Origin: Bacillota bacterium
GTDB taxonomy: Bacteria; Bacillota_I; Bacilli_A; Izemoplasmatales; Hujiaoplasmataceae
Assembly (NCBI GenBank): GCA_018818595.1
Contig: JAHIRM010000037.1
Location: 1-64,000 of the forward strand
Length of the DNA: 64,000 bases
Direction: 5' to 3'
Part shown: positions 1 to 64,000 of the stretch, one piece after another
Layout: each line of letters starts with the position of its first letter
Numbering within the stretch: the first letter of the stretch is position 1
Program-made: the position numbers and the translations under genes
Notes under the pieces: model-generated
The model's input: the letters and a program-made list of their open reading frames with translations, nothing else
Database searches by the model: none
What the model was told of the DNA's origin: nothing

Positions 1-48
1 AAGGTTGTTCCTTTGGATGTTTATAATAAGAAAAAACACATAAAGTAA
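1..48 (+). CDS. C-terminal end of an unidentified protein (partial)
   Basis: An open frame enters from the left edge and stops with TAA at 46-48, giving the last 15 residues KVVPLDVYNKKKHIK. A rho-independent terminator starts about 20 bp downstream on the same strand, which supports a real gene end here. Too little is present to name the product. It is convergent with the nusG operon. Confidence 0.5.
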   Translation, partial: KVVPLDVYNKKKHIK

Positions 49-68
49 TTTCTTAACTTCATCTTCTT

Positions 69-97
69 AAGCCTACTTCCTGTAGGCTTTTTTGCTT
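69..97 (+). terminator. Rho-independent terminator of the partial + strand gene
   Basis: Perfect 8-bp stem AAGCCTAC / GTAGGCTT with a 5-nt loop, followed on the + strand by a run of T (positions 88-93, then TTTT). Confidence 0.85.
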
Positions 98-142
98 TTG
101 ACTCTTATCTGTTTTTAAAATACAATTTCCTATTAAATAAAG

Positions 143-168
143 AAAAAAGTCGAATTTCTTCGACTTTT
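143..168 (-). terminator. Rho-independent terminator of the nusG operon
   Basis: Ten-bp stem AAAAGTCGAA / TTCGACTTTT with a 4-nt loop; on the minus strand it is followed by a T run. It overlaps the nusG stop codon (167-169). The operon therefore ends at nusG; rplK and rplA, which usually follow nusG, are not here. Confidence 0.85.
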
Positions 169-709
169 AAATAACTTCAATTTCTGCAAAATCTAATTCA
201 ATAGGTGTTTTTCTTCCAAACATATCAACTAGAACCATCACTTGACCTTTTTCGTCATCAATGCTTTCAATGATTCCTACTTGACCTGCGAAAGGCCCTG
301 CGGCAAGTTTAACTTTTTGACCAGGTTTTGCATTTAATTTTTGAACGGATAACAATCCGCATTGTTTCAAGATTGGATTAATTTCATCTGGCAACAAAGG
401 GATTGGTTTCGTTCCGCCTCCGCTACTACCAAGAAATCCAGTTACACCAGGAGTGTTTCGGATGACAAACCATGAATCATCTGTCACAATCATTTCAAGA
501 AATACATATCCTGGAAACATTTTAACCATTTTTTCTTTTAAAGATCCATCTGCTTTTTTTTCAGTTTTTAACTCTTCTGGAATCATCACTTGAAAAATAA
601 GGTTTTCCATTTCCATGGTCTCAATCCGTCTTAAAATATTATCCTTAACCGAATTTTCTTTTCCGGAATACGTTTGTACGATATACCATAAACGTTTATT
701 GTTATCCAT
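167..709 (-). CDS. nusG: Transcription termination/antitermination protein NusG
   Basis: 180 residues, normal for NusG. The N-terminal NGN domain (about 1-115) carries the WYIVQTYSGKE start and the MFPGYVFLEM and RNTPGVTGFLG segments that contact RNA polymerase. The C-terminal KOW domain (about 128-175) shows GPFAGQVGIIESID and GRKTPIELDF. NusG binds elongating RNA polymerase, modulates pausing and termination, and couples transcription to translation. It is the last gene of a rlmB-sigH-rpmG-secE-nusG operon, the order known from Bacillus. Confidence 0.97.
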   Translation of the reverse strand: MDNNKRLWYIVQTYSGKENSVKDNILRRIETMEMENLIFQVMIPEELKTEKKADGSLKEKMVKMFPGYVFLEMIVTDDSWFVIRNTPGVTGFLGSSGGGTKPIPLLPDEINPILKQCGLLSVQKLNAKPGQKVKLAAGPFAGQVGIIESIDDEKGQVMVLVDMFGRKTPIELDFAEIEVI

Positions 710-727
710 CAGTACCGCCTACGACCT

Positions 728-1222
728 TTACAAACTATATAGCCATTTAAATAGTGGGTCAAGAACAAAACCGTATAGCGTAAAAACCACCATTAAAAAG
801 ACCAAAAATCCAAAAACTCGAGTTGTATTTCTTGCAAGTATTTTTCCTGAAGCCCAGCTTACTTTTTTCATTTCTTGAATACTTGGTTTTAAAATTGGAA
901 TGACCAAATAAACAATAACTAATGTGCCTATTAGAATTAAGAAGACTCCTGTAAGAATTCTTTTTAAATCTGTTTCAAAGAAAAAATCGACAAATCCTAT
1001 TCCTGAAGTTCCCAATATAGCGGTTAGATCGACGCTTCCAAATGTGCCCATTACAATATAAATACCATATAAAACAAGTACTGGTGATAAAATGGCTAAA
1101 AGCCAGTTTTCGAAGGCATATTCTTTTTTAAGAATCTCCATCACACGGGATTGTTTTTCTTCAGTGATTACTTTTTTGGGTTTTGCTAATTTGACTTTCT
1201 TTTCTTTCTTGATATCAGCCAT
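728..1222 (-). CDS. secE: Preprotein translocase subunit SecE
   Basis: Identified by the conserved C-terminal SecE segment EMKKVSWASGK followed by a final transmembrane helix (about 135-158) and by its place between rpmG and nusG. SecE clamps SecY in the Sec channel. The protein has 164 residues and three predicted membrane segments (about 41-60, 88-110, 135-158), whereas most Firmicutes SecE proteins have about 60 residues and one helix; this resembles the three-helix enterobacterial form. The N-terminus is Lys-rich. The start ATG has a strong AGGAGG ribosome binding site. Confidence 0.93.
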   Translation of the reverse strand: MADIKKEKKVKLAKPKKVITEEKQSRVMEILKKEYAFENWLLAILSPVLVLYGIYIVMGTFGSVDLTAILGTSGIGFVDFFFETDLKRILTGVFLILIGTLVIVYLVIPILKPSIQEMKKVSWASGKILARNTTRVFGFLVFLMVVFTLYGFVLDPLFKWLYSL

Positions 1223-1231
1223 AATATCCTC

Positions 1232-1378
1232 CTACTTGCTTTCTTTATGTAGCGTGTGCTTTTTGCACTTATTACAATATTTCATTACTTCAAATCTTAC
1301 AATATGATTATTGTCTTTTTTTATTTCATAATTTCTAGATAAACATTCTTGACATATCAAGATAGCTTTATTTTTCAT
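1232..1378 (-). CDS. rpmG: 50S ribosomal protein L33
   Basis: A 48-residue frame beginning MKNKAILICQEC and ending CNKCKKHTLHKESK. The two CxxC pairs mark the zinc-binding form of L33. It lies directly upstream of secE (9 bp gap), the standard rpmG-secE-nusG arrangement. Start is ATG at 1378-1376 with a weak AGTGAG ribosome binding site. Confidence 0.93.
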   Translation of the reverse strand: MKNKAILICQECLSRNYEIKKDNNHIVRFEVMKYCNKCKKHTLHKESK

Positions 1379-1439
1379 TTTATCAACTCACTTGCTTTAT
1401 TAAATGTATCAAAAATTCGTTGAAATGTCAAGAAAATCA

Positions 1440-1979
1440 TTACTCTAAATGCATTTTTAACTTCTGTCTTATCCTGTCAATAGCATTATAGACTTTTTTT
1501 ACTTCACAATTCATAGAATTTGCTGTTTCAATTGTCGATAAGTGTTTTAAAAACTTATTTTCAAAAACCGATTTTTCAAACGTAGAAAACGATTCAAAGA
1601 CTTCTTCCATTTCTTGTTTACAAAAATAGGTTTTTTCAATTTCGTTTACTTCATAATCAAAAAGAACAGGTAATTTTTCATAAATAAATTTGCCATATCT
1701 ATTTCTTGAACGCAAAATTGATATGAAACGATTTTCTAAATTATGCTCAAAATACCGAGTGAAGGATTTATTATAACTTTCATCGAATTGAATAACGGAT
1801 TTGTACAAAATAATGAGTCCTTCTTGAAAACAATCATCGTATTCAATAGCTAGGTTGAATTTTCCAATCTTTTTCGCAATAAATAACTTATACTTTTCAA
1901 CCATCAAATTAAGTGCTTCTTCATGACCTTGTTTAATTAAATTGATGATTTCATAATCATTATAATTGCGAAAATTCAT
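1440..1979 (-). CDS. sigH: Sigma-70 family RNA polymerase sigma factor, SigH-like
   Basis: 179 residues. The N-terminal half matches sigma region 2: DDCFQEGLIILYKSVIQFD aligns with the SigH core-binding helix, followed by SFTRYFEHNLENRFISILRSR for -10 recognition. The C-terminal part (about 125-178) is a region 4 helix-turn-helix (STIETANSMNCEVKKVYNAIDRIRQKL). Its place between rlmB and rpmG is that of Bacillus sigH. In Bacillus SigH controls competence and sporulation entry; no spore genes are visible here, so the regulon is unknown. The sequence is divergent, so the symbol rests largely on synteny. Confidence 0.75.
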   Translation of the reverse strand: MNFRNYNDYEIINLIKQGHEEALNLMVEKYKLFIAKKIGKFNLAIEYDDCFQEGLIILYKSVIQFDESYNKSFTRYFEHNLENRFISILRSRNRYGKFIYEKLPVLFDYEVNEIEKTYFCKQEMEEVFESFSTFEKSVFENKFLKHLSTIETANSMNCEVKKVYNAIDRIRQKLKMHLE

Positions 1980-1982
1980 AAG

Positions 1983-2699
1983 CTATTCCGTTTTTCTTCT
2001 TAAAATATCAAAGATAAGAATGCCTGCAGAAACTGATGCATTAAGCGAATTAATCTTTCCTATCATTGGTATTTTAACATTAAAATCGACATGTTCTTTG
2101 ACTAATTTACTTAATCCTTTTCCTTCACTTCCAATAACCAAACATAGTGGCCTATCAACGAAGATGTCTTGGTAACTTTTTTCTGAATTCACATCAGTTC
2201 CAATAATCCAGAAAGATTTTTTTTTAAGTTTCTCAATGGTCTGATTTAAATTTACAACTTCAATAATTTTAATGTATTCTATAGCACCAGAGGATACCTT
2301 AGCAACTGTTCCAGTAATTTTAACACTTCGATTTTTCGGAATGATAATTCCAGAACACCCTCCCGCTTCTGCGCTACGAATAATAGCTCCAAAATTATGT
2401 GGATCTTCGATTCCGTCAAGCATGATAAAAAAAGGATTCAAAGACAAATCAAGATCTTTCATTACCTCTTCAAGAGAAACTGTTTTATAATCTTCAACTT
2501 CTAAAACAATGCCTTGAGTATTTCCAGAAAATCGTTTTTCAAATTCCTTTTTACTTAAAGTTTCAAACGGAATTTGTTTTCGTTTTACTTCAAGAAATAA
2601 ATCTGATTTTGTGTCATCCATAAAATAGGCTTTGATTATTAATTTATCAGTTTCTAAGATTTCTTTAGCTGGGTTCTTTCCATATATATATACACTCAT
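1983..2699 (-). CDS. rlmB: 23S rRNA (guanosine-2'-O-)-methyltransferase RlmB (SpoU/TrmH family)
   Basis: 238 residues. Has the N-terminal SpoU substrate-binding domain (about 1-75) and the knotted SPOUT methyltransferase domain with the three family motifs: DGIEDPHNFGAIIRSAEAGG, LVIGSEGKGLSKLV and KINSLNASVSAGILIF. It methylates a guanosine 2'-OH in 23S rRNA using S-adenosylmethionine. First gene after a recognisable promoter (2715-2742); three bases separate its stop from the sigma gene start. Bacillus has yacP between rlmB and sigH; that gene is absent here. Confidence 0.92.
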   Translation of the reverse strand: MSVYIYGKNPAKEILETDKLIIKAYFMDDTKSDLFLEVKRKQIPFETLSKKEFEKRFSGNTQGIVLEVEDYKTVSLEEVMKDLDLSLNPFFIMLDGIEDPHNFGAIIRSAEAGGCSGIIIPKNRSVKITGTVAKVSSGAIEYIKIIEVVNLNQTIEKLKKKSFWIIGTDVNSEKSYQDIFVDRPLCLVIGSEGKGLSKLVKEHVDFNVKIPMIGKINSLNASVSAGILIFDILRRKTE

Positions 2700-2714
2700 T
2701 TTATCACCACTTTA

Positions 2715-2742
2715 ATTATATCATATTTGATCTGATATCTAA
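2715..2742 (-). promoter_or_regulatory. Promoter upstream of rlmB
   Basis: On the minus strand a -10 TATAAT (2720-2715) follows a weak -35 TTAGAT (2742-2737) at 16 bp. A GGTGAT ribosome binding site and the rlmB ATG follow about 15 bp later. Confidence 0.6.
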
Positions 2743-2770
2743 CTTGAAAAAATATCCAAATTAGAGACAA

Positions 2771-2800
2771 AAGAACTCATATTTTATCATTAGAGTTCTT
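2771..2800 (-). terminator. Possible weak terminator after mrnC
   Basis: Eight-bp inverted repeat AAGAACTC / GAGTTCTT with a 14-nt loop that includes the mrnC stop; on the minus strand it is followed by TTTTG. The short U-tract makes this uncertain, but the rlmB promoter lies directly downstream. Confidence 0.4.
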
Positions 2801-3163
2801 CAATAATTTCTATACTTCTTTTCATAATTTCTTCAAGTCGATCCCATTCATCTTGTAAGTAAAGATATCCAAGCATTGCTTCAAAACCAGTAGCATGACG
2901 ATAAGTTGTTAAATCAGCATTTTTTGGTTTATGTGTCGAGGACATGTTTCTTCCTCTTTTGTAGACAGCTATTTCTTCCGGATTTAAGAAATCATCTAAA
3001 AGAGAAAATATAGCTTTGGCTTGTCCTGATGCTTGAGTAAACTTGATAGCTTCTTGATGTAATTCATTCACTTTTGTAATTCCTTTATCCAATAAATATC
3101 TTCGAATTTTAAGTTCAAAATAAGCGTCACCAATATAAGCTAGCGTAAGTCCGTTTTGTAAAA

Positions 3164-3167
<4 letters not shown>
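2790..3167 (-). CDS. mrnC: Mini-ribonuclease 3 (Mini-III)
   Basis: 125 residues, the usual size of Mini-III. It contains only an RNase III catalytic domain: LAYIGDAYFELKIRRYL carries the Asp and Glu of the signature, and GFEAMLGYLYL carries a second acidic site residue. No double-stranded RNA-binding domain. In Bacillus the enzyme matures 23S rRNA ends. The start overlaps the cysS stop by ATGA, indicating translational coupling, and the cysS-mrnC order is conserved in Firmicutes. Confidence 0.93.
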
Positions 3168-4501
<1,334 letters not shown>

Positions 4502-4529
4502 GGATTGCACTTCCTTTCCTATGACTATA

Positions 4530-4557
4530 ATTATAGCAAAATTGCTGTTTTTATCAA
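4530..4557 (-). promoter_or_regulatory. Promoter of cysS-mrnC
   Basis: Minus strand -35 TTGATA (4557-4552), 16-bp spacer, -10 TATAAT (4535-4530). Transcription would begin about 20 bp upstream of the TTG start, leaving room for the ribosome binding site. Confidence 0.8.
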
Positions 4558-4642
4558 GCAAAATTGAGTTTTCATTCTAAAACAGAACTGAAGCAATTAT
4601 ATCGTTTTTCTCTTTGTGCATAAAAAAATATAAATACTATGA

Positions 4643-4672
4643 AAAAAAGCACCTTTTAAAAGATGCTTTTTC
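4643..4672 (-). terminator. Terminator of the cold-shock gene
   Basis: Imperfect hairpin AAAAAGCA / TGCTTTTT with an inner TTTT/AAAA helix, flanked by T runs on both strands; it lies just downstream of the csp stop. Confidence 0.7.
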
Positions 4673-4708
4673 TTTTTTTGTTTAACTTACAAGTTGTTTA
4701 TAGTTCGA

Positions 4709-4906
4709 CTATTGTTTTACTATATTTGCAGCTTGAGGGCCTCTAGCTCCATCAACTACGTCAAATTGTACTGCTTGACCGTTTTCTAAAGCTTTGTAAC
4801 CATCGCCTTGGATTGCTGAATAATGTGCGAAAATATCTTTCCCATTTTCATCAGTGATAAATCCATAACCTTTTTCTGCGTTAAACCATTTTACTGTTCC
4901 GTTCAT
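4709..4906 (-). CDS. Cold-shock protein (CspA family)
   Basis: 65 residues, a single cold-shock domain. RNP1 (KGYGFI) and RNP2 (DIFAH) RNA-binding motifs are intact, and the start [13 protein letters not shown] is typical. Acts as a single-stranded nucleic acid binder/RNA chaperone. It is a single-gene unit with its own strong promoter and terminator. Which Csp paralogue it is cannot be said. Confidence 0.96.
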
Positions 4907-4941
4907 TTGTTTCTCCTTAAATTAATTTTGATGCTAAAGGT

Positions 4942-4970
4942 ATTATACCGCGATATCCTATAAATTGCAA
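4942..4970 (-). promoter_or_regulatory. Promoter of the cold-shock gene
   Basis: Minus strand -35 TTGCAA (4970-4965), 17 bp, -10 TATAAT (4947-4942); AAGGAG ribosome binding site follows before the ATG. The 5' leader is short (about 30 nt), unlike the long cold-responsive leader of E. coli cspA. Confidence 0.8.
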
Positions 4971-5017
4971 GTCAAATTTATTTGAATAATGAATGTAGGT
5001 AGAATATCGCCAAAAAA

Positions 5018-6304
5018 CTATAAATTCTCCTCTTCATCGGTAGAATTAGATATCATTTTTTGGGGGTTTTCCTCATCTAAAAAGTCTACATTCTTGATTT
5101 GACTGAACTTAGAATTTATTTTTTCCACTCTTATATTTACACTATCACTTTGTTTCGTTAAGTTTTGAATGTTGCTATTGAGTTTGTTCCACTCACTTCC
5201 AAATTGTTTAAACTCTTTATTTAACATCAACAATTGAAGATTAATTTCATTTGCATATTTGCTTCTTTCGTGATCAATATAAACAGCTTTATAAGAAGAA
5301 AGCAAAGGTATCAATGTTGTTGGTGAAACAATGGTTATATATTTGTTTCTTGCATATTCAATTACATTAGTAAGTTTAGAATGAAGCAAAGCTAATATTC
5401 CATCACTTGCAACAAACATAAGTGCGTAATCAGCTGTAACTCCAGATATAATGTATTTAGAAGAAATATCAGTGATATGTTTTTTTACTTCAGCTCCGAA
5501 GTTTTGAATTAATTTTAATTCATCTTCTTTGGATAATTCTTTGTTATCAAAAAGTTTGGAATAGGATGAAAACGGAAATTTTGAATCAATTGCTATCATT
5601 TTATTTGGTTGTGGCATAAATACAACCGCATCTGCTCTGACGGATTCTTGTTTTCCTCGTTGTTCCTTTATCGTATATTGAGTTTGATATAATTTATCAT
5701 TATCTGCAAACACGCTGTAAAGCAATTGATTTAATTGATATTCTCCAAATGATCCTCTTGCTTGATTGTTTGACAAAATGTTTTGAAGTCCTATCATTTC
5801 ATTTGATAAACTTTCAATTTTCTTTTGTGCGTCATCAATAACTTTTACTCTTTCAGCAATTTGTAAAAACGTTTGATTGGTATCGCTAAATCCTTTGGTA
5901 AGTCTTTCCTCTACTTTTTCATTGATTTTATACATTTTTTGATCAATGGTATCTGTTAAGGATTTAAAATCAACGGTCAATTTTTCATTAATTTTCTCTT
6001 GAAATCCAACCAATTCTTTATTGACATTTAATCGAAATTCAGTGATATTATCTGATGATTTTTGTGAAGTATCTAGTAGTTGATGATTGACTTGTTTGTT
6101 AAATTCAAACATCGATTCAAAAAGCGATTTTGTAATCGTCATTTTTAATTCATCGACCTGCTTGGTAAGCGAATTTTCTAATGCATCTAAATTTGAATTC
6201 ATTGGCGATTCTTTGTGTTTTCTTAAAAAAATGATAAACAGTAATCCCACGGAAACTGCTCCAAAGATTACGCTGATTAATCCTAATATTTCTGGTGTAG
6301 TCAT
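5018..6304 (-). CDS. rmuC: DNA recombination protein RmuC homologue
   Basis: 428 residues. An N-terminal membrane helix (about 8-27) anchors a long coiled-coil region (about 40-180), followed by the RmuC domain (about 185-390) with the family segment RGSFGEYQLNQLL, then RADAVVFMP and IAIDSKFP, which resemble a PD-(D/E)XK nuclease core. E. coli RmuC limits inversion at short inverted repeats; the biochemical role is poorly known. Good AAAGGAG ribosome binding site; 21 bp downstream of cls, likely cotranscribed. Confidence 0.9.
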   Translation of the reverse strand: MTTPEILGLISVIFGAVSVGLLFIIFLRKHKESPMNSNLDALENSLTKQVDELKMTITKSLFESMFEFNKQVNHQLLDTSQKSSDNITEFRLNVNKELVGFQEKINEKLTVDFKSLTDTIDQKMYKINEKVEERLTKGFSDTNQTFLQIAERVKVIDDAQKKIESLSNEMIGLQNILSNNQARGSFGEYQLNQLLYSVFADNDKLYQTQYTIKEQRGKQESVRADAVVFMPQPNKMIAIDSKFPFSSYSKLFDNKELSKEDELKLIQNFGAEVKKHITDISSKYIISGVTADYALMFVASDGILALLHSKLTNVIEYARNKYITIVSPTTLIPLLSSYKAVYIDHERSKYANEINLQLLMLNKEFKQFGSEWNKLNSNIQNLTKQSDSVNIRVEKINSKFSQIKNVDFLDEENPQKMISNSTDEEENL

Positions 6305-6325
6305 AACAATGCTCCTTTAAATGTC

Positions 6326-7846
6326 CTAAAAAATTGGACTGAATAAATTAAATAATCCTTCAATGATTCTTTTTATAAGTCCTCTTTTGTTCCAAACTTC
6401 TAAATCTATTTGATTTGATTTGCTAATATCTTCACTAAAACTATTTACCAATACTTTTACTGCATTATTTGCAAAAATTCCGGTTACTTCAAAATTGAGA
6501 TGAAAACTTCTTGGATCAAAATTAACCGATCCTACTGAGGCTAGTTCATCATCGATAATTAGTATTTTGGAATGAACAAAACAATCGATGTATTCATATA
6601 TTTTTACTCCCATAGTTAAGAGTTGTTCGTAATAAGATTCAGTAGCAAATCCAACAACAAAAAAATCATGTTTTCCTGGTAATAGCAATGAGATTTCAAC
6701 TCCGCTTTTCTTAGCTATTTTAATTGCGGCCATTAATTCTGGCTCGATAATCAAGTAAGGCGTTACTATTTTTATGGATTTTTTTGCTGAAAATATCATT
6801 TTCAAATAAATATCTCTAATCAATCCATTTTCAAAATCCGGTCCAGATTCCACAACAGAAAACAATCCTGGGAAATGTTCGTTTGTTTTATCCATGGGTC
6901 TATCAATGACGTTTCCTGTTATATAATACCAATCTTTGATAAAAACATTTTGTATACTAGTAACTCCATTACCCATCATTAAAATATGAGTATCGCGCCA
7001 AAATCCAAATTTTAAAGATTGGTGGTTGTATTCATCTCCTAAATTGATTCCACCCAAGAATCCAACATAACCATCAATCACAATAGCTTTTCTATGATTT
7101 CTAAAATTAACATTACTATTAAACAGCGATATGCTTTGAGGATCAAAAATCCCTATATGAACCCCGGCTACTTTTAAAGATTTCATATACTTAAAATCAA
7201 GATGTTTGTTACTACCAAAATGGTCATATATTAAATGAACCTTTATACCTTGAAGTGCTTTTTCTTTTAAAACATCTAATACACGTCTTCCAATACAATC
7301 TGTTTTTATGATATAAAATTCCATGAAAATATAATCTTTTGCTTTATTTAACTCTTCAATCAATCTTGGGAAAAAAACATCTCCATTGTTTAATATTTCA
7401 ACAAAGGTGTCGTCTTCATATACTGATCTTCCTGTCGTCTCATGAACAAATCGGAAAATGTCTCCATAGGGGCTTTTTTCATAAGTCGGATTTGTCAGTT
7501 CTTCTAATCCTAAAAAGGCTTTTGAAGAAATTAACGGTCTTGTCTTGAAGAATTTTTTTGTTACAAAATCCCTTGCAAAAATAAAGTAAAGCACTATTCC
7601 TAAGATTGGATTCAACAAGATAATAATAATCCAATAGCTTTTATTGTAAGCATACGTTTGCTTTAAGATAATTTTAATTGCTAGAAAAAGCGCAAAAACT
7701 CCAAAAAAGCCAACGACAACGTATAAAATGATTCGATTAGGTAAAACGCTATTGATTGAAGTGATATAAATGTATTGTAATATTGTAATTGTATATAGAA
7801 ACAATGCAACAATTATCAATGCTACTACCAAAAAGATCCGTTTCAT
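6326..7846 (-). CDS. cls: Cardiolipin synthase (phospholipase D family)
   Basis: 506 residues from the ATG at 7846, which is correctly spaced from GGAGGAG; two ATG codons just upstream in the same frame lie ahead of this site. Membrane helices near the N-terminus (about 3-25, 38-58, 70-90) are followed by two phospholipase D domains, each with an HKD motif: HRKAIVIDG (about 250) and HSKILIIDD (about 425). It condenses two phosphatidylglycerol molecules into cardiolipin. An extended -10 (TGGTAAAAT) about 30 bp upstream may be its promoter. Confidence 0.93.
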   Translation of the reverse strand: MKRIFLVVALIIVALFLYTITILQYIYITSINSVLPNRIILYVVVGFFGVFALFLAIKIILKQTYAYNKSYWIIIILLNPILGIVLYFIFARDFVTKKFFKTRPLISSKAFLGLEELTNPTYEKSPYGDIFRFVHETTGRSVYEDDTFVEILNNGDVFFPRLIEELNKAKDYIFMEFYIIKTDCIGRRVLDVLKEKALQGIKVHLIYDHFGSNKHLDFKYMKSLKVAGVHIGIFDPQSISLFNSNVNFRNHRKAIVIDGYVGFLGGINLGDEYNHQSLKFGFWRDTHILMMGNGVTSIQNVFIKDWYYITGNVIDRPMDKTNEHFPGLFSVVESGPDFENGLIRDIYLKMIFSAKKSIKIVTPYLIIEPELMAAIKIAKKSGVEISLLLPGKHDFFVVGFATESYYEQLLTMGVKIYEYIDCFVHSKILIIDDELASVGSVNFDPRSFHLNFEVTGIFANNAVKVLVNSFSEDISKSNQIDLEVWNKRGLIKRIIEGLFNLFSPIF

Positions 7847-7920
7847 AATCTCCTCCATCATACATTTTCTTACTCTATTTTACCATAAATCTTTCTTTTT
7901 TAATATAACAAGTAAAGAAA

Positions 7921-7946
7921 GAAAAAACGTCTGTTAGAAGACGTTT
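7921..7946 (-). terminator. Terminator of the ABC exporter operon
   Basis: Eight-bp stem AAACGTCT / AGACGTTT, 6-nt loop, then TTTTTTC on the minus strand, directly after the downstream ABC gene. Confidence 0.8.
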
Positions 7947-7970
7947 CTTGTTCGTTTCAAATGAGCGGTT

Positions 7971-9779
7971 CTAGAAAACAATTGGTTGATTTCCTTCAAC
8001 CAAAGAATCATATTGTAATCGGTATAAATTATAATAGTGTCCTTTTTGCTTCAATAATTCTTGATGACTTCCTTCTTCGATAATTTTGCCTTTTTGCATA
8101 ACTAATATTTTATCGACATGTTGAATAGTGGATAATCTATGAGCAACAATTAACATAGTGCCAATATTCATCATCTTTTTTAAAGATTCTTGAATTAGTT
8201 CTTCGGTTTCGGTATCAATGTTCGCAGTTGCTTCATCCAAAATCATTACGGAAGGTTTGTGTACAATCGTTCGTGCAAACGAAAGCAACTGTCTTTGTCC
8301 TGATGAAAAATTATTGCCTCTTTCTCTAACTAATTCATCGTACTTGTTTGGTAACCGGTCAATAAATTTTTCAGCATTTACATATTTACACGCTGAAAGA
8401 ATTTCTGAATCTGTAATGGTTTCATCTCGAAGACGAATATTAGATTCAATGGTACCAGAAAACAAGAAAACATCTTGTAACATTTGGCCAATTTTTGATC
8501 TTAAAGTACCTAGTTTTATTTCTCGAATGTCAATATCATCAATTAAAATTTGACCTTGCTGAATATCATAATTTCTTACAATCAAACTAATAATAGTTGT
8601 TTTGCCTGATCCAGTAGCTCCAACTAAGGCAAGTGTTTCTTTTGGATTGACGACAAAAGATACATCTTTTAAAATCCAATCTCCTTCGTTGTATGCAAAC
8701 CATACGTTCTTAAATTCAATCTTTCCTCTAAGCTCTACAATCTCTTTAGTTGAACTCTTATCTCTTACCGTAGGAAGAGTATCTAAAATCTCAAAAATGC
8801 GCTCTCCTGAGGTAAAAGCGGCTTGTAGGACATCAAATTTTTCGGCCAAGTCTTGAATTGGATTAAAAAACTTTGAAATGTACTGTGTAAACGCAAATAA
8901 CATTCCAAATGTGATTACTCCGGCTATGGTTTGTAAAGATCCAAACCATAAAACAATTATTAAGGCGACGACATATAACATGTACATAAAAGGTCTATAC
9001 AAACTAAATGTAAATGTTTGTCTTAAATAACTTCGATTTAATGTTTTATTTTTTTGTTTAAATTCTTGATATTTTTTTTCTTCTCGATTAAAAATTTGAA
9101 TGAGTTTCATTCCAGAAAGATGTTCGGATAAAAAAGCATTAATCATTGAAACATTTGCTCGAACTTTTCGATAAGCTTGCCTTGAATATTTACGAAAAAC
9201 AAAAGATGCGACAACGATAAATGGTACAACAATTAAGATATAGAGTGTCAGTTTAGCGTCCATAACAAACATAATTACGAACACTCCTACAATTGATATT
9301 ATATTTCGAAATAGATTAATTATAACGTCGGTGTATAACATGTTTAATGTATCTGTATCAGAGGTGACTCTTGTAACAAGTTTTCCGATTGGCACATTAT
9401 TAAATTGAGAAATTGATAAAGATTCTATATGATTAAACACATCTTCTCTAATATTATAAATGATTTTTTGTCCAGTCGTTTGTAATAAAATCGTTTGTTT
9501 ATAAGATACAAATGCCGCAACAATCAAAACGATTAAATATATAACAACTATTAAAATAATTTTAGAAAATTGAATTTGGTCTTCTCCTAAAGCATCTAAT
9601 ACTTCAGATAAAAATAATGGCCCAACTAAATCCAAAGCAACAACTATAATGACGAGTATCGTTGCAATAAATAATTGTTTTAGGAATGGTTTAACATAAA
9701 ATAATAATCGCTTGATAATCGTCCAATCGTTCATTTGACGGTTTGTTAATGTGTCAATATCTAAAAAGGAACGCGCCAT
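7971..9779 (-). CDS. ABC exporter half-transporter, subunit with catalytic Walker B
   Basis: 602 residues: six-helix exporter domain (about 25-330) fused to an ATPase domain (about 345-590). Walker A GATGSGKTT and Walker B VMILDEATAN with the catalytic Glu are normal, H-loop AHRLST is present, but the signature is degenerate (FSSGQRQ instead of LSGGQ). It pairs with the adjacent 9780-11597 product to form a heterodimer of the LmrCD/TM287-288 type. Substrate unknown; multidrug or lipid export are options. The two genes abut without spacing. Confidence 0.9.
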   Translation of the reverse strand: MARSFLDIDTLTNRQMNDWTIIKRLLFYVKPFLKQLFIATILVIIVVALDLVGPLFLSEVLDALGEDQIQFSKIILIVVIYLIVLIVAAFVSYKQTILLQTTGQKIIYNIREDVFNHIESLSISQFNNVPIGKLVTRVTSDTDTLNMLYTDVIINLFRNIISIVGVFVIMFVMDAKLTLYILIVVPFIVVASFVFRKYSRQAYRKVRANVSMINAFLSEHLSGMKLIQIFNREEKKYQEFKQKNKTLNRSYLRQTFTFSLYRPFMYMLYVVALIIVLWFGSLQTIAGVITFGMLFAFTQYISKFFNPIQDLAEKFDVLQAAFTSGERIFEILDTLPTVRDKSSTKEIVELRGKIEFKNVWFAYNEGDWILKDVSFVVNPKETLALVGATGSGKTTIISLIVRNYDIQQGQILIDDIDIREIKLGTLRSKIGQMLQDVFLFSGTIESNIRLRDETITDSEILSACKYVNAEKFIDRLPNKYDELVRERGNNFSSGQRQLLSFARTIVHKPSVMILDEATANIDTETEELIQESLKKMMNIGTMLIVAHRLSTIQHVDKILVMQKGKIIEEGSHQELLKQKGHYYNLYRLQYDSLVEGNQPIVF

Positions 9780-11597
9780 TTACTCCACCCCCGCAATTTC
9801 AGCTTCTAATTGTTGATGAAGTACCATTTCAGCATACAGTTTTGATGAATTTAGTAATTCATCATGAGATCCAATTGCGAGAATTTCACCTTCATCAATC
9901 AAAATGATTTTATCTGCATTTTTGATGGTTGAAATTCTATGAGCAATAATGATGGATGTTTTTCCTTTTCTAAGCTTTGTAAGATTTTGTATGATTTCCT
10001 CTTCTGTTTTTGTATCTACCGCGCTAAAAGAATCATCCATAATTAAAATCTGTGGATTTTTAAGCAAGGCTCTCGCAATCGAAATACGTTGTTTTTGCCC
10101 GCCAGATAATGTGACTCCTCTTTCTCCAACCATGGTATCATATTGGTTAGGAAAGTCTATAATATTTTCATGAACATCACTGTATTTTGCCATTTGTTCA
10201 ATTAATTCTGAATCAGCAAAATCGGTAGAAAACGAAATATTGTTTTTTATGATATCAGAAAAAATAAAGTTATCTTGAGGAACATATCCAATGGAATCTC
10301 TTAATTGTTTAATTGGCAATTTCATAATATCATAATCATCAATCAGAATTTCGTTTGTCTTTAAATTAAAAAGTCGTAAAAGCAAATCGACAATCGTGGT
10401 TTTTCCAGAACCAGTTCTACCTATAATTCCAACCATTTGTCCTTTTTCAATTACAAAATTGATATTTTTTAGTACTTTTTCTCTTGTTCCAGGATATGAA
10501 AAGGTTAAATTATTGAATGTAATTTTTCCTTCAATGTGATCAATTTCAACACAAGATTCGTCATCAACAATTTCAATAGGTTCATTTAAAAATCCGCTAA
10601 TTCTTTGAAGACTAGCATTGGCTTGAGAACGCATATTGATTAATCTTCCTACTGCCATCATTGGCCAAATAAGCATTCCAAAATAAGCAACATACCTCGT
10701 TAAATCTCCAATGGAAAATTTTAATGGGTCTGTAATATCTAAAGCAACAGTCCGGTAAACTAGATATCCACCAATTCCTATCATCATAATCCGTATTAAG
10801 GTTATAAACATTTCAATTGATACACTCATTAAAGTGGATGCCTTTACAAATGAAACGTTTTTATCTTGATTATCTTTATTGATTTTTCCAAAAGCTCTCA
10901 TTTCTTTTACTTCGTTCACAAATGCTTTTATTACGCTTATCCCATAAAAATTTTCTTGGGTAAAGTCGCTCATGTTTTCAAACGCTTTTTGTTTCGCTTT
11001 GAATTTTTTTCCTGTAATTCTAGAAATAAACGTAGCCATAATCGCTATTAGGGTTAAAGGAATCAGAGCGAAAAACGTTATTGTCTTATCTAAAGCATAC
11101 ATTTTATAAAATGCCATTCCACCTAAAGCAAACACATCAAAAAACATCATTAGTCCTGGACCAAAGGCCATACGAACCGCATTTAGATCGTTTGTAAAAA
11201 GAGCCATTAATCCTCCGGATTTTTTTTCTTGATAATAGCGTTGACTTAATTTTTCTGCATGAGAAAACATCATATTTCTTAGTTCATAATCTACTCTTCT
11301 AGATGTACCAAAAATGAAGATTCTCCACAAGAATCTTCCTCCTACTATAATTAGAGCGATTTTAATCAAATCCATCATAAATGCTTTTAATACTTCTGAA
11401 GTTAACGTCTCATATTCGAGGCCTTCTATGATGCTTCCAGTAATATCTGGAATAAGCAATTGATAGAAATCTACTGCAACTAATGCTGCAACACCGATTA
11501 AAAAGAAAAACCCGTATTTTAGATAAAATTTATTGACGTGTTTTCCAAAAATCAAATTACGCACCCCCAAGAAAGAAACAGATTTATTGTACTTCAT
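9780..11597 (-). CDS. ABC exporter half-transporter, subunit with degenerate Walker B
   Basis: 605 residues, exporter domain plus ATPase. Walker A GRTGSGKTT and signature LSGGQKQR are canonical, but Walker B reads ILIMDDSFSAVD, with Asp in place of the catalytic Glu. Together with the partner this makes one active ATP site (partner Walker B with this LSGGQ) and one inactive site, the known asymmetric arrangement. The ATG has no clear ribosome binding site; a TTG 14 codons in is preceded by GGGGGTG and may be the true start. Confidence 0.9.
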   Translation of the reverse strand: MKYNKSVSFLGVRNLIFGKHVNKFYLKYGFFFLIGVAALVAVDFYQLLIPDITGSIIEGLEYETLTSEVLKAFMMDLIKIALIIVGGRFLWRIFIFGTSRRVDYELRNMMFSHAEKLSQRYYQEKKSGGLMALFTNDLNAVRMAFGPGLMMFFDVFALGGMAFYKMYALDKTITFFALIPLTLIAIMATFISRITGKKFKAKQKAFENMSDFTQENFYGISVIKAFVNEVKEMRAFGKINKDNQDKNVSFVKASTLMSVSIEMFITLIRIMMIGIGGYLVYRTVALDITDPLKFSIGDLTRYVAYFGMLIWPMMAVGRLINMRSQANASLQRISGFLNEPIEIVDDESCVEIDHIEGKITFNNLTFSYPGTREKVLKNINFVIEKGQMVGIIGRTGSGKTTIVDLLLRLFNLKTNEILIDDYDIMKLPIKQLRDSIGYVPQDNFIFSDIIKNNISFSTDFADSELIEQMAKYSDVHENIIDFPNQYDTMVGERGVTLSGGQKQRISIARALLKNPQILIMDDSFSAVDTKTEEEIIQNLTKLRKGKTSIIIAHRISTIKNADKIILIDEGEILAIGSHDELLNSSKLYAEMVLHQQLEAEIAGVE

Positions 11598-11686
11598 CTC
11601 GTAAGAAATTACAATTTAAAAAAACAAAAAGATTGATATCTTTTTCATATGTTTTTATCGCCTTTATCCATACTTATGCATCCTAA

Positions 11687-11738
11687 AACAAAAAAACCAG
11701 CTATCTTCGGAAACAATCTTCCTAATATAGCTGGTTTT
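11687..11738 (-). terminator. Terminator at the end of the carbohydrate locus
   Basis: Twelve-bp stem AAAACCAGCTAT / ATAGCTGGTTTT with an internal GGAA/TTCC pairing, followed on the minus strand by TTTTTTTGTTTT. It ends the modular lipoprotein gene. Confidence 0.9.
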
Positions 11739-11770
11739 AAATTTAGAATCTAACTAAAATCTTTTTTATC

Positions 11771-14500
11771 CTATTCTGGGTTTGTATAAGAAAGCACTGC
11801 ACTAATTATTACAAATGATCCTGTAACATCAGTGATTCCCGCTTCTCCAAACATAACCATTGAAGTGAAAGAATCAAGTGAAATAACAACGGTTTGTTCT
11901 GCACCTGTAAAAGTAACAGTTTGTTCATTTACGCTGTTATCGTTTGGTTTTAACAGAATGGATTTGTCCACAGTTCCTTGAACTACTAAAGTCATTGTGT
12001 TCATTCCTAAAGCTAAATCTTCATCAAACAAATACTTCATAAATGCCCATTCTTGACCAGCAATTTTTGTATAATTTACAAGAAGTGAATCATCTAATTG
12101 TGGAGTGAATGTATAAGTATCTACATCATTTTCAGCCCAACCATCAATGAAATTAAGTGTATCCATGGTTGAAGTTACCGTACAACTAACGATTTCAAAA
12201 CTTCCAGTTAAACTTCCAATTATTGGATCAACAAATATCAAAATATTAATTGGAGTATCTGTAAGTGTAAAGGTAAACGTTTGATCTTCCCCTGTAAAAG
12301 TAATGGTTTGTTCATACGCTCCGTTATTATTTGGTTTAATAACTAATTGAGCTCCAGCAGTACCATTTACAACGATTACAATTGTATCATGTCTTGATAA
12401 ATTATCTTCAAAGACATAATTAATCGAAGCCCAAGTTTGAATTGAAGTTCTATCATATTCTACTAAAATGGATCCTTCTACATCTGTGAAAGTATAGATT
12501 CCGCCATCTACATCTTCCCAATTATCTCCTAAAACAACATCTACCCAAGGATCAATTGGTGCTGGTTGAATATATGTTAATCTTGCACTAATAATTTCAA
12601 ATGACCCTTTAACAAGACCAATATTAGGTTCAGCAAACATTAAAATTTTTGTAAATTCATCAACTGATGTAATGATAATTGTTTGTTCCTCGCCTGTAAA
12701 GGTAATGTTTTGTTCTAAAGAGTTATTATCGTTTGGTTTAATTAATAATGTTTTTCCAATAGGGCCTTTTAATATAATTGTCATTGTATTAAAATCTTGT
12801 GCTTCTTCTGAAACAAAATCATTTTTCATAAATGCCCAAGCTTGATCTGACCATTTTGTATAATTTACAAGAACGGATCCATCTTCTTGAGTTGTAAAGT
12901 TATAAGTATTAACGTCATTTTCTGCCCAACCAGTTGTAAAATCATAGCAAGGTTCGATGTAAGTTAATTTTGCGCTAATAATTTCAAATGTTCCTGAAAC
13001 TTCAGCTGTGCCAGGTTGTACAAACATAACCATTGAAGTAAATGCTGCTGCTGTAATCACGATTGTTTGTTCTTCGCCTGTAAATACAACGGTTTGTTCT
13101 AAAGCTCCATCATCGTTAGGTTTTAACATAATCGATTCTCCAAGTGTTCCTTTAAGAATAATCGTTAATGTATTTAAACCTAAAATATCTTCTGCCACAA
13201 AATCAGATTTCATGAATGTCCAGCCTTGGTCAACACCTTTTGTATAATCTACTTGAGTTGTTCCACTGCTCAAAATTGTAAAGTCATAAGTGTCAACATC
13301 ATTTTCTACCCATGTTTTTGTAAAATCATAACCCAGTGTAGAGGACGTAACTTTTGCACTAATGATTTCAAAGCTTCCAGTTAAACTTCCAAAAATTGGA
13401 TCAACAAGTATTAAAATGAAAGTTGGAGCATCTGTTAATGTAAAGGTTACTACTTGTTGTTCGCCTGTAAAGGTAATGGTTTGTTCATATGCTCCATTAT
13501 TATTAGGTTTGATAATTAATTGGTCTCCAAGAGTACCTTTAACTACCATTTCTATCATATCATGGTCTGATAAATTATCTAAGAATACCGTTTTAATAAA
13601 TGCCCATGTTTGTTCTGATGTTCTTGTATAATCTACTGTAACAACACCATCAACGGTTGTGAAAGTATAAATTCCGCCATCATTGTCAAGCCAGTTTACA
13701 TTAACATCAACAACGATAGATGCATCAATAGGATCTGGTTCAACGTAGGTTAATCTAGCGCTGATGATTTCAAATGATCCTGATACACTTTCAGTTCCTG
13801 CTTCTGCAAAAATCACCATTGTTGTAAAGGAATAAGCAGAAATAACGATTGTTTGTTCTTCGCCTGTAAAGGTAACAGTTTGTTCTAATCCGCCATCGTT
13901 ATTTGGTTTTAACATAACTGATTTTCCAATAGTACCTTTAAGAATTAAAGTCATTGTGTTAAATCCATCTACGTCTTCAGCTACAAAATCGCTTTTCATA
14001 AATGCCCAAGCTTGGAATGCATCTTTAACGTAATCTACTGTTGTAGTGTTTTCTTCTGTCGTTGTGAATGTATAAGTATCTACATCATTTTCTACCCAGA
14101 CAGTCGTAAAGTCATAATTTGGTTCAATATATGTTAATTTTGCACTAATAATTTCAAAAGTTCCTGATACACTTTCGGTACCTGGTTCAGCACAAATTAA
14201 CATAGTTGTAAAGGATTCTGCGGATATAACGATTGTTTGTTCTTCACCTGTAAATACAACGGTTTGTTCTAAAGCGCCGTTATTGTTTGGTTTCAATAAA
14301 ATTGTTTTATCTACTGTTCCTTTTACAACAAGTGTCATTGTATTTAATCCCAAAACATCTTCTGCTGCAAAATCGTTTCTCATAAATATATATGTTTGTC
14401 CAACGCCTTTTGTGTAAGTTACAAGTGTTGTATCATCAACTGTTGTTGAGAAAGTGTATGAACCAAGGTCAAGTTCTTCCCAACCATCAATAAAATTATA
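11771..14500 (-). repeat. A-A-B-A-A-B-A module array inside the lipoprotein gene
   Basis: Seven similar modules begin near 14500, 14117, 13710, 13330, 12950, 12550 and 12155 and run to the stop, period about 380-405 bp. The modules starting near 13710 and 12550 form a distinct type (IYTFT, DNLS.HD, NNNGAYEQTITFTGE, GSLTGSFEI), so a unit of about 1170 bp (A-A-B) is present twice, followed by one A. Two more divergent modules precede the array. Confidence 0.8.
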
Positions 14501-15565
14501 CACTCCTTCTTCAACGATTTCACCAACGTATACTTTTGAGAAATAAGCTCCTAAGATTTCAAATTCTCCTGTTGCAGTGGTAGATCCACCTTCAGCAAAA
14601 ATTAAAATTTTAGTTAAAGCATCTAGTTGTTCGTTTGTCCATAATGATAAATCTAAACACAAAGTGATTTCTTCATCGATTGCAAAAGAACCAGAAATTT
14701 CTTCTTTAACCGTTGTGCTCAATTCCGCCTTGAGCATTACTGATCCAGCTGTAATGCCCTTAACGGTCAAAACAACATAATCGAAATCAGAAAAATCTCC
14801 TGATACGGTTGATAACATATAAGGCCAATCAAAACCGCCTTTTGTATAAGTGACAACTGGATTGTCTCCAGAATTGTCAATTTCATATACTCCGTCACCA
14901 TTGTCAACAAAACCTAAAGAAAAATCAAATGTTTCTCCAGTTCCATCATAAACTTGTTCGTTTTCAGGAATATTGGAATCTCCATTATCTAAAACGATTC
15001 CAAAAGCTGTTCCTTCATCAAATTCAAATTTTGTCATTGTAAAGTTACCAGTTCCTACTGCTTTTCCAGGAGCTCCGAATAAAACAACTTGTGTAACTCC
15101 GCCTAAAAATACATCGTAATCGCGAAGGTCAAGTTGGTAGGTTACTTCTCCAGCTGTAAGTTGAATGGAAACTTCAAAATTTGAAGTTGCTCCTTCAATT
15201 TTAACCATCAAAGTTCCTTGTCCGCTTACAGTAAAAACTAACTTATTATAAGCTGATAAGTCTTCTTCGGCCATTGAGTTTGTCATACTTGCCCATGAAA
15301 AACCTGCTTTGTCATAGGTAACTGCTAATTGAGTAGCGCTTTGTGTAATTGTATTTACACCATCTGCTCCATCAACCCATCCATCTAAAATACTTAATTT
15401 TAGTGTGGTAGGTACTGTTGTGGTTGTCGTTGTTGTAGTTTCTGTTGTAGTTGTAGTCGTTGTGGTACCTGCTGTAGTTGTTGTGGTAGTAACTTCGTTA
15501 CAAGCCAATAACGCAAAAGCAAAACCAAAAGCAACTAAAAACAATAATCCTTTTTTGAATCTCAT
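11771..15565 (-). CDS. Giant modular surface lipoprotein with nine carbohydrate-binding-like modules
   Basis: 1264 residues. A lipoprotein signal peptide ends in LLAC (lipid-modified Cys22), followed by a Thr-rich linker (about 25-54). The rest is nine beta-rich modules of about 130 residues. Most share a pattern: W..ND..TYTFT, then YTK....WAFMK.DF, LNTMTL..KGT, LKPN....EQTVTFTGEEQT, and a closing GSFEIISAKLTY. The length, repeated surface-exposed aromatic positions and linkage suggest jelly-roll carbohydrate-binding modules, but no family could be assigned. No catalytic domain is visible. It has its own AAAGGAGG site and is last in the carbohydrate locus. Inferred role: capturing polysaccharide at the cell surface. 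Adhesin is an alternative. Confidence 0.85.
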   Translation of the reverse strand: MRFKKGLLFLVAFGFAFALLACNEVTTTTTTAGTTTTTTTTETTTTTTTTVPTTLKLSILDGWVDGADGVNTITQSATQLAVTYDKAGFSWASMTNSMAEEDLSAYNKLVFTVSGQGTLMVKIEGATSNFEVSIQLTAGEVTYQLDLRDYDVFLGGVTQVVLFGAPGKAVGTGNFTMTKFEFDEGTAFGIVLDNGDSNIPENEQVYDGTGETFDFSLGFVDNGDGVYEIDNSGDNPVVTYTKGGFDWPYMLSTVSGDFSDFDYVVLTVKGITAGSVMLKAELSTTVKEEISGSFAIDEEITLCLDLSLWTNEQLDALTKILIFAEGGSTTATGEFEILGAYFSKVYVGEIVEEGVYNFIDGWEELDLGSYTFSTTVDDTTLVTYTKGVGQTYIFMRNDFAAEDVLGLNTMTLVVKGTVDKTILLKPNNNGALEQTVVFTGEEQTIVISAESFTTMLICAEPGTESVSGTFEIISAKLTYIEPNYDFTTVWVENDVDTYTFTTTEENTTTVDYVKDAFQAWAFMKSDFVAEDVDGFNTMTLILKGTIGKSVMLKPNNDGGLEQTVTFTGEEQTIVISAYSFTTMVIFAEAGTESVSGSFEIISARLTYVEPDPIDASIVVDVNVNWLDNDGGIYTFTTVDGVVTVDYTRTSEQTWAFIKTVFLDNLSDHDMIEMVVKGTLGDQLIIKPNNNGAYEQTITFTGEQQVVTFTLTDAPTFILILVDPIFGSLTGSFEIISAKVTSSTLGYDFTKTWVENDVDTYDFTILSSGTTQVDYTKGVDQGWTFMKSDFVAEDILGLNTLTIILKGTLGESIMLKPNDDGALEQTVVFTGEEQTIVITAAAFTSMVMFVQPGTAEVSGTFEIISAKLTYIEPCYDFTTGWAENDVNTYNFTTQEDGSVLVNYTKWSDQAWAFMKNDFVSEEAQDFNTMTIILKGPIGKTLLIKPNDNNSLEQNITFTGEEQTIIITSVDEFTKILMFAEPNIGLVKGSFEIISARLTYIQPAPIDPWVDVVLGDNWEDVDGGIYTFTDVEGSILVEYDRTSIQTWASINYVFEDNLSRHDTIVIVVNGTAGAQLVIKPNNNGAYEQTITFTGEDQTFTFTLTDTPINILIFVDPIIGSLTGSFEIVSCTVTSTMDTLNFIDGWAENDVDTYTFTPQLDDSLLVNYTKIAGQEWAFMKYLFDEDLALGMNTMTLVVQGTVDKSILLKPNDNSVNEQTVTFTGAEQTVVISLDSFTSMVMFGEAGITDVTGSFVIISAVLSYTNPE

Positions 15566-15614
15566 TTTTTGAATCCTCCTTTATCTATTTTTAAAAATAA
15601 TAATCTATTTGTAA

Positions 15615-15633
15615 ACAATTCTTTAAGAATTGT
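15615..15633 (-). promoter_or_regulatory. Perfect inverted repeat ahead of the modular lipoprotein gene
   Basis: ACAATTCTT-T-AAGAATTGT, 9-bp arms around one base, in the 74-bp gap between the lipoprotein glycosidase and the modular lipoprotein. On the minus strand it is followed by TTTAC rather than a good U-tract, so it may be a weak attenuator, a processing hairpin or a regulator site. Confidence 0.45.
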
Positions 15634-15639
15634 ATAGAC

Positions 15640-17067
15640 CTAAGCTAAGATTGTAAATTCTAATTCCTCAAATCCTTTTTGGACGATTTCGCTTTGCATA
15701 AAGAAATCCCATATTAAATTCGATCGATAATTTTCAATCATTAAAACGGTAATACCTTTATCAATACCAATAACATCTGTTGCAAACCATCCATTTACTG
15801 GAAGTATTCTATTTGGTCTTATAATCGAGGTGCTAGCAGATTCTGTTAATCCGAGATTATAAGCATCTCTAAATCCATATTTTCCTTGAAGGCTTACTAT
15901 AGATGCATAGTTTTCCATAGCTGGAATTACTAAATTAGGAACAAAAGCAATTGATCCTACTGCTCCGCAAGGAGCTAACGTTCCATCGACATAAATCGTT
16001 CCAACCGCAGGTAAATTTCCGTATGCTCGGTACCCATCAGGTCCGTCTGAAGCCGTGTTTCCCCAAGAAAGAGTACTATACGTATCATAGTTTTGCGATT
16101 GCCAAACTCCGTAATCATAAGCTGCGATTGATGCGTTAATCGAGTTTGTAAACCAATTATAATTTTCTTTATCTAATACCGTTCTAAAATCAAAGAAAGC
16201 ATGTGAAAACTGATAAGTGAAAAGTGTTCCTGGATATGATGTATAAAAATAATCCGATGTCCCATATTTTTTTCTAGTAGAACTAGATTTCATCATATCA
16301 TAAGCTTCCTTTCCTACCGAATAATTATCTGAGGCTGCGGCAAGAAAATAAAGCATAAGTTGCTCACTGTACATATCCCAATATCCTTCAAACCCATCTT
16401 CTGGGGTATAGCCCATATAAAACATCATTCGATCTTGGTTGTAATACCAATTCCATTCAATGGCTTGATACAATTCATTTGCAATGGTTTTTATTTCTCC
16501 ACCAAAATATTCTCCTGCCATGATTACACCGCAAATTAATATAGCGGTATCAATAATAGATACTTCAGTTGTTCCAGATCTTAGACCGGTTTCCATGTCT
16601 ACAAAATGGTAATAAAACCCATGGGTTCGTTGCATATTTTCTAAAGTATATAAGGTATGTAAAACTCTTTCGTATCCTTCGCCATAAGAAATCCAATCAT
16701 TCTCGATCCCAAGCGAAATAGCCGCTAGCCCATACCCAACCGATGCAATGGACGCATCTCCAAACGATAACGTATCAACATTGATTCGATCCGCAATTAA
16801 TCCATACCCATCTGACTCAAGATCTCCATTGACTACTTCCCAAAAAAACTTAAAAGATAGTCTTTCTTCTTCCAATACATAATCAGGGACGTCTATTGGA
16901 TTATAAACATATTCCTCAGCCGAAATCGTCGTAGTTGAAGAGGTTGTTTCACTTATTAAAGTCGTCGTAGTTGTGATTGATATGGAAGATGAAGTTACAT
17001 TATCACAAGCAAATAATACGAAAGCTAACAATAGCGTAAAACTAATTAAAAATCCTTTTTTTATCAT
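15640..17067 (-). CDS. Exported lipoprotein glycosidase, glycoamylase-like (PF10091) family
   Basis: 475 residues. Signal peptide with lipobox LFAC (Cys21) and a Ser/Thr-rich linker (about 24-50), then an alpha/alpha-barrel type domain of the glycoamylase-like family. Family features seen: ASVGYGLAAISLG, GFYYHFVDMETG, EVSIIDTAILICG and YSEQLMLYFLAAAS. Relatives include GH144 endo-beta-1,2-glucanases and the corresponding domain of cyclic beta-1,2-glucan synthases; the name glucoamylase is historical. Expected to cut polysaccharide outside the membrane. A cytoplasmic paralogue lies at 32907-34148. Good AGGAGAA ribosome binding site. Confidence 0.85.
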   Translation of the reverse strand: MIKKGFLISFTLLLAFVLFACDNVTSSSISITTTTTLISETTSSTTTISAEEYVYNPIDVPDYVLEEERLSFKFFWEVVNGDLESDGYGLIADRINVDTLSFGDASIASVGYGLAAISLGIENDWISYGEGYERVLHTLYTLENMQRTHGFYYHFVDMETGLRSGTTEVSIIDTAILICGVIMAGEYFGGEIKTIANELYQAIEWNWYYNQDRMMFYMGYTPEDGFEGYWDMYSEQLMLYFLAAASDNYSVGKEAYDMMKSSSTRKKYGTSDYFYTSYPGTLFTYQFSHAFFDFRTVLDKENYNWFTNSINASIAAYDYGVWQSQNYDTYSTLSWGNTASDGPDGYRAYGNLPAVGTIYVDGTLAPCGAVGSIAFVPNLVIPAMENYASIVSLQGKYGFRDAYNLGLTESASTSIIRPNRILPVNGWFATDVIGIDKGITVLMIENYRSNLIWDFFMQSEIVQKGFEELEFTILA

Positions 17068-17078
17068 ATGATATTCTC

Positions 17079-17996
17079 CTATTCTCCTGTAACACCGGTT
17101 CGGTCAATTCCTTCAACGAACCATTTTTGCATAATGAGATATACAATCAAAACAGGGGCAATGATTAAAATGGTTGCACTAAACTTAATAGCCTCATTCA
17201 CCGCAGTTTGACTAATTCCTTCTGCTAACGAAAACTGAGATGAAAAATTAAGTAATTTTAATTGTAACGTGTATAGATTGGGGCCTAAAAATAACGAAGA
17301 CATGTAAGTTTCATTCCAATACCATACAAATGAAAATAAAAATGAAGTGATATAAGCCGGTAGTGCCAAAGGCACACCTATTTTAAAGAAGACTTGATAA
17401 GGATTCGCTCCATCAATCTCAGCTGATTCATCCAAAGCAATGGGTTGCATCCTGAAAAATTGATAAAATATTAATATGAAAATTGCTGAAGATAATCCTT
17501 GCCCAAATGTTGCGGGGAATATAACCGACCAAGCAGTCTCAAGAATTCCTAAACGATCAAACAATAAATATTTTGGAATCATATATACTTGAGTTGGCAC
17601 TAAGTAGGTTATTAATATTAGGATAATAATCACTTTTTTAAACTTCATTTGAAATTTCGCCAACGCGTATCCCGTAATGCTTGTTGTGATTGTTTGAAAA
17701 ATGGCTGGAATCAATGTAACTGATAAACTAAATAGAAGTGTTCTACCATAATTCAAAACAACAAAAGAAGTGCGATAATTTTCTAAATAGATTTTCGTTG
17801 GAATCCACTCAACGATTGGATTCACTAAATCCGCTAAATCTTTAATACTGTAAGTAAACATTTTAATAACTGGATACAAATACACAAACCCAATAATCAT
17901 TAAAATGATGTATAAAATGGTTTTTCCAATTAATCCTTCACTTAAACTTTTTCCTAAAAGAACGCGTTTAATTTTTAGTTTTGTCTTTTTTTGCAT
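17079..17996 (-). CDS. Carbohydrate ABC transporter permease, MalG type (pair 2)
   Basis: 305 residues, six predicted membrane helices. The cytoplasmic EAA loop is seen as ALDESAEIDGANPYQVFFKIGVPLALP, which docks to the ATPase. Overlaps the stop of the upstream permease by one base (TAATG) and has AGGTGAG before its ATG. Forms the second importer pore with 17996-18871. The ATPase is not encoded in this window. Confidence 0.92.
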   Translation of the reverse strand: MQKKTKLKIKRVLLGKSLSEGLIGKTILYIILMIIGFVYLYPVIKMFTYSIKDLADLVNPIVEWIPTKIYLENYRTSFVVLNYGRTLLFSLSVTLIPAIFQTITTSITGYALAKFQMKFKKVIIILILITYLVPTQVYMIPKYLLFDRLGILETAWSVIFPATFGQGLSSAIFILIFYQFFRMQPIALDESAEIDGANPYQVFFKIGVPLALPAYITSFLFSFVWYWNETYMSSLFLGPNLYTLQLKLLNFSSQFSLAEGISQTAVNEAIKFSATILIIAPVLIVYLIMQKWFVEGIDRTGVTGE

Positions 17997-18871
17997 TATC
18001 TTCTCACCTTATCTTTCGAGAACGCACCAAGTACAAGTGCTGCAATTCCTAAAATAATAGCAAGCGCAAGAAAATACACCCAAGCAATTGCTGATGAAAA
18101 ACCAAATCCATTTAAAAACATGTTATTTTTAATGTGACCAATCGCCTCATTTTCAGAGAATGTCGCAAGATTAATAATGGTGAAAACGACAGATACCATT
18201 ACCATGCTTTTCAGAGATGGCATGGTAATCTTCCAAAAAGATTCCCAAGGTCCGGCCCCGTCAATCATTGCGGCTTCATAAGTGGCTCTATCAATTTTTT
18301 GAAGTGCTGCAATAAACAATAATATTTGAACTCCAGAAAACCATAAGATAACGATTAATTCAGAGAAAATGTTTGCGATAGGTCTTGCCAAACTTTCAGT
18401 AAAAGTTTCATTAATTAAATTAATAATCCCCATCTGTTCTACCAAAGGAATTGTTGCGGCTCCTTGATTTACTAATTGGTTAATTACTGGACCAGAAGCA
18501 ATAATGACTGGTAGAAAATATATTCCTCTAAAGAGTCCTCTTAATTTCATTTTTTGATTTAACATAACTGCAATGATAATAGCGAACACAGTGATAATTG
18601 GAACTTTAAATAAAATTTCAATCGCAAAGTCACTAACCGATTGTAAGAAACTAAAGCCTTCAGCTGAAGTAAAAATCCTTCGATAGTTTTCAAAGCCATT
18701 TAAAGTCGCTTGGATTCCTTCTGGGTCTAACGTAACCGTTGCAAAACTGTAATAAAATGATATTAATATTGGATACAAAGTAAACACTAAAAATCCGATA
18801 ACCCATATGGAAAGAAAAGACCAACCCACTAAATTTTGACGAAGATTTCGATTCATTGGTTTTTTAGTCAT
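17996..18871 (-). CDS. Carbohydrate ABC transporter permease, MalF type (pair 2)
   Basis: 291 residues, six predicted helices beginning LVGWSFLSIWVIGFLVFTLYP. The EAA loop reads ATYEAAMIDGAGPWESFWKITMPSL. The ATG overlaps the end of the DUF5696-like gene by 8 bp and has an AAGGTGG site inside it, so translation is coupled. Confidence 0.92.
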   Translation of the reverse strand: MTKKPMNRNLRQNLVGWSFLSIWVIGFLVFTLYPILISFYYSFATVTLDPEGIQATLNGFENYRRIFTSAEGFSFLQSVSDFAIEILFKVPIITVFAIIIAVMLNQKMKLRGLFRGIYFLPVIIASGPVINQLVNQGAATIPLVEQMGIINLINETFTESLARPIANIFSELIVILWFSGVQILLFIAALQKIDRATYEAAMIDGAGPWESFWKITMPSLKSMVMVSVVFTIINLATFSENEAIGHIKNNMFLNGFGFSSAIAWVYFLALAIILGIAALVLGAFSKDKVRR

Positions 18872-21155
18872 TAGATGTCACCACCTTATAACTTAAGGGT
18901 TCAATCGTAGTTAAATTAAATGTTTGTTGCATATTCGTATAGTTTATGTAAATCGATACTCCATTATCATAAACTACTTGATATACACCAACATCTAAAT
19001 AATTTCTTTGTAAAACCGATGCATTTACCACGTCTTTTAAAGCAAGGTTAATAAAATCATACTGAGAAATTATTTCACTTTTCCAAGTAGAAAAACTAGA
19101 TGAATATATTTGTTGAAGTTCTGTATCTTGTAACAAGTAAGAAGATTCTTGAGTCAAAATATAAGAAGGATACAAATGGTAATCAATCATCTTAAGTAAC
19201 TCAAATCTTTGATTCGTAATAAAATTTTGGAAAGGTGCATAAGCTTCTAAAATTCCACTTAACACATAAGAAACAAATGGAACACTGTCGCTATAAATCC
19301 GATACTTATTTGAAGTCGTTGGCGTAATTAAGTAAGCATTTGAATACTTCAATAAATATAGAAATGGTTGATAAAATACCGATTCAATATCTGCTTCTTC
19401 TAACATGTTTAGATAGATTGCCATTGCTTCGTTACGATCTATTTCGTTGTTTTCATCTTTATAATCTGAATAAATGGTATGACCTATCGTTCCGATGGCA
19501 AAATAATTTAATTCTTTTTCTTTTAAAATTCGAACAGATTCTATAAATGCGCTAGCAACTCTTGTAGGAGATACATAATAATAAGATTTTGTGAACCCAT
19601 CTAATTTTAATAAGTTTTGATTGATTTTTTGTGTGATATCTCGATAGGTACTAAAACTTGCGTTTTCATATACCTTCATGGTGTCCAAATAGAAATATAA
19701 TTCAATTTGATCTGTTTCATAATTTTCAACCAAATCCAGAAATTCTTGTTTTGTCCCTAAATGAGAATCAAGATTTTTATAGACTAATCCCGAGCTAGTA
19801 AATCCACCATCAGAGAAACCTTTATAGACTACCTTTATAGAATTGACACTTAAAGAAAGTTCATCGAGTATTGCCTCTAAATCTGAAACGTCAGTTAATA
19901 CTATCGTTTCGTCAAAAATAAATCCGGCTTTATCTTCAGAACCTAAGACTTCTAAAAAGATACCAACTTCATCTGTTTCATTTATTTTTTGTGTCATTAA
20001 AGATTCTTCTAACAAGTAAGTTTGATAAACCTTTGCCATTCCAACGTAATTTGCTTCTTCATCAGCAAGAAAACGGTATTTCAGCGCAACATTACAAGAA
20101 TTAATGTCTTCTTGAATTACTTGTCTTCCAGAACCAGAAAGAGCTTGAGATTCAGAAGTTGGAGCTTGGTATAATCTGCGATATAAAAACTCATTGTAAG
20201 AATAGTAATATTTAAGATTATTTTTTGCTGGACTCACAACTAAATTTGCAAATAATGCTCCGTCCTCCACAATCGCAATAAACCCATGTTGGTTTATTCC
20301 TTGAATCATACCAGATACAGGAAATGCAAGATTTGGTTCGAATTCCAAACTAGTCGAAATAGCTTCATCTGTTCCATAATAACGAAATTCATAAATATCA
20401 GTTATCGTATCAATAGGTTGGTATCGAATTAATGCACCCGATCCATCAGGAACAAAAATATATCCCGGAATAGAGTCTCCATAAACGGATCCTAAGAATG
20501 GATAAGTTTTAATGCTTCTTAATTTGAAGGTATCTCCTTCTGATATTGAATCGTTTGGAACTTCAACTCTTAGATATTCTCCTTCAATAAAAACTCTTAA
20601 AGTTAAACCTATGCCAGATTCTCCGAATAAGATGTCCACTTCAAATCCATTTTCGATGAGAGTATAACTTGTTGTTGTTAGATTACTTTTTAATATACTT
20701 TCTTCTAAACTGGTATACACTCCAGAAGTATCGCTGTATGAATAATATTTAATCGTTACTGCAGAATTAACGATGCCTTCCCAAGTTGTATTAAAGTTTT
20801 CTAAGTTATCATCTTTTGTTGATAATGAGGAACCATAAATAAAATTATCTGCCTTATTCAAAATTCGAATGGCATAACTCTCTTCTTCAAAGTATAAAGC
20901 TAAGCTATCTGTTTCACCCACTAAAATATAGGTATTAGGAATGGTTAAGAAATTATTTACGACAGCTAGGTCATCTGCTTGAGTAAATTGATTTGAAGAA
21001 AGAAATGTCTCATCTAATAATGTTTCGGTTTCGGGAAGAGAATCACTTTCTATAGTTGATGGACTCATTTTTGCTAAAAGAGGAATACATAAAAACACAA
21101 GAGGTATAATCAACACTAATAAAATTAATTTCTTTAAAATTTTATTTGAATACAC
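18864..21155 (-). CDS. DUF5696-like membrane-anchored exported protein
   Basis: 763 residues from a GTG at 21155-21153, chosen because AAGGAGGTG lies 7-8 bases ahead. An N-terminal helix (about 8-27) anchors it, with the remainder outside. The middle holds segments like GYIFVPDGSGALIRY, which I associate with DUF5696 proteins found beside sugar importers in Firmicutes; the C-terminal half has alternating strand/helix character that could be a barrel fold. Function is unknown; an accessory binding or glycoside-processing component of the importer is inferred. Overlaps the end of the YIP1 gene by 14 bp. Confidence 0.65.
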   Translation of the reverse strand: MYSNKILKKLILLVLIIPLVFLCIPLLAKMSPSTIESDSLPETETLLDETFLSSNQFTQADDLAVVNNFLTIPNTYILVGETDSLALYFEEESYAIRILNKADNFIYGSSLSTKDDNLENFNTTWEGIVNSAVTIKYYSYSDTSGVYTSLEESILKSNLTTTSYTLIENGFEVDILFGESGIGLTLRVFIEGEYLRVEVPNDSISEGDTFKLRSIKTYPFLGSVYGDSIPGYIFVPDGSGALIRYQPIDTITDIYEFRYYGTDEAISTSLEFEPNLAFPVSGMIQGINQHGFIAIVEDGALFANLVVSPAKNNLKYYYSYNEFLYRRLYQAPTSESQALSGSGRQVIQEDINSCNVALKYRFLADEEANYVGMAKVYQTYLLEESLMTQKINETDEVGIFLEVLGSEDKAGFIFDETIVLTDVSDLEAILDELSLSVNSIKVVYKGFSDGGFTSSGLVYKNLDSHLGTKQEFLDLVENYETDQIELYFYLDTMKVYENASFSTYRDITQKINQNLLKLDGFTKSYYYVSPTRVASAFIESVRILKEKELNYFAIGTIGHTIYSDYKDENNEIDRNEAMAIYLNMLEEADIESVFYQPFLYLLKYSNAYLITPTTSNKYRIYSDSVPFVSYVLSGILEAYAPFQNFITNQRFELLKMIDYHLYPSYILTQESSYLLQDTELQQIYSSSFSTWKSEIISQYDFINLALKDVVNASVLQRNYLDVGVYQVVYDNGVSIYINYTNMQQTFNLTTIEPLSYKVVTSND

Positions 21156-23178
21156 GGAAGAACACCTCCTTAGTCCAAGACGAAATAAAGTCCCAAAGTT
21201 GAGAACCAAACACGTAAATGATAAATAAAATTAAAATGATAATAAACATGGTAAAAATAGTCAGTAAAAGATTTTTTATTGTTTCTTTAATTTCGTAATT
21301 GTGAATTTCTTTGATTCCTAAAAATACCAAGACTAACGTATAAATAATAATAAAATATAGAAATAAATCGTATAAGACAGATTCATTAAGAGTTAAGATG
21401 TTTGATAAAATGATAAGTGGAATAATTCCTAACAATAAGGGACTTAACGCATATACGCTTGCAATGAAGACATCCTTAAGCCATCCTTCTCCATCCGACA
21501 AAGTAGCAATTAAATAATTTGAAAAGATGAACAATCCAATCACACCAAAAAACTTGATTGCTTCAAAGAAAAGATTAATATTATCAGCATAATGATTAAA
21601 GACAAATCCAGTAAATTTAAGTAAACATAAATACTCAATAAACAAGACAAGTAATATAATTACGCTAGTTAAAACATCTGATCGTTTTTTTCTTTTTATT
21701 TCATAATAAGCATCAATTGGGTGTTTTGTTACATAGAAAATCAAGGTAAATTTCCTGACAGACGGAAGACTAAAAAATCTCTTTGATTGGTGATTTACTG
21801 TTGCAAACACTTGAGTTTTTTTATTAACAACTTTTACAATTTGAAAAACAAAAATGAATCCAAGTATTAAACTAAAAACAAGGCTTAAATTATCCTTTAG
21901 CCAGATGTCTCTAATTTTCCAATAGGTTTCTGTATAGCCTGGCAAATCATTTGCAAGAAGATATTCTTCTAATGCTTTATCAAAAAGCTCGTCTTGATAA
22001 TACGCTTTTCCAAGAGCACTATGAGCCAACGCAAAATTATTGTTTTGATCTAAGATTGATTCAAAGAGCAAGGTGCTTTCTAAATACTTTCCTTGATTAT
22101 ACATATCAATGGCTTCATGAACCAAAGTTGCAAAACTGGAAGGTTGATAAACGACAACTTCATTTTTTCCCATATCAAGTACAAATAGATTATTGTAATC
22201 ATCTATTTGAATGGCAGATGGGCTTTGAATTAATCCCAAAACATTTGAGTTGGATTTCATTACATCAAACGCAAACAATAGGTTCCCTGAAGGATCGTAT
22301 TCTACAATCAATCCATCATCATAAATACCATAAAGATATCCTTCAGTATTTACCGTTAAATCCACAACATTTTGTTCAACATTATAATTGGAAGCGGTTA
22401 AAATATCGTTCCCATTCACATCTAGTTTCTTTAATGCATACATCGTATTTGGTGTAGAAGTATAAACCAGCGACTTGGGATTAATCGCAATATTTGTAGG
22501 AGAAGGTGGCATATTTCTTGCATATTCTCCTGGTAAAACAAATAGATCTGCAATCCGTTCGATAACGGATTTGTTTGAAAGATTAACTCCAAAATAGCCT
22601 AAAAAGGATCCATCATAATTTAATTGAATGACTCCACTTGTTGACCCATCCCCAATTACGTAAATGTTTTCTCCACTTCCGACTACTACTTTAATCGGAA
22701 CATAAGGCGATCCACTTCCGAATAACGGTTCCGTTGGTCGTCCAAATGTTCTTATCAAGGTTCCATCTAAATCAAACTTATATACTAATTGATTTCCCTT
22801 GTCTGCAACATAAAGATAGTCTTCGAGAGATACATGAATTCCGGTAGGTTGGTTTAAAACATCTGCACCAATTTCCAAGATTACATTTCCTGAATAATCA
22901 AGCACAACAACACGATGATTTCCCGTATCAGCAATATAAACAAGGTCGTCTTTTACGTATAGATCTTCAGGATTTAACAACACAACATCACGGTTTAAGA
23001 CACCAACTGGTGTATAAGCAGTTTGTGTGAACGTTAAATTACCTTCATAATCTACTGTAAACGTATCATAAGGATATTCGTTTTCATAAAATACTGTATC
23101 AGCTAAAACAAAGCTAGAAGGGATGAATAGAAAACAAAGAAGCATAAGGTTAATGACAATAAGAATTTTTTTCATCAT
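21142..23178 (-). CDS. NHL-repeat / TPR / YIP1 membrane protein
   Basis: 678 residues with an unusual layout. A cleavable signal peptide (FVLA-DT, about 1-26) is followed by an NHL-type beta-propeller (about 45-340; repeats such as YIADTGNHRVVVLDYSG and YVADKGNQLVYKFDLDG), a short TPR pair (about 350-415), a membrane helix (about 430-452) and a YIP1-like domain with about five helices (about 490-665). The propeller and TPR would lie outside. No enzymatic residues recognised. Its position between two permease pairs suggests a structural or sensing partner of the importer; this is inference. Confidence 0.75.
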   Translation of the reverse strand: MMKKILIVINLMLLCFLFIPSSFVLADTVFYENEYPYDTFTVDYEGNLTFTQTAYTPVGVLNRDVVLLNPEDLYVKDDLVYIADTGNHRVVVLDYSGNVILEIGADVLNQPTGIHVSLEDYLYVADKGNQLVYKFDLDGTLIRTFGRPTEPLFGSGSPYVPIKVVVGSGENIYVIGDGSTSGVIQLNYDGSFLGYFGVNLSNKSVIERIADLFVLPGEYARNMPPSPTNIAINPKSLVYTSTPNTMYALKKLDVNGNDILTASNYNVEQNVVDLTVNTEGYLYGIYDDGLIVEYDPSGNLLFAFDVMKSNSNVLGLIQSPSAIQIDDYNNLFVLDMGKNEVVVYQPSSFATLVHEAIDMYNQGKYLESTLLFESILDQNNNFALAHSALGKAYYQDELFDKALEEYLLANDLPGYTETYWKIRDIWLKDNLSLVFSLILGFIFVFQIVKVVNKKTQVFATVNHQSKRFFSLPSVRKFTLIFYVTKHPIDAYYEIKRKKRSDVLTSVIILLVLFIEYLCLLKFTGFVFNHYADNINLFFEAIKFFGVIGLFIFSNYLIATLSDGEGWLKDVFIASVYALSPLLLGIIPLIILSNILTLNESVLYDLFLYFIIIYTLVLVFLGIKEIHNYEIKETIKNLLLTIFTMFIIILILFIIYVFGSQLWDFISSWTKEVFFRVFK

Positions 23179-23183
23179 ATCAC

Positions 23184-24062
23184 CTACTTGATTCCTGAAT
23201 GTGCCATTGTATCCATCACTTTAGATTGCATTAAAATAAAGATAATGAGATTTGGCAAAAACATAATAAGTGACGCAGCAGCTGCCATCCCTTGACCCGC
23301 AACTCCATTCGAATTCGCAGTTAATGTGTTCATGTAAAAAGCAAATGTTTTTAAAACATCATTGTTTATATAAGTAGTTGATGTATCCGCAGAATTCCAA
23401 ACGGTTTGAAACGATAAAATAACAATCGTGGCAATGGCAGGTTTTATCAAAGGTAAAATAATTTTATGATAAATTTGCCACTCTGTAGCTCCATCGATTC
23501 TAGAAGCATCAATCAATTCATTTGGTATCTGATCAATGAATTGTTTCACCAAAAATAAACCAACTGGAACTGCTAAGTATGGAAGAACATGTACAAAAAA
23601 GTTATCTATTAAACCAAGTTTTTCAATAATTAAATACCTAGGAATCATAACAGCGATTCCTACAAACATTAACGCAATTGTATTGATTTCGTTAATGGTT
23701 TTTTTCATCTTAAAATTCAATTTAGATAAAGCGTATCCTGCCATGGTTGAAATCAAAACGGATGCAAACAAGACTAATCCCGTGACAATAATACTGTTGA
23801 ATAAATACCTACTCATTGGAATTCCTGAAGATCCGGTTACTTGAAATAAACTAACAAAGTTTCCTAAGGTTGGTTGTTCCACAAAAAATCTTGGAGGATA
23901 ATAAAACAATTCTTCTAATGGTTTAAAAGCATGGTTAAAGATATAGACTAGAGGAAGTAACATAAATAATGCTATTGGCATAATAATTAAAATATAACGT
24001 ATTTGGCTCTTATGGAATCTCTTCGGATTGATTTTAGTTCCTTGGAATTTTTGTTTTCTCAT
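23184..24062 (-). CDS. Carbohydrate ABC transporter permease, MalG type (pair 1)
   Basis: 292 residues, six predicted helices, EAA loop [23 protein letters not shown]. Start overlaps the upstream permease stop by ATGA. Pairs with 24059-25000. Confidence 0.92.
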
Positions 24063-25000
24063 TCGTCTTTACTTCCAAACAGTTTAAAAGCAAATCGACT
24101 AAACAAATAAACAATCAATAATAAAATCACCGAAAGAGCTGCCGCATATCCCATTTCATATTTATAAAAACCATAATATTCAATGTGATTTACGATTAAT
24201 TGCCCTGCATATTGTGGTGTCGGATTCGAGCCAGAAAGCGCCACCCCTATTCCTGAAGCAGAAAAGGTTCCAACAATTGCCATGACTGCCCCAAATAACA
24301 TTTGAGGTTTTATTGAAGGAATGGTAATATAAATCATTTCTTGAAACTTATTCTTAATACCGTCAATATATCCCGCTTCATAAAGTTCTTGGTTCACATT
24401 TAAGATACCTGCAAGCATTGCTAAAAATCCAACTCCCATTGAACTCCAAAGCGTTACAACAATCATAATTGTTAATAAGAAATCCTGAGACTGAAGCCAA
24501 ATAATCGGTTCAACAATAATTCCTAAATTGAGCAAAACACTATTTAGATATCCGGTATTATCTCCCGCAAAAATGACTCGCCATAAAACGCCCATCGTAA
24601 CTCCCGATGTCAAAGAAGGTGAGTATATAATCAAAGCTAAAACCGTTCTAATTCTTGGAGCGAGTTGAGCTAACATCCAAGCAAGCAAAAAAGATAAAAT
24701 ATAGCCGCCAGGCCCAACAATAATAGCGTATTTGAGCGTGTTAGGAATGACATATTGCATAAACACATCATCATTCGTCAAAATGTTGATGTAGTTTCCA
24801 AAGCCAATCAAGATTGGAGCTCTTACCGTATCAAAATAGGTAAACGATAAATAAATAGCAGCAATGACTGGAATGACTATGAAGATTGAAAACATAATTA
24901 AATAAGGAGAAACAAATAAATAAGCAATCGTATGTTGATCTTTTAATCCTCTTGATTTTTTCGCTTTCAAGCGATAAAGTAGACTATTCAGAAGAATCAC
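24059..25000 (-). CDS. Carbohydrate ABC transporter permease, MalF type (pair 1)
   Basis: About 310 residues, six predicted helices starting [20 protein letters not shown] loop [24 protein letters not shown]. The start is unclear: GTG at 25000-24998 overlaps the upstream gene by 17 bp and sits almost on top of the GGGAAG site, while a CTG three codons in has better spacing. Belongs with the MalG-type subunit immediately downstream. Confidence 0.88.
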
Positions 25001-27932
25001 TTCCCGTCAAAGAAAGCCACTCTTCAATTTGAGAAAGAGACGCCTTTTCATAAGCCATTATAATATTTCCATATTTATCTACGTATCCAAATTCAGACAT
25101 TTTTTTCATGATTTCTTTATTCATTTTAATAATGCCATCATTTAAACCAACTCTTAAATTTTCTCGATTTATGACCACGCTATTCCATAAATTGGATATT
25201 TCAAGTTCCACTTGATAAGAGCCGGGAACCTTTGGTAATTCTTTTAAATAAGTCCATTGCTCCAAAACGATAGCTAAATCATCAGCGTTCATGTTTAAAG
25301 TTTGAAACGCTTCAACATTGGCGCTGTTCCATAGGTACTCTTTTCCTAAAGTAGATAAGAGTAAAGAAGAAAAAGTGGATTGAGTATCTGTCGAAGACCA
25401 CCATTTCAAAAATTCCCATGATTCGTTTAGTTTATCGGTGTTTTTAAAAATCATATTTGCCGTTTGCGCACCTGTTGCACTGCGATCAATCGTTGAGTCT
25501 TCTTGTTCTATTCCTGGAAGCAAAGCTATTTTCCAAAGTCCTTGGATGTCTGGTGCTGCATTTAGTAATGTTGTATACATTCCAAAGTCACCTACACCAA
25601 TAGGACAAAGTCCAAGACGAAAATCATTATAAAAACTTGAAACAGTCACGTCAACACTATAAATGGTATAAAGCTCTGTCATCATTTCTAAAGCATTTAC
25701 CGTTTCTTCGTTATCAAGTGACACAGTAAAAGAATCTTCCGAATAAATAGAGGATCCATATTGAAATAAGAAAGGAAGAGTTGCATCAAATGATTTTAAA
25801 GATGTTGCGCTGGAAAGAGGTAGATAAAAATTCATTCCATATCGTTTTAATATAGGCATCATTTCTGTAACATCGTCCCAAGTAGATGGAACTTCAAGAT
25901 TTAACGCACTTAAGATATCGGTTCTATAAAATAATACATAGAAATTTTCTGTATCTGGTAATCCATATAATCCAGAATCATACATTAAAGGAATTAAAGA
26001 TTCTGCTTGATAGTACCCTATAACTGTTGCAAAATCTTCATCATCAATAAAGGCAGTTAAATCTTGAATGGCTCCTCTAATCCCTAAATCATAAGGCAAC
26101 CAAGATGCAACACCTAATGCGACATCTGGATTTGTTTTCGCTGAATTCGCGAGAATTAATTTTCCTTCTGCTGCCATCACCGATACTTTTACTTTAATAG
26201 AAGTATCTACTGTGAATGTGTCATCAATCATTTTTTGAATCAAATCTACGTATTGTTTCGGTCGATTAATCCAAACTTCTAATTCATCTTCGGCGATATC
26301 GCTCGAAAATCGTTGATCAAAAAATGAAATAAAGAATCGTTGTATGTTTACCCACACTCTAACAAAGAAATTGGAATTCGCCTTGGGCAGATCAAACGAT
26401 GTATGTACATAAAACTTATCCATATCAAGTGAACTATTTAGAATTAAAGAAATTGTATTTCCAAGGGTAGCAGCCACCGAAGAGGATGATGTCGAAAGCA
26501 AAGAAAGATTCTTAGGAATGTCATTTGGATTATCCGCAAGATATCTTAAATTCCGAATGGCTATTTTTATACTTGATTCAGCCTCTGATAGTTTATTTGT
26601 CTTTGATAATTGTGCTAAATAACTTTGGTAGTACTCTAATACATTTGCAATTTCATTTAAATCAGAAACGATTGTTGGTAAAAATTCGGTTATTTCCCAA
26701 TCTCTATCTTCATCGATTTGATTTCCGGTTAATTTTTTGATGCTTAATGTTAATTGATTCACATATTTTAAAATATCCTGAATTTCGAAGTATGCCTCCA
26801 TATAAGGACTTAAATTAACCGATAAAGATACTTCATTTACCCCTTCTTCAAAATATATAAGATAAGGAGCATCTTGCCCTACTGTATAATTTTGCCAAGA
26901 ATTATCGTATTCAATTGGCAAAGAGTAGGCTTCTTCAAAAGGAACTTCTCCATTGATTCTAAGTGTCCTATAAACAACTCCATTTACCATAGAAGACTGT
27001 AGCACTTTAAATGTTAAATAATAGTATCCTGCCTGTTCGACCACAACTTCATAAGTAACAGATTCTCTTTCTGAATTAAATGTCGCCCCAGAAAGCATAT
27101 TTAATTTTAAATATCGAACTGAAAAAGGAGTCACATAAACGCTTCTAGAAATTCCTGCTTGAATACTTGAAGAATTTTTAATCTTAGGAAGTTCTGCTTC
27201 AACTTCTTCGAAAAATTCGCTTGTAGAAACAATTCCTCCATTAATATATTCTTCATAGGAAACAGATTGTTCTTTTCCCGAAACAAATACATCCCCCACT
27301 AAAAAATCGCCTTTGATTCGTTCAAACGTAATTTCATTTTCTCCTTCTTCTAATAAAAAGAGTAATGGCTGTGAAAAGAGTCCCATAGGGTCAAAAAAGT
27401 CTTGACGAATCCAACTACTTACTTGCAAGATGTTTCCATAAAAGTCATTTCCATATCGATCAATTGAAAATTCTTGACTTTCATTTTCCCAAAGTTTATA
27501 TAAAATAATTTGTGAAGCTTCGGTATATTGAATTTCTCCATTCACATAAATCATCATTTCTAAATCCAAGTAATCCTCAGATAAAGAATAAAAATCCAAA
27601 GCAAATTGATAGAGGCCTTTAGAATCAGTTGAAACCGTAAAGTTAATTTTCGTCTCATCAATCCATTCATATACTGGTGATGTATAATCAAAACTATTTT
27701 CAATACTAGTAAGAGCTAACCCCGAAAAGTCAGATGGAAGGATTGTAGAAGTGAAATTGGAGTTGTCTAAAAATTCTTCATTTTCCCATGAAGAAAGCAT
27801 TTCTTTGTAATTACCAGTCAGCAAAAGACTTGTATCTGTGTCTTCAATTACTGTATCTGCAAATACTAAATGCATCGATAGATTGACAATCCCCATGAAA
27901 AGGAAAAGGACTAGAATGAAACTTTTCCTCAC
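24984..27932 (-). CDS. Large exported protein: two N-terminal beta modules fused to a sugar-binding domain
   Basis: 982 residues from GTG at 27932-27930, preceded by GAGGTGG. Signal peptide ends VFA-DT, so unlike the neighbouring 482-residue protein it is not a lipoprotein. Two sugar-binding-like beta modules (about 55-215 and 250-385) precede a helical linker (about 390-480) and a family 1 solute-binding domain (about 540-965; [49 protein letters not shown]). About twice the usual size of a sugar-binding protein. Next to permease pair 1, which it probably serves. How it stays at the cell surface is unclear. Confidence 0.8.
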
Positions 27933-27968
27933 AACTTCCACCTCGCTTTCTAAAGTCACTTTATTTCT

Positions 27969-29417
27969 TTATTCAGTTACACCAAGTTTTTGAAATACTG
28001 CCGCTCTTGCGATACTTAAAGCATCATTTGCAATTTCATTCCAAGAAGTTTTAACGTCTGCATAATTAACGGTACCTGCACGCACTTTATCAAATAATTG
28101 TCCTAAAGTCGTTTCTGCATCGTATACTTCGGTCCATCTTGCTTTTATGTATCCCGGAACGTATTTATTTGGTTCGAGAATATAATTGTCATATTCTACT
28201 ACTTTTCGAAGTTCTGTAAAACTAGAATAGATTGCAAAGAAAGCATCAAGTAATTCTTCATCCGGTTGTAAAGGAGTCATATTTAATGCAGCAATATCTA
28301 GTTCTTCATCAGTTGAGAATGCTATTCTTTGTAAATATCCATCTTTTCCAAATGACATCCATTTAGAAAGTAAATACGCTTCTGTCAAATGTTGAGTTTG
28401 AGAAGAAATACACATCAAATCTAAAACAATAGGTATTTGATGAGCGTCATCTGTACCAGGAGTACCAATGAAATCAACTTCAAAATCGTAATCAAGCATA
28501 GATCCTATAATAGGTGTATATTCCCAGTATGCTGCAAGTTGACTAGATTCCCAAGCATTTGTTGTTCCAAAAGCTGCTAATTGTTCTTCTGGCGTCATAG
28601 CATCATATACAAATGTTTTATCTTGCATCAACGTTTGATAAAGCGTAAGCGTTGTTTCAAATTCAATTCCATCTAAATGTAGTAAAGTTCCATCATATGT
28701 ATACCATCCTAATTCGGAATTTAATTGAGCTGGATACCATTCTAACATTCTATCAAGTCCAACAATACCTGCAATTCCAGTTCCATTTGTTACATTATGA
28801 TTGGCAACATCTTTGATTTTATCTACAAATTCAGAAAATGTGTCTTCAAATAAAGGTGCATCTGCATTTTCATTTTCAAAGATTGTCTTATTTATGTAAT
28901 ATCCAAAATAGTAGACTGCGTAAGGCAATGCCATCAATTTTCCACCATAATTAGCGGCTTCTCTGATGTCTTCTGAAATGTTCATAAATTCAGGATCATT
29001 GTGAGCAATTTCAGTGACATCTTTTGCCCAGTTATTCATAATAGTTGTTTCAGTTGAATCGGTAAAAAATACATCAGGAAGAGATCCTTGTGCGGCTCTC
29101 GCACCTAAAAACTCATTCCAATTTTGATCAATTTCTGATGTTCCTGTTGAATCTGGAACTTTTGGTCTTTCAATAATTTCTACAGTAATCCATGGATATT
29201 CTTCCATAAATGCATCAATCATAAGTCGCTCTAAATTAACTGATTCTACTGTTCCTAAATTCCATGCTGCATACGTAATTGTAACTGGAGTATTAGAAGT
29301 TGTAGTTTCGGAAGTATCAGATCCACTTGTTGTCGTAGTGGTTGTTGTCAATTCAGTACATGCAAACAGACTAAAACTAAATACAATTACTAAGATAAAC
29401 CCTACTATTTTTTTCAT
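27969..29417 (-). CDS. Sugar ABC transporter solute-binding lipoprotein
   Basis: 482 residues. Lipobox LFAC (Cys20) and Thr/Ser-rich linker (about 22-48) followed by a family 1 extracellular binding domain (VTITYAAWNLGTVESVN; LPDVFFTDSTETTIMNNWAKDVT; AYLLSKWMSFGKDG). Captures oligosaccharide for one or both of the permease pairs. Follows the GH94 gene by 17 bp, which contain only the GGAGA ribosome binding site, so the two are cotranscribed. Confidence 0.9.
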   Translation of the reverse strand: MKKIVGFILVIVFSFSLFACTELTTTTTTTSGSDTSETTTSNTPVTITYAAWNLGTVESVNLERLMIDAFMEEYPWITVEIIERPKVPDSTGTSEIDQNWNEFLGARAAQGSLPDVFFTDSTETTIMNNWAKDVTEIAHNDPEFMNISEDIREAANYGGKLMALPYAVYYFGYYINKTIFENENADAPLFEDTFSEFVDKIKDVANHNVTNGTGIAGIVGLDRMLEWYPAQLNSELGWYTYDGTLLHLDGIEFETTLTLYQTLMQDKTFVYDAMTPEEQLAAFGTTNAWESSQLAAYWEYTPIIGSMLDYDFEVDFIGTPGTDDAHQIPIVLDLMCISSQTQHLTEAYLLSKWMSFGKDGYLQRIAFSTDEELDIAALNMTPLQPDEELLDAFFAIYSSFTELRKVVEYDNYILEPNKYVPGYIKARWTEVYDAETTLGQLFDKVRAGTVNYADVKTSWNEIANDALSIARAAVFQKLGVTE

Positions 29418-29434
29418 TATTCTTTTGTCTCCTT

Positions 29435-31822
29435 TTATATTATAGTGACCATTATTTGATGAGTAAGATGATCCTTAAAATCTGGCAATATGTTTCCTTT
29501 TATTTCTTTTCCATCCACAATTACTTTCTTGCTTTTTCCTCTTTGAACTTCAATGTTGTATATTGCATTTCTAAATTTTCTACTATATTGGTATCCAGTC
29601 CACTTTTTAGGAATGACTGGCTCGATTTTTAGACCAGTGTAGGTTGCTTTAACTCCTAATATATCTCTAACAGCTACCCGGTGTAACCATTGTGCGGATC
29701 CGGTGTACCAACTCCATCCACCTCTTCCATAGTAAGGAGAAATAGGCCCATCTGAATTTCCACAAGTTACGTAAGGTTCAGCAAGGTACCTATCAGGATC
29801 TACCGTACGATTTGGAGGACAAATCCCTTTATATGCTTTGTAAGCTAATTCAGGGAATCCTGCTTTTGCAAAAGCCGAGACTGCCCAAGTAGCTGCATGA
29901 GTGTAAACACCACCATTTTCTCTTAATCCAGGAGCGTATCTTGTTACATATCCAATATCAGATCTTGGTTTTGTAAAGGCTGGAAAATTGAGTAAAGTTC
30001 CGTATTCTCTTAACAAAAACTTATCAATGGAATTAACAACTTTATTGATTCTGTTTTTTGGTAAAATATCGCTTAAGATTGCCCATGAGTTTGGCATTAA
30101 AAAGATTTTTCCTTCTTCATTATTGTTAGAACCAAGTGGATATCCATCATCTGTCGTTGCTTGAAGATACCATTCACCATCCCAACCATACTCATTAAAC
30201 GTTTTTTGAATTTGTAAGGCATATTTTTTCATATTTTCTATGAAACTTAAGTCGTTTTTCATTTTAGCAAAACGTTGAAAACTATTGAGTATCATAAAGA
30301 GGAAGGAAGACATCCAAAAAGACTCGCCTTTCATTTTATGACCAACAGCGCTCAATCCATCGTTCCAATCATGAGCTCCCATTAAAGGGACTCCTCTATC
30401 TGAAAATCTAGTTAGAGATTTTAAAATGGCTCTTTTACAATGTTCATACATCGATGCTTCGCTTTGATCAACAAATGGAACAATTTCATCTAATATGCTA
30501 TAATCTAAAGTTTCTTCAATATAGGACTCCATTATGAAAGGAAGCCACAATAAATCGTCTGAACAATTCCCTCTTGCGCCCCATCCTTGATAAGTTACAA
30601 ACCAGTGATAGACATCGCCTTCAAAGAATTGTCTTGAAGCATGAAGAAGCAATTGTTTTTTTGTAAGTTCAGGTTTTGATTCTAGAAAAATTAAAGCATC
30701 TTGAAGTTGATCTCTAAATCCATAGCCTCCGCTTGTTTGGTAATAAGCCGTTTTTGCCCAAATACGGCAACTAATAGCTTGATATTTTGAAAATGTATTT
30801 GTCATAATGTCAAACGCTTTATCTTGAGTTTCAACGTGATCTCCACTTAGTAAATCTTTCCAAAATTCTTCTACTTCTTTAAACGCTTTTAAGGAAGCTT
30901 CAGGATTTGTATATTGTAAGATTAATGAATCGGGATTTTCATATTCCTGATCAATATTTAAGATTTCTTTCTTTCCAAGAGAAGTTACTCCGATTGTAAA
31001 GACAACTACAATTTCTTCGTTTGGACGCAAAGTAAATTCGCTTTGTAAAGAAGCCACTGGATCTCCGAATCGTCCTGCTTTATTTGATAACATTGGTTTT
31101 TTCATTGCAAGTGGATCTCTTTCAAGGCCATACATCCCAATAAAAGCTTCTTTGTCTGTTTCAAAAGATTTAACTGGTAAATTAACCGCATGAAATCCAA
31201 CAAAATCCCAATCAACATTATTTGCTAATCCATCTTTATCGCCAAATCCCCAGTTGTATTTTTTTAATTTAATCGCCTTAAGAGATTCATCATAAGAGGT
31301 ATCCATAAATAGTTTATGAAATTCACGATGTTCATCAGGATGAATTCCCGCTTCCCACTCAAAATAAGAAGTGATATCTAACCGTTTGATTTTATTGCTT
31401 TTATTTTTAATTTTAATTTCAATAATTTCTAAAGGTTTTCCGGGTACAACAAACATTTTCATTTCGGACACAACATCTTCTACTTGGTATTTAAAAATAG
31501 AATACCCAATTCCGTGTCTCACTTCAAAATGTTGATACTCTTTTTGAACGGGCTGAAACGTTAATGACCAAAAATTTCCAGTGTCTATATTTCGTAAATA
31601 TAAATATTTACCGTAATTATCTTTAATAATATCTTGATATAGTCTTGTAAGTCGATTTTGCCCAGCGTTTCCTCTCCAAGAGCAACCGCCACCTGTTTGA
31701 GATACCATAAACGAGTAGTCGCTATTTGAAATCACATTAATCCAAGGTTTTGGCGTTTTTGGATCTGTGATGATATATTCCAATCCATTATTACTAAAAT
31801 GTCCGTATTTATTTGCATACAT
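29435..31822 (-). CDS. GH94 family glycoside phosphorylase
   Basis: 795 residues, no signal peptide, hence cytoplasmic. N-terminal beta-sandwich (about 1-270), then an (alpha/alpha)6 barrel (about 310-720). Family motifs: GGYGFRDQLQD, GWGARGNCSDDLLWLP, HDWNDG (general acid Asp near 485) and GGVYTHAATW. GH94 enzymes split beta-linked disaccharides or oligosaccharides with phosphate, giving a sugar 1-phosphate. The size fits cellobiose/chitobiose-type enzymes rather than the longer cellodextrin or 1,2-beta-oligoglucan phosphorylases as I recall them, so specificity is open; context favours a beta-glucan. Transcribed from the promoter at 31870-31898. Confidence 0.9.
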   Translation of the reverse strand: MYANKYGHFSNNGLEYIITDPKTPKPWINVISNSDYSFMVSQTGGGCSWRGNAGQNRLTRLYQDIIKDNYGKYLYLRNIDTGNFWSLTFQPVQKEYQHFEVRHGIGYSIFKYQVEDVVSEMKMFVVPGKPLEIIEIKIKNKSNKIKRLDITSYFEWEAGIHPDEHREFHKLFMDTSYDESLKAIKLKKYNWGFGDKDGLANNVDWDFVGFHAVNLPVKSFETDKEAFIGMYGLERDPLAMKKPMLSNKAGRFGDPVASLQSEFTLRPNEEIVVVFTIGVTSLGKKEILNIDQEYENPDSLILQYTNPEASLKAFKEVEEFWKDLLSGDHVETQDKAFDIMTNTFSKYQAISCRIWAKTAYYQTSGGYGFRDQLQDALIFLESKPELTKKQLLLHASRQFFEGDVYHWFVTYQGWGARGNCSDDLLWLPFIMESYIEETLDYSILDEIVPFVDQSEASMYEHCKRAILKSLTRFSDRGVPLMGAHDWNDGLSAVGHKMKGESFWMSSFLFMILNSFQRFAKMKNDLSFIENMKKYALQIQKTFNEYGWDGEWYLQATTDDGYPLGSNNNEEGKIFLMPNSWAILSDILPKNRINKVVNSIDKFLLREYGTLLNFPAFTKPRSDIGYVTRYAPGLRENGGVYTHAATWAVSAFAKAGFPELAYKAYKGICPPNRTVDPDRYLAEPYVTCGNSDGPISPYYGRGGWSWYTGSAQWLHRVAVRDILGVKATYTGLKIEPVIPKKWTGYQYSRKFRNAIYNIEVQRGKSKKVIVDGKEIKGNILPDFKDHLTHQIMVTII

Positions 31823-31841
31823 AGTATCAAACTCTCCTATC

Positions 31842-31851
31842 GAAACGTTTC
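31842..31851. promoter_or_regulatory. LacI-family operator upstream of the GH94 gene
   Basis: Perfect palindrome GAAACGTTTC centred on CG, the half-site architecture of LacI-family regulators. It lies about 12 bp downstream of the predicted transcription start and is identical to the site at 37983-37992. The LacI-type gene starts 1.06 kb away. Confidence 0.85.
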
Positions 31852-31869
31852 AATAAAGATTACATTTTT

Positions 31870-31898
31870 ATTATATCACAAGTTATTTTCTCTTACAA
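31870..31898 (-). promoter_or_regulatory. Promoter of the GH94-transport operon
   Basis: Minus strand -35 TTGTAA (31898-31893), 17 bp, -10 TATAAT (31875-31870). The operator follows just downstream and a cre-like site overlaps the -35 box. Confidence 0.8.
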
Positions 31899-31908
31899 GC
31901 GTTTTCAT
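31893..31908. promoter_or_regulatory. Candidate cre (CcpA) site
   Basis: Minus strand ATGAAAACGCTTGTAA matches the catabolite-response element TGNAANCGNNNNCA with one mismatch (T for C near the end). It overlaps the -35 box, a position where CcpA would repress. Confidence 0.6.
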
Positions 31909-31945
31909 AACCATAATAAAAAAATAATCAGAAATAATCTGATTA

Positions 31946-32905
31946 TCAAAATGAATCTCGAAACATTAAAGTGCCTTGTTGCTTCTCAATGTGTACTATT
32001 TCTTTTTTCAACAAACTTACTACTGTGTTTGCAATTGCTTTTCCCCAGAAAAAGTGATCAATTCGAATGGACGATAATTTCGGGTTAACATACCTTGCTA
32101 ATTCAATATCATCAAATCCAGAAATGCCAAAATCATTTGGTATTTCTTTACCTATTTTTTGAAAAGTTTCCATAATTCCAATAGCCATTTCATCATTTGC
32201 ACATACAAAGATGTCTGGCAAATCAATATTGTTTTGAATGATATAATTTGCAATTTCTATGCCTGATTCTTTCGTAAAATTTCCACAATATTCTGAATGC
32301 AATTCAATGTTTTGTTCGTTTAATCCTTCCATAAATCCCGAAAAACGAGTTATGTTATCATAAGTATCTTTTACTCCATGAACAAAAGCGGGTTTCACAT
32401 AGCCTTTTTTAAGAATTTGTCGTGTCATTAAAAGCATCGCATTATGATTGTCAATTGTCATATTAAAAATATTAATATCGTGAAGTCTTCGATCCAAAAC
32501 GATAATCGGTCTAAAGTTTTTTGCCAGTTGAATTAACGACTCGTCCGTTATATGAATGTCTGTAATAATAGCTCCGTCAGCGGAACGTTCTTTTAATAAG
32601 CTATTTGATGAAACTCCAGTAGATACAATCATGGTGTACCCGTTTTTTGCCAATTGATGTTGAATTCCATCTAATAATTCATGATAAACTGGCCCACCAA
32701 AATCTGAGATGGCAACTAAAATGGTATCGGTGTTTCTTTTTTTAAGGTTTCTGGCAGCTGCCATAGGAAAATATCCGATTTCTTCGGCGATTTGCTTAAT
32801 TCTATTAGCGGTAATATCGGGAATTCTTTTATCATTGTTTAAAGCATAAGAAACCGTAGATATAGAACAACTCGCTGCTTTTGCAACATCTTTGATTGTA
32901 GACAT
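31946..32905 (-). CDS. LacI family transcriptional regulator
   Basis: 319 residues from the ATG at 32905, preceded by GAGAGGAAA. The N-terminal helix-turn-helix and hinge are typical (STIKDVAKAASCSISTVSYALN; hinge PMAAARNLKK), followed by a periplasmic-binding-type sensor domain (about 60-319). It probably binds GAAACGTTTC at the two promoters of the locus and releases it on sensing an oligosaccharide or phosphorylated sugar. Embedded in the upstream enzyme operon, so it would be autoregulated. Confidence 0.92.
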   Translation of the reverse strand: MSTIKDVAKAASCSISTVSYALNNDKRIPDITANRIKQIAEEIGYFPMAAARNLKKRNTDTILVAISDFGGPVYHELLDGIQHQLAKNGYTMIVSTGVSSNSLLKERSADGAIITDIHITDESLIQLAKNFRPIIVLDRRLHDINIFNMTIDNHNAMLLMTRQILKKGYVKPAFVHGVKDTYDNITRFSGFMEGLNEQNIELHSEYCGNFTKESGIEIANYIIQNNIDLPDIFVCANDEMAIGIMETFQKIGKEIPNDFGISGFDDIELARYVNPKLSSIRIDHFFWGKAIANTVVSLLKKEIVHIEKQQGTLMFRDSF

Positions 32906-32906
32906 T

Positions 32907-34148
32907 TTATTGTTTCCTCTCAAAATTTAATTTTTGAAGTGCTTTTTGAATTAAAGGATGCTTCATATAGTATTTCCAAGTGGTTCCATGTAAATAATTA
33001 TCTATCATCAATAAAGAAATCCCTTTATTGATTCCCACATAATCTTTACTTATCCAAGTTTTCTTTTTGTTTTGCTTTAAGATTCCATCAGTAAAGCCAT
33101 AATCTTGAAATGATTTTGGATAGAGTTTATAAATTTCTTCTATTGCCATTTTAGATTCATTCGGTGTAAAAACGATAGATCCTAAACTTCCGCACGGAGG
33201 CAAAACTCCAAAGACGTGTTCTTCTTTCGGTTTCAAATCATTTGGATCGATGCATTGATTTCGATACCCTTTAGGTGTTAAACAAGCCGTCAACCCCCAA
33301 CAAGTTTCACTTATTGTTTTATATTGATCTTGGTGGTTTTTGCACCATCTTTGATTAGCGAGAGTTGCTATTTTCGAATTTTCAAACCAATCAATACCAC
33401 TAGCATCTGTTATCGTTTTAAAATCCAACCAAGCATGTGAAAATTGATAAACAAAAAGAGCGTTTGTTGGAGAGTAATAATACTCAAATTCATCATATTT
33501 CCCAAGTTTTCTTTCAAACCCATTAAAAAGTGCTAATGCATCAGTTTTGGAAATATCACCACTTGCTGCGGCCAAAAAATACATTGAAAGTTGTTCTGCA
33601 TACATATGCCATTGATAAATCCATGGGTCGTTGGACTCGCCTCTATAATCACCACCAGATATTGGATTATAGGCCATTCTAAATACCTTTTTTCCATTGA
33701 AATCATGAATGAATTTTCCCCAATTCACCCTTTGAAATATTCGTTGAAATAATTCGTGAATTTCAACCTCATCAAAATAAGCATCACAAGTTAAAGCTCC
33801 ATTTAAAAATAGAGTAGTATCTATGGTTGAAAATTCAGATTTTCGAAATGGTTTTCCCGAAGTCATGTCAACAAAATGAAGAAAGAATCCTTCATAATGA
33901 TCGATGTTTGTATCAAAGGTTTGTAATGTTTTTATAACTCGTCTTTTTCCTTCTTCATATGTAATATATCCATTTTCAACGCCTATCACATATGCACTAA
34001 GACCATATCCAACAGACGCCACAGACGCCATGTCTTTGTCTTTTGTGTTATCACGAATTAAGCCATATCCTAAAGAGGATTCATCGTTGTTTGTTTCGTT
34101 CATAAAATACAAGAAACTATGATATAATTCTGATTCAAGTAGTGACAT
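32907..34148 (-). CDS. Cytoplasmic glycosidase, glycoamylase-like (PF10091) family
   Basis: 413 residues from the ATG at 34148 with GGAGGAAA before it. No signal peptide. Same fold and motifs as the lipoprotein at 15640-17067: ASVGYGLSAYVIG, GFFLHFVDMTSG, EFSTIDTTLFLNG and YAEQLSMYFLAAASGD. Having an exported and a cytoplasmic version in one locus suggests that imported products are still long enough to need internal cutting. The linkage cut cannot be proven from sequence; beta-1,2 is suggested by relatives. Confidence 0.85.
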   Translation of the reverse strand: MSLLESELYHSFLYFMNETNNDESSLGYGLIRDNTKDKDMASVASVGYGLSAYVIGVENGYITYEEGKRRVIKTLQTFDTNIDHYEGFFLHFVDMTSGKPFRKSEFSTIDTTLFLNGALTCDAYFDEVEIHELFQRIFQRVNWGKFIHDFNGKKVFRMAYNPISGGDYRGESNDPWIYQWHMYAEQLSMYFLAAASGDISKTDALALFNGFERKLGKYDEFEYYYSPTNALFVYQFSHAWLDFKTITDASGIDWFENSKIATLANQRWCKNHQDQYKTISETCWGLTACLTPKGYRNQCIDPNDLKPKEEHVFGVLPPCGSLGSIVFTPNESKMAIEEIYKLYPKSFQDYGFTDGILKQNKKKTWISKDYVGINKGISLLMIDNYLHGTTWKYYMKHPLIQKALQKLNFERKQ

Positions 34149-34180
34149 ATTTTCCTCCAACGCTTTAATATTTTATTGTT

Positions 34181-36304
34181 TTAATTCAGCCAAAAATCTT
34201 TTTGCAAAACCGTGTTTGAAGAAGGTCCTATCATAAGGCAAAAACGACCCATCTCATATGTTTTACTTCCATCATCTATTGTATACATCAAATCATTTAT
34301 CGTAATGTCAAATGTAACCGTGAGAGTTGAATGCCGATTAATCCATATTTTTTTAAATTGCTTTAATTCTTTTACTGGTCGACAGATTGATGCAGTATAA
34401 TCGCGGATATATACTTCTACGATTTCAAAGCCTTCAAACGTACTATCATTTGAAATTGTAATCGAAGCATGAAGCGTTTCTTGAGATGTTATTTTTAGTT
34501 TGTCTAATCTTAAATCTTTATAAGTTAACTTTAAATAACTAAGCCCAAATCCAAATGGAAACAGTGGTTCGTTCGAAACATCAAGGTACCTTGACACGAA
34601 TTCATTATCATCATTGGGTCCAATATAAGGCCGTCCTGTATTCAAATGATTATAATAGATAGGAATTTGTCCAATGCTTTTAGGGAAACTCATTGGTAGT
34701 TTACCAGACGGATTAATTTTTCCTGTTAATACATCTGTAATGGCTTCAGCTGTTTTTGAGCCTAAAAACCAAGTCTCAAGAATAGCATCGGCATCTAAAA
34801 TATTTTCTAGAAGTAGTGGTCTTCCATTAAACAAAATGACTAGAACTTTTTTACCTAAAGCTTTTACCATATTAACTAATAAATCTTGTTTTGAAGGTAG
34901 GTGAATATCAGATAGAGAGTGCGCTTCTCCGGACAACCGTTCGTTTTCACCAATAGCAACTATTACCACATCAGCTCTTTGGATTTGTTTTATATCCTTT
35001 AACGTATAATCTAATAAACTGATACTATCCTTTACAAAAATCAAACGTTGGTCCGCTTTAATAAGAGCCTCTTCAAGCGTCGTATTTGTGTCTCTTCTTC
35101 CATGCCAACTCCAAGGTCCAACTGTCGCTCTAGATGTAGAATATGGCCCGATAAGTGCTAAAGTCGCACCTTTTGTCAAAGGTAAAATGTCTTCATTTTT
35201 TAAGAGAACCATTGATTCATGCGCTACTTTTAAACTTGCCTCTAAATGACTTAAAGATAAGACAAGATTTTTCATTGATTCGTTTTCGATTCCTTTAAAT
35301 GGGTTCTCAAACAAACCTAAATCTTTTTTTAATTCTAATATTCGAAGCACCGCTTCATCTAACAATGACATCTGTACTTGTTTTTTTTGAATAAGTGTTT
35401 CTAAGTGATTGCTATAGGCAGAAGATGACATTTCAATATCTAACCCCGCTGTGATTCCCTTCAGCGCTACTTCTTCCATGTCTTCTGCATATCCATGAGC
35501 AATTATTTGTTTTAAAGAATCATAATCTGAAATGGTAACACCTTTAAAATTCCAAGTATCTCGCAAGACATCTCTTAGTAAATACTTGTTTGCGGTTGAA
35601 GGAACACCATCTATTACATTAAAAGCAGTCATCACCAGCCTTGCTCCCGCATCGATAGCTTTTTTATATCCTATAAAATATTGATCATGAAGTGTTTGTC
35701 TAGATAAATCAACTGTATTGTAATCTCTTCCACTTTCTGAAGCTCCATACCCTGCAAAATGCTTTACGCAACTAGCTAGAGAACCTACTTTTTCAATTCC
35801 ATCATTTTGGTAACCCCTTACCATTGCTTCTGCATATTTTCCCGTTAAATATGGGTCTTCTCCAAATCCTTCTACCACTCTTCCCCACCTTGGATCTCTT
35901 GACAAGTCTGCCATTGGCGAAAAGGTCACATGAATTCCTGAAGTAGATGCTTCAAGCGCCGAAATTCTTGCAACGGTTTCTAAAAGCGATGGATTCCAAG
36001 AAGAAGCAAGTGCAATTGGAACAGGAAAAATTGTTTTATATCCATGAATAATATCTGCCATAAAGATAAGTGGAATCTTATGACGACTTTTCTCTAAATA
36101 GGTCTTTTGTACTAATATCATTTCTTCAGGACTACCCACTCCCAAAACAGATCCTGCTAAAAATATTAACTCTTCATTCAAATGAAGGTCTTCTACAGGA
36201 CCAGATACTTCTTTCTTTAAATCTTTTACAAAGAAGAAAGGAGCTATTTGTAAAAGTTGACCGATTTTCTCTTTTGTGGATAATTGTTTTAATAAGTCTT
36301 TCAT
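34181..36304 (-). CDS. GH3 family beta-glucosidase
   Basis: 707 residues, no signal peptide. Glycosyl hydrolase 3 N-terminal barrel (about 30-320; KHFAGYG, DPRWGRVVEGFGEDPYL, nucleophile Asp in VTISDYDS near 260), GH3 C-terminal domain (about 370-570; GENERLSGEAHS holding the likely acid/base Glu) and a fibronectin III-like end (about 610-700). Splits beta-glucosides into glucose inside the cell. AGAGGA ribosome binding site; between the PF10091 and GH13 genes in the operon. Confidence 0.93.
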   Translation of the reverse strand: MKDLLKQLSTKEKIGQLLQIAPFFFVKDLKKEVSGPVEDLHLNEELIFLAGSVLGVGSPEEMILVQKTYLEKSRHKIPLIFMADIIHGYKTIFPVPIALASSWNPSLLETVARISALEASTSGIHVTFSPMADLSRDPRWGRVVEGFGEDPYLTGKYAEAMVRGYQNDGIEKVGSLASCVKHFAGYGASESGRDYNTVDLSRQTLHDQYFIGYKKAIDAGARLVMTAFNVIDGVPSTANKYLLRDVLRDTWNFKGVTISDYDSLKQIIAHGYAEDMEEVALKGITAGLDIEMSSSAYSNHLETLIQKKQVQMSLLDEAVLRILELKKDLGLFENPFKGIENESMKNLVLSLSHLEASLKVAHESMVLLKNEDILPLTKGATLALIGPYSTSRATVGPWSWHGRRDTNTTLEEALIKADQRLIFVKDSISLLDYTLKDIKQIQRADVVIVAIGENERLSGEAHSLSDIHLPSKQDLLVNMVKALGKKVLVILFNGRPLLLENILDADAILETWFLGSKTAEAITDVLTGKINPSGKLPMSFPKSIGQIPIYYNHLNTGRPYIGPNDDNEFVSRYLDVSNEPLFPFGFGLSYLKLTYKDLRLDKLKITSQETLHASITISNDSTFEGFEIVEVYIRDYTASICRPVKELKQFKKIWINRHSTLTVTFDITINDLMYTIDDGSKTYEMGRFCLMIGPSSNTVLQKDFWLN

Positions 36305-36337
36305 GAAATAAATCCTCTTTTCCTTGTATAAAGCGTA

Positions 36338-37957
36338 TTAATGATTCTTATAATAAATTGCACAGTAATAAGGAGAAATCATCGTCTTATTAGATAGTTT
36401 TAATGAGGATTTATTTGTTAATAAACAATCCATGTCTTTAAACTCTTCTAAATCATACTCTGCTTCTTGATTATTAAAATGACCGATTACTAAAATAAGT
36501 TGCTCTTTGTACTTTCTAGTATAAGCAAAAAGAAAAGCGTCTTTTGGATAAATTAAATTGAAATCACCTAAATCGAAGACTGTATATGATTTTCGAATTT
36601 CAAATAGTTTCTTGTAAAAGAAAAAAACTCCATCTTGATCTTCTAAATCGAATGTTGCATTTATCTCTTTATAATTTGGATTAACCATAAGCCATGGATT
36701 TTCATCGGAAAAGCCTGCATATAATTGATTGTTCCATTGCATAGGAGTTCTTGAATTATCTCTGCTTTTTGCATAGATAGATTCCATAATGTCTTTCATT
36801 GGTACTTTTTTATCTAAAAATTCATGATACATATTTAAGGTTTCAACGTCTTTATATTCAGAAATGTTTTGAAAACGAACGCCTGTCATTCCAATTTCTT
36901 CCCCTTGATAAACATAAGGAGTTCCCTGCATTGAATAAAGAATTGTCGCCAGCATTTTCGCGCTTTCTTTGCGGTAGGAAAGATTGCCGAATCTAGATAC
37001 AACACGTGGTTGATCATGATTTGAAAGGAACAGGCTGTTCCATCCATGATTAAAATTTGTTTTTTGTATTTTGTCAAAATAAGCTTTAAATTCTATTAAA
37101 TCTAATTTTTGAAGCATCCATTTACCGCGTTTTGGAATTTCATCTAACGAAAGATGCTCGAATTGAAAAATCATGTTTAGTAAAGGCGCATTTTGATTGG
37201 TTATTTGCGCAGCTTTTTGAATCGAAAGAGTAGGCATTTCTCCAACAGTCATGATATTTCTTCCCTTAAAACAAGTATCATAAAGTTCTTTTAAGTTTTG
37301 GTCTAAAAAAGGACCATTTCCAATTTGAACATGTTCAATATCTTTTCCGATTAAATCGATGACATCTAACCGAAATCCATCGATTCCAAGATTCAACCAG
37401 TAATTAATCATTTCATAAATAACTTGTCTTAACTTTGGATTTTGCCAATTTAAATCAGGTTGTTTTTTACTAAATAAATGAAAATAATATTGTTTTGTAT
37501 TTTCATCAAATTCCCAAGCAGAACCAGAAAACACAGATGATATGTCGGTGGGTTTGTCTTTCCATATATAATAATCTCTATATGGATTATCAAGTGATTT
37601 TTTTGATTCTTTAAACCAAATATGTTCATCTGAAGTATGGTTAACGACTAAATCCATAATCATCTTCATGTCTCTTAAGTGAACTTCTTTTAATAATTGT
37701 AAAAAATCTGAAAAGGTTCCAAAAACCGGATCAATTTGATAATAATCTGAAATGTCATACCCATTATCTTCCATCGGAGATTGATAAATCGGACTTAACC
37801 AAATAACATCAACCCCTAGATTTTTTATGTAATCTAATTTTTCGATGATTCCTAAAATATCACCGATTCCATCGTGATTGGAATCTTTAAAACTCAATGG
37901 ATAAATTTGATAGACAACGGCTTTTTGCCACCACTTTACAGAATCATTCATATTCAA
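36338..37957 (-). CDS. GH13 alpha-glucosidase, oligo-1,6-glucosidase type
   Basis: 539 residues. Alpha-amylase family barrel with nucleophile Asp in DGFRLDVID (about 196), acid Glu in VGEMP (about 239) and third Asp in SNHDQPR (about 316). QPDLNWQNP is the domain signature of oligo-1,6-glucosidases and relatives. Val directly after the nucleophile is the residue linked to alpha-1,6 preference in this subfamily. The start is TTG at 37957, six bases after AAGGAG; an ATG two codons in is possible. First gene of the operon behind an operator. Its alpha specificity is odd among beta-glucan genes. Confidence 0.9.
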   Translation of the reverse strand: MNMNDSVKWWQKAVVYQIYPLSFKDSNHDGIGDILGIIEKLDYIKNLGVDVIWLSPIYQSPMEDNGYDISDYYQIDPVFGTFSDFLQLLKEVHLRDMKMIMDLVVNHTSDEHIWFKESKKSLDNPYRDYYIWKDKPTDISSVFSGSAWEFDENTKQYYFHLFSKKQPDLNWQNPKLRQVIYEMINYWLNLGIDGFRLDVIDLIGKDIEHVQIGNGPFLDQNLKELYDTCFKGRNIMTVGEMPTLSIQKAAQITNQNAPLLNMIFQFEHLSLDEIPKRGKWMLQKLDLIEFKAYFDKIQKTNFNHGWNSLFLSNHDQPRVVSRFGNLSYRKESAKMLATILYSMQGTPYVYQGEEIGMTGVRFQNISEYKDVETLNMYHEFLDKKVPMKDIMESIYAKSRDNSRTPMQWNNQLYAGFSDENPWLMVNPNYKEINATFDLEDQDGVFFFYKKLFEIRKSYTVFDLGDFNLIYPKDAFLFAYTRKYKEQLILVIGHFNNQEAEYDLEEFKDMDCLLTNKSSLKLSNKTMISPYYCAIYYKNH

Positions 37958-37982
37958 ATTAAACTCCTTAAATCAGAAAATA

Positions 37983-37992
37983 GAAACGTTTC
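37983..37992. promoter_or_regulatory. LacI-family operator upstream of the GH13 gene
   Basis: Second copy of GAAACGTTTC, about 14 bp downstream of the -10 box of the GH13 promoter. Same placement relative to the promoter as the copy before GH94, implying one regulon. Confidence 0.85.
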
Positions 37993-38005
37993 GATTTTCA
38001 ATTCT

Positions 38006-38034
38006 ATTTTACACGAGAAAATACAAAAATACAA
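38006..38034 (-). promoter_or_regulatory. Promoter of the GH13-GH3-PF10091-lacI operon
   Basis: Minus strand -35 TTGTAT (38034-38029), 17 bp, -10 TAAAAT (38011-38006). Confidence 0.7.
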
Positions 38035-38120
38035 TTCTTTTCCTTAACAAAATCTATATTTTTTATCGTATTTAAATAGATCATTTTTAGAATAATGAAT
38101 CAGTTTATCTTTATAAAATT

Positions 38121-38154
38121 AAAAAAACACAGGATGTGGTTCCTGTGTTTTTTG
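38121..38154 (-). terminator. Terminator after rpsI
   Basis: Stem ACACAGGA / TCCTGTGT, extended by A/T pairs, 6-nt loop, followed by a T run on the minus strand. Separates the ribosomal genes from the carbohydrate locus. Confidence 0.9.
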
Positions 38155-38165
38155 GTTTTGGCAGA

Positions 38166-38561
38166 TTAACGTTTACTAAATTGTGGTGCTCTACGAGCGC
38201 CTTTAAGACCGTATTTCTTACGTTCTTTCACGCGTGGGTCTCTTGTGATTAATCCAGCTGGTTTTAAAATTTTGCGGTATTCAGGGTTTACTTCTAATAA
38301 AGCACGAGTAATTCCTAATCGAATTGCTCCCGCTTGTCCTATTAAGCCTCCGCCATTTACATTGACAGAGATGTCAAAAGTACTTTCGTTTGCAGTCAAA
38401 ACTAAAGGTTGAGAGACATCCAAGCGGGCAAGTGATGAAGGGACATATTTTGTAAATTCTCTTCCATTAATCATTATTAACCCTTTACCAGGTCTCAATA
38501 TAACTCTAGCAACAGCTGACTTACGTCTTCCTGTGCCGCGATACATTACTGATTTAGCCAA
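38166..38561 (-). CDS. rpsI: 30S ribosomal protein S9
   Basis: 131 residues with the S9 C-terminus [16 protein letters not shown], whose tail reaches the P-site tRNA. Start is TTG at 38561-38559, eight bases after AGGAGG. Second gene of the rplM-rpsI operon. In Bacillus this pair follows truA; here it is about 10 kb away. Confidence 0.97.
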
Positions 38562-38573
38562 TCTTGGTTCCTC

Positions 38574-39008
38574 CTATCCTTTCAATTCCATCACAACCGG
38601 AAGTTGTGCTTGGTGTTTGTGTTCTGGTCCTGCATAGACAAATAATTTTGTGTACGTTTGATCCCCTAATTTTCCTTTTGGTAACATTCCTTTGATAGCG
38701 AGTTCAACCATTCTAATTGGTTTCTCTTCCATCATAACTTTCGCTGTCTTAGTCTTTAAACCTCCAGGATAATTTGAATGGGTATAATAGATTTTATCAT
38801 TCCATTTATTACCTGTTAATTCAATTTGACTAGCATTAATGACGATAACATAATCTCCACAATCCACGTGTGGTGTAAAAGTAGGTTTATGTTTTCCTCT
38901 TAAAACACTAGCGACTTCGGTAGCTAAGCGACCTAATCTTTTTCCAGCTGCATCTACTACAAACCATTTGCGTTCAATTGTTTGTGCATTTGCCATGTAA
39001 GTTTTCAT
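38574..39008 (-). CDS. rplM: 50S ribosomal protein L13
   Basis: 144 residues, full length, with [22 protein letters not shown] and the motif [13 protein letters not shown]. Early assembly protein of the large subunit. Strong AAGGAGG site. The 66-nt leader from the promoter at 39074-39102 could hold an L13-type autoregulatory leader, but I could not confirm a structure. Confidence 0.97.
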
Positions 39009-39073
39009 TTTATTTCCTCCTTAATTTTTATTAAAGAGCTTGTGGGATCTAAAATAAAAAATGTACCTTAACT

Positions 39074-39102
39074 ATAATATCATCTAGGGCCTTTTTAGTC
39101 AA
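39074..39102 (-). promoter_or_regulatory. Promoter of rplM-rpsI
   Basis: Minus strand -35 TTGACT (39102-39097), 17 bp, -10 TATTAT (39079-39074). Leader of roughly 60 nt before rplM. Confidence 0.8.
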
Positions 39103-39114
39103 CTATTATCGATT

Positions 39115-39987
39115 CTAATTAATAATCTTTTTCGTGAATTTACCTTTGACTTTTGAGACTCCCGTCATTACTACAAACGCATTTGGATCAATCTCTTTTA
39201 TAATCGCTAAGTATTTTTGGATTTCATGAGTTGAAATCACGGCAAAAATGACCGTTTTTTCTTGATGTGTATAAGCTCCAATAGCGTCAAGCATCGTCAC
39301 TCCGTGTGGAAGTCTGGTCTTTAACTCATCCGCAAGTTCAATTCCACAAGTTGTAATAACTTCAAGTTTCATAAAATTATATCCTGTAAACACTTTATCT
39401 AAAACAATAGACGATATTAACTGAGACACGATGGTATAAATAGCTATATTAAGTCCGAAAATTAAGCCTGCAGCTAAGATAATTGCTCCATGAAAAATGA
39501 TTTGATAAAACCCTACTGATTTTCCGGTTTTGATGCTCCAATATTGAAAAATAATTGAAGTTCCTCCGCCTGAAGTTCCTACATTATGTAAAATTCCATT
39601 CCCAAGCCCGCCTAACATTCCGCCAATGATGGCGCATGTTAGTATATCATTGCCTAAAATACTCTCTGGCACACGAAACAAAAAGATTACAGAGGCAATA
39701 ATAACCGAAATAATTGTATAAACAATGAATCGTTTGCTTAATTTAAAATACCCAAATATAAGCAAAGGTATTTGTAAAACAAATGATAATATTCCAAGGT
39801 TGAGAATGACATTATTTGATGTGACTTGTTCAATTATATTAATGAAGAGTTGAGATAACCCAGTGATACCTCCGGTATACAATTTGGAGGGATCAATAAA
39901 AAACACAATTCCTAAAGCATAAATTGCCGTTCCAACAACGACTAAAAGCAAGGTTTTTGCTTCTTTTTTCATATCTAATTTATTCAT
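39115..39987 (-). CDS. YitT family membrane protein (DUF161/DUF2179)
   Basis: 290 residues: five or six hydrophobic helices (about 12-200) beginning GTAIYALGIVFFIDPSKLYTGGITGLSQL, then a soluble DUF2179 domain (about 220-285; KLEVITTCGIELADEL, MLDAIGAYTHQEKTVIFAVIS). Function of the family is unknown. Last gene of the tmk-to-yitT operon; no clear ribosome binding site at the ATG. Confidence 0.88.
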   Translation of the reverse strand: MNKLDMKKEAKTLLLVVVGTAIYALGIVFFIDPSKLYTGGITGLSQLFINIIEQVTSNNVILNLGILSFVLQIPLLIFGYFKLSKRFIVYTIISVIIASVIFLFRVPESILGNDILTCAIIGGMLGGLGNGILHNVGTSGGGTSIIFQYWSIKTGKSVGFYQIIFHGAIILAAGLIFGLNIAIYTIVSQLISSIVLDKVFTGYNFMKLEVITTCGIELADELKTRLPHGVTMLDAIGAYTHQEKTVIFAVISTHEIQKYLAIIKEIDPNAFVVMTGVSKVKGKFTKKIIN

Positions 39988-39993
39988 AAGTTA

Positions 39994-41931
39994 TTATTTA
40001 ACGACATCTCCTGTATTTAACGAATTAGGTGCTTCAATGATATGTAAGGTATGATTTTCTGTTTCCCCACATAAAATCATGCCTTCGCTTAACTCTCCAC
40101 GAAGTTTTACACTTTGTAAATTTATGACTACCAAAACTTTTTTATTTACTAAATCTTCCGGACGATAAAACTCAGCTATTCCGGATACGATTTGTCTTAC
40201 TTTATCTCCAGTATCAATTTGCAATACTAATAATTTTTTAGCGTTTATATGTGTTTCGGCTTTTTCAATTTTTCCAACTACAACTTCAATTTTGTCAAAA
40301 TCATCAATAGAAATTTCTGGTTTTAAAATTAATTCTTTTTTGTGTGTAGGGTTCATCATTTCTTTAATAACCTCAATTTCTTTTTCACTATCAAGTCGTG
40401 GAAAAAGATGATCTGCTTTTTTAACAACATGGTACTCTTTTTTTTCTCCAAATCCATACGTATCGAAAGTACGAAGCGTCTTTTCAACGTTTAGAGAATC
40501 AAAAATTTTATCACAGGATTCTATTAAAATCGGAATATATAAAATAGTTGCGGCACGTATAGCCTCTAATAGGTGATACATTACTGATTCTAACACACCA
40601 AGAAGTTCATCGTCTTTAGCTAAATCCCAAGGGGAAGTTTCATCGATTAACTTATTGGTTCTACTAACAAGTTTTGTGATTTCAAAAATAGCTTGGCTAA
40701 CTTTTAAATCATTCATATAGTTTTGATAATTTTCAAAAGCAAACTGTATCATTTCTTCTAATTCGATTTCCACTTTTTTTAGTTCATGGTTATGATTTGT
40801 TTTTTTTACAGAACCCGAAAAGTACTTATTTACCATGCTAATGGTTCTGCTTATCAAATTGCCAAGATCATTTACTAAATCTGTATTGATTCTTGAAACA
40901 AAATCTTCAGGAGTAAATAATCCATCATTTGCATATGGAAGTTCTCGCACCACAAAATAGCGAAAAGCATCTAATCCATAACGACTAACAAGTGGTTCAG
41001 GATAAATGATATTTCCTTTTGACTTGGACATTTTTCCATCTTTCATCAAGTACCACCCATGAACAAATAATTTAAATTTAATCGGTATATGTAAAGCCAT
41101 TAAGATTATCGGCCAATAAATTGCATGAAATCTTAAAATATCTTTACCAATTATGTGAACAATTTCATCACCATTCATCCAGAATTTTTGGAATAACCCA
41201 TCCTTTTCTGAACCATAACCCAAAGCACTAATGTAATTTGACAATGCGTCAATCCAAACATAGATAACGTGTTTTGGATCGCTTTTGACTTTTACTCCCC
41301 AATCAAAAGCTGTCCTAGAAACACTTAAATCCGTCAATCCGGATTGAATAAATTTAACGACTTCATTCTTACGAGTTTCAGGAGTAATAAAATCAGGATT
41401 ATTCTCAATAAAAGACAATAATTGATTGGAATATTTTGTTAGTCTTAAAAAATAGGTTTCTTCTTTTACAATGGAAGTTTCTCTTCCACAATCAGGGCAC
41501 AATTTCCCGTCCACTAATTGAGTCGGAGTAAAGTATGATTCGCAATCTATACAGTAGTTTCCAACGTATTCTCCTAAATAAATGTCGTCTTGCGAAAGCA
41601 GTTTTTCAAAGATATTTTGAACAATATCTTCATGTCTTTTTTCAGTGGTTCGAATAAAATCATCGTTATTTATTTTGAGTAAAGACCACAAATCTTTTGC
41701 AAGAGTTGCGATATAATCTACGTATTCTTTTGGTGTTTTTCCATTTGCCTTTGCGGCTTCCTCAATTTTTAACCCATGTTCATCTGTGCCAGTTAAAAAT
41801 CTAGTCTCATACCCTTGTAATTCTTTGTATCTTTTTAGAGTATCACATAGACAAGTAGTATACGCTGACCCAAGATGAAATTTACCGCTTGTGTAATAAA
41901 TAGGGGTTGTTATATAAAAAGTTTTTTTCAT
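39994..41931 (-). CDS. metG: Methionyl-tRNA synthetase
   Basis: 645 residues. Catalytic domain with HIGH-like HLGSAY and KMSKSKG, zinc knuckle CIDC...CPDC (about 125-150), anticodon-binding helices, and a C-terminal EMAPII/Trbp111 tRNA-binding domain (about 540-645). Charges initiator and elongator tRNA-Met. Start overlaps the stop of the DJ-1 gene by ATGA. In Bacillus metS also follows rsmI closely. Confidence 0.97.
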   Translation of the reverse strand: MKKTFYITTPIYYTSGKFHLGSAYTTCLCDTLKRYKELQGYETRFLTGTDEHGLKIEEAAKANGKTPKEYVDYIATLAKDLWSLLKINNDDFIRTTEKRHEDIVQNIFEKLLSQDDIYLGEYVGNYCIDCESYFTPTQLVDGKLCPDCGRETSIVKEETYFLRLTKYSNQLLSFIENNPDFITPETRKNEVVKFIQSGLTDLSVSRTAFDWGVKVKSDPKHVIYVWIDALSNYISALGYGSEKDGLFQKFWMNGDEIVHIIGKDILRFHAIYWPIILMALHIPIKFKLFVHGWYLMKDGKMSKSKGNIIYPEPLVSRYGLDAFRYFVVRELPYANDGLFTPEDFVSRINTDLVNDLGNLISRTISMVNKYFSGSVKKTNHNHELKKVEIELEEMIQFAFENYQNYMNDLKVSQAIFEITKLVSRTNKLIDETSPWDLAKDDELLGVLESVMYHLLEAIRAATILYIPILIESCDKIFDSLNVEKTLRTFDTYGFGEKKEYHVVKKADHLFPRLDSEKEIEVIKEMMNPTHKKELILKPEISIDDFDKIEVVVGKIEKAETHINAKKLLVLQIDTGDKVRQIVSGIAEFYRPEDLVNKKVLVVINLQSVKLRGELSEGMILCGETENHTLHIIEAPNSLNTGDVVK

Positions 41932-42494
41932 TCTTCTGTCCTCGTTTCAAAAGCTTTATATAAAGTTCTTTTTTTAATTTCGTCGGCTTTATCTTTTCCT
42001 AAAACGTTTTTAATAATCTCAAACGCAAATTCATGTACTGCTCCTGCACCAATTCCGGTAATAATGTTTCCGTCTGTCACCACTAATGCGTTTTCTCTTA
42101 TACCTTTTGGCATATATACTTCCGTTCCTGGAAAAGAAGTATAGTGCTTCCCATCCAGTAACCCAATCACTCCAAAGACACTTGGTCCTGCACAAATTGC
42201 CATCAACCATTTTTGTTGTTCACTAAATTTAATCACTAATTCTAAAGCACTTGGAGTATCTCTTAATACGTAGGCTTGCCTGCCTCCTGGTATAAAAATG
42301 CCATCATACTCATCGACATCAATTGAGCTCATTTTTGTATTTACAACCACTTCAGTCTGAAAAGCCCCTGTCACGGTTTTTTTTCCAAAAACACTAACAA
42401 GTTCCACTTCAATTCCGCTTCTTTTTAAAAGAGCGACGGTACCAATCGCTTCAATGTCTTCAAATCCGTCTGCTAATAAACATACAAAACGCAT
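41928..42494 (-). CDS. DJ-1/PfpI family protein
   Basis: 188 residues. Flavodoxin-like fold with the nucleophile elbow Cys in AICAGPS and the family Glu near the N-terminus (DGFEDIEAIG). Relatives include YajL/DJ-1 type chaperone or glyoxalase-like proteins and ThiJ; the exact reaction is disputed. AGAGGTGAT site before the ATG. Inserted between rsmI and metG compared with Bacillus. Confidence 0.88.
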   Translation of the reverse strand: MRFVCLLADGFEDIEAIGTVALLKRSGIEVELVSVFGKKTVTGAFQTEVVVNTKMSSIDVDEYDGIFIPGGRQAYVLRDTPSALELVIKFSEQQKWLMAICAGPSVFGVIGLLDGKHYTSFPGTEVYMPKGIRENALVVTDGNIITGIGAGAVHEFAFEIIKNVLGKDKADEIKKRTLYKAFETRTEE

Positions 42495-42527
42495 GAATAA
42501 TCACCTCTTAAACAATCTATTATTATA

Positions 42528-43382
42528 TCACTTTTTTAGTTTTTTTTCTAAATAATCTTGATAGATTTTATTTTTAGGAATTCGTGTCATTTGCGATACT
42601 TTTTTCATTGCTTCTGTTTTTGATAATCCTGAAGCAATAAAATAATCTACTTGTTCTACGAGACTAATATTTGTATCATATTCTACTTTAGAAACATAAC
42701 CTTCTACTACTACTACCATTTCACCTTTTAATCCTTGTAATAAAGATAATTCAGATACTTTTCCCTTGATAACTTCCTCAAAGGTTTTTGAAATTTCTCT
42801 AATAATTGAAACAACTCTATCCCCAAACACTTGATAAATATCTTGAATCATTTCTTCTATACGGTGAGGGGTTTCATAAAACACCAATGTTTCTTCATGG
42901 TATTTTAAAGATTCTAATTCTTCAATTCTTTTAAGTTTTTTGGAGTCTAAAAATCCAAAAAAGAGAAAAGGGGTTGGCTGAATTCCTGACATTAACAAAC
43001 CTGTAATAGCTGCATTAGCTCCAGGAAGACAAACAACGTTATATCCTTTTTCCATAGCGGCCTGTGCAATTTCATATCCAGGATCATTAAACAAAGGCAT
43101 ACCTGCATCACTCATTAATCCAATATGTTGACCCATTTCTAAAGCGCTTATAATTTCTTCTGTTTGAAGACGTTTGTTATGTTCGTGGTAACTTTTTAGA
43201 GGCTTATTAATTTCATAATGACAAAGCAATTTAGAAGACACTCTTGTATCTTCCGCATACAGAACATCAACGGATTTCATGATATTAATTGCTCTAAAAG
43301 TAATATCTTCTAAATTTCCAATTGGAGTTGGAATAAGGTAAAGAGTTGCTATATTATTTTGATAATGCAATTGTCTTTGCAT
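42528..43382 (-). CDS. rsmI: 16S rRNA (cytidine-1402-2'-O)-methyltransferase RsmI
   Basis: 284 residues from ATG 43382 (GGAAGGG at correct distance). Tetrapyrrole-methylase fold: LYLIPTPIGNLEDIT, YAEDTRVS, GLMSDAGMPLFNDPG and FFGFLDSKK. Methylates the ribose of C1402 in the ribosomal decoding centre. Same neighbour (trmN6) as in Bacillus (yabB-yabC). Confidence 0.95.
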   Translation of the reverse strand: MQRQLHYQNNIATLYLIPTPIGNLEDITFRAINIMKSVDVLYAEDTRVSSKLLCHYEINKPLKSYHEHNKRLQTEEIISALEMGQHIGLMSDAGMPLFNDPGYEIAQAAMEKGYNVVCLPGANAAITGLLMSGIQPTPFLFFGFLDSKKLKRIEELESLKYHEETLVFYETPHRIEEMIQDIYQVFGDRVVSIIREISKTFEEVIKGKVSELSLLQGLKGEMVVVVEGYVSKVEYDTNISLVEQVDYFIASGLSKTEAMKKVSQMTRIPKNKIYQDYLEKKLKK

Positions 43383-43387
43383 ATTAA

Positions 43388-44134
43388 TCAACCCTTCCCA
43401 ATACGAAATATTTTAAGAACATCTTCTGTGTATTCTCTTGCTTCATTGTAAATGTAAAGTGGCTCTAACAAATCAAGACTACCCGTTTTACCATTATTAT
43501 TCGCTTCCAGTAAAACCATCATTGCTTTTTTTCCTTTAACAGGATAAACAAATCTCATCCTTTTTATCGCAAAATGATGTTTGTGAAGTAATAATATTAT
43601 TTCTTCTAATCGTTCCACACGGTGAATAAAATGAAAAGAACCGCCAATTTTTAGCATTCTTTTTGCTTGAAGAATGATTTGCTCCAAATCGATTAAAACT
43701 TCATGTTTTGCGATGCTTACTGCATCTAATTTATTTGTAACGCTTGAAGGCGTGACTTTATAAAAGGGTGGATTACAACTAATGATATCAAAACTACTTG
43801 GTAAATAGTGCTCGTGTACGTTTAAAATATCAATATTATCAATTGTAATTTGGTGTTCAAGGTGATTATAAGATACACTTTTTTTCGCTAAAAAACAAGC
43901 ATCTTCTAATATCTCAATTCCCACAATGGGTTTTGTTGTTCTTAAAGATAAAAATAAAGGAATGGGCGCATTACCCGTTCCGAAGTCCATGATGTTCTTA
44001 ACTCTTGGGGTAATTCTAATAAAATCGGCCAAAAGTGCAGAATCCAAAGAAAAAGACAGCATGTCTTTTCTTTGGAAGATTTTTAATCCGTCATATCCTA
44101 GTAAATCATGAAGAACCTCTTCATTATTATTCAT
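43388..44134 (-). CDS. tRNA1(Val) adenine-N6 methyltransferase-like protein (TrmN6/YabB)
   Basis: 248 residues. Class I methyltransferase with an AdoMet loop (IMDFGTGNAPIPLFLSLR) and the amino-methylase motif NPPF (ISCNPPFYKV). ATG at 44134 preceded by GGTGAT. Stops on TGA, evidence for the standard code. Family members methylate adenosine 37 in tRNA; exact target not proven. Confidence 0.88.
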   Translation of the reverse strand: MNNNEEVLHDLLGYDGLKIFQRKDMLSFSLDSALLADFIRITPRVKNIMDFGTGNAPIPLFLSLRTTKPIVGIEILEDACFLAKKSVSYNHLEHQITIDNIDILNVHEHYLPSSFDIISCNPPFYKVTPSSVTNKLDAVSIAKHEVLIDLEQIILQAKRMLKIGGSFHFIHRVERLEEIILLLHKHHFAIKRMRFVYPVKGKKAMMVLLEANNNGKTGSLDLLEPLYIYNEAREYTEDVLKIFRIGKG

Positions 44135-44148
44135 AACTATCACCAAAT

Positions 44149-45009
44149 TTATTCTTCTAAATCTTTTAAGCTTTCTACATTTGCTTCCAAATCCTCTTCA
44201 ATGGCTTTTTGTTTAAATTGAAGTTCTGACACATGGAATGTATGTGAACCTCCATTATCAAAATCAACTTTTGCCATTAATGTAACAAAATTAACTTGTG
44301 TAACTCTTCCTCTTCCATCTGGCGTTACAACGTAAGAATCAAGTTTTGGCATCATTTTTCGATATTCTTTATAATTAGAATCTTCGTAATTGATACAACA
44401 CAAAAGTTTACCGCATAGTCCTGAAATATTGGAAGGATTTAACGATAAATTTTGATTCTTTGCCATTTTAATCGATACTGGTTCAAATTCTCCAAGAAAA
44501 GTAGTACAGCATGTTAATAATCCACATGGCCCAATTCCTCCAAGAACTCTAGCTCCATCTCTTGCGCCAACTTGTCTTAATTCAATTCTCAAATGAAACT
44601 CATTTGCTAAATCTTTGACAAGTTCTCTAAAATCTACACGTCCATCCGCATTAAAATAAATAATTAATTTTGAGCGATCTAATGTAAATTCACAGTTTAA
44701 AAGTTTCATATCCAAATTATTTTTAAACACGTAAGCTGATGTTTTTTCTAAAACAAAAACCTCGTGTTTTTTGTTATCTTCATATTGCATTAAATCTTCT
44801 TCAGTAGCTATCCGTAAAACGGGTTTTAAAGGGGACACTAAATCTGATTCTTGAATGGTTAAAATATCAGAAACTACAAATCCAAGTTCAATCCCTCTGA
44901 TTGTTTCAACTACAACTTTGTCTTTGCTTTTTAAATCTATATTGTCAGTACTAAAAAAATATTTTTTCCCTAAACGATTAAATTGAATCGCTACGACTTG
45001 ATACTCCAT
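44149..45009 (-). CDS. ricT: RicT/YaaT family protein (PSP1 domain)
   Basis: 286 residues with a PSP1 C-terminal domain and the Cys-rich core CGLLTCCTTF and GLCGKLLCCINYE, which binds Fe-S clusters in the Bacillus RicAFT complex. That complex stimulates RNase Y-dependent mRNA processing. RicA and RicF are not in this window. Overlaps the holB end by 32 bp; ATG preceded by AGAGG. Confidence 0.9.
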   Translation of the reverse strand: MEYQVVAIQFNRLGKKYFFSTDNIDLKSKDKVVVETIRGIELGFVVSDILTIQESDLVSPLKPVLRIATEEDLMQYEDNKKHEVFVLEKTSAYVFKNNLDMKLLNCEFTLDRSKLIIYFNADGRVDFRELVKDLANEFHLRIELRQVGARDGARVLGGIGPCGLLTCCTTFLGEFEPVSIKMAKNQNLSLNPSNISGLCGKLLCCINYEDSNYKEYRKMMPKLDSYVVTPDGRGRVTQVNFVTLMAKVDFDNGGSHTFHVSELQFKQKAIEEDLEANVESLKDLEE

Positions 45010-46012
45010 AATTAAAACCTCTTTCTAGATGAGCAAGCATTTTGTCAAACGCTAACTGGCTGTTGATATTATACTTTAATCTCGACTTTAACCCAAGCAT
45101 TTTGTCTAGGTTGTCTTCAATTGTATTTTGACTAATCATTTCAGATAACTTTTCTATTGTGCTTTCTTCTGTGTTATAAATGATTTGGTCTAAATGCCTT
45201 AATTTGTAATTTAATAAATCTTTTTGATAAAAAATCATCAAAGTTAAAAAGTAATCAATCATATCACTTTTTGATAAAATCAAATCGTGATTTTCTTTGA
45301 ACATAATTACCATTGATTGTTTTTTTTCTAAAAGTGATTTGTATAAATTTGTGACAAACTTAATTACTTGAACCATTTCGCTAGAATTTGCAATGCTTTC
45401 TGCAGCATCATAGTTATTTGTATATTCTGAGACAACACTTGCGACCAAAGGATCAACTTTTTTTTGCAATAAGTCTTTTTGTATTAAATGTTTATCTATT
45501 GGTTTAAAGTGTAACACTTGTGCTCTTGAAACAATTGTTTTTAGTAACACATTTATTTGATCTGTCACAAGGATTTGGTATATTTCATTTCCTGGTTCTT
45601 CCATTGTTTTTAATAACGTATTTGCGGATTCTTGATTAAAGCGATCTGCTTCATTAATAATATAAACTCGAGGTCCATCTTCAATCGCGGATTTCGAGAA
45701 TTCATCTAATAATTCTTTTACTTGCTTCTTTTTTATAACTTCACCTTCTGCTTGAATATAAAAAACATTTGGATGTGTTAAATTATCAATTCTTTTACAA
45801 TTATGGCACACTCCACAAGGATTGAATAATTCATCTTTGTCTTTACATAAAAGCGTTTTGGCAAGTAAAAAAGCTGTCTCGATTCTTTTGGTACCCAAAG
45901 GCCCTTCAAAAATATAGGCATGAGCTAGTTTGTTATATTTAAAGCTATTTATTAAAATACGAGAAATATCTTGTTGATATATGGATAATTGTTCCCATGA
46001 TGATTCAAACAA
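44978..46012 (-). CDS. holB: DNA polymerase III delta' subunit
   Basis: 344 residues from TTG 46012 (AGGTGG ahead). AAA+ clamp-loader subunit with zinc-binding CGVCHNC, the sensor segment TLLKTMEEPG and SRAQVLHF. The first loop AYIFEGPLGTKR is not a proper Walker A, as expected for delta'. Loads the sliding clamp with tau/gamma and delta. Between tmk and ricT as in Bacillus. Confidence 0.94.
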   Translation of the reverse strand: MFESSWEQLSIYQQDISRILINSFKYNKLAHAYIFEGPLGTKRIETAFLLAKTLLCKDKDELFNPCGVCHNCKRIDNLTHPNVFYIQAEGEVIKKKQVKELLDEFSKSAIEDGPRVYIINEADRFNQESANTLLKTMEEPGNEIYQILVTDQINVLLKTIVSRAQVLHFKPIDKHLIQKDLLQKKVDPLVASVVSEYTNNYDAAESIANSSEMVQVIKFVTNLYKSLLEKKQSMVIMFKENHDLILSKSDMIDYFLTLMIFYQKDLLNYKLRHLDQIIYNTEESTIEKLSEMISQNTIEDNLDKMLGLKSRLKYNINSQLAFDKMLAHLERGFNYGVSSRSDSI

Positions 46013-46027
46013 AACTACCACCTCTAA

Positions 46028-46651
46028 CTACAGGATTTCTTCAATAGATTGAATCGCTAGTTTTGCGACTTCCTCTATTGATTTTTCACCATCAATTCTT
46101 TTAATTCGATTTGGAAATCTTTTCATCAAATCGATATACCCTTGATATATTTTTTTGTGAAATTCCACTTCTTCTAAATCCAATCGATTCACTTCGCGGT
46201 TCGGAGTTTTAAAGACTCGCTTTAAACCAACTTCAGGTCTAACATCAACAAAAATAGTTCGATCTGGCATGTTGGAATCAATCGCAAATTTATTAATTGT
46301 AAAAACTTCTTCAATTCCTAAATTTCTAGCGACACCTTGATAAATTAATGAACTATCGATATAGCGATCACATAATATTAGTTCTCCTCTTTCAAGTGAA
46401 GGAAGAATCTTTTCGACTAAGTGTTGCCTTCTAGAAGCGGCAAATAATAATGCTTCTGTTTTTGGATCCATTTCTATATGAGATTTATCTAATAAAATAT
46501 CTCTTATCATTTCAGATATTCGAATTCCGCCAGGTTCTCTTGTGACTAAAACATGGTATCCTTTGGCTGTAAAATATTTTTCAACTTGTTTAATAACGGA
46601 TGTTTTTCCTGAACCTTCCGTCCCTTCGAACGAAATAAAGATTCCTTTCAT
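46028..46651 (-). CDS. tmk: Thymidylate kinase
   Basis: 207 residues from ATG 46651 with AGGTGG; the upstream in-frame GTG lies within that site. P-loop FEGTEGSGKTS, DRY segment LCDRYIDSSLIYQGVA and TREPGG. Phosphorylates dTMP to dTDP. First gene of the tmk-holB-ricT-trmN6-rsmI-DJ-1-metG-yitT unit. Confidence 0.96.
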   Translation of the reverse strand: MKGIFISFEGTEGSGKTSVIKQVEKYFTAKGYHVLVTREPGGIRISEMIRDILLDKSHIEMDPKTEALLFAASRRQHLVEKILPSLERGELILCDRYIDSSLIYQGVARNLGIEEVFTINKFAIDSNMPDRTIFVDVRPEVGLKRVFKTPNREVNRLDLEEVEFHKKIYQGYIDLMKRFPNRIKRIDGEKSIEEVAKLAIQSIEEIL

Positions 46652-46675
46652 ATTATCCACCTGCTTTACCTTTCT

Positions 46676-46704
46676 ATTATCTCACAAAATGACCGAATTT
46701 TGAA
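46676..46704 (-). promoter_or_regulatory. Promoter of the tmk operon
   Basis: Minus strand -35 TTCAAA (46704-46699), 17 bp, -10 GATAAT (46681-46676). Confidence 0.6.
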
Positions 46705-46717
46705 TAAATTATTTTAT

Positions 46718-46742
46718 TATAGTATCTAATTATGATACAATA
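46718..46742. promoter_or_regulatory. Palindrome at the metal transporter promoter, candidate metalloregulator site
   Basis: Inverted repeat GTATC-TAATTAT-GATAC (46722-46738) with outer TAT/ATA arms after one mismatch. It overlaps a -10-like TACAAT at the start of the metal ABC operon. The shape fits a Fur/Zur/MntR-type dimer site but matches no consensus exactly. Confidence 0.45.
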
Positions 46743-46764
46743 TAGCAAAAGGCATGGTGATGGT

Positions 46765-47436
46765 ATGCAAATTGACATCCATAATTTATCGTTTGCTTAT
46801 GGGCATAAATCAGTAATCAATGGTCTTTCCTTAACTTTAAACTCTGGCGACTACTTAATAGTCAAAGGAAAGAATGGTTCTGGAAAGTCCACTTTTATCA
46901 AATGTTTATTAGGCATAAACCCCGTTAAAAATGGGATGATTTTTTTTGACCATCAAGATATTAATAATTTTAAAGATTGGACAAATTTTGGCTATGTTAG
47001 CCAAAAATTTGAAGATTTTAACTATGAGTTTCCAATCACTGTTAATGAGTTACTTTCTGTATCTAGTTTAAAGAAAACCAAACAAAGTGATCGATTAAAA
47101 TTATTAGATCAAATGGGGATTTTAGATTTAATAAATCAAAATATTAACAATCTTTCAGGTGGACAATTACAAAGAGTTTTTATTGTAAAGGCTATGATTA
47201 ACAGTCCTAAATTGTTAATTTTAGATGAACCTACCGCTTCGATAGATCGATTAAATACCGAATTTTTTTATCGTGCAATCAACCTGCTAAACCAACAAGG
47301 AATTACCATTATCTTAATTACACATACCGATGCTTTTGAAGAATTACTTTACTCTCATGTATTAACGATGAAATCAGATACAACTTTCACCTTCCTAACC
47401 AAAGAAAAGTGTGATTTATCGGAGGTGAATTTGTAA
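46765..47436 (+). CDS. Metal (zinc/manganese) ABC transporter ATP-binding protein
   Basis: 223 residues from ATG 46765, preceded by GGTGATGG; an ATG 33 bases upstream lies in the promoter region. Walker A GKNGSGKST, signature LSGGQLQR, Walker B LLILDEPTAS. The cation family is inferred from the neighbouring permease. Stop and next start overlap (TAATG). Confidence 0.9.
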   Translation: MQIDIHNLSFAYGHKSVINGLSLTLNSGDYLIVKGKNGSGKSTFIKCLLGINPVKNGMIFFDHQDINNFKDWTNFGYVSQKFEDFNYEFPITVNELLSVSSLKKTKQSDRLKLLDQMGILDLINQNINNLSGGQLQRVFIVKAMINSPKLLILDEPTASIDRLNTEFFYRAINLLNQQGITIILITHTDAFEELLYSHVLTMKSDTTFTFLTKEKCDLSEVNL

Positions 47437-48302
47437 TGTTCCTGTCCTTCTTCACCGATTTGTTTCAACAAGATTTTATGTTAAGAGCACTGACTGCCGG
47501 CATTTTACTAGGTATATTAGCTCCTCTTATTGGCTCCATAGTTGTTATCAGGCGATTATCCTTTATCGCCGATACGTTAGGTCATTTCTCTTTAGTTGGA
47601 ATTGCAGTTAGCTTATATTTATCTACTTTTGGAATCTCAATCTTTTTTGAAAAGCCAATATATTTAGGCTTATTATTTTCAGTAATAGGTGGATTATTAA
47701 TCGAATTATTTCGAAGATCTTATAAAAATTATAAGGAAATTTCGATGGTTATCGTAATAAGCCTCGGAGCTGCTTTAAGTGCAATCTTCTTTTCTTTATC
47801 TAAAAAAACTGGTTCTCTTTATAATTATCTATTTGGTTCTATTTTAACGGTAACCGATTATTATGTGGTGTTAATTTTAGTAACCGCTATCGTAGTAGGG
47901 ATTCTCTTTGCTTTATTTGGAAAACAAATTATTGCGGTTAGTTTCGAAGAAACCAATGCCAAATTTTTAGGAGTTAATGTTAATATCTTTCAAATAATTT
48001 TTATGATTATGTTATCGATTGTTGTTTCGGTATTATTAGAATCAGCAGGAGTATTATTGATTTCATCCATGATGATTATTCCAGTAGCAGCTGGAATGAA
48101 AGTGGGTTGGAGCTACAAATCAACGTTAATATCTAGCGTTATCTTCTCTGAATTATCTGTTTTTTTCGGATTGTGGATGGCTTATTCTTTAACCATTCCT
48201 AGTGGAGCCGCCATTGTATCTGTTAATGTAATTATTTTATTAATTGTTGCAATTATTAAAAGAATTTCTGTAAAAAGACAGACAGCAAAACAAAATAAGT
48301 AA
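47436..48302 (+). CDS. Metal ABC transporter permease (ZnuB/TroC family)
   Basis: 288 residues, about eight predicted helices. Typical family segments: GILLGILAPLIGSIVVIRRLSF, LGHFSLVGIAV, ESAGVLLISSMMIIPVAAG. Moves Zn(II) or Mn(II). No solute-binding protein gene accompanies it here, so that subunit must be encoded elsewhere. Ends at a strong bidirectional terminator. Confidence 0.92.
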   Translation: MFLSFFTDLFQQDFMLRALTAGILLGILAPLIGSIVVIRRLSFIADTLGHFSLVGIAVSLYLSTFGISIFFEKPIYLGLLFSVIGGLLIELFRRSYKNYKEISMVIVISLGAALSAIFFSLSKKTGSLYNYLFGSILTVTDYYVVLILVTAIVVGILFALFGKQIIAVSFEETNAKFLGVNVNIFQIIFMIMLSIVVSVLLESAGVLLISSMMIIPVAAGMKVGWSYKSTLISSVIFSELSVFFGLWMAYSLTIPSGAAIVSVNVIILLIVAIIKRISVKRQTAKQNK

Positions 48303-48317
48303 TTTATTCTTCATTTT

Positions 48318-48351
48318 AAAAAACCACTCATCAATTTGTGAGTGGTTTTTT
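48318..48351. terminator. Bidirectional terminator between convergent genes
   Basis: Thirteen-bp stem AAAAAACCACTCA / TGAGTGGTTTTTT, 8-nt loop, T runs on both strands. Serves the metal transporter (+) and the XRE operon (-). Confidence 0.9.
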
Positions 48352-48373
48352 GTATAAAAAATGGATTTCTAAC

Positions 48374-48733
48374 TTATTTATCTTGAGGTTTTAAATCATT
48401 TAATATATCTTGAAACAATTTTTTTATTTGATCCGAATTTAAGAACGGAAGCAGAGAATCTGCTGAAATAGTATCAATTTCATTTGCTTCAATTTTACGA
48501 AGAACTTCTTCTAAATCTTTTTCAGAGACAAAAGGCAAGAATTTTTCTGGATTGATTGATATTTCTCCTTTAAGAGAACTATTGAATAAACGAGCAACTT
48601 GTTCTTCGTTTAAGAACGGAATGATACATACTGGGTTGATTTTTTCATTATCGAATTCTTTATTTATAATTTTTTGAACTAATTCTTCTAATTCTTCTTC
48701 TTCTAAAAATGGTAACATGCGTAATAATTTCAT
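48374..48733 (-). CDS. Small repeat protein of unknown function
   Basis: 119 residues made of four tandem helical repeats of 28-31 residues, each beginning [LI]PF[LV] followed by an acidic stretch and a helix (LPFLEEEELEEL, IPFLNEEQVARL, LPFVSEKDLEEV, LPFLNSDQIKKL). Overlaps the end of the XRE gene by ATGA, so the two are coupled. No family recognised; a protein-interaction scaffold or partner of the regulator is inference. Confidence 0.75.
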   Translation of the reverse strand: MKLLRMLPFLEEEELEELVQKIINKEFDNEKINPVCIIPFLNEEQVARLFNSSLKGEISINPEKFLPFVSEKDLEEVLRKIEANEIDTISADSLLPFLNSDQIKKLFQDILNDLKPQDK

Positions 48734-49287
48734 TTTATTTTCTCCTTTAATTTCTTTTTTTCTGCATAAGTGAATTGTGGGTATATTTGTTCAATGGGAA
48801 GATGGTACTTTTTCGTTTTGTACGCAATGAGTAATCTCATTCTTTCTTCAATGCTTAACCTTGGCCACAGGTTGCATTCAATCAAAACATTATTCTCAAT
48901 GTACAAAAATAGTGCATAATCTCGTTGTTCTTGACTAAGCAAATGAATCACATCGGCAAAATTAAATGCCTTAATGTTTCCACGAATGATTTCATGAATG
49001 ACCCATTCTGGACTATGCTCCTCAAATAATTGTTTAAGTGAAAGGATGTTAGAATCAATATTCAAACATAAAATTTCTTCTAAACTTGATTGATACATTC
49101 CCATCAATACACATAAATTATCAATTGAGGGCAACGTCTTTCCTGTTTCCCAACGAGAGACTGCTTGATGTGAAACAAACAATTGATCTGCTATTTGTGC
49201 TTGTGTGAATCCATTTGTCTGTCTTAAATCAAATAACTTTTGTCCTATTCTTAATAAATCTAGCAAGAGAACACCTTCTTTCATCAT
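48730..49287 (-). CDS. XRE family transcriptional regulator
   Basis: 185 residues. Helix-turn-helix near the N-terminus (GFTQAQIADQLFVSHQAVSRWETGKTLPS) followed by a helical C-terminal part of unknown role. Two starts are plausible: ATG 49287 with AAGGTG, or TTG 49266 with GAAGGTG; a TATAAT close upstream of the ATG favours the TTG. Regulatory targets unknown. Confidence 0.88.
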   Translation of the reverse strand: MMKEGVLLLDLLRIGQKLFDLRQTNGFTQAQIADQLFVSHQAVSRWETGKTLPSIDNLCVLMGMYQSSLEEILCLNIDSNILSLKQLFEEHSPEWVIHEIIRGNIKAFNFADVIHLLSQEQRDYALFLYIENNVLIECNLWPRLSIEERMRLLIAYKTKKYHLPIEQIYPQFTYAEKKKLKEKIK

Positions 49288-49374
49288 CTTCTGACACCTT
49301 TATTATAACACTTGTAAATATAAATTAAAGCAACTAAAAGTTGAACTTGTAATTTATTAATTTTGCTTATAATA

Positions 49375-49403
49375 ATAAAAGTTCGAATGTTTCGAACTTT
49401 TAT
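49375..49403 (-). terminator. Terminator of the ecf-truA operon
   Basis: Thirteen-bp stem ATAAAAGTTCGAA / TTCGAACTTTTAT with a 3-nt loop, overlapping the truA stop; the U-tract is broken (TTTTATTATTAT). Confidence 0.6.
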
Positions 49404-50386
49404 TCATATGTGATTTTTGTTAAATATAGTCCGTTTGCAGGCGCAATTTTTGTCGTATGTTTTCTGCTTTTTTCATTTATAATCTGCAAAATATCATCCT
49501 GGATCTCTTGTTTAGCCATTTTCACTAGTTGAAAAACAAGCAATCGAATCATATGATGCAAAAACCCGTTTCCAACAAACACAAGTTCGATAGTGTTTTC
49601 TCTCTTTATAAATGAAGCTTCAAAAATCGTTCTAATTTTTGAATTTTTTTCTCCTGTACAAAAGCTAGTAAAATCAAACGTTCCAATTAAGAGATTTAAA
49701 TTCTTCTCTAAGTTATTTTCGTCAAGTTTTCCTACCGTCCATTCAAAGTGCCTTCTCAAGGGGTCGTATTCAGCCGTATTTAAAAGATAACGATATTCCT
49801 TGGTAAATACATCATATCTTGAATGGAAGAGTGGGTGAACAAATTTAACGTCTTCTATCGTAATATCTTTTGGCAATTCACTTTCAAAATAGTGTTTCCA
49901 TTTTTTAACACTCAAATCTCTGGATGTATCAAAATGCACGATTTGTTCTATCGCGTGTACCCCTGAATCTGTCCGTGAAGCTCCATAACAAACCGTTGGA
50001 CAATCATTGATTTTAGAAATTAATTTTGTTAATTCACCTGCAACTGAACGTGAATTTTTTTGAATTTGAAATCCGTTAAAATCCGTTCCATCATACCTTA
50101 TTTTTAATTGTACTCTTTGAAGATGCGTGGTTTTTCTTGATAAAACAAGACGGTTGATTTTATTATTTAAGATACCTACTTTATAAGGAAATCCTAATGA
50201 AGAAAATCCATAATTCATGTTAAAATCCAAGTTTACATTCTCAAAAATCTCAGAAAACAATTCAGAATGTTCCAGAATATATTTCGATACATTCTCTTTA
50301 TTTAAGACAACCAATGCATCAACTTTTAATCCGACATCCTCTGACAAAATAGAATCAATCGATTCAAGGCTATAACTCATCATAAT
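49400..50386 (-). CDS. truA: tRNA pseudouridine(38-40) synthase TruA with N-terminal extension
   Basis: 328 residues from ATG 50386 (GAAGGT ahead; overlaps the ecfT stop by 7 bp). The TruA enzyme proper begins at about residue 92 (VQLKIRYDGTDFNGFQIQ) with catalytic Asp in GASRTDSGVHA. It converts uridines 38-40 of the anticodon arm to pseudouridine. About 90 residues precede it, where TruA normally starts at the YDGT strand; this extension (SIDSILSEDVGLKVDALVVL...) has no recognised domain. Same ecfT-truA order as Bacillus. Confidence 0.93.
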   Translation of the reverse strand: MMMSYSLESIDSILSEDVGLKVDALVVLNKENVSKYILEHSELFSEIFENVNLDFNMNYGFSSLGFPYKVGILNNKINRLVLSRKTTHLQRVQLKIRYDGTDFNGFQIQKNSRSVAGELTKLISKINDCPTVCYGASRTDSGVHAIEQIVHFDTSRDLSVKKWKHYFESELPKDITIEDVKFVHPLFHSRYDVFTKEYRYLLNTAEYDPLRRHFEWTVGKLDENNLEKNLNLLIGTFDFTSFCTGEKNSKIRTIFEASFIKRENTIELVFVGNGFLHHMIRLLVFQLVKMAKQEIQDDILQIINEKSRKHTTKIAPANGLYLTKITYE

Positions 50387-51345
50387 AGGACCTTCACTAA
50401 AATACTCGCTCCCAAACAAGCGATTGAAAGAAATACCGTAATAAAATCTAATAACCGAAAAGATAATTCATTGATTCTGGTTCGAGATTTTCCCGGAATA
50501 AAATTTCTTGATTCCATTGCATCTGCTAATTCTTCGCTTCGCTTAAAAGCGATAATAAACATCGGAACAAGCAGCGATACTACTTGCTTAATTTTATCTT
50601 TTAATTTACCCTCCGAAATATCTGAACCTCTACTTGCTTGAGCTAACATGATTTTATTGGCTTCATCCAAGATGGTGGGAATGTATCGTAAACTAATGGA
50701 TATAATTAAAGCAAAGTCTTCTGAATTAAGTCCAATCACTTTTAAAGGTCTCATTAATTTTTCTAATCCTTGAGTTAAATCAGTTGGTTTTGTGGTCAAA
50801 GTTAAAACGGTAGATAACGTAATTACAATTAATAGTCTGATTACCACAAAAATACTCATTTCAACTCCTTTTTCGTAAATAATTAATTGAAACGAGGTAA
50901 AGGTTTGAAAATAATTAAAGTAAACCATTATAAAATAAATCCCCAAAATATATAAGAAAAACAATATAATTTTCATCCGTTTAAAGCTTGCTAAAAACCG
51001 CCAAAGAACGGTTAATAAAACGATTCCTATCACACTCGAAACAGAAAAAGAAAGCGTTTTATTTAAAAGGATAATTCCGTCTTTATTAAATGCAATCTGA
51101 AAGATAAATGTAAATATCAATAAAACAAAGATTGGTCTTAATCCCCTTATAATTCTTATAATTGAAAGTTTTCCTACAATCAAAATAAGAAGAGCGAATC
51201 CAAGCGTTATAAGAAGTTGAGTGATTGTTTCAAGCATAAAAATGGCGACCATTAATACAACGATGGCAATGATTTTAGTTCTAGGATCTAGCTTGTAAAA
51301 GAATCCTTCCCCTGGAACGTATTGTCCAATGATAATATTTTTCAT
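50380..51345 (-). CDS. ecfT: ECF transporter transmembrane protein EcfT
   Basis: 321 residues with N- and C-terminal membrane helices and the two cytoplasmic coupling motifs AQASRGSD and AMESRNF, corresponding to the Arg-centred motifs that dock to the ATPases. With EcfA1/A2 it forms the shared energy module for vitamin-specific S components encoded elsewhere. Start overlaps the ecfA2 end. Confidence 0.95.
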   Translation of the reverse strand: MKNIIIGQYVPGEGFFYKLDPRTKIIAIVVLMVAIFMLETITQLLITLGFALLILIVGKLSIIRIIRGLRPIFVLLIFTFIFQIAFNKDGIILLNKTLSFSVSSVIGIVLLTVLWRFLASFKRMKIILFFLYILGIYFIMVYFNYFQTFTSFQLIIYEKGVEMSIFVVIRLLIVITLSTVLTLTTKPTDLTQGLEKLMRPLKVIGLNSEDFALIISISLRYIPTILDEANKIMLAQASRGSDISEGKLKDKIKQVVSLLVPMFIIAFKRSEELADAMESRNFIPGKSRTRINELSFRLLDFITVFLSIACLGASILVKVLL

Positions 51346-52202
51346 TAGGGCAACACCTTCTTTAGTTCCATAACCGCTTCATCTGATGTTTTTTGATATT
51401 CATTGATTTCAAGATGAAAATGACGTTTAATTTCTCGCAAAACTTTAATCGTTGAAGGATAATCTAAATGAAATTGTGCTAAATTATCGTTATGAAATAA
51501 AGCTTCAGGAGAACCATCAAAAACAAGCTTGCTTTCTTTTAAAACTAACACTCTTGAAGAATATGCATAAACCAAATCCATATCATGTGTAATGACGACT
51601 ATGGTTTTATGGGTAGATTCTTGAATACTTTTAAACAATTCCATCATTTGTATTTTTCCAAGAGGATCTAGTCCTGATGTTGGTTCATCTAAAACTAGTA
51701 TTTCTGGGTCAAGAGCTAAAATACCCGCAATGGATACTCGTTTTTTCTCTCCACCAGATAAATTAAATGGATTTCTTTTTAAATAACTTTCATCAAGTCC
51801 TACAAGTTGAAGAGCGGTTTTTGCTAATTGTTTGGCCTCCTCAACGGAAACCTTAAAATTAAGCGGTCCAAACATGATGTCCTTTTCAACTGTTTCTTCG
51901 AATAATTGATATTCAGGAAATTGAAAAACTAATCCCACTTTTTTTCTTAGACTATTGTATTTAATGTGTTTATCTCTTTTTTGTTTTATCAATGATCCAA
52001 AAATATCAATTTCGCCTTCTGTTGGAAAAATAAGTGCATTCATGTGTTGAGCGAGAGTTGATTTTCCTGATCCCGTATGCCCAATTAAACTGATAAACTC
52101 ATCTTTCGAATTTATGGAAAATGAAATATCTTTAATCGCTTGATAAAATCCTTTTTGATTTGCGGCATATTGATAACTTACTTTTCTAAACTGTATTCCC
52201 AT
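51345..52202 (-). CDS. ecfA2: ECF transporter ATP-binding protein EcfA2
   Basis: 285 residues. Walker A GHTGSGKST, signature LSGGEKKR, Walker B ILVLDEPTSG. MGIQFRKVSYQY start is typical for EcfA2. Overlaps ecfA1 by 25 bp. Confidence 0.94.
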   Translation of the reverse strand: MGIQFRKVSYQYAANQKGFYQAIKDISFSINSKDEFISLIGHTGSGKSTLAQHMNALIFPTEGEIDIFGSLIKQKRDKHIKYNSLRKKVGLVFQFPEYQLFEETVEKDIMFGPLNFKVSVEEAKQLAKTALQLVGLDESYLKRNPFNLSGGEKKRVSIAGILALDPEILVLDEPTSGLDPLGKIQMMELFKSIQESTHKTIVVITHDMDLVYAYSSRVLVLKESKLVFDGSPEALFHNDNLAQFHLDYPSTIKVLREIKRHFHLEINEYQKTSDEAVMELKKVLP

Positions 52203-52981
52203 AAAAATCCTTTCACTTCATTAGATAAAGAAGAATCTCCTAGTTGATTTGCAATTTTTAAAGCCATTGGAAGCTCTAAAAATGCTTCATGAAATATAGA
52301 AGGATCTTTCATTAAGGACGCCGCTTTCCCATCTTGATATACTTCTCCATTTTTTAATATAAATAATCGATCAGCAAGTAACGCTTCTTCGATTTCGTGT
52401 GTGATCATGATAATAGTAAGTCCTTCTTTGTGTAATAATTTAATATAATTCATTAAGTCTTCTCTAGCATAAGGATCTAACATAGAGGTGGCTTCATCAA
52501 AAATAATGACTTCTGTTTTCATTGCTAATATACCCGCAATAGCTACTCGTTGCTTTTGTCCCCCCGAAAGGGATGATGGCTCTTTATCTAAAAAATCCAA
52601 CATATCTACTTTTTTTGCATAAAAATCGATATTATGAAGCATATCTTCTTTTGTAAAACATAAATTTTCCATTCCAAAAGCAATGTCATCTCTTACCGTG
52701 ACTCCTACAAATTGGTTGTCAGGGTTTTGAAAAACAATTCCTATTTTTTTTCTAATATCATAGGCGGTATCTTCTTGTAATTTTAACCCATCAACAATGA
52801 CCTCTCCACTTGATGGTTCAAGCAAACCCACCATGGTTTTTGCAAGTGTGGACTTTCCAGATCCGTTGTGCCCTAAAATAGCAATCCACTCGCCTTTATT
52901 GATGTGTAAATTAATATTTTTTAAAATCATGCGTTTTTGATTGTATGAAAAAGATAAATCATTTACTTCAATGTAACTCAT
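52178..52981 (-). CDS. ecfA1: ECF transporter ATP-binding protein EcfA1
   Basis: 267 residues from ATG 52981 (MSYIEVNDLSFSY), with GGTGGTG just ahead; the open frame upstream encodes a hydrophobic stretch not found in the family. Walker A GHNGSGKST, signature LSGGQKQR, Walker B in VIIFDEATSM. Confidence 0.94.
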   Translation of the reverse strand: MSYIEVNDLSFSYNQKRMILKNINLHINKGEWIAILGHNGSGKSTLAKTMVGLLEPSSGEVIVDGLKLQEDTAYDIRKKIGIVFQNPDNQFVGVTVRDDIAFGMENLCFTKEDMLHNIDFYAKKVDMLDFLDKEPSSLSGGQKQRVAIAGILAMKTEVIIFDEATSMLDPYAREDLMNYIKLLHKEGLTIIMITHEIEEALLADRLFILKNGEVYQDGKAASLMKDPSIFHEAFLELPMALKIANQLGDSSLSNEVKGFLWEYSLEK

Positions 52982-53075
52982 AAACATCACCACCGGCCTA
53001 AATATTATATCAAATATTATAAGAAAAAGCGAATTAAACATCGTTAACTCGCCCAAATTTTAAATAAACGTTTCT

Positions 53076-53792
53076 TTACATAAACGCATGCTCTAAATCC
53101 CACAAAGTAACAATCCCTAGTATTTTTTCAGAAGACAATCCGTTTTCCGTTACAAAAAGCATTTCTAATTCTTTGTCTTCTTTAAAATCACGATTAAACA
53201 AATCTAGTGCTTCGTAAATATCTGCACTTCGTTTTATAAATGCAAAGTATTTTGCTGGATCATAATCCAAATCCATTGCTTCCAATAATTCTTTCATTTT
53301 CATGTCTTTTCCAATAGAAACATCTTTCTTCAAAGCAAAAAAATGAAATAAAGTTCGTTCAGTAAATACGCCAACCAATGCCTCTTCATATACAACAGGG
53401 ACATTTGAATAGTCTTCTGTTTTCATTAAAAGCATGACTTCTTCAATGGAAGAATCTAAAGAGACTACTTTCATTTTGTGAATGGGCATCATAACTTGAT
53501 ATATTTTTTTAGGATGAGTGATTTTTTTAACAATACTTTTAAATTCGTTTAAAAAGATTTCAGAAGGAACGGCGATGTTTTCGTTATGAACCATTATATT
53601 TCTTAGTTGGGCAGCTTGTGATAACGTATCAAAATTTGCTTTATTTCCAATTAAGGCATTACTTTTTTTGGCCCTTATTTTATAAAGAGTCCCCATGAAA
53701 CTAGACTCACTGTATTTTCCATAACTGTATTCGATTCGTAAATATCGTTCTAAATCATTAAATAACTTTAAAAACTCTTCTCTTCTTGACAA
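53076..53792 (-). CDS. HEPN-like domain fused to CBS domain pair
   Basis: 238 residues from TTG 53792, spaced six bases from GAGGTG. N-terminal helical domain (about 1-95) ends with LRNIMVHN, an RNxxxH arrangement like the HEPN ribonuclease motif. Two CBS domains follow (about 98-230; MMPIHKMKVVSLDSSIEEV and NVPVVYEEALVGVFTE), which usually bind adenine nucleotides. Function unknown; nucleotide-sensing RNA-binding or RNase activity is a hypothesis. First gene of the operon that includes ecfA1A2T-truA; 94 bp separate it from ecfA1. Confidence 0.7.
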   Translation of the reverse strand: MSRREEFLKLFNDLERYLRIEYSYGKYSESSFMGTLYKIRAKKSNALIGNKANFDTLSQAAQLRNIMVHNENIAVPSEIFLNEFKSIVKKITHPKKIYQVMMPIHKMKVVSLDSSIEEVMLLMKTEDYSNVPVVYEEALVGVFTERTLFHFFALKKDVSIGKDMKMKELLEAMDLDYDPAKYFAFIKRSADIYEALDLFNRDFKEDKELEMLFVTENGLSSEKILGIVTLWDLEHAFM

Positions 53793-53834
53793 TATAAACA
53801 CCTCGTTTCAAAAAGAAATTTACCTTCTAAATCT

Positions 53835-53863
53835 ATTATACATCCAAATCTAAGATATTTAAA
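53835..53863 (-). promoter_or_regulatory. Promoter of the CBS-ecf-truA operon
   Basis: Minus strand -35 TTTAAA (53863-53858), 17 bp, extended -10 TGTATAAT (TATAAT at 53840-53835). Confidence 0.7.
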
Positions 53864-53977
53864 GATGAAAAAACAATGCTTCGTTTTGATAATAACTTTA
53901 GCAAAAACAAAAAACCATGTAAAAACCACTTTTGAACGCCCTATAAATATGTTAAAATAACTTATGAGGTATAAAAA

Positions 53978-55156
53978 ATGGATATATTAAGCGAATCCTT
54001 AAAATTACATGAAAAATTAAAAGGGAAAATCGAGATTTCTCCCCGTGTCTCTGTATCAAATAGCTATGAACTCTCTTTGGCTTATACTCCAGGAGTTGCT
54101 GAACCTTGTTTAGAAATTCAAAAAAATATTGAATTAAGTTATGTTTATACTAGAAGGCATAACTTAGTCGCTGTTATTACAGATGGTACAGCTATTCTCG
54201 GACTAGGTGATATTGGGCCTGAAGCGGGAATGCCCGTTATGGAAGGAAAATGCGTCTTGTTTAAAACCTTCGGAGAAGTTGATGCATTCCCTCTTTGTTT
54301 AAAAACAAAAGATCCAGATGAAATTGTTAGAACGATTTCACTTTTGTCTGGAAGTTTTGGTGGTATTAATTTAGAAGATATCTCTGCTCCTCGTTGCTTT
54401 GAAATTGAAAAAAAATTGAAAGCCATTTTAGATATTCCTGTATTTCATGATGATCAACACGGAACGGCAATTGTTGTATGTGCTGCATTAATCAATGCTT
54501 TATCCCTTGCAAATAAAAAGATGCCGTCTGTCAAAATTGTCATTAATGGTGCCGGAGCGGCAGGAATTTCAATCGCCGATTATTTGCTTCATTATGGAAT
54601 CAAAGATATTATTCTTTGTGATAAATTTGGAATTATTGATGAAAACGACCTAACGTTAAGTCCTATTCATAGAGAAATTGCGAAACGTACAAATAAAAAT
54701 CATTTGACAGGGACTTTGGAAAACGCATTAAAAGGAGCCGATGTTTTTATCGGCGTCTCAGGTCCAAATTGTGTAACAAAAACAATGATTAAAAGTATGA
54801 ATCCTTTTTCAATCGTTTTTCCGCTTGCAAATCCCGTTTCTGAAATCTCTTATGAAGACGCTAAGGAAGCAGGTGCTTATATTGTTGGAACAGGCAGTTC
54901 CAAATATCCAAATCAAATTAATAATGTTCTTGTATTTCCAGGAATTTTTAGAGGAGCTTTAGATGAAAGAGCGAGCGATATCAATTTAGAAATGATGAAA
55001 GCGGCATCTTACGCTATTGCCTCTTTGGTTACCAAGGATTTATTAGCACCTAATTTTATTATTCCTTTCGCATTTGACCCAAAAGTTCATAAAGCGGTGG
55101 CAAAAGCGGTGGCGAGCGCTGCAGTAACTTCCAAAGTATCAAGAATACATCCTTAA
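53978..55156 (+). CDS. NAD(P)-dependent malic enzyme
   Basis: 392 residues, the short bacterial form. Catalytic Tyr in LAYTPGVAEPC, metal site in GGINLEDISAP, FHDDQHGTA and a Rossmann loop VINGAGAAGIS. Converts malate to pyruvate and CO2. No phosphotransacetylase domain. A weak promoter (TTGAAC, 15 bp, TAAAAT) lies just upstream, ahead of TGAGG as ribosome binding site. Single-gene unit, divergent from the CBS operon. NAD versus NADP preference was not assigned. Confidence 0.94.
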   Translation: MDILSESLKLHEKLKGKIEISPRVSVSNSYELSLAYTPGVAEPCLEIQKNIELSYVYTRRHNLVAVITDGTAILGLGDIGPEAGMPVMEGKCVLFKTFGEVDAFPLCLKTKDPDEIVRTISLLSGSFGGINLEDISAPRCFEIEKKLKAILDIPVFHDDQHGTAIVVCAALINALSLANKKMPSVKIVINGAGAAGISIADYLLHYGIKDIILCDKFGIIDENDLTLSPIHREIAKRTNKNHLTGTLENALKGADVFIGVSGPNCVTKTMIKSMNPFSIVFPLANPVSEISYEDAKEAGAYIVGTGSSKYPNQINNVLVFPGIFRGALDERASDINLEMMKAASYAIASLVTKDLLAPNFIIPFAFDPKVHKAVAKAVASAAVTSKVSRIHP

Positions 55157-55174
55157 ACACCATTCACATAATAT

Positions 55175-55206
55175 AAAAGCACATGGAACACAATCCATGT
55201 GCTTTT
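55175..55206 (+). terminator. Terminator of the malic enzyme gene
   Basis: Thirteen-bp stem AAAAGCACATGGA / TCCATGTGCTTTT with a 6-nt loop. Confidence 0.85.
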
Positions 55207-55213
55207 ATTATAA

Positions 55214-55242
55214 AGAAAAAGTATTGAGAAATCTCAATACTT
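55214..55242 (-). terminator. Terminator of the alpha ribosomal operon
   Basis: Stem AAGTATTGAGA / TCTCAATACTT followed on the minus strand by TTTTTCTTT, 14 bp after the rplQ stop. Confidence 0.85.
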
Positions 55243-55255
55243 AACTTTTAGTTTT

Positions 55256-55615
55256 TTATACGAATTCAATGATTGCCATTGGGCATGAATCGCCTAAGCG
55301 ATGTCCAATACGATAAATTCTTGTATAACCGCCATGTCTTTCAAGGTATTTAGGTCCTAATTCTTTAAATAGCTTTTGCAATGCTGTTTGATTGTTAAGT
55401 TCTAACCCTCTAACAGTAGCTCCTGCGATTCTTAAAGAATTCAAATCACCTTTTTTTGCAAGTGTAATTAGTTTCTCGACGGTGCGTTTTAGTTCTTTTG
55501 CCTTCACAACGGAAGTTTCAATTTTCCCATGTAAAATCAATTGTGTAGATAGGTCGCGAATAAGCGCTTTACGATTATCGCTACTACGATTAAGTTTACT
55601 ATATCCTCTAGCCAT
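55256..55615 (-). CDS. rplQ: 50S ribosomal protein L17
   Basis: 119 residues, start GYSKLNRSSDNRKALIRDLS and C-terminus GHRLGDSCPMAIIEFV. Last gene of the spc/alpha cluster, directly after rpoA. In Bacillus the next genes are ecfA1A2T-truA; here the malic enzyme and CBS genes intervene. Confidence 0.98.
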   Translation of the reverse strand: MARGYSKLNRSSDNRKALIRDLSTQLILHGKIETSVVKAKELKRTVEKLITLAKKGDLNSLRIAGATVRGLELNNQTALQKLFKELGPKYLERHGGYTRIYRIGHRLGDSCPMAIIEFV

Positions 55616-55632
55616 GATTTACCTCCTAACAG

Positions 55633-56583
55633 TTAATGTTTTGCAAGGCTTAAATTTAATTCTTCAAGCTTTTGCTTAACCTCTTTCAAAGATTTTTTAC
55701 CCAAGTTTCTTACTTTCATCATATCTTCTTCGGTTTTTTCAATTAGTTCACCTAAAGTATGAATTCCAGCGCGTTTTAAACAATTATAGCTTCTTACTGA
55801 TAAATCTAAATCTTCAATTGGTTTTTCTAAGTTTCTTGTAGTTTCTTCGCTTTTACGTTCAATCATGAAATCTTCAGCCATTGCTCTATTAGATAGTTCA
55901 ACGATAGAATATAAATGATCAATTAACATTTTAGCGGCCATACCAATAGCTTCTTTTGGCCCAATTGAACCGTTTGTCCAAACCTCAACTGTCAATTTAT
56001 CATAATCTGCACTGTCATCTACTCTAGTTTTATCCACTGTATAATTCGAACGAATTACTGGTGTATAAATACTATCAATCGGAATGACACCGACCATATT
56101 ATCATACGCTGCATTTTTTTCAGCACTGACATACCCGTTACCTTTTTTTGCATGCATAACCATGCGGAAACGTTTGCCTTTATTTACATGACAAATAAAA
56201 TGATCTGGATTCACAATTAAGACTTCATCGTCAGCGATGATATCTGATGCATGAACATCACAAGGACCATCTACAATGATCTCCATCCGTTTTTCAACTG
56301 TAGGAACTAAAGAATCAATGTTTAAGATAACTCCTTTTAAATTTAATACAATCGTGGTGACATCCTCAACAACGTTTTCAATTGCGGTGAACTCATGTTC
56401 AACGCCATCAATGACCGTGTTTATAATAGCTGCACCAGGTAGTGAAGACAATAAAACTCGTCTTAAGGAATTTCCAAGTGTTATACCGAATCCACGATCT
56501 AGAGGTGTGATTACAAACCTGCCATAATTTTCATCAATTTCTTCAGTAATTGTTTTTGGTTTTTCGAATTTCAAGTCCTTCAA
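55633..56583 (-). CDS. rpoA: DNA-directed RNA polymerase alpha subunit
   Basis: 316 residues. N-terminal dimerisation domain (LGNSLRRVLLSSLPGAAI) and C-terminal alphaCTD (about 245-310; LDLSVRSYNCLKRAGIHTLGEL, RNLGKKSLKEV) joined by a linker. Normal length. Confidence 0.98.
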   Translation of the reverse strand: MKDLKFEKPKTITEEIDENYGRFVITPLDRGFGITLGNSLRRVLLSSLPGAAIINTVIDGVEHEFTAIENVVEDVTTIVLNLKGVILNIDSLVPTVEKRMEIIVDGPCDVHASDIIADDEVLIVNPDHFICHVNKGKRFRMVMHAKKGNGYVSAEKNAAYDNMVGVIPIDSIYTPVIRSNYTVDKTRVDDSADYDKLTVEVWTNGSIGPKEAIGMAAKMLIDHLYSIVELSNRAMAEDFMIERKSEETTRNLEKPIEDLDLSVRSYNCLKRAGIHTLGELIEKTEEDMMKVRNLGKKSLKEVKQKLEELNLSLAKH

Positions 56584-56595
56584 TATAATTACCTC

Positions 56596-56982
56596 CTATC
56601 CGCGAGGCCGTTTTGGTGGACGACATCCATTATGGGGAACTGGTGTTACATCTTTAATTGCGGTGATTTCAAGTCCTGCCACTTGTAAACTACGAATGGC
56701 TGCTTCTCTACCAGGACCAGGTCCTTTTACCGAAACTTCAACTCTTTGAACACCGTTATCCATTGCTGCTTTTGCGCAAGCTTCACTAGCAAGACCTGCA
56801 GCGAATGGCGTCGATTTACGACTGCCCTTGTATCCAATAGCGCCTGCAGAACTCCAAGCAATGGCGTTACCTGCACTGTCAGTAATAGTTATAATTGTGT
56901 TATTGAAAGTCGAATGAATGTGTGCTACCCCAGAAGGAATATTCTTTTTCACGCGACGTTTTTTTGTAATAGTACGTGCCAT
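56596..56982 (-). CDS. rpsK: 30S ribosomal protein S11
   Basis: 128 residues with the S11 signature [14 protein letters not shown] and the C-terminal [13 protein letters not shown]. Confidence 0.98.
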
Positions 56983-56998
56983 ATTCTATATCCTCCTT

Positions 56999-57364
56999 CT
57001 ATTTCTTTTTGTTCGCAACGGTTTTTCTTGGACCTTTACGTGTTCTCGCGTTATTACGCGTGTTTTGCCCACGTACTGGTAAACCTTTACGATGACGAAT
57101 TCCACGATACGATCCAATTTCCATTAAACGTTTAATGTTTAATGCAACTTCACGACGTAAATCGCCTTCAACTCTTAATTTTTGAACCTCTTGACGAATT
57201 CTTACGATTTCGTCTTCTGTTAAATCTTTAACCCTTTTGTCCTCTGATATTCCTGCAGCCGCCAAAATTTTAATTGATGTCGACTTGCCAATACCAAAAA
57301 CATAGGTCAAAGAGATAACCACGCGTTTATCTCTAGGAATATCTACTCCTGCAATACGTGCCAT
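56999..57364 (-). CDS. rpsM: 30S ribosomal protein S13
   Basis: 121 residues, [14 protein letters not shown] start, [20 protein letters not shown] tail. Head protein contacting the large subunit. Confidence 0.98.
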
Positions 57365-57375
57365 CGAATACCCTC

Positions 57376-57492
57376 CTATTTTCCTTGTCTTTGTTTATGT
57401 TTTGGATTTTCGCAAATGACCATAACATTGCCATTGCGCTTAATTACCTTACATTTATCACAGATTTTTTTTACAGATGGTCTAATTTTCAT
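57376..57492 (-). CDS. rpmJ: 50S ribosomal protein L36
   Basis: 38 residues, [20 protein letters not shown] and [12 protein letters not shown], with the zinc ligands C-x2-C, C and H. Between infA and rpsM as usual. Confidence 0.97.
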
Positions 57493-57524
57493 ACCATTTA
57501 CCTCCCTAAAACCTTTCTTTATTT

Positions 57525-57746
57525 TTAATTCATGCGATACGTTATTCGTCCACGTGTTAAATCGTATGTTGATAGTTCAACTTTGACTTTATCGCCTGGT
57601 AAAATGCGTATGTAATGCATACGGATTTTACCAGAAACGTGACCGAGAATTCGGTGTCCGATTTCTAGCTCAATTATAAATTGTGCATTTGGCAAGACTT
57701 CTACAACCGTTCCAACCATTTCGATTACATCATCTTTTTTAGCCAT
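57525..57746 (-). CDS. infA: Translation initiation factor IF-1
   Basis: 73 residues, an S1/OB fold ([51 protein letters not shown]). Binds the 30S A site during initiation. GGGAGTGA ribosome binding site. Confidence 0.97.
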
Positions 57747-57760
57747 TAAATCACTCCCTT

Positions 57761-58510
57761 TTATACCTTTGTTAGAATTTCATATCCATTGTCAGTAATA
57801 AGAATCGAATGCTCGAAATGAGCGCTTAATGATCCGTCTTGAGTCAAGGTAGTCCATCCATCAGGTAATACTTTTACTTCTTTTCGACCAGCATTAATCA
57901 TGGGTTCAATCGCTAAGGTCATTCCAGGTCGTAAGGTGATTCCTCTTCCCGCTAGTCCAAAATTTGGAATTTGTGGATCTTCATGTAGGTACTTTCCTAC
58001 TCCGTGGCCAACAAAATCTCTTACAACTGAGAAACCGAAGCTTTCAGCGTACACTTGAATTGCGTGAGAAATATCTGTCAATCTATTCTTAGCTTTTGCC
58101 ATTTCTAACCCTTTAAACAAGCTCTCTTGTGTTACATCCATTAATTTTTTTGCTTCTAACGAGATATCTCCACATGCATAAGTCCAAGCGGAATCGCCGT
58201 GGTATCCTTTGTAAATTGCCCCAATATCAATTGAAACAATATCCCCAGATTTTAAAATCCGATGGGATGAAGGGATTCCATGCACAACTTCTTGATTGAT
58301 GGAAATGCATGCGGAAGCTGGAAATCCGTTATAATTTTTAAAAGATGGAATTGCTTCATGATCTGTAATCGTTTTTTCGATAATTTTATTTAAGAACTCA
58401 GTCGTTACACCTGGCATAACGTGTTTTTTTACTTCTTGATGAGCAAGCGCGACAATTCTGCCGGCTATTCTCATCAATTCAATTTCACGATTAGATTTAA
58501 TGGTTACCAT
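57761..58510 (-). CDS. map: Methionine aminopeptidase type I
   Basis: 249 residues. Metal ligands visible in [28 protein letters not shown] and MTLAIEPM; the conserved His in NQEVVHGIP. Removes the N-terminal Met from new proteins. Directly abuts adk. Confidence 0.97.
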
Positions 58511-59161
58511 TTATAACTCACCTAACTTAGTAATGATATCTTTAAAAACGGTATTGGATGATTTTTTCCCATTTACAATCATTAACAATCCTTTTTCTTG
58601 ATAGTAATCTAAAAGGGGTTTTGTTTTTTCATTGTAGATTTTTAGTCGATTTAATACTGATTCTTCCAAGTCGTCTTCTCTTTGAATTAATTCATGTCCA
58701 CATGCATCACAAACACTCTCTGTTAGAGGTGGATGAAATTTAATATGATAGGTTTTACCACAATTTGAACATACACGTCTTCCAGCCATTCTTTCAAGAA
58801 GTATTTCATCATCCACATCGACATTAATGACGGCTGTCAATCGGATTTTGAGAGATGTAAGCATTTGATCTAAGGCTTCGGCTTGTGTTCTTGTTCTAGG
58901 ATACCCATCTAACATAAATCCTGAAGCATATGCATGAGTATGAAGTACTTTTTTTACGATATCGTTGGTCATATCATCGGGAACCAATTCACCTTTGGAA
59001 ATATATTTCTTAGCTTCTTTACCAATTGAAGTGTTTTTTTGCATTTCTTCACGGTAAATATCGCCAGTTGAAATATGGGTCAAATGATAATAATTTAGTA
59101 ATCTTGTTGCTTGCGTCCCTTTTCCGGCTCCTGGTTTTCCCATAATCAATAGATTAAGCAT
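58511..59161 (-). CDS. adk: Adenylate kinase (zinc-containing type)
   Basis: 216 residues. P-loop GKPGAGKGTQA, DGYPRTRTQAEA, and a lid domain with four Cys (CSNC...CDAC) that hold zinc, the Gram-positive form. Balances ATP, ADP and AMP. Between secY and map as in Bacillus. Confidence 0.97.
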   Translation of the reverse strand: MLNLLIMGKPGAGKGTQATRLLNYYHLTHISTGDIYREEMQKNTSIGKEAKKYISKGELVPDDMTNDIVKKVLHTHAYASGFMLDGYPRTRTQAEALDQMLTSLKIRLTAVINVDVDDEILLERMAGRRVCSNCGKTYHIKFHPPLTESVCDACGHELIQREDDLEESVLNRLKIYNEKTKPLLDYYQEKGLLMIVNGKKSSNTVFKDIITKLGEL

Positions 59162-59171
59162 GACTCACCCG

Positions 59172-60533
59172 TTATCTCATAAATCCAGCGTACGTTTTTT
59201 CTTGAGTATCTGTTTCGATTTGCTTTGCCGTCTCTAAGGCAACACCAACGATAATGAGTAAGGATGTTCCGCCAATGTGTGCATATGAATGTCCTAAAAT
59301 CATCGAAGTAATAATTGGTAAACTTGCGATAACTACTAGATATAAAGCTCCAATTACAGTCACTCTAAATAATGTTTTAGTAATATAGGCTTCTGTTTCA
59401 TACCCAGGGCGAACTCCAGGAATATATGCATTTTGTTTTTGTAGATTTTCTGCCATTTGTTCTGGTTTTATCAAAATAAACGAATAGAAGAACGTAAATA
59501 CAAATACAAGCACGATATAGAATAAGAAACCAATCGGTTGACTATATGAGAAGATTTGTCCTAACCAATTTTGTGCAGAGGTTGCTGCAGTGGAAGTTCC
59601 CCAGTTAATGTAACTGAAAACCGTATTTGGTAAAGATAACAAAATAGACGCAAAGATAACCGGGATTACGTTTGCTGTGTTAATTTTAATGGGTATATTT
59701 GACTCAGATTTACCAGCAAATTTAGAATTTGCTGGACGGTTTGCATATTGAATCGGTACTTTTCTCACCGCATCTTGCATGTAGGTAACACCTACTAATA
59801 CAATGATAAACATAAGCATACTAACTCCAAACAACAAATATCCACTCCATGTTCCATGTCCTGAATAAACAGTATCTAATACTGAATTTGGATCAGAAAT
59901 ATAAAATTGTACTAGTGAAGTTATTGTTCCAGGAAATGATAAAATGATACCACCAACGATTAACATCGATGATCCATTTCCAATACCCTTTAATGTGATT
60001 TGATCCGCCAACCAAATCATAAATGCAGTACCTGCAGTTAAAACAACTGCAATATAGAAATAAACTAAGAACCACAGATTGTGAGCGTTTGCCCAGTCCG
60101 AAACTCCAAATTGAAATAAGGACTCTTGAGAACTATTAAAAGCAAACGTCATAGCAATTGCTTGAATAAAAGCAAGAATCATAGCTAAATATCTGGTTGC
60201 ACGACTAATTTTTTGACGTCCAACTTCGCCTTCTTCTCCCCACTCTTTTAAGAATGGAACGATGTCCATTTGTAAAAGTTGAATGACGATTGACGCGGTA
60301 ATGTATGGACTAATTCCAAGTGCGATGACAGAGTAATTTCTAAGTGCGTCTCCAGAAATGGAGTTCACGATTCCTAAAAATCCGCTATTTTCAAATAAAC
60401 CAGCAAGAGATGAAGCGTCGATTAAAGGCATTGTTACATAAGTTAATAACTTGAAAACTAAAAATACAAGTAAAGTAAATCCGATTTTCTTTAGGACATC
60501 CTTATTCTTTAATATCTTTTTTAAAGTTTCCAT
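59172..60533 (-). CDS. secY: Preprotein translocase subunit SecY
   Basis: 453 residues, ten membrane helices. Family segments LGISPYITASIVIQLLQM, TLKGIGNGSSMLIVGGI and QNAYIPGVRPG (loop for SecA and ribosome). Pore subunit of the Sec channel, partner of the SecE encoded at 728-1222. Confidence 0.98.
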   Translation of the reverse strand: METLKKILKNKDVLKKIGFTLLVFLVFKLLTYVTMPLIDASSLAGLFENSGFLGIVNSISGDALRNYSVIALGISPYITASIVIQLLQMDIVPFLKEWGEEGEVGRQKISRATRYLAMILAFIQAIAMTFAFNSSQESLFQFGVSDWANAHNLWFLVYFYIAVVLTAGTAFMIWLADQITLKGIGNGSSMLIVGGIILSFPGTITSLVQFYISDPNSVLDTVYSGHGTWSGYLLFGVSMLMFIIVLVGVTYMQDAVRKVPIQYANRPANSKFAGKSESNIPIKINTANVIPVIFASILLSLPNTVFSYINWGTSTAATSAQNWLGQIFSYSQPIGFLFYIVLVFVFTFFYSFILIKPEQMAENLQKQNAYIPGVRPGYETEAYITKTLFRVTVIGALYLVVIASLPIITSMILGHSYAHIGGTSLLIIVGVALETAKQIETDTQEKTYAGFMR

Positions 60534-60535
60534 TG

Positions 60536-60976
60536 TTATATCACCTCTGCGACGCCACCGGCATCTTCAATTGCTTTTTTTGCAGAAGCCGAAAATTTCG
60601 AAGCTTTGACAGTAAGTTTAACATTGAGAATTCCTTTACCTAATACTTTAACACCGGTTTTCAAACTATTAATCTTACGATCACTTAATAATAATTCAGG
60701 TGTAATAATTGTTGAAGCTTTATAATTGTTTAAATCTTCTACGTTGACAACCGCATACTCTTTACGGAAAAAGTTTGTGAATCCTCGTTTTGGTAAACGT
60801 TTGAAAAGAGGAGTTTGTCCACCTTCAAAACCTAAACGGGTTCCTCCACCAGTACGCGAGTTTTGACCCTTGGTTCCACGTCCTGCTGTTTTACCATTTC
60901 CACTACTTGTCCCGCGACCAACACGTTTCTTGTAATGAGTTGCGCCTTCAACTGGTTTTAATTCATGTAATTTCAT
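60536..60976 (-). CDS. rplO: 50S ribosomal protein L15
   Basis: 146 residues with the Gly-rich N-terminus ([20 protein letters not shown]) and [18 protein letters not shown]. Confidence 0.98.
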
Positions 60977-60988
60977 TTAGGGCACCTC

Positions 60989-61171
60989 CTACTTGACTTC
61001 TTCGACTGTAACTAAATGACTAATTGTATTGATCATACCATTAATCGAATCGCTTTCTTCTTTAACAACTGAAGAATTGCGTTTAGTAAGTCCTAAAGCT
61101 TTCACTGTTTTTACTTGATTTGGCTTGCGACCCATTAATCCCTTTATCAAAGTAATTTTAAATTTTTTCAT
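60989..61171 (-). CDS. rpmD: 50S ribosomal protein L30
   Basis: 60 residues, [26 protein letters not shown]. Start abuts the rpsE stop. Confidence 0.97.
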
Positions 61172-61722
61172 TATTTTAAGACCTCCTCAACTGTAAGTCC
61201 ACGAATTGCTGCGATTGTTTCAACACTTCTAAGTGCTTTCAATCCTTCCATGGTCGCTCTTACGATGTTGATTGGTGAGTTTGATCCTAATGATTTGCTT
61301 AAAACGTCTTCTACTCCTGCAAGCTCTAAAACGGCACGTACAGGTCCACCTGCAATGACACCGGTTCCTTCAACTGCTGGGCGTAAAAAGACTTTTGCTG
61401 CGCCATATCTACCTGTTATTTCATGAGGAATGGTTGTTCCATTCATAGGAATTAACACTAAGTTTTTCTTTGCATCTTCAATCGCTTTTTTAATTGCATC
61501 AGGAACTTCACTTGCTTTTCCGGTTCCAAATCCAACGTTACCTTTGTGATCTCCAACAACAACTATAGCAGAAAAACTGAAACGTCTACCACCCTTAACA
61601 ACTTTGGTTACACGGCCAATATTGACAACTCTTTCATCATAGAGTTTTTCTTCTCTTTTTTTCACACGAGATGTGCGAGACGGTTTTCTATCTCTTCCGT
61701 CCTTTGCATTATTCTCTAGCAT
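61171..61722 (-). CDS. rpsE: 30S ribosomal protein S5
   Basis: 183 residues; S5 double-stranded-RNA-binding fold ([41 protein letters not shown]) and C-terminal [13 protein letters not shown] short basic N-terminal extension precedes the domain. Confidence 0.98.
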
Positions 61723-61738
61723 AGGGTTACCTCCTTCA

Positions 61739-62095
61739 TTAGAATTCTAGCCCTGCTTCTCTACAAGCTTCGGCTAATGCTTTGACTCTACCGTGGTATA
61801 AATATCCTCCACGATCGAACACAACAGCTTTAATTCCTTTTTCTAACGCTTTCTTTGCAAGCAATGTACCAACGGCTTTTGCACCTTCCACATTACCGCC
61901 ATTCACTTCTTTTAATTCTAAAGAAGAAGCTGAAACTAATGTAACACGTAATGTATCATCAATAATTTGACAGTAAATTGCTTTACTGGAACGGAAAACG
62001 TTTAAACGAGGTCTTAAAGTTGTTCCCTTAATGTGTGCTCTAATACGGAAATGTCTTTTTAGCCGTTGAGCATTTTTATCTACTGGATTAAACAT
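61739..62095 (-). CDS. rplR: 50S ribosomal protein L18
   Basis: 118 residues, [18 protein letters not shown] and [19 protein letters not shown]. Binds 5S rRNA. Confidence 0.98.
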
Positions 62096-62115
62096 AGTTC
62101 ATTACCTCTCTGCTA

Positions 62116-62658
62116 TTACTTCGCAGTTTTCCCTTCTTTACGACGTACAAATTCGCCACGATACCTAATACCTTTACCTTGATAAGGTTCTGGTTGACGT
62201 ATCTTACGAATGTTAGCAGCAAATTCTCCTACTGCTTGTTTATCTATTCCTTTAATATGAACCTCTGTATTTTGAGGGATTTCTACTACAATTCCTTCCG
62301 GAATCAATACTTCAACTGGATTTGAATAACCAACACTTACTATTAATGTATTACTGTCTTTTAATGAAGCACGGTACCCAACGCCCTTGATATCAAGGAT
62401 TTTTTCGTAGCCTTCAGTTACACCTTTAACCATATTATTCAATAACGCTCTTGTCGTACCATGTAAAGCACGATGACGTAATGAATCAGATGGTCGGGTT
62501 ACAGAAATTTCATTATTAGCAGAATCAATCTTCATATCACTATTAAATGTAAATTCTAATGTTCCTTTTGGACCAATTATCGTGACATGATTTGCACTGT
62601 CAACGGTAATTGTTACGCCTTTTGGAACTGAAATTGATTGTTTGCCAACACGACTCAT
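62116..62658 (-). CDS. rplF: 50S ribosomal protein L6
   Basis: 180 residues, SRVGKQSISVPKGV start and PEPYQGKGIRYRGE near the end. Confidence 0.98.
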   Translation of the reverse strand: MSRVGKQSISVPKGVTITVDSANHVTIIGPKGTLEFTFNSDMKIDSANNEISVTRPSDSLRHRALHGTTRALLNNMVKGVTEGYEKILDIKGVGYRASLKDSNTLIVSVGYSNPVEVLIPEGIVVEIPQNTEVHIKGIDKQAVGEFAANIRKIRQPEPYQGKGIRYRGEFVRRKEGKTAK

Positions 62659-62706
62659 AGCTTTCTTGCACCTCCATAATTTCTATTTAGATTTTGTATT
62701 TTTTGA

Positions 62707-63105
62707 TTACCAAACATAAGCTAAAACTTCTCCACCAACTTGTTTTCTTCTAGCTTCTCTATCAGTCATAATACCTTGAGAAGTGGAAACGATCGCAATT
62801 CCGAGACCGTTTAAAACTCTGGGAAGATCATCCGTTTTAGCATATACTCTTAATCCTGGTTTTGAAATTTTCTTTAAACCTCTAACCGCTCTTTCTTGAT
62901 TAACTAAATACTTTAAAGTAACCTTTATCATTCCTTGAACTCCATCTTTAACTCGTTCAAAGCTTGTAATATATCCTTCACTTTTAAGCAAACTTAAAAT
63001 TTCAACTTTTAACTTCGAAGCTGGAATTTCAACGGTCGGATGTTTCATTTGATTTGCGTTGCGGATTCTTGTAAGCATATCCGCGATTGGGTCTGTCATA
63101 ACCAT
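62707..63105 (-). CDS. rpsH: 30S ribosomal protein S8
   Basis: 132 residues, [15 protein letters not shown] and C-terminal [20 protein letters not shown]. Confidence 0.98.
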
Positions 63106-63158
63106 ATTAATTATGCCTCCTTCCTTGATACATAGGAATTTACTTTCATCATATTATA

Positions 63159-63344
63159 TTACCAACTTGCTTTTTTAACGCCAGGTATTTGTCCAAGATA
63201 AGCTAACTCACGGAAACAAATACGACATAGTTTAAATTTACGGTATACAGAATGAGGACGTCCGCAACGTTCGCATCTTGTGTAGTCTCTAACTGGAAAT
63301 TTTGAACCACGTTTTTGTCTGACTTTCATCGATGTTTTAGCCAT
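63159..63344 (-). CDS. rpsN: 30S ribosomal protein S14, zinc-binding type
   Basis: 61 residues with CxxC pairs (CERCGRP, CRIC) that bind zinc; the short S14 form typical of Firmicutes and Mollicutes. Confidence 0.97.
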
Positions 63345-63356
63345 AGTACGCCTCCT

Positions 63357-63902
63357 TTAGTTTTTCTTGAATGGCATGCCATATAGTTTCAACAGTTCTA
63401 GACCTTCTTGATCCGATTTAGCTGTTGTAACAATGACAATGTCCATTCCGCGAATTTTATTTACTTTATCGTAATTAATTTCTGGAAATATTAACTGTTC
63501 TTTTACTCCTAGAGTGTAATTCCCGCGACCATCAAATCCTTTTGGATTAATTCCACGAAAATCTCTAACACGTGGTAATGCAATAGTAATGAGTTTATCT
63601 AAGAATTCAAACATTCTTTCACCACGAAGTGTCACTTTGCAACCAATCGGCATTCCTTCACGAAGTTTAAAACTTGCGATGGATTTTTTTGCTTTTGTCA
63701 CAAGTGGTTTTTGACCTGTAATTATTGCCAATTCATTAACGGCATCATCTAATACTTTTGGATTCGCAACTGCGTCTCCAGCTCCTATGTTAATAACTAT
63801 TTTACTAACTTTTGGACATTCCATGACGGAAGAATAATTAAATTTTGCCATTAAAGCGGGCATCATCTCGCTTTTATATTTTTCTTGTAAACGATTCATC
63901 AA
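63357..63902 (-). CDS. rplE: 50S ribosomal protein L5
   Basis: 181 residues (180 if the ATG at 63899 rather than the adjacent TTG is used; both fit GGAGGGAG). [30 protein letters not shown] and [15 protein letters not shown] are L5 segments. Binds 5S rRNA. Confidence 0.97.
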
Positions 63903-63915
63903 TTAACTCCCTCCA

Positions 63916-64000
63916 TTATTTTAAGACTTCGCCAGATTTTTTTGCATATCTAACTACTTCTGTAACTTCTTTTTTCTTAACTGTTTTTGTAACTGTTTTA
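63916..64000 (-). CDS. rplX: 50S ribosomal protein L24 (C-terminal part)
   Basis: The last 27 residues (ending VVRYAKKSGEVLK) upstream of rplE, as in the usual rplN-rplX-rplE order. The N-terminus lies outside the window. Confidence 0.85.
   Translation of the reverse strand, partial: KTVTKTVKKKEVTEVVRYAKKSGEVLK

Follow-up and report, generated by a model that had tools for sequence, protein, structure and literature searches.

What does a protein that joins an exported NHL propeller to a membrane-embedded YIP1 domain do in a sugar-import operon? Its gene (21142–23178; 678 aa, ATG start) lies in a 64,000-nucleotide stretch of DNA, here called the window (positions 1–64,000, forward strand, of contig JAHIRM010000037.1, assembly GCA_018818595.1; Bacillota bacterium, Izemoplasmatales, Hujiaoplasmataceae), and, like all features described below, is encoded on the minus strand. 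The original prediction, which had placed a signal peptide, NHL repeats and a YIP1 domain in one 678-residue chain, agreed with the ORF, Pfam, AlphaFold2, Foldseek and hydropathy analyses. The signal peptide comprises residues 1–27 (23098–23178; hydrophobic stretch 5–23, cleavage after VLA judged by eye), the six-bladed NHL propeller residues 55–346 (22141–23016; PF01436, E 9.4e-10, above the curated cut-off) and the YIP1 domain, with five transmembrane helices (TMs), residues 483–651 (21226–21732; PF04893, E 7.3e-12, 45.9 bits versus a cut-off of 28.6). Both families were matched in 15/15 homologues, and searches of Pfam and NCBIfam for a better family at either end returned none for the C-terminal helices or the N-terminal repeats. 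In the AlphaFold2 model (mean pLDDT 78.9, pTM 0.60), six β-sheet blades at ∼55–346 are followed by paired helices (348–409), a TM helix within 412–454 and five more TM helices. The closest folds to the propeller, which dominated the matches because the whole model was the Foldseek query, are the NHL propellers of TRIM71, Thin, Brat and PknD (target-normalised TM-scores ∼0.73–0.80). The predicted TPR pair fared less clearly: in the window protein, TPR models matched below the Pfam cut-off only, but TPR_2 was found at E ≤ 0.01 in 10 of the 15 homologues (best 1.6e-6) and helical hairpins were modelled. Based on the model, conservation and the homologue matches, residues 347–428 (21895–22140) are described here as two TPR-like hairpins plus a linking helix, a region that includes the invariant R423.

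The first TM helix (residues 429–451; 21826–21894), assigned from the model and hydropathy, would run from outside to inside. Hydropathy placed the TMs at 433–451, 502–520, 534–552, 572–590, 604–622 and 638–656, in addition to the signal peptide, and the loop at 449–501 holds 13 K/R versus 3 D/E. This excess predicts that the NHL-TPR part is outside and the N-terminus of YIP1 inside, and together with the signal peptide it supports the extracellular propeller that had been proposed. Across 76 homologues, G182, D335, R423, P487, G563, E599 and E671 are invariant, a degree of conservation that excludes chance. An enzymatic role of the NHL part as lyase or lactonase was considered and rejected, as the matches to SGL, PAL and Vgb were weak and at the level of the fold, with no enzyme-specific set of conserved residues.

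The sugar-import setting held: the operon also encodes BPD_transp_1 permeases, a solute-binding protein (SBP) and glycosidases. What did not hold is the view of the combination as an oddity of this operon, since it lies, without exception, at the middle of a seven-gene block shared by distant Bacillota lineages. The order (SBP fusion, permeases A1 and A2, NHL-TPR-YIP1, DUF5696, permeases B1 and B2) fits 78/78 loci examined, with a median intergenic gap of −4 nt inside the block; 68/78 were scored complete, and the remaining 10 have an extra SBP, carry permB1 fused to permB2 (L051-L053), lie at contig ends or, in one case, contain a wrongly called ORF. The NHL-YIP1 gene adjoins permease A2 in all 78 loci. 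Co-occurrence of NHL-YIP1 and DUF5696 in 392 sampled genomes was 48/0/1/343 (Fisher p 4e-61, uncorrected for species relatedness), and the sole exception is one DUF5696 fragment. In a reverse test, one Lachnospiraceae genome (G439) was searched by DUF5696 alone, and 12/12 of its full-length DUF5696 genes were located in the same block, with one NHL-YIP1 gene per cassette even at this number. Almost all Yip1 domains above the Pfam cut-off in relatives of the window sit in the seven-gene block, and the block is conserved across branches of the DUF5696 tree exceeding one substitution per site. The block's central component, the NHL-YIP1 protein, is never missing from it. No paper on the block was found among CC-licensed PMC papers.

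At 30 loci, NHL-TPR-TM and YIP1 are encoded by two adjacent genes instead of one, the separate YIP1 genes having 3–5 (mostly five) predicted TMs. The state changes at least three (three to four) times on the DUF5696 tree; such repeated fusion and fission is the usual sign of physical partners.

The block has the features of a CUT1 ABC importer: EAA-type permeases, an SBP and a MalK-type ATPase. The permeases, assigned by Pfam and block order, are A2 (23184–24062), A1 (24059–25000), B1 (17996–18871) and B2 (17079–17996), and most members of all four families carry EAA-type coupling loops (loose pattern). The ATPase gene is absent from the window operon and lies beside the second cassette of the genome; in Paenibacillus, ugpC is found just upstream of the block. 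The secreted SBP fusion (SBP991, 24984–27959; 991 aa, no lipobox) consists of an N-terminal β-rich and helical region and a Lin1841-like SBP, and lies beside a free lipoprotein SBP (SBP482, 27969–29417) that is optional and not in every block. With a loose pattern, a lipobox was found in 9/67 SBP fusions versus 28/32 free SBPs, so most fusions must be retained in some other way, partly by an uncleaved helix at the N-terminus. Exploratory mirror-tree analysis gave partial correlations of 0.51 (A1-A2), 0.42 (SBP-A1) and 0.29 (B1-B2) for known pairs, and of 0.29 (NHL-DUF5696), 0.26 (NHL-B1), 0.25 (YIP1-SBP N-part) and 0.19 (YIP1-A2) for new ones, small signals that may stem from uneven rates or alignment quality.

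The DUF5696 protein (18864–21209; Pfam, model and alignment), which has an N-terminal signal/TM anchor, probably starts, judging from its homologues, at the GTG at 21155, giving a 14-nt overlap with the NHL-YIP1 gene. The best Foldseek matches of its model are GH129 and GH101 (E 1e-25 to 1e-12, ∼10–13% identity), and a profile search of PDB sequences retrieved no relatives. In an alignment of 75 members, read without active-site superposition, position 676 alone is acidic throughout (a mixture of D and E) and no conserved acid pair was found in the barrel. A catalytic DUF5696 was therefore set aside, and the protein is judged to be probably non-catalytic despite its GH129/GH101-like predicted fold. 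Its pairing with permease pair B is weakly suggested.

The cargo of the operon points to a substrate. Around the block are genes for a GH94 phosphorylase (29435–31822), whose closest solved relatives are the phosphorylase part of cyclic β-1,2-glucan synthase; a relative of GH144 endo-β-1,2-glucanase with signal peptide and lipobox (15640–17067); a LacI-family regulator (31946–32923; Pfam); a second PF10091 (GH144-like) protein (32907–34160); and a GH3 β-glucosidase (34181–36304). The closest PDB relative of the SBP part of SBP991 is Lin1841 (β-1,2-oligoglucan). Judging from GH94, the GH144-like protein, the Lin1841-like SBP and GH3, the window block probably imports β-1,2-glucan oligosaccharides; the GH144 enzyme would produce them outside the cell, and GH94 and GH3 would degrade them after uptake. 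Some cassettes adjoin genes that do not look glycan-related, such as the LLM flavin-dependent oxidoreductases in Paenibacillus cellulosilyticus; this counts against the glycan importer proposed below.

Domains, fixed order, co-occurrence, fusion and fission, and predicted topology are best reconciled, in our judgement with somewhat better than even confidence, if NHL-YIP1 is a core structural subunit, for assembly and docking, of a composite glycan importer of the CUT1 ABC type that uses two pairs of permeases. The physical complex, the docking roles, the shared ATPase and the substrate are the inferred parts of this reading. The importer would be encoded by a single block, with translational coupling, that comprises A1/A2, B1/B2, the secreted SBP fusion, DUF5696 and NHL-YIP1. 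The YIP1 domain, in the membrane beside the permeases, might drive or stabilize their assembly, by analogy with YknW and YknXYZ, whereas the external propeller and TPR hairpins would dock the SBP fusion and DUF5696. Pair A would be fed by the SBP fusion, and DUF5696, GH129-like and anchored in the membrane, would serve pair B as a glycan holder, not an enzyme; the single MalK-type ATPase beside the second cassette probably powers both pairs. Against this stand the facts that genes of one operon can serve a common pathway although their products never touch, and that the N-terminal helix of many fusion SBPs could anchor them without docking.

A regulatory role, in which the propeller binds an extracellular glycan and YIP1 signals to the permeases or the ATPase, appears unlikely. 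The propeller is outside, conserved YIP1 residues (P487, G563, G565, H626 and Y628) are predicted to face the cytoplasm, and in Mycobacterium PknD an NHL propeller serves as extracellular sensor (fold match 1rwl). However, the block includes no output domain such as a kinase or a regulator, the operon already has its LacI regulator, and NHL-YIP1 is never missing, whereas regulation is usually dispensable. Still less probable is that the propeller itself captures sugar for pair B, as a binding protein or lectin. With SBP482 optional and SBP991 tracking permease A1, pair B is left without an obvious binding protein, and the NHL-B1 correlation fits; but DUF5696, with its GH129-like predicted fold, is the better candidate for the pair B receptor, and conservation within the NHL part is highest at the repeat's own blade Asp and Gly. 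A chaperone role has been suggested for Yip1 proteins in the context of membrane proteins (PMC6682643), and NHL-YIP1, as the permanent neighbour of DUF5696, could aid folding or surface delivery of DUF5696 and the SBP fusion, outside the working importer. This we regard as very unlikely: it is an equally rigid neighbour of permease A2, and a chaperone could be shared among cassettes instead of being encoded once in each of 12. Mere hitch-hiking under common regulation is close to refuted, for although unrelated genes can stay together in operons for some time, order and completeness were kept over 78 loci and such long branches, with 48/0 co-occurrence with DUF5696.

Yip1 proteins are common in prokaryotes, and most of them lack an assigned function (PMC6682643). 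The block ties the domain to glycan import in a large co-inherited set, with natural fused and split versions, and so provides bacterial YIP1 domains with a testable role. Should the block form a single complex, it would represent a new ABC importer architecture and a marker for Bacillota glycan-use loci, including those of gut Lachnospiraceae and uncultured Izemoplasmatales, and would provide roles for DUF5696. A wider proposal, which we rate at somewhat less than even, is that of an undescribed class of Bacillota importers with two permease pairs in one supercomplex around an NHL-TPR-YIP1 hub. The pseudo-glycosidase DUF5696 would be their dedicated receptor, and the importers, with as many as a dozen copies in one genome, would be a functional counterpart of SusCD.

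Like CUT1 importers (MalFGK2-E, Lin1841-type), the block combines BPD_transp_1 pairs carrying EAA-type loops with a family-1 SBP and a MalK-type ATPase; unlike them, it has two permease pairs per cassette, a long N-terminal region fused to the SBP, NHL-YIP1 and DUF5696. DUF5696 shares its predicted fold with GH129 and GH101 but lacks a conserved barrel acid pair and has a membrane anchor. With TRIM71, Thin, Brat and PknD, the propeller shares the six-bladed fold and the Pfam NHL repeat, but here it is exported and joined to TPR hairpins and, in the membrane, to YIP1; the RNA binding that the animal proteins perform in the cytoplasm has no bearing on it. Like SusCD of Bacteroidota, the block serves as a marker core that gathers changing glycosidases, and a single genome can hold many of these cores (12 in G439); this is an analogy only, the block consisting of ABC permeases in a single membrane without an outer-membrane TonB channel. 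For YIP1, no function has been reported for prokaryotic members (PMC6682643), and Yip1 genes adjoin ABC genes in bacteriocin clusters. The part that eukaryotic YIPF proteins play in Rab-linked Golgi trafficking has no meaning in a bacterium, and the eukaryotic trafficking analogy drawn originally is less useful than a bacterial precedent: YknW, a Yip1 protein needed beside the Bacillus ABC exporter YknXYZ, is reported to modulate assembly of that exporter via an interface with both YknX, its external partner, and YknYZ, the transporter itself (PMC4887032). Both are Yip1 proteins encoded with an ABC transporter (here in 78/78 loci), but YknW belongs to a MacB-like exporter with the membrane fusion protein YknX, whereas YIP1 here goes with two CUT1 importer permease pairs and has its NHL-TPR ectodomain either in the same chain or encoded by the neighbouring gene. 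As its partners in the block are BPD_transp_1 permeases and an SBP, not YknX and YknYZ, the protein is not a member of the YknWXYZ system, but it may act in a YknW-like way.

The ORF of 678 residues on the minus strand at 21142-23178, which the original prediction had described as an NHL propeller and a TPR pair fused to a YIP1 membrane domain, proved to be real. Two of these domains were borne out in the window protein by Pfam matches above the cut-off (NHL, E 9.4e-10; Yip1, E 7.3e-12, residues 483-651), and both were present in 15/15 homologues; the TPR match stayed below the cut-off, with TPR_2 found at E<=0.01 in 10 of the 15. The predicted structure (mean pLDDT 78.9, pTM 0.60) consisted of a six-bladed propeller, which was matched by solved NHL domains in the fold comparison, two helical hairpins at the place of the TPRs, a transmembrane helix (TM1), and a five-helix membrane domain. 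Hydropathy and charge agreed with the earlier placement of the propeller outside the cell; together they predict that propeller and TPR part are external and that the YIP1 domain starts inside. The residues invariant in 76/76 fused or joined sequences include R423, immediately external to TM1, as well as E599 and E671, for which an outward-facing position in the YIP1 domain is predicted; a contact between the NHL-TPR-TM1 half (R423) and the YIP1 half (E599, E671) is a guess. In loci L013-L016 (Izemoplasma HR2 and relatives), an insert of ~105 residues separated blades 2 and 3 of the protein, and both B-pair permeases (B1, B2) were extended at the N-terminus.

The first homologue set, taken from public genomes, had identical neighbours at every locus, and profiles made with it were used to label ORFs in the loci. 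Added were 40 homologues from the sample of the window's own phylum (20-kb regions each; half fused, half split), 20 regions from Lachnospiraceae-phylum genomes, and two named plasmid records. The order SBP fusion (a 991-aa solute-binding protein), permease A1, permease A2, NHL-TPR(-YIP1), (YIP1), DUF5696, permease B1, permease B2 was found in 78/78 loci, always on one strand, with intergenic gaps of −4 nt (median) and of <=60 nt in 99%. The combination initially called unusual in a sugar-import operon is present, in one chain or as two adjacent genes, in every locus with this gene order. Blocks were complete in 68 of the 78; of the other ten, five were truncated at contig ends, L011 had a wrong ORF call, L051-L053 had B1 and B2 merged in a single ORF, and L060 showed an additional SBP match downstream. 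The flanking genes, among them glycosidases, regulators and additional SBPs, varied. The window's genome itself contained a second, diverged copy (32% identity) in unchanged order, and G439, the Lachnospiraceae genome of L012, contained at least 12 complete cassettes of the fused and split kinds (L062-L073), with different neighbours each time.

Because most loci had been picked via the NHL-YIP1 protein, they cannot reveal the remainder of the block without it; therefore, DUF5696 alone was used for retrieval in one Lachnospiraceae genome, where NHL-YIP1 (fused or split) lay immediately upstream of 12/12 full-length DUF5696 genes. Among 392 genomes, 48 had both proteins, 343 neither, none NHL-YIP1 without DUF5696, and one (G037) DUF5696 alone, as a fragment only; a weak generic NHL match (G408) and partial low-score DUF5696 matches were omitted from this count, and its Fisher p-value takes no account of species relatedness. 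Copy numbers are minimum values, because scoring in the large samples covered only the top three candidates of each genome. Of the 299 genomes sampled around the Lachnospiraceae one, about 27 had a cassette-type protein, the remaining matches being ordinary NHL proteins. In 41 relatives of the window's genome, Yip1 domains above the cut-off were nearly all within the NHL-YIP1 protein or its split form, with G018:C1:1577911 as the clear exception.

The two-gene form, seen in 30 loci and usually with genes overlapping by a few bases, comprises an NHL-TPR protein, in which the first transmembrane helix is retained, and a YIP1 protein of its own, ~205-270 residues long; this form was checked with Pfam, and the annotation of Butyrivibrio fibrisolvens shows it as well. 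On the DUF5696 tree (75 rows, quick tree), the state required four changes, at least three of them forced by well-supported branches. Repeated fusion or fission of neighbouring genes is a standard indicator of physical partnership. Mirror-tree analysis of 67 loci recovered the expected pairs (A1-A2, SBP-A1, B1-B2). It also linked NHL to DUF5696 and to B1, and YIP1 to A2 and to the N-terminal region of the SBP. By these pairings, the NHL-YIP1 protein would lie between halves A and B, which, the values being small, is a lead only.

BPD_transp_1 was present in 4/4 permeases and an EAA-type loop (loose pattern) in most members of each family, so that both pairs should, judged by these motifs, engage an ATPase. 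A B1/B2 heterodimer is supported by L051-L053, three loci of three lineages in which both are merged in a single ORF (617-636 aa). The clear MalK-type ATPase gene (contig C8 of the window's genome, 95.6-96.7 kb; 3600-4733 in L017) adjoins not the window's cassette but the second one, ~2 kb downstream, and may serve both; a weaker OB_MalK match lies on C5. The block of Paenibacillus cellulosilyticus has ugpC as its immediate upstream neighbour. A lipobox (loose pattern) was found in 9/67 SBP fusions versus 28/32 free SBPs; many fusions have an N-terminal hydrophobic helix, which might be retained as an anchor. The DUF5696 model (mean pLDDT only 65.7) had GH129 and GH101 as top fold matches, and the alignment of 75 members contained no conserved acid pair in the barrel; DUF5696 is therefore read as a putative glycan-binding relative rather than an enzyme.

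The nearest PDB relative of the fusion's C-terminal solute-binding domain is Lin1841, a Listeria protein binding beta-1,2-oligoglucans. Together with a GH144-like extracellular enzyme, a GH94 enzyme that most resembles the phosphorylase portion of cyclic beta-1,2-glucan synthase, GH3 and a LacI regulator, this points to beta-1,2-glucan as the window's substrate. The block is not bound to one substrate, because other enzymes accompany it at other loci. In L060, on a P. cellulosilyticus plasmid, its neighbours are not glycosidases but several LLM flavin-dependent oxidoreductases, along with additional SBPs, and the cargo there may not be an ordinary glycan. For a separate lipoprotein SBP in the window (27969-29417), the PDB match that clearly stood out as the best was the 22hh-22hl set (E 6e-60), which bears only the name "Extracellular solute-binding protein family 1". 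A GH13 alpha-amylase family enzyme (36338-37957, minus strand) lies upstream of the beta-1,2-glucan genes, and is also found near the cassettes of L013-L016. A 1264-aa lipoprotein (11771-15565, minus strand), with a Thr-rich linker and at least six repeats of a beta-rich module of ~130 residues, is perhaps a surface glycan-binding array; its length class is conserved at the operon end in the close relatives L003 and L004.

A full-text search of open-licence papers found none describing the block or DUF5696. According to a 2019 review, prokaryotic Yip1 proteins were without reported function (PMC6682643), although work on YknW, the Yip1 protein of the Bacillus exporter YknWXYZ, dates from 2012. 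YknW is reported to modulate the assembly of YknXYZ (PMC4887032), and it is this bacterial precedent that decides between the readings of the role of the NHL-YIP1 protein: by analogy, its YIP1 domain would assemble the importer within the membrane, and its exported NHL-TPR region would keep the external partners in place.
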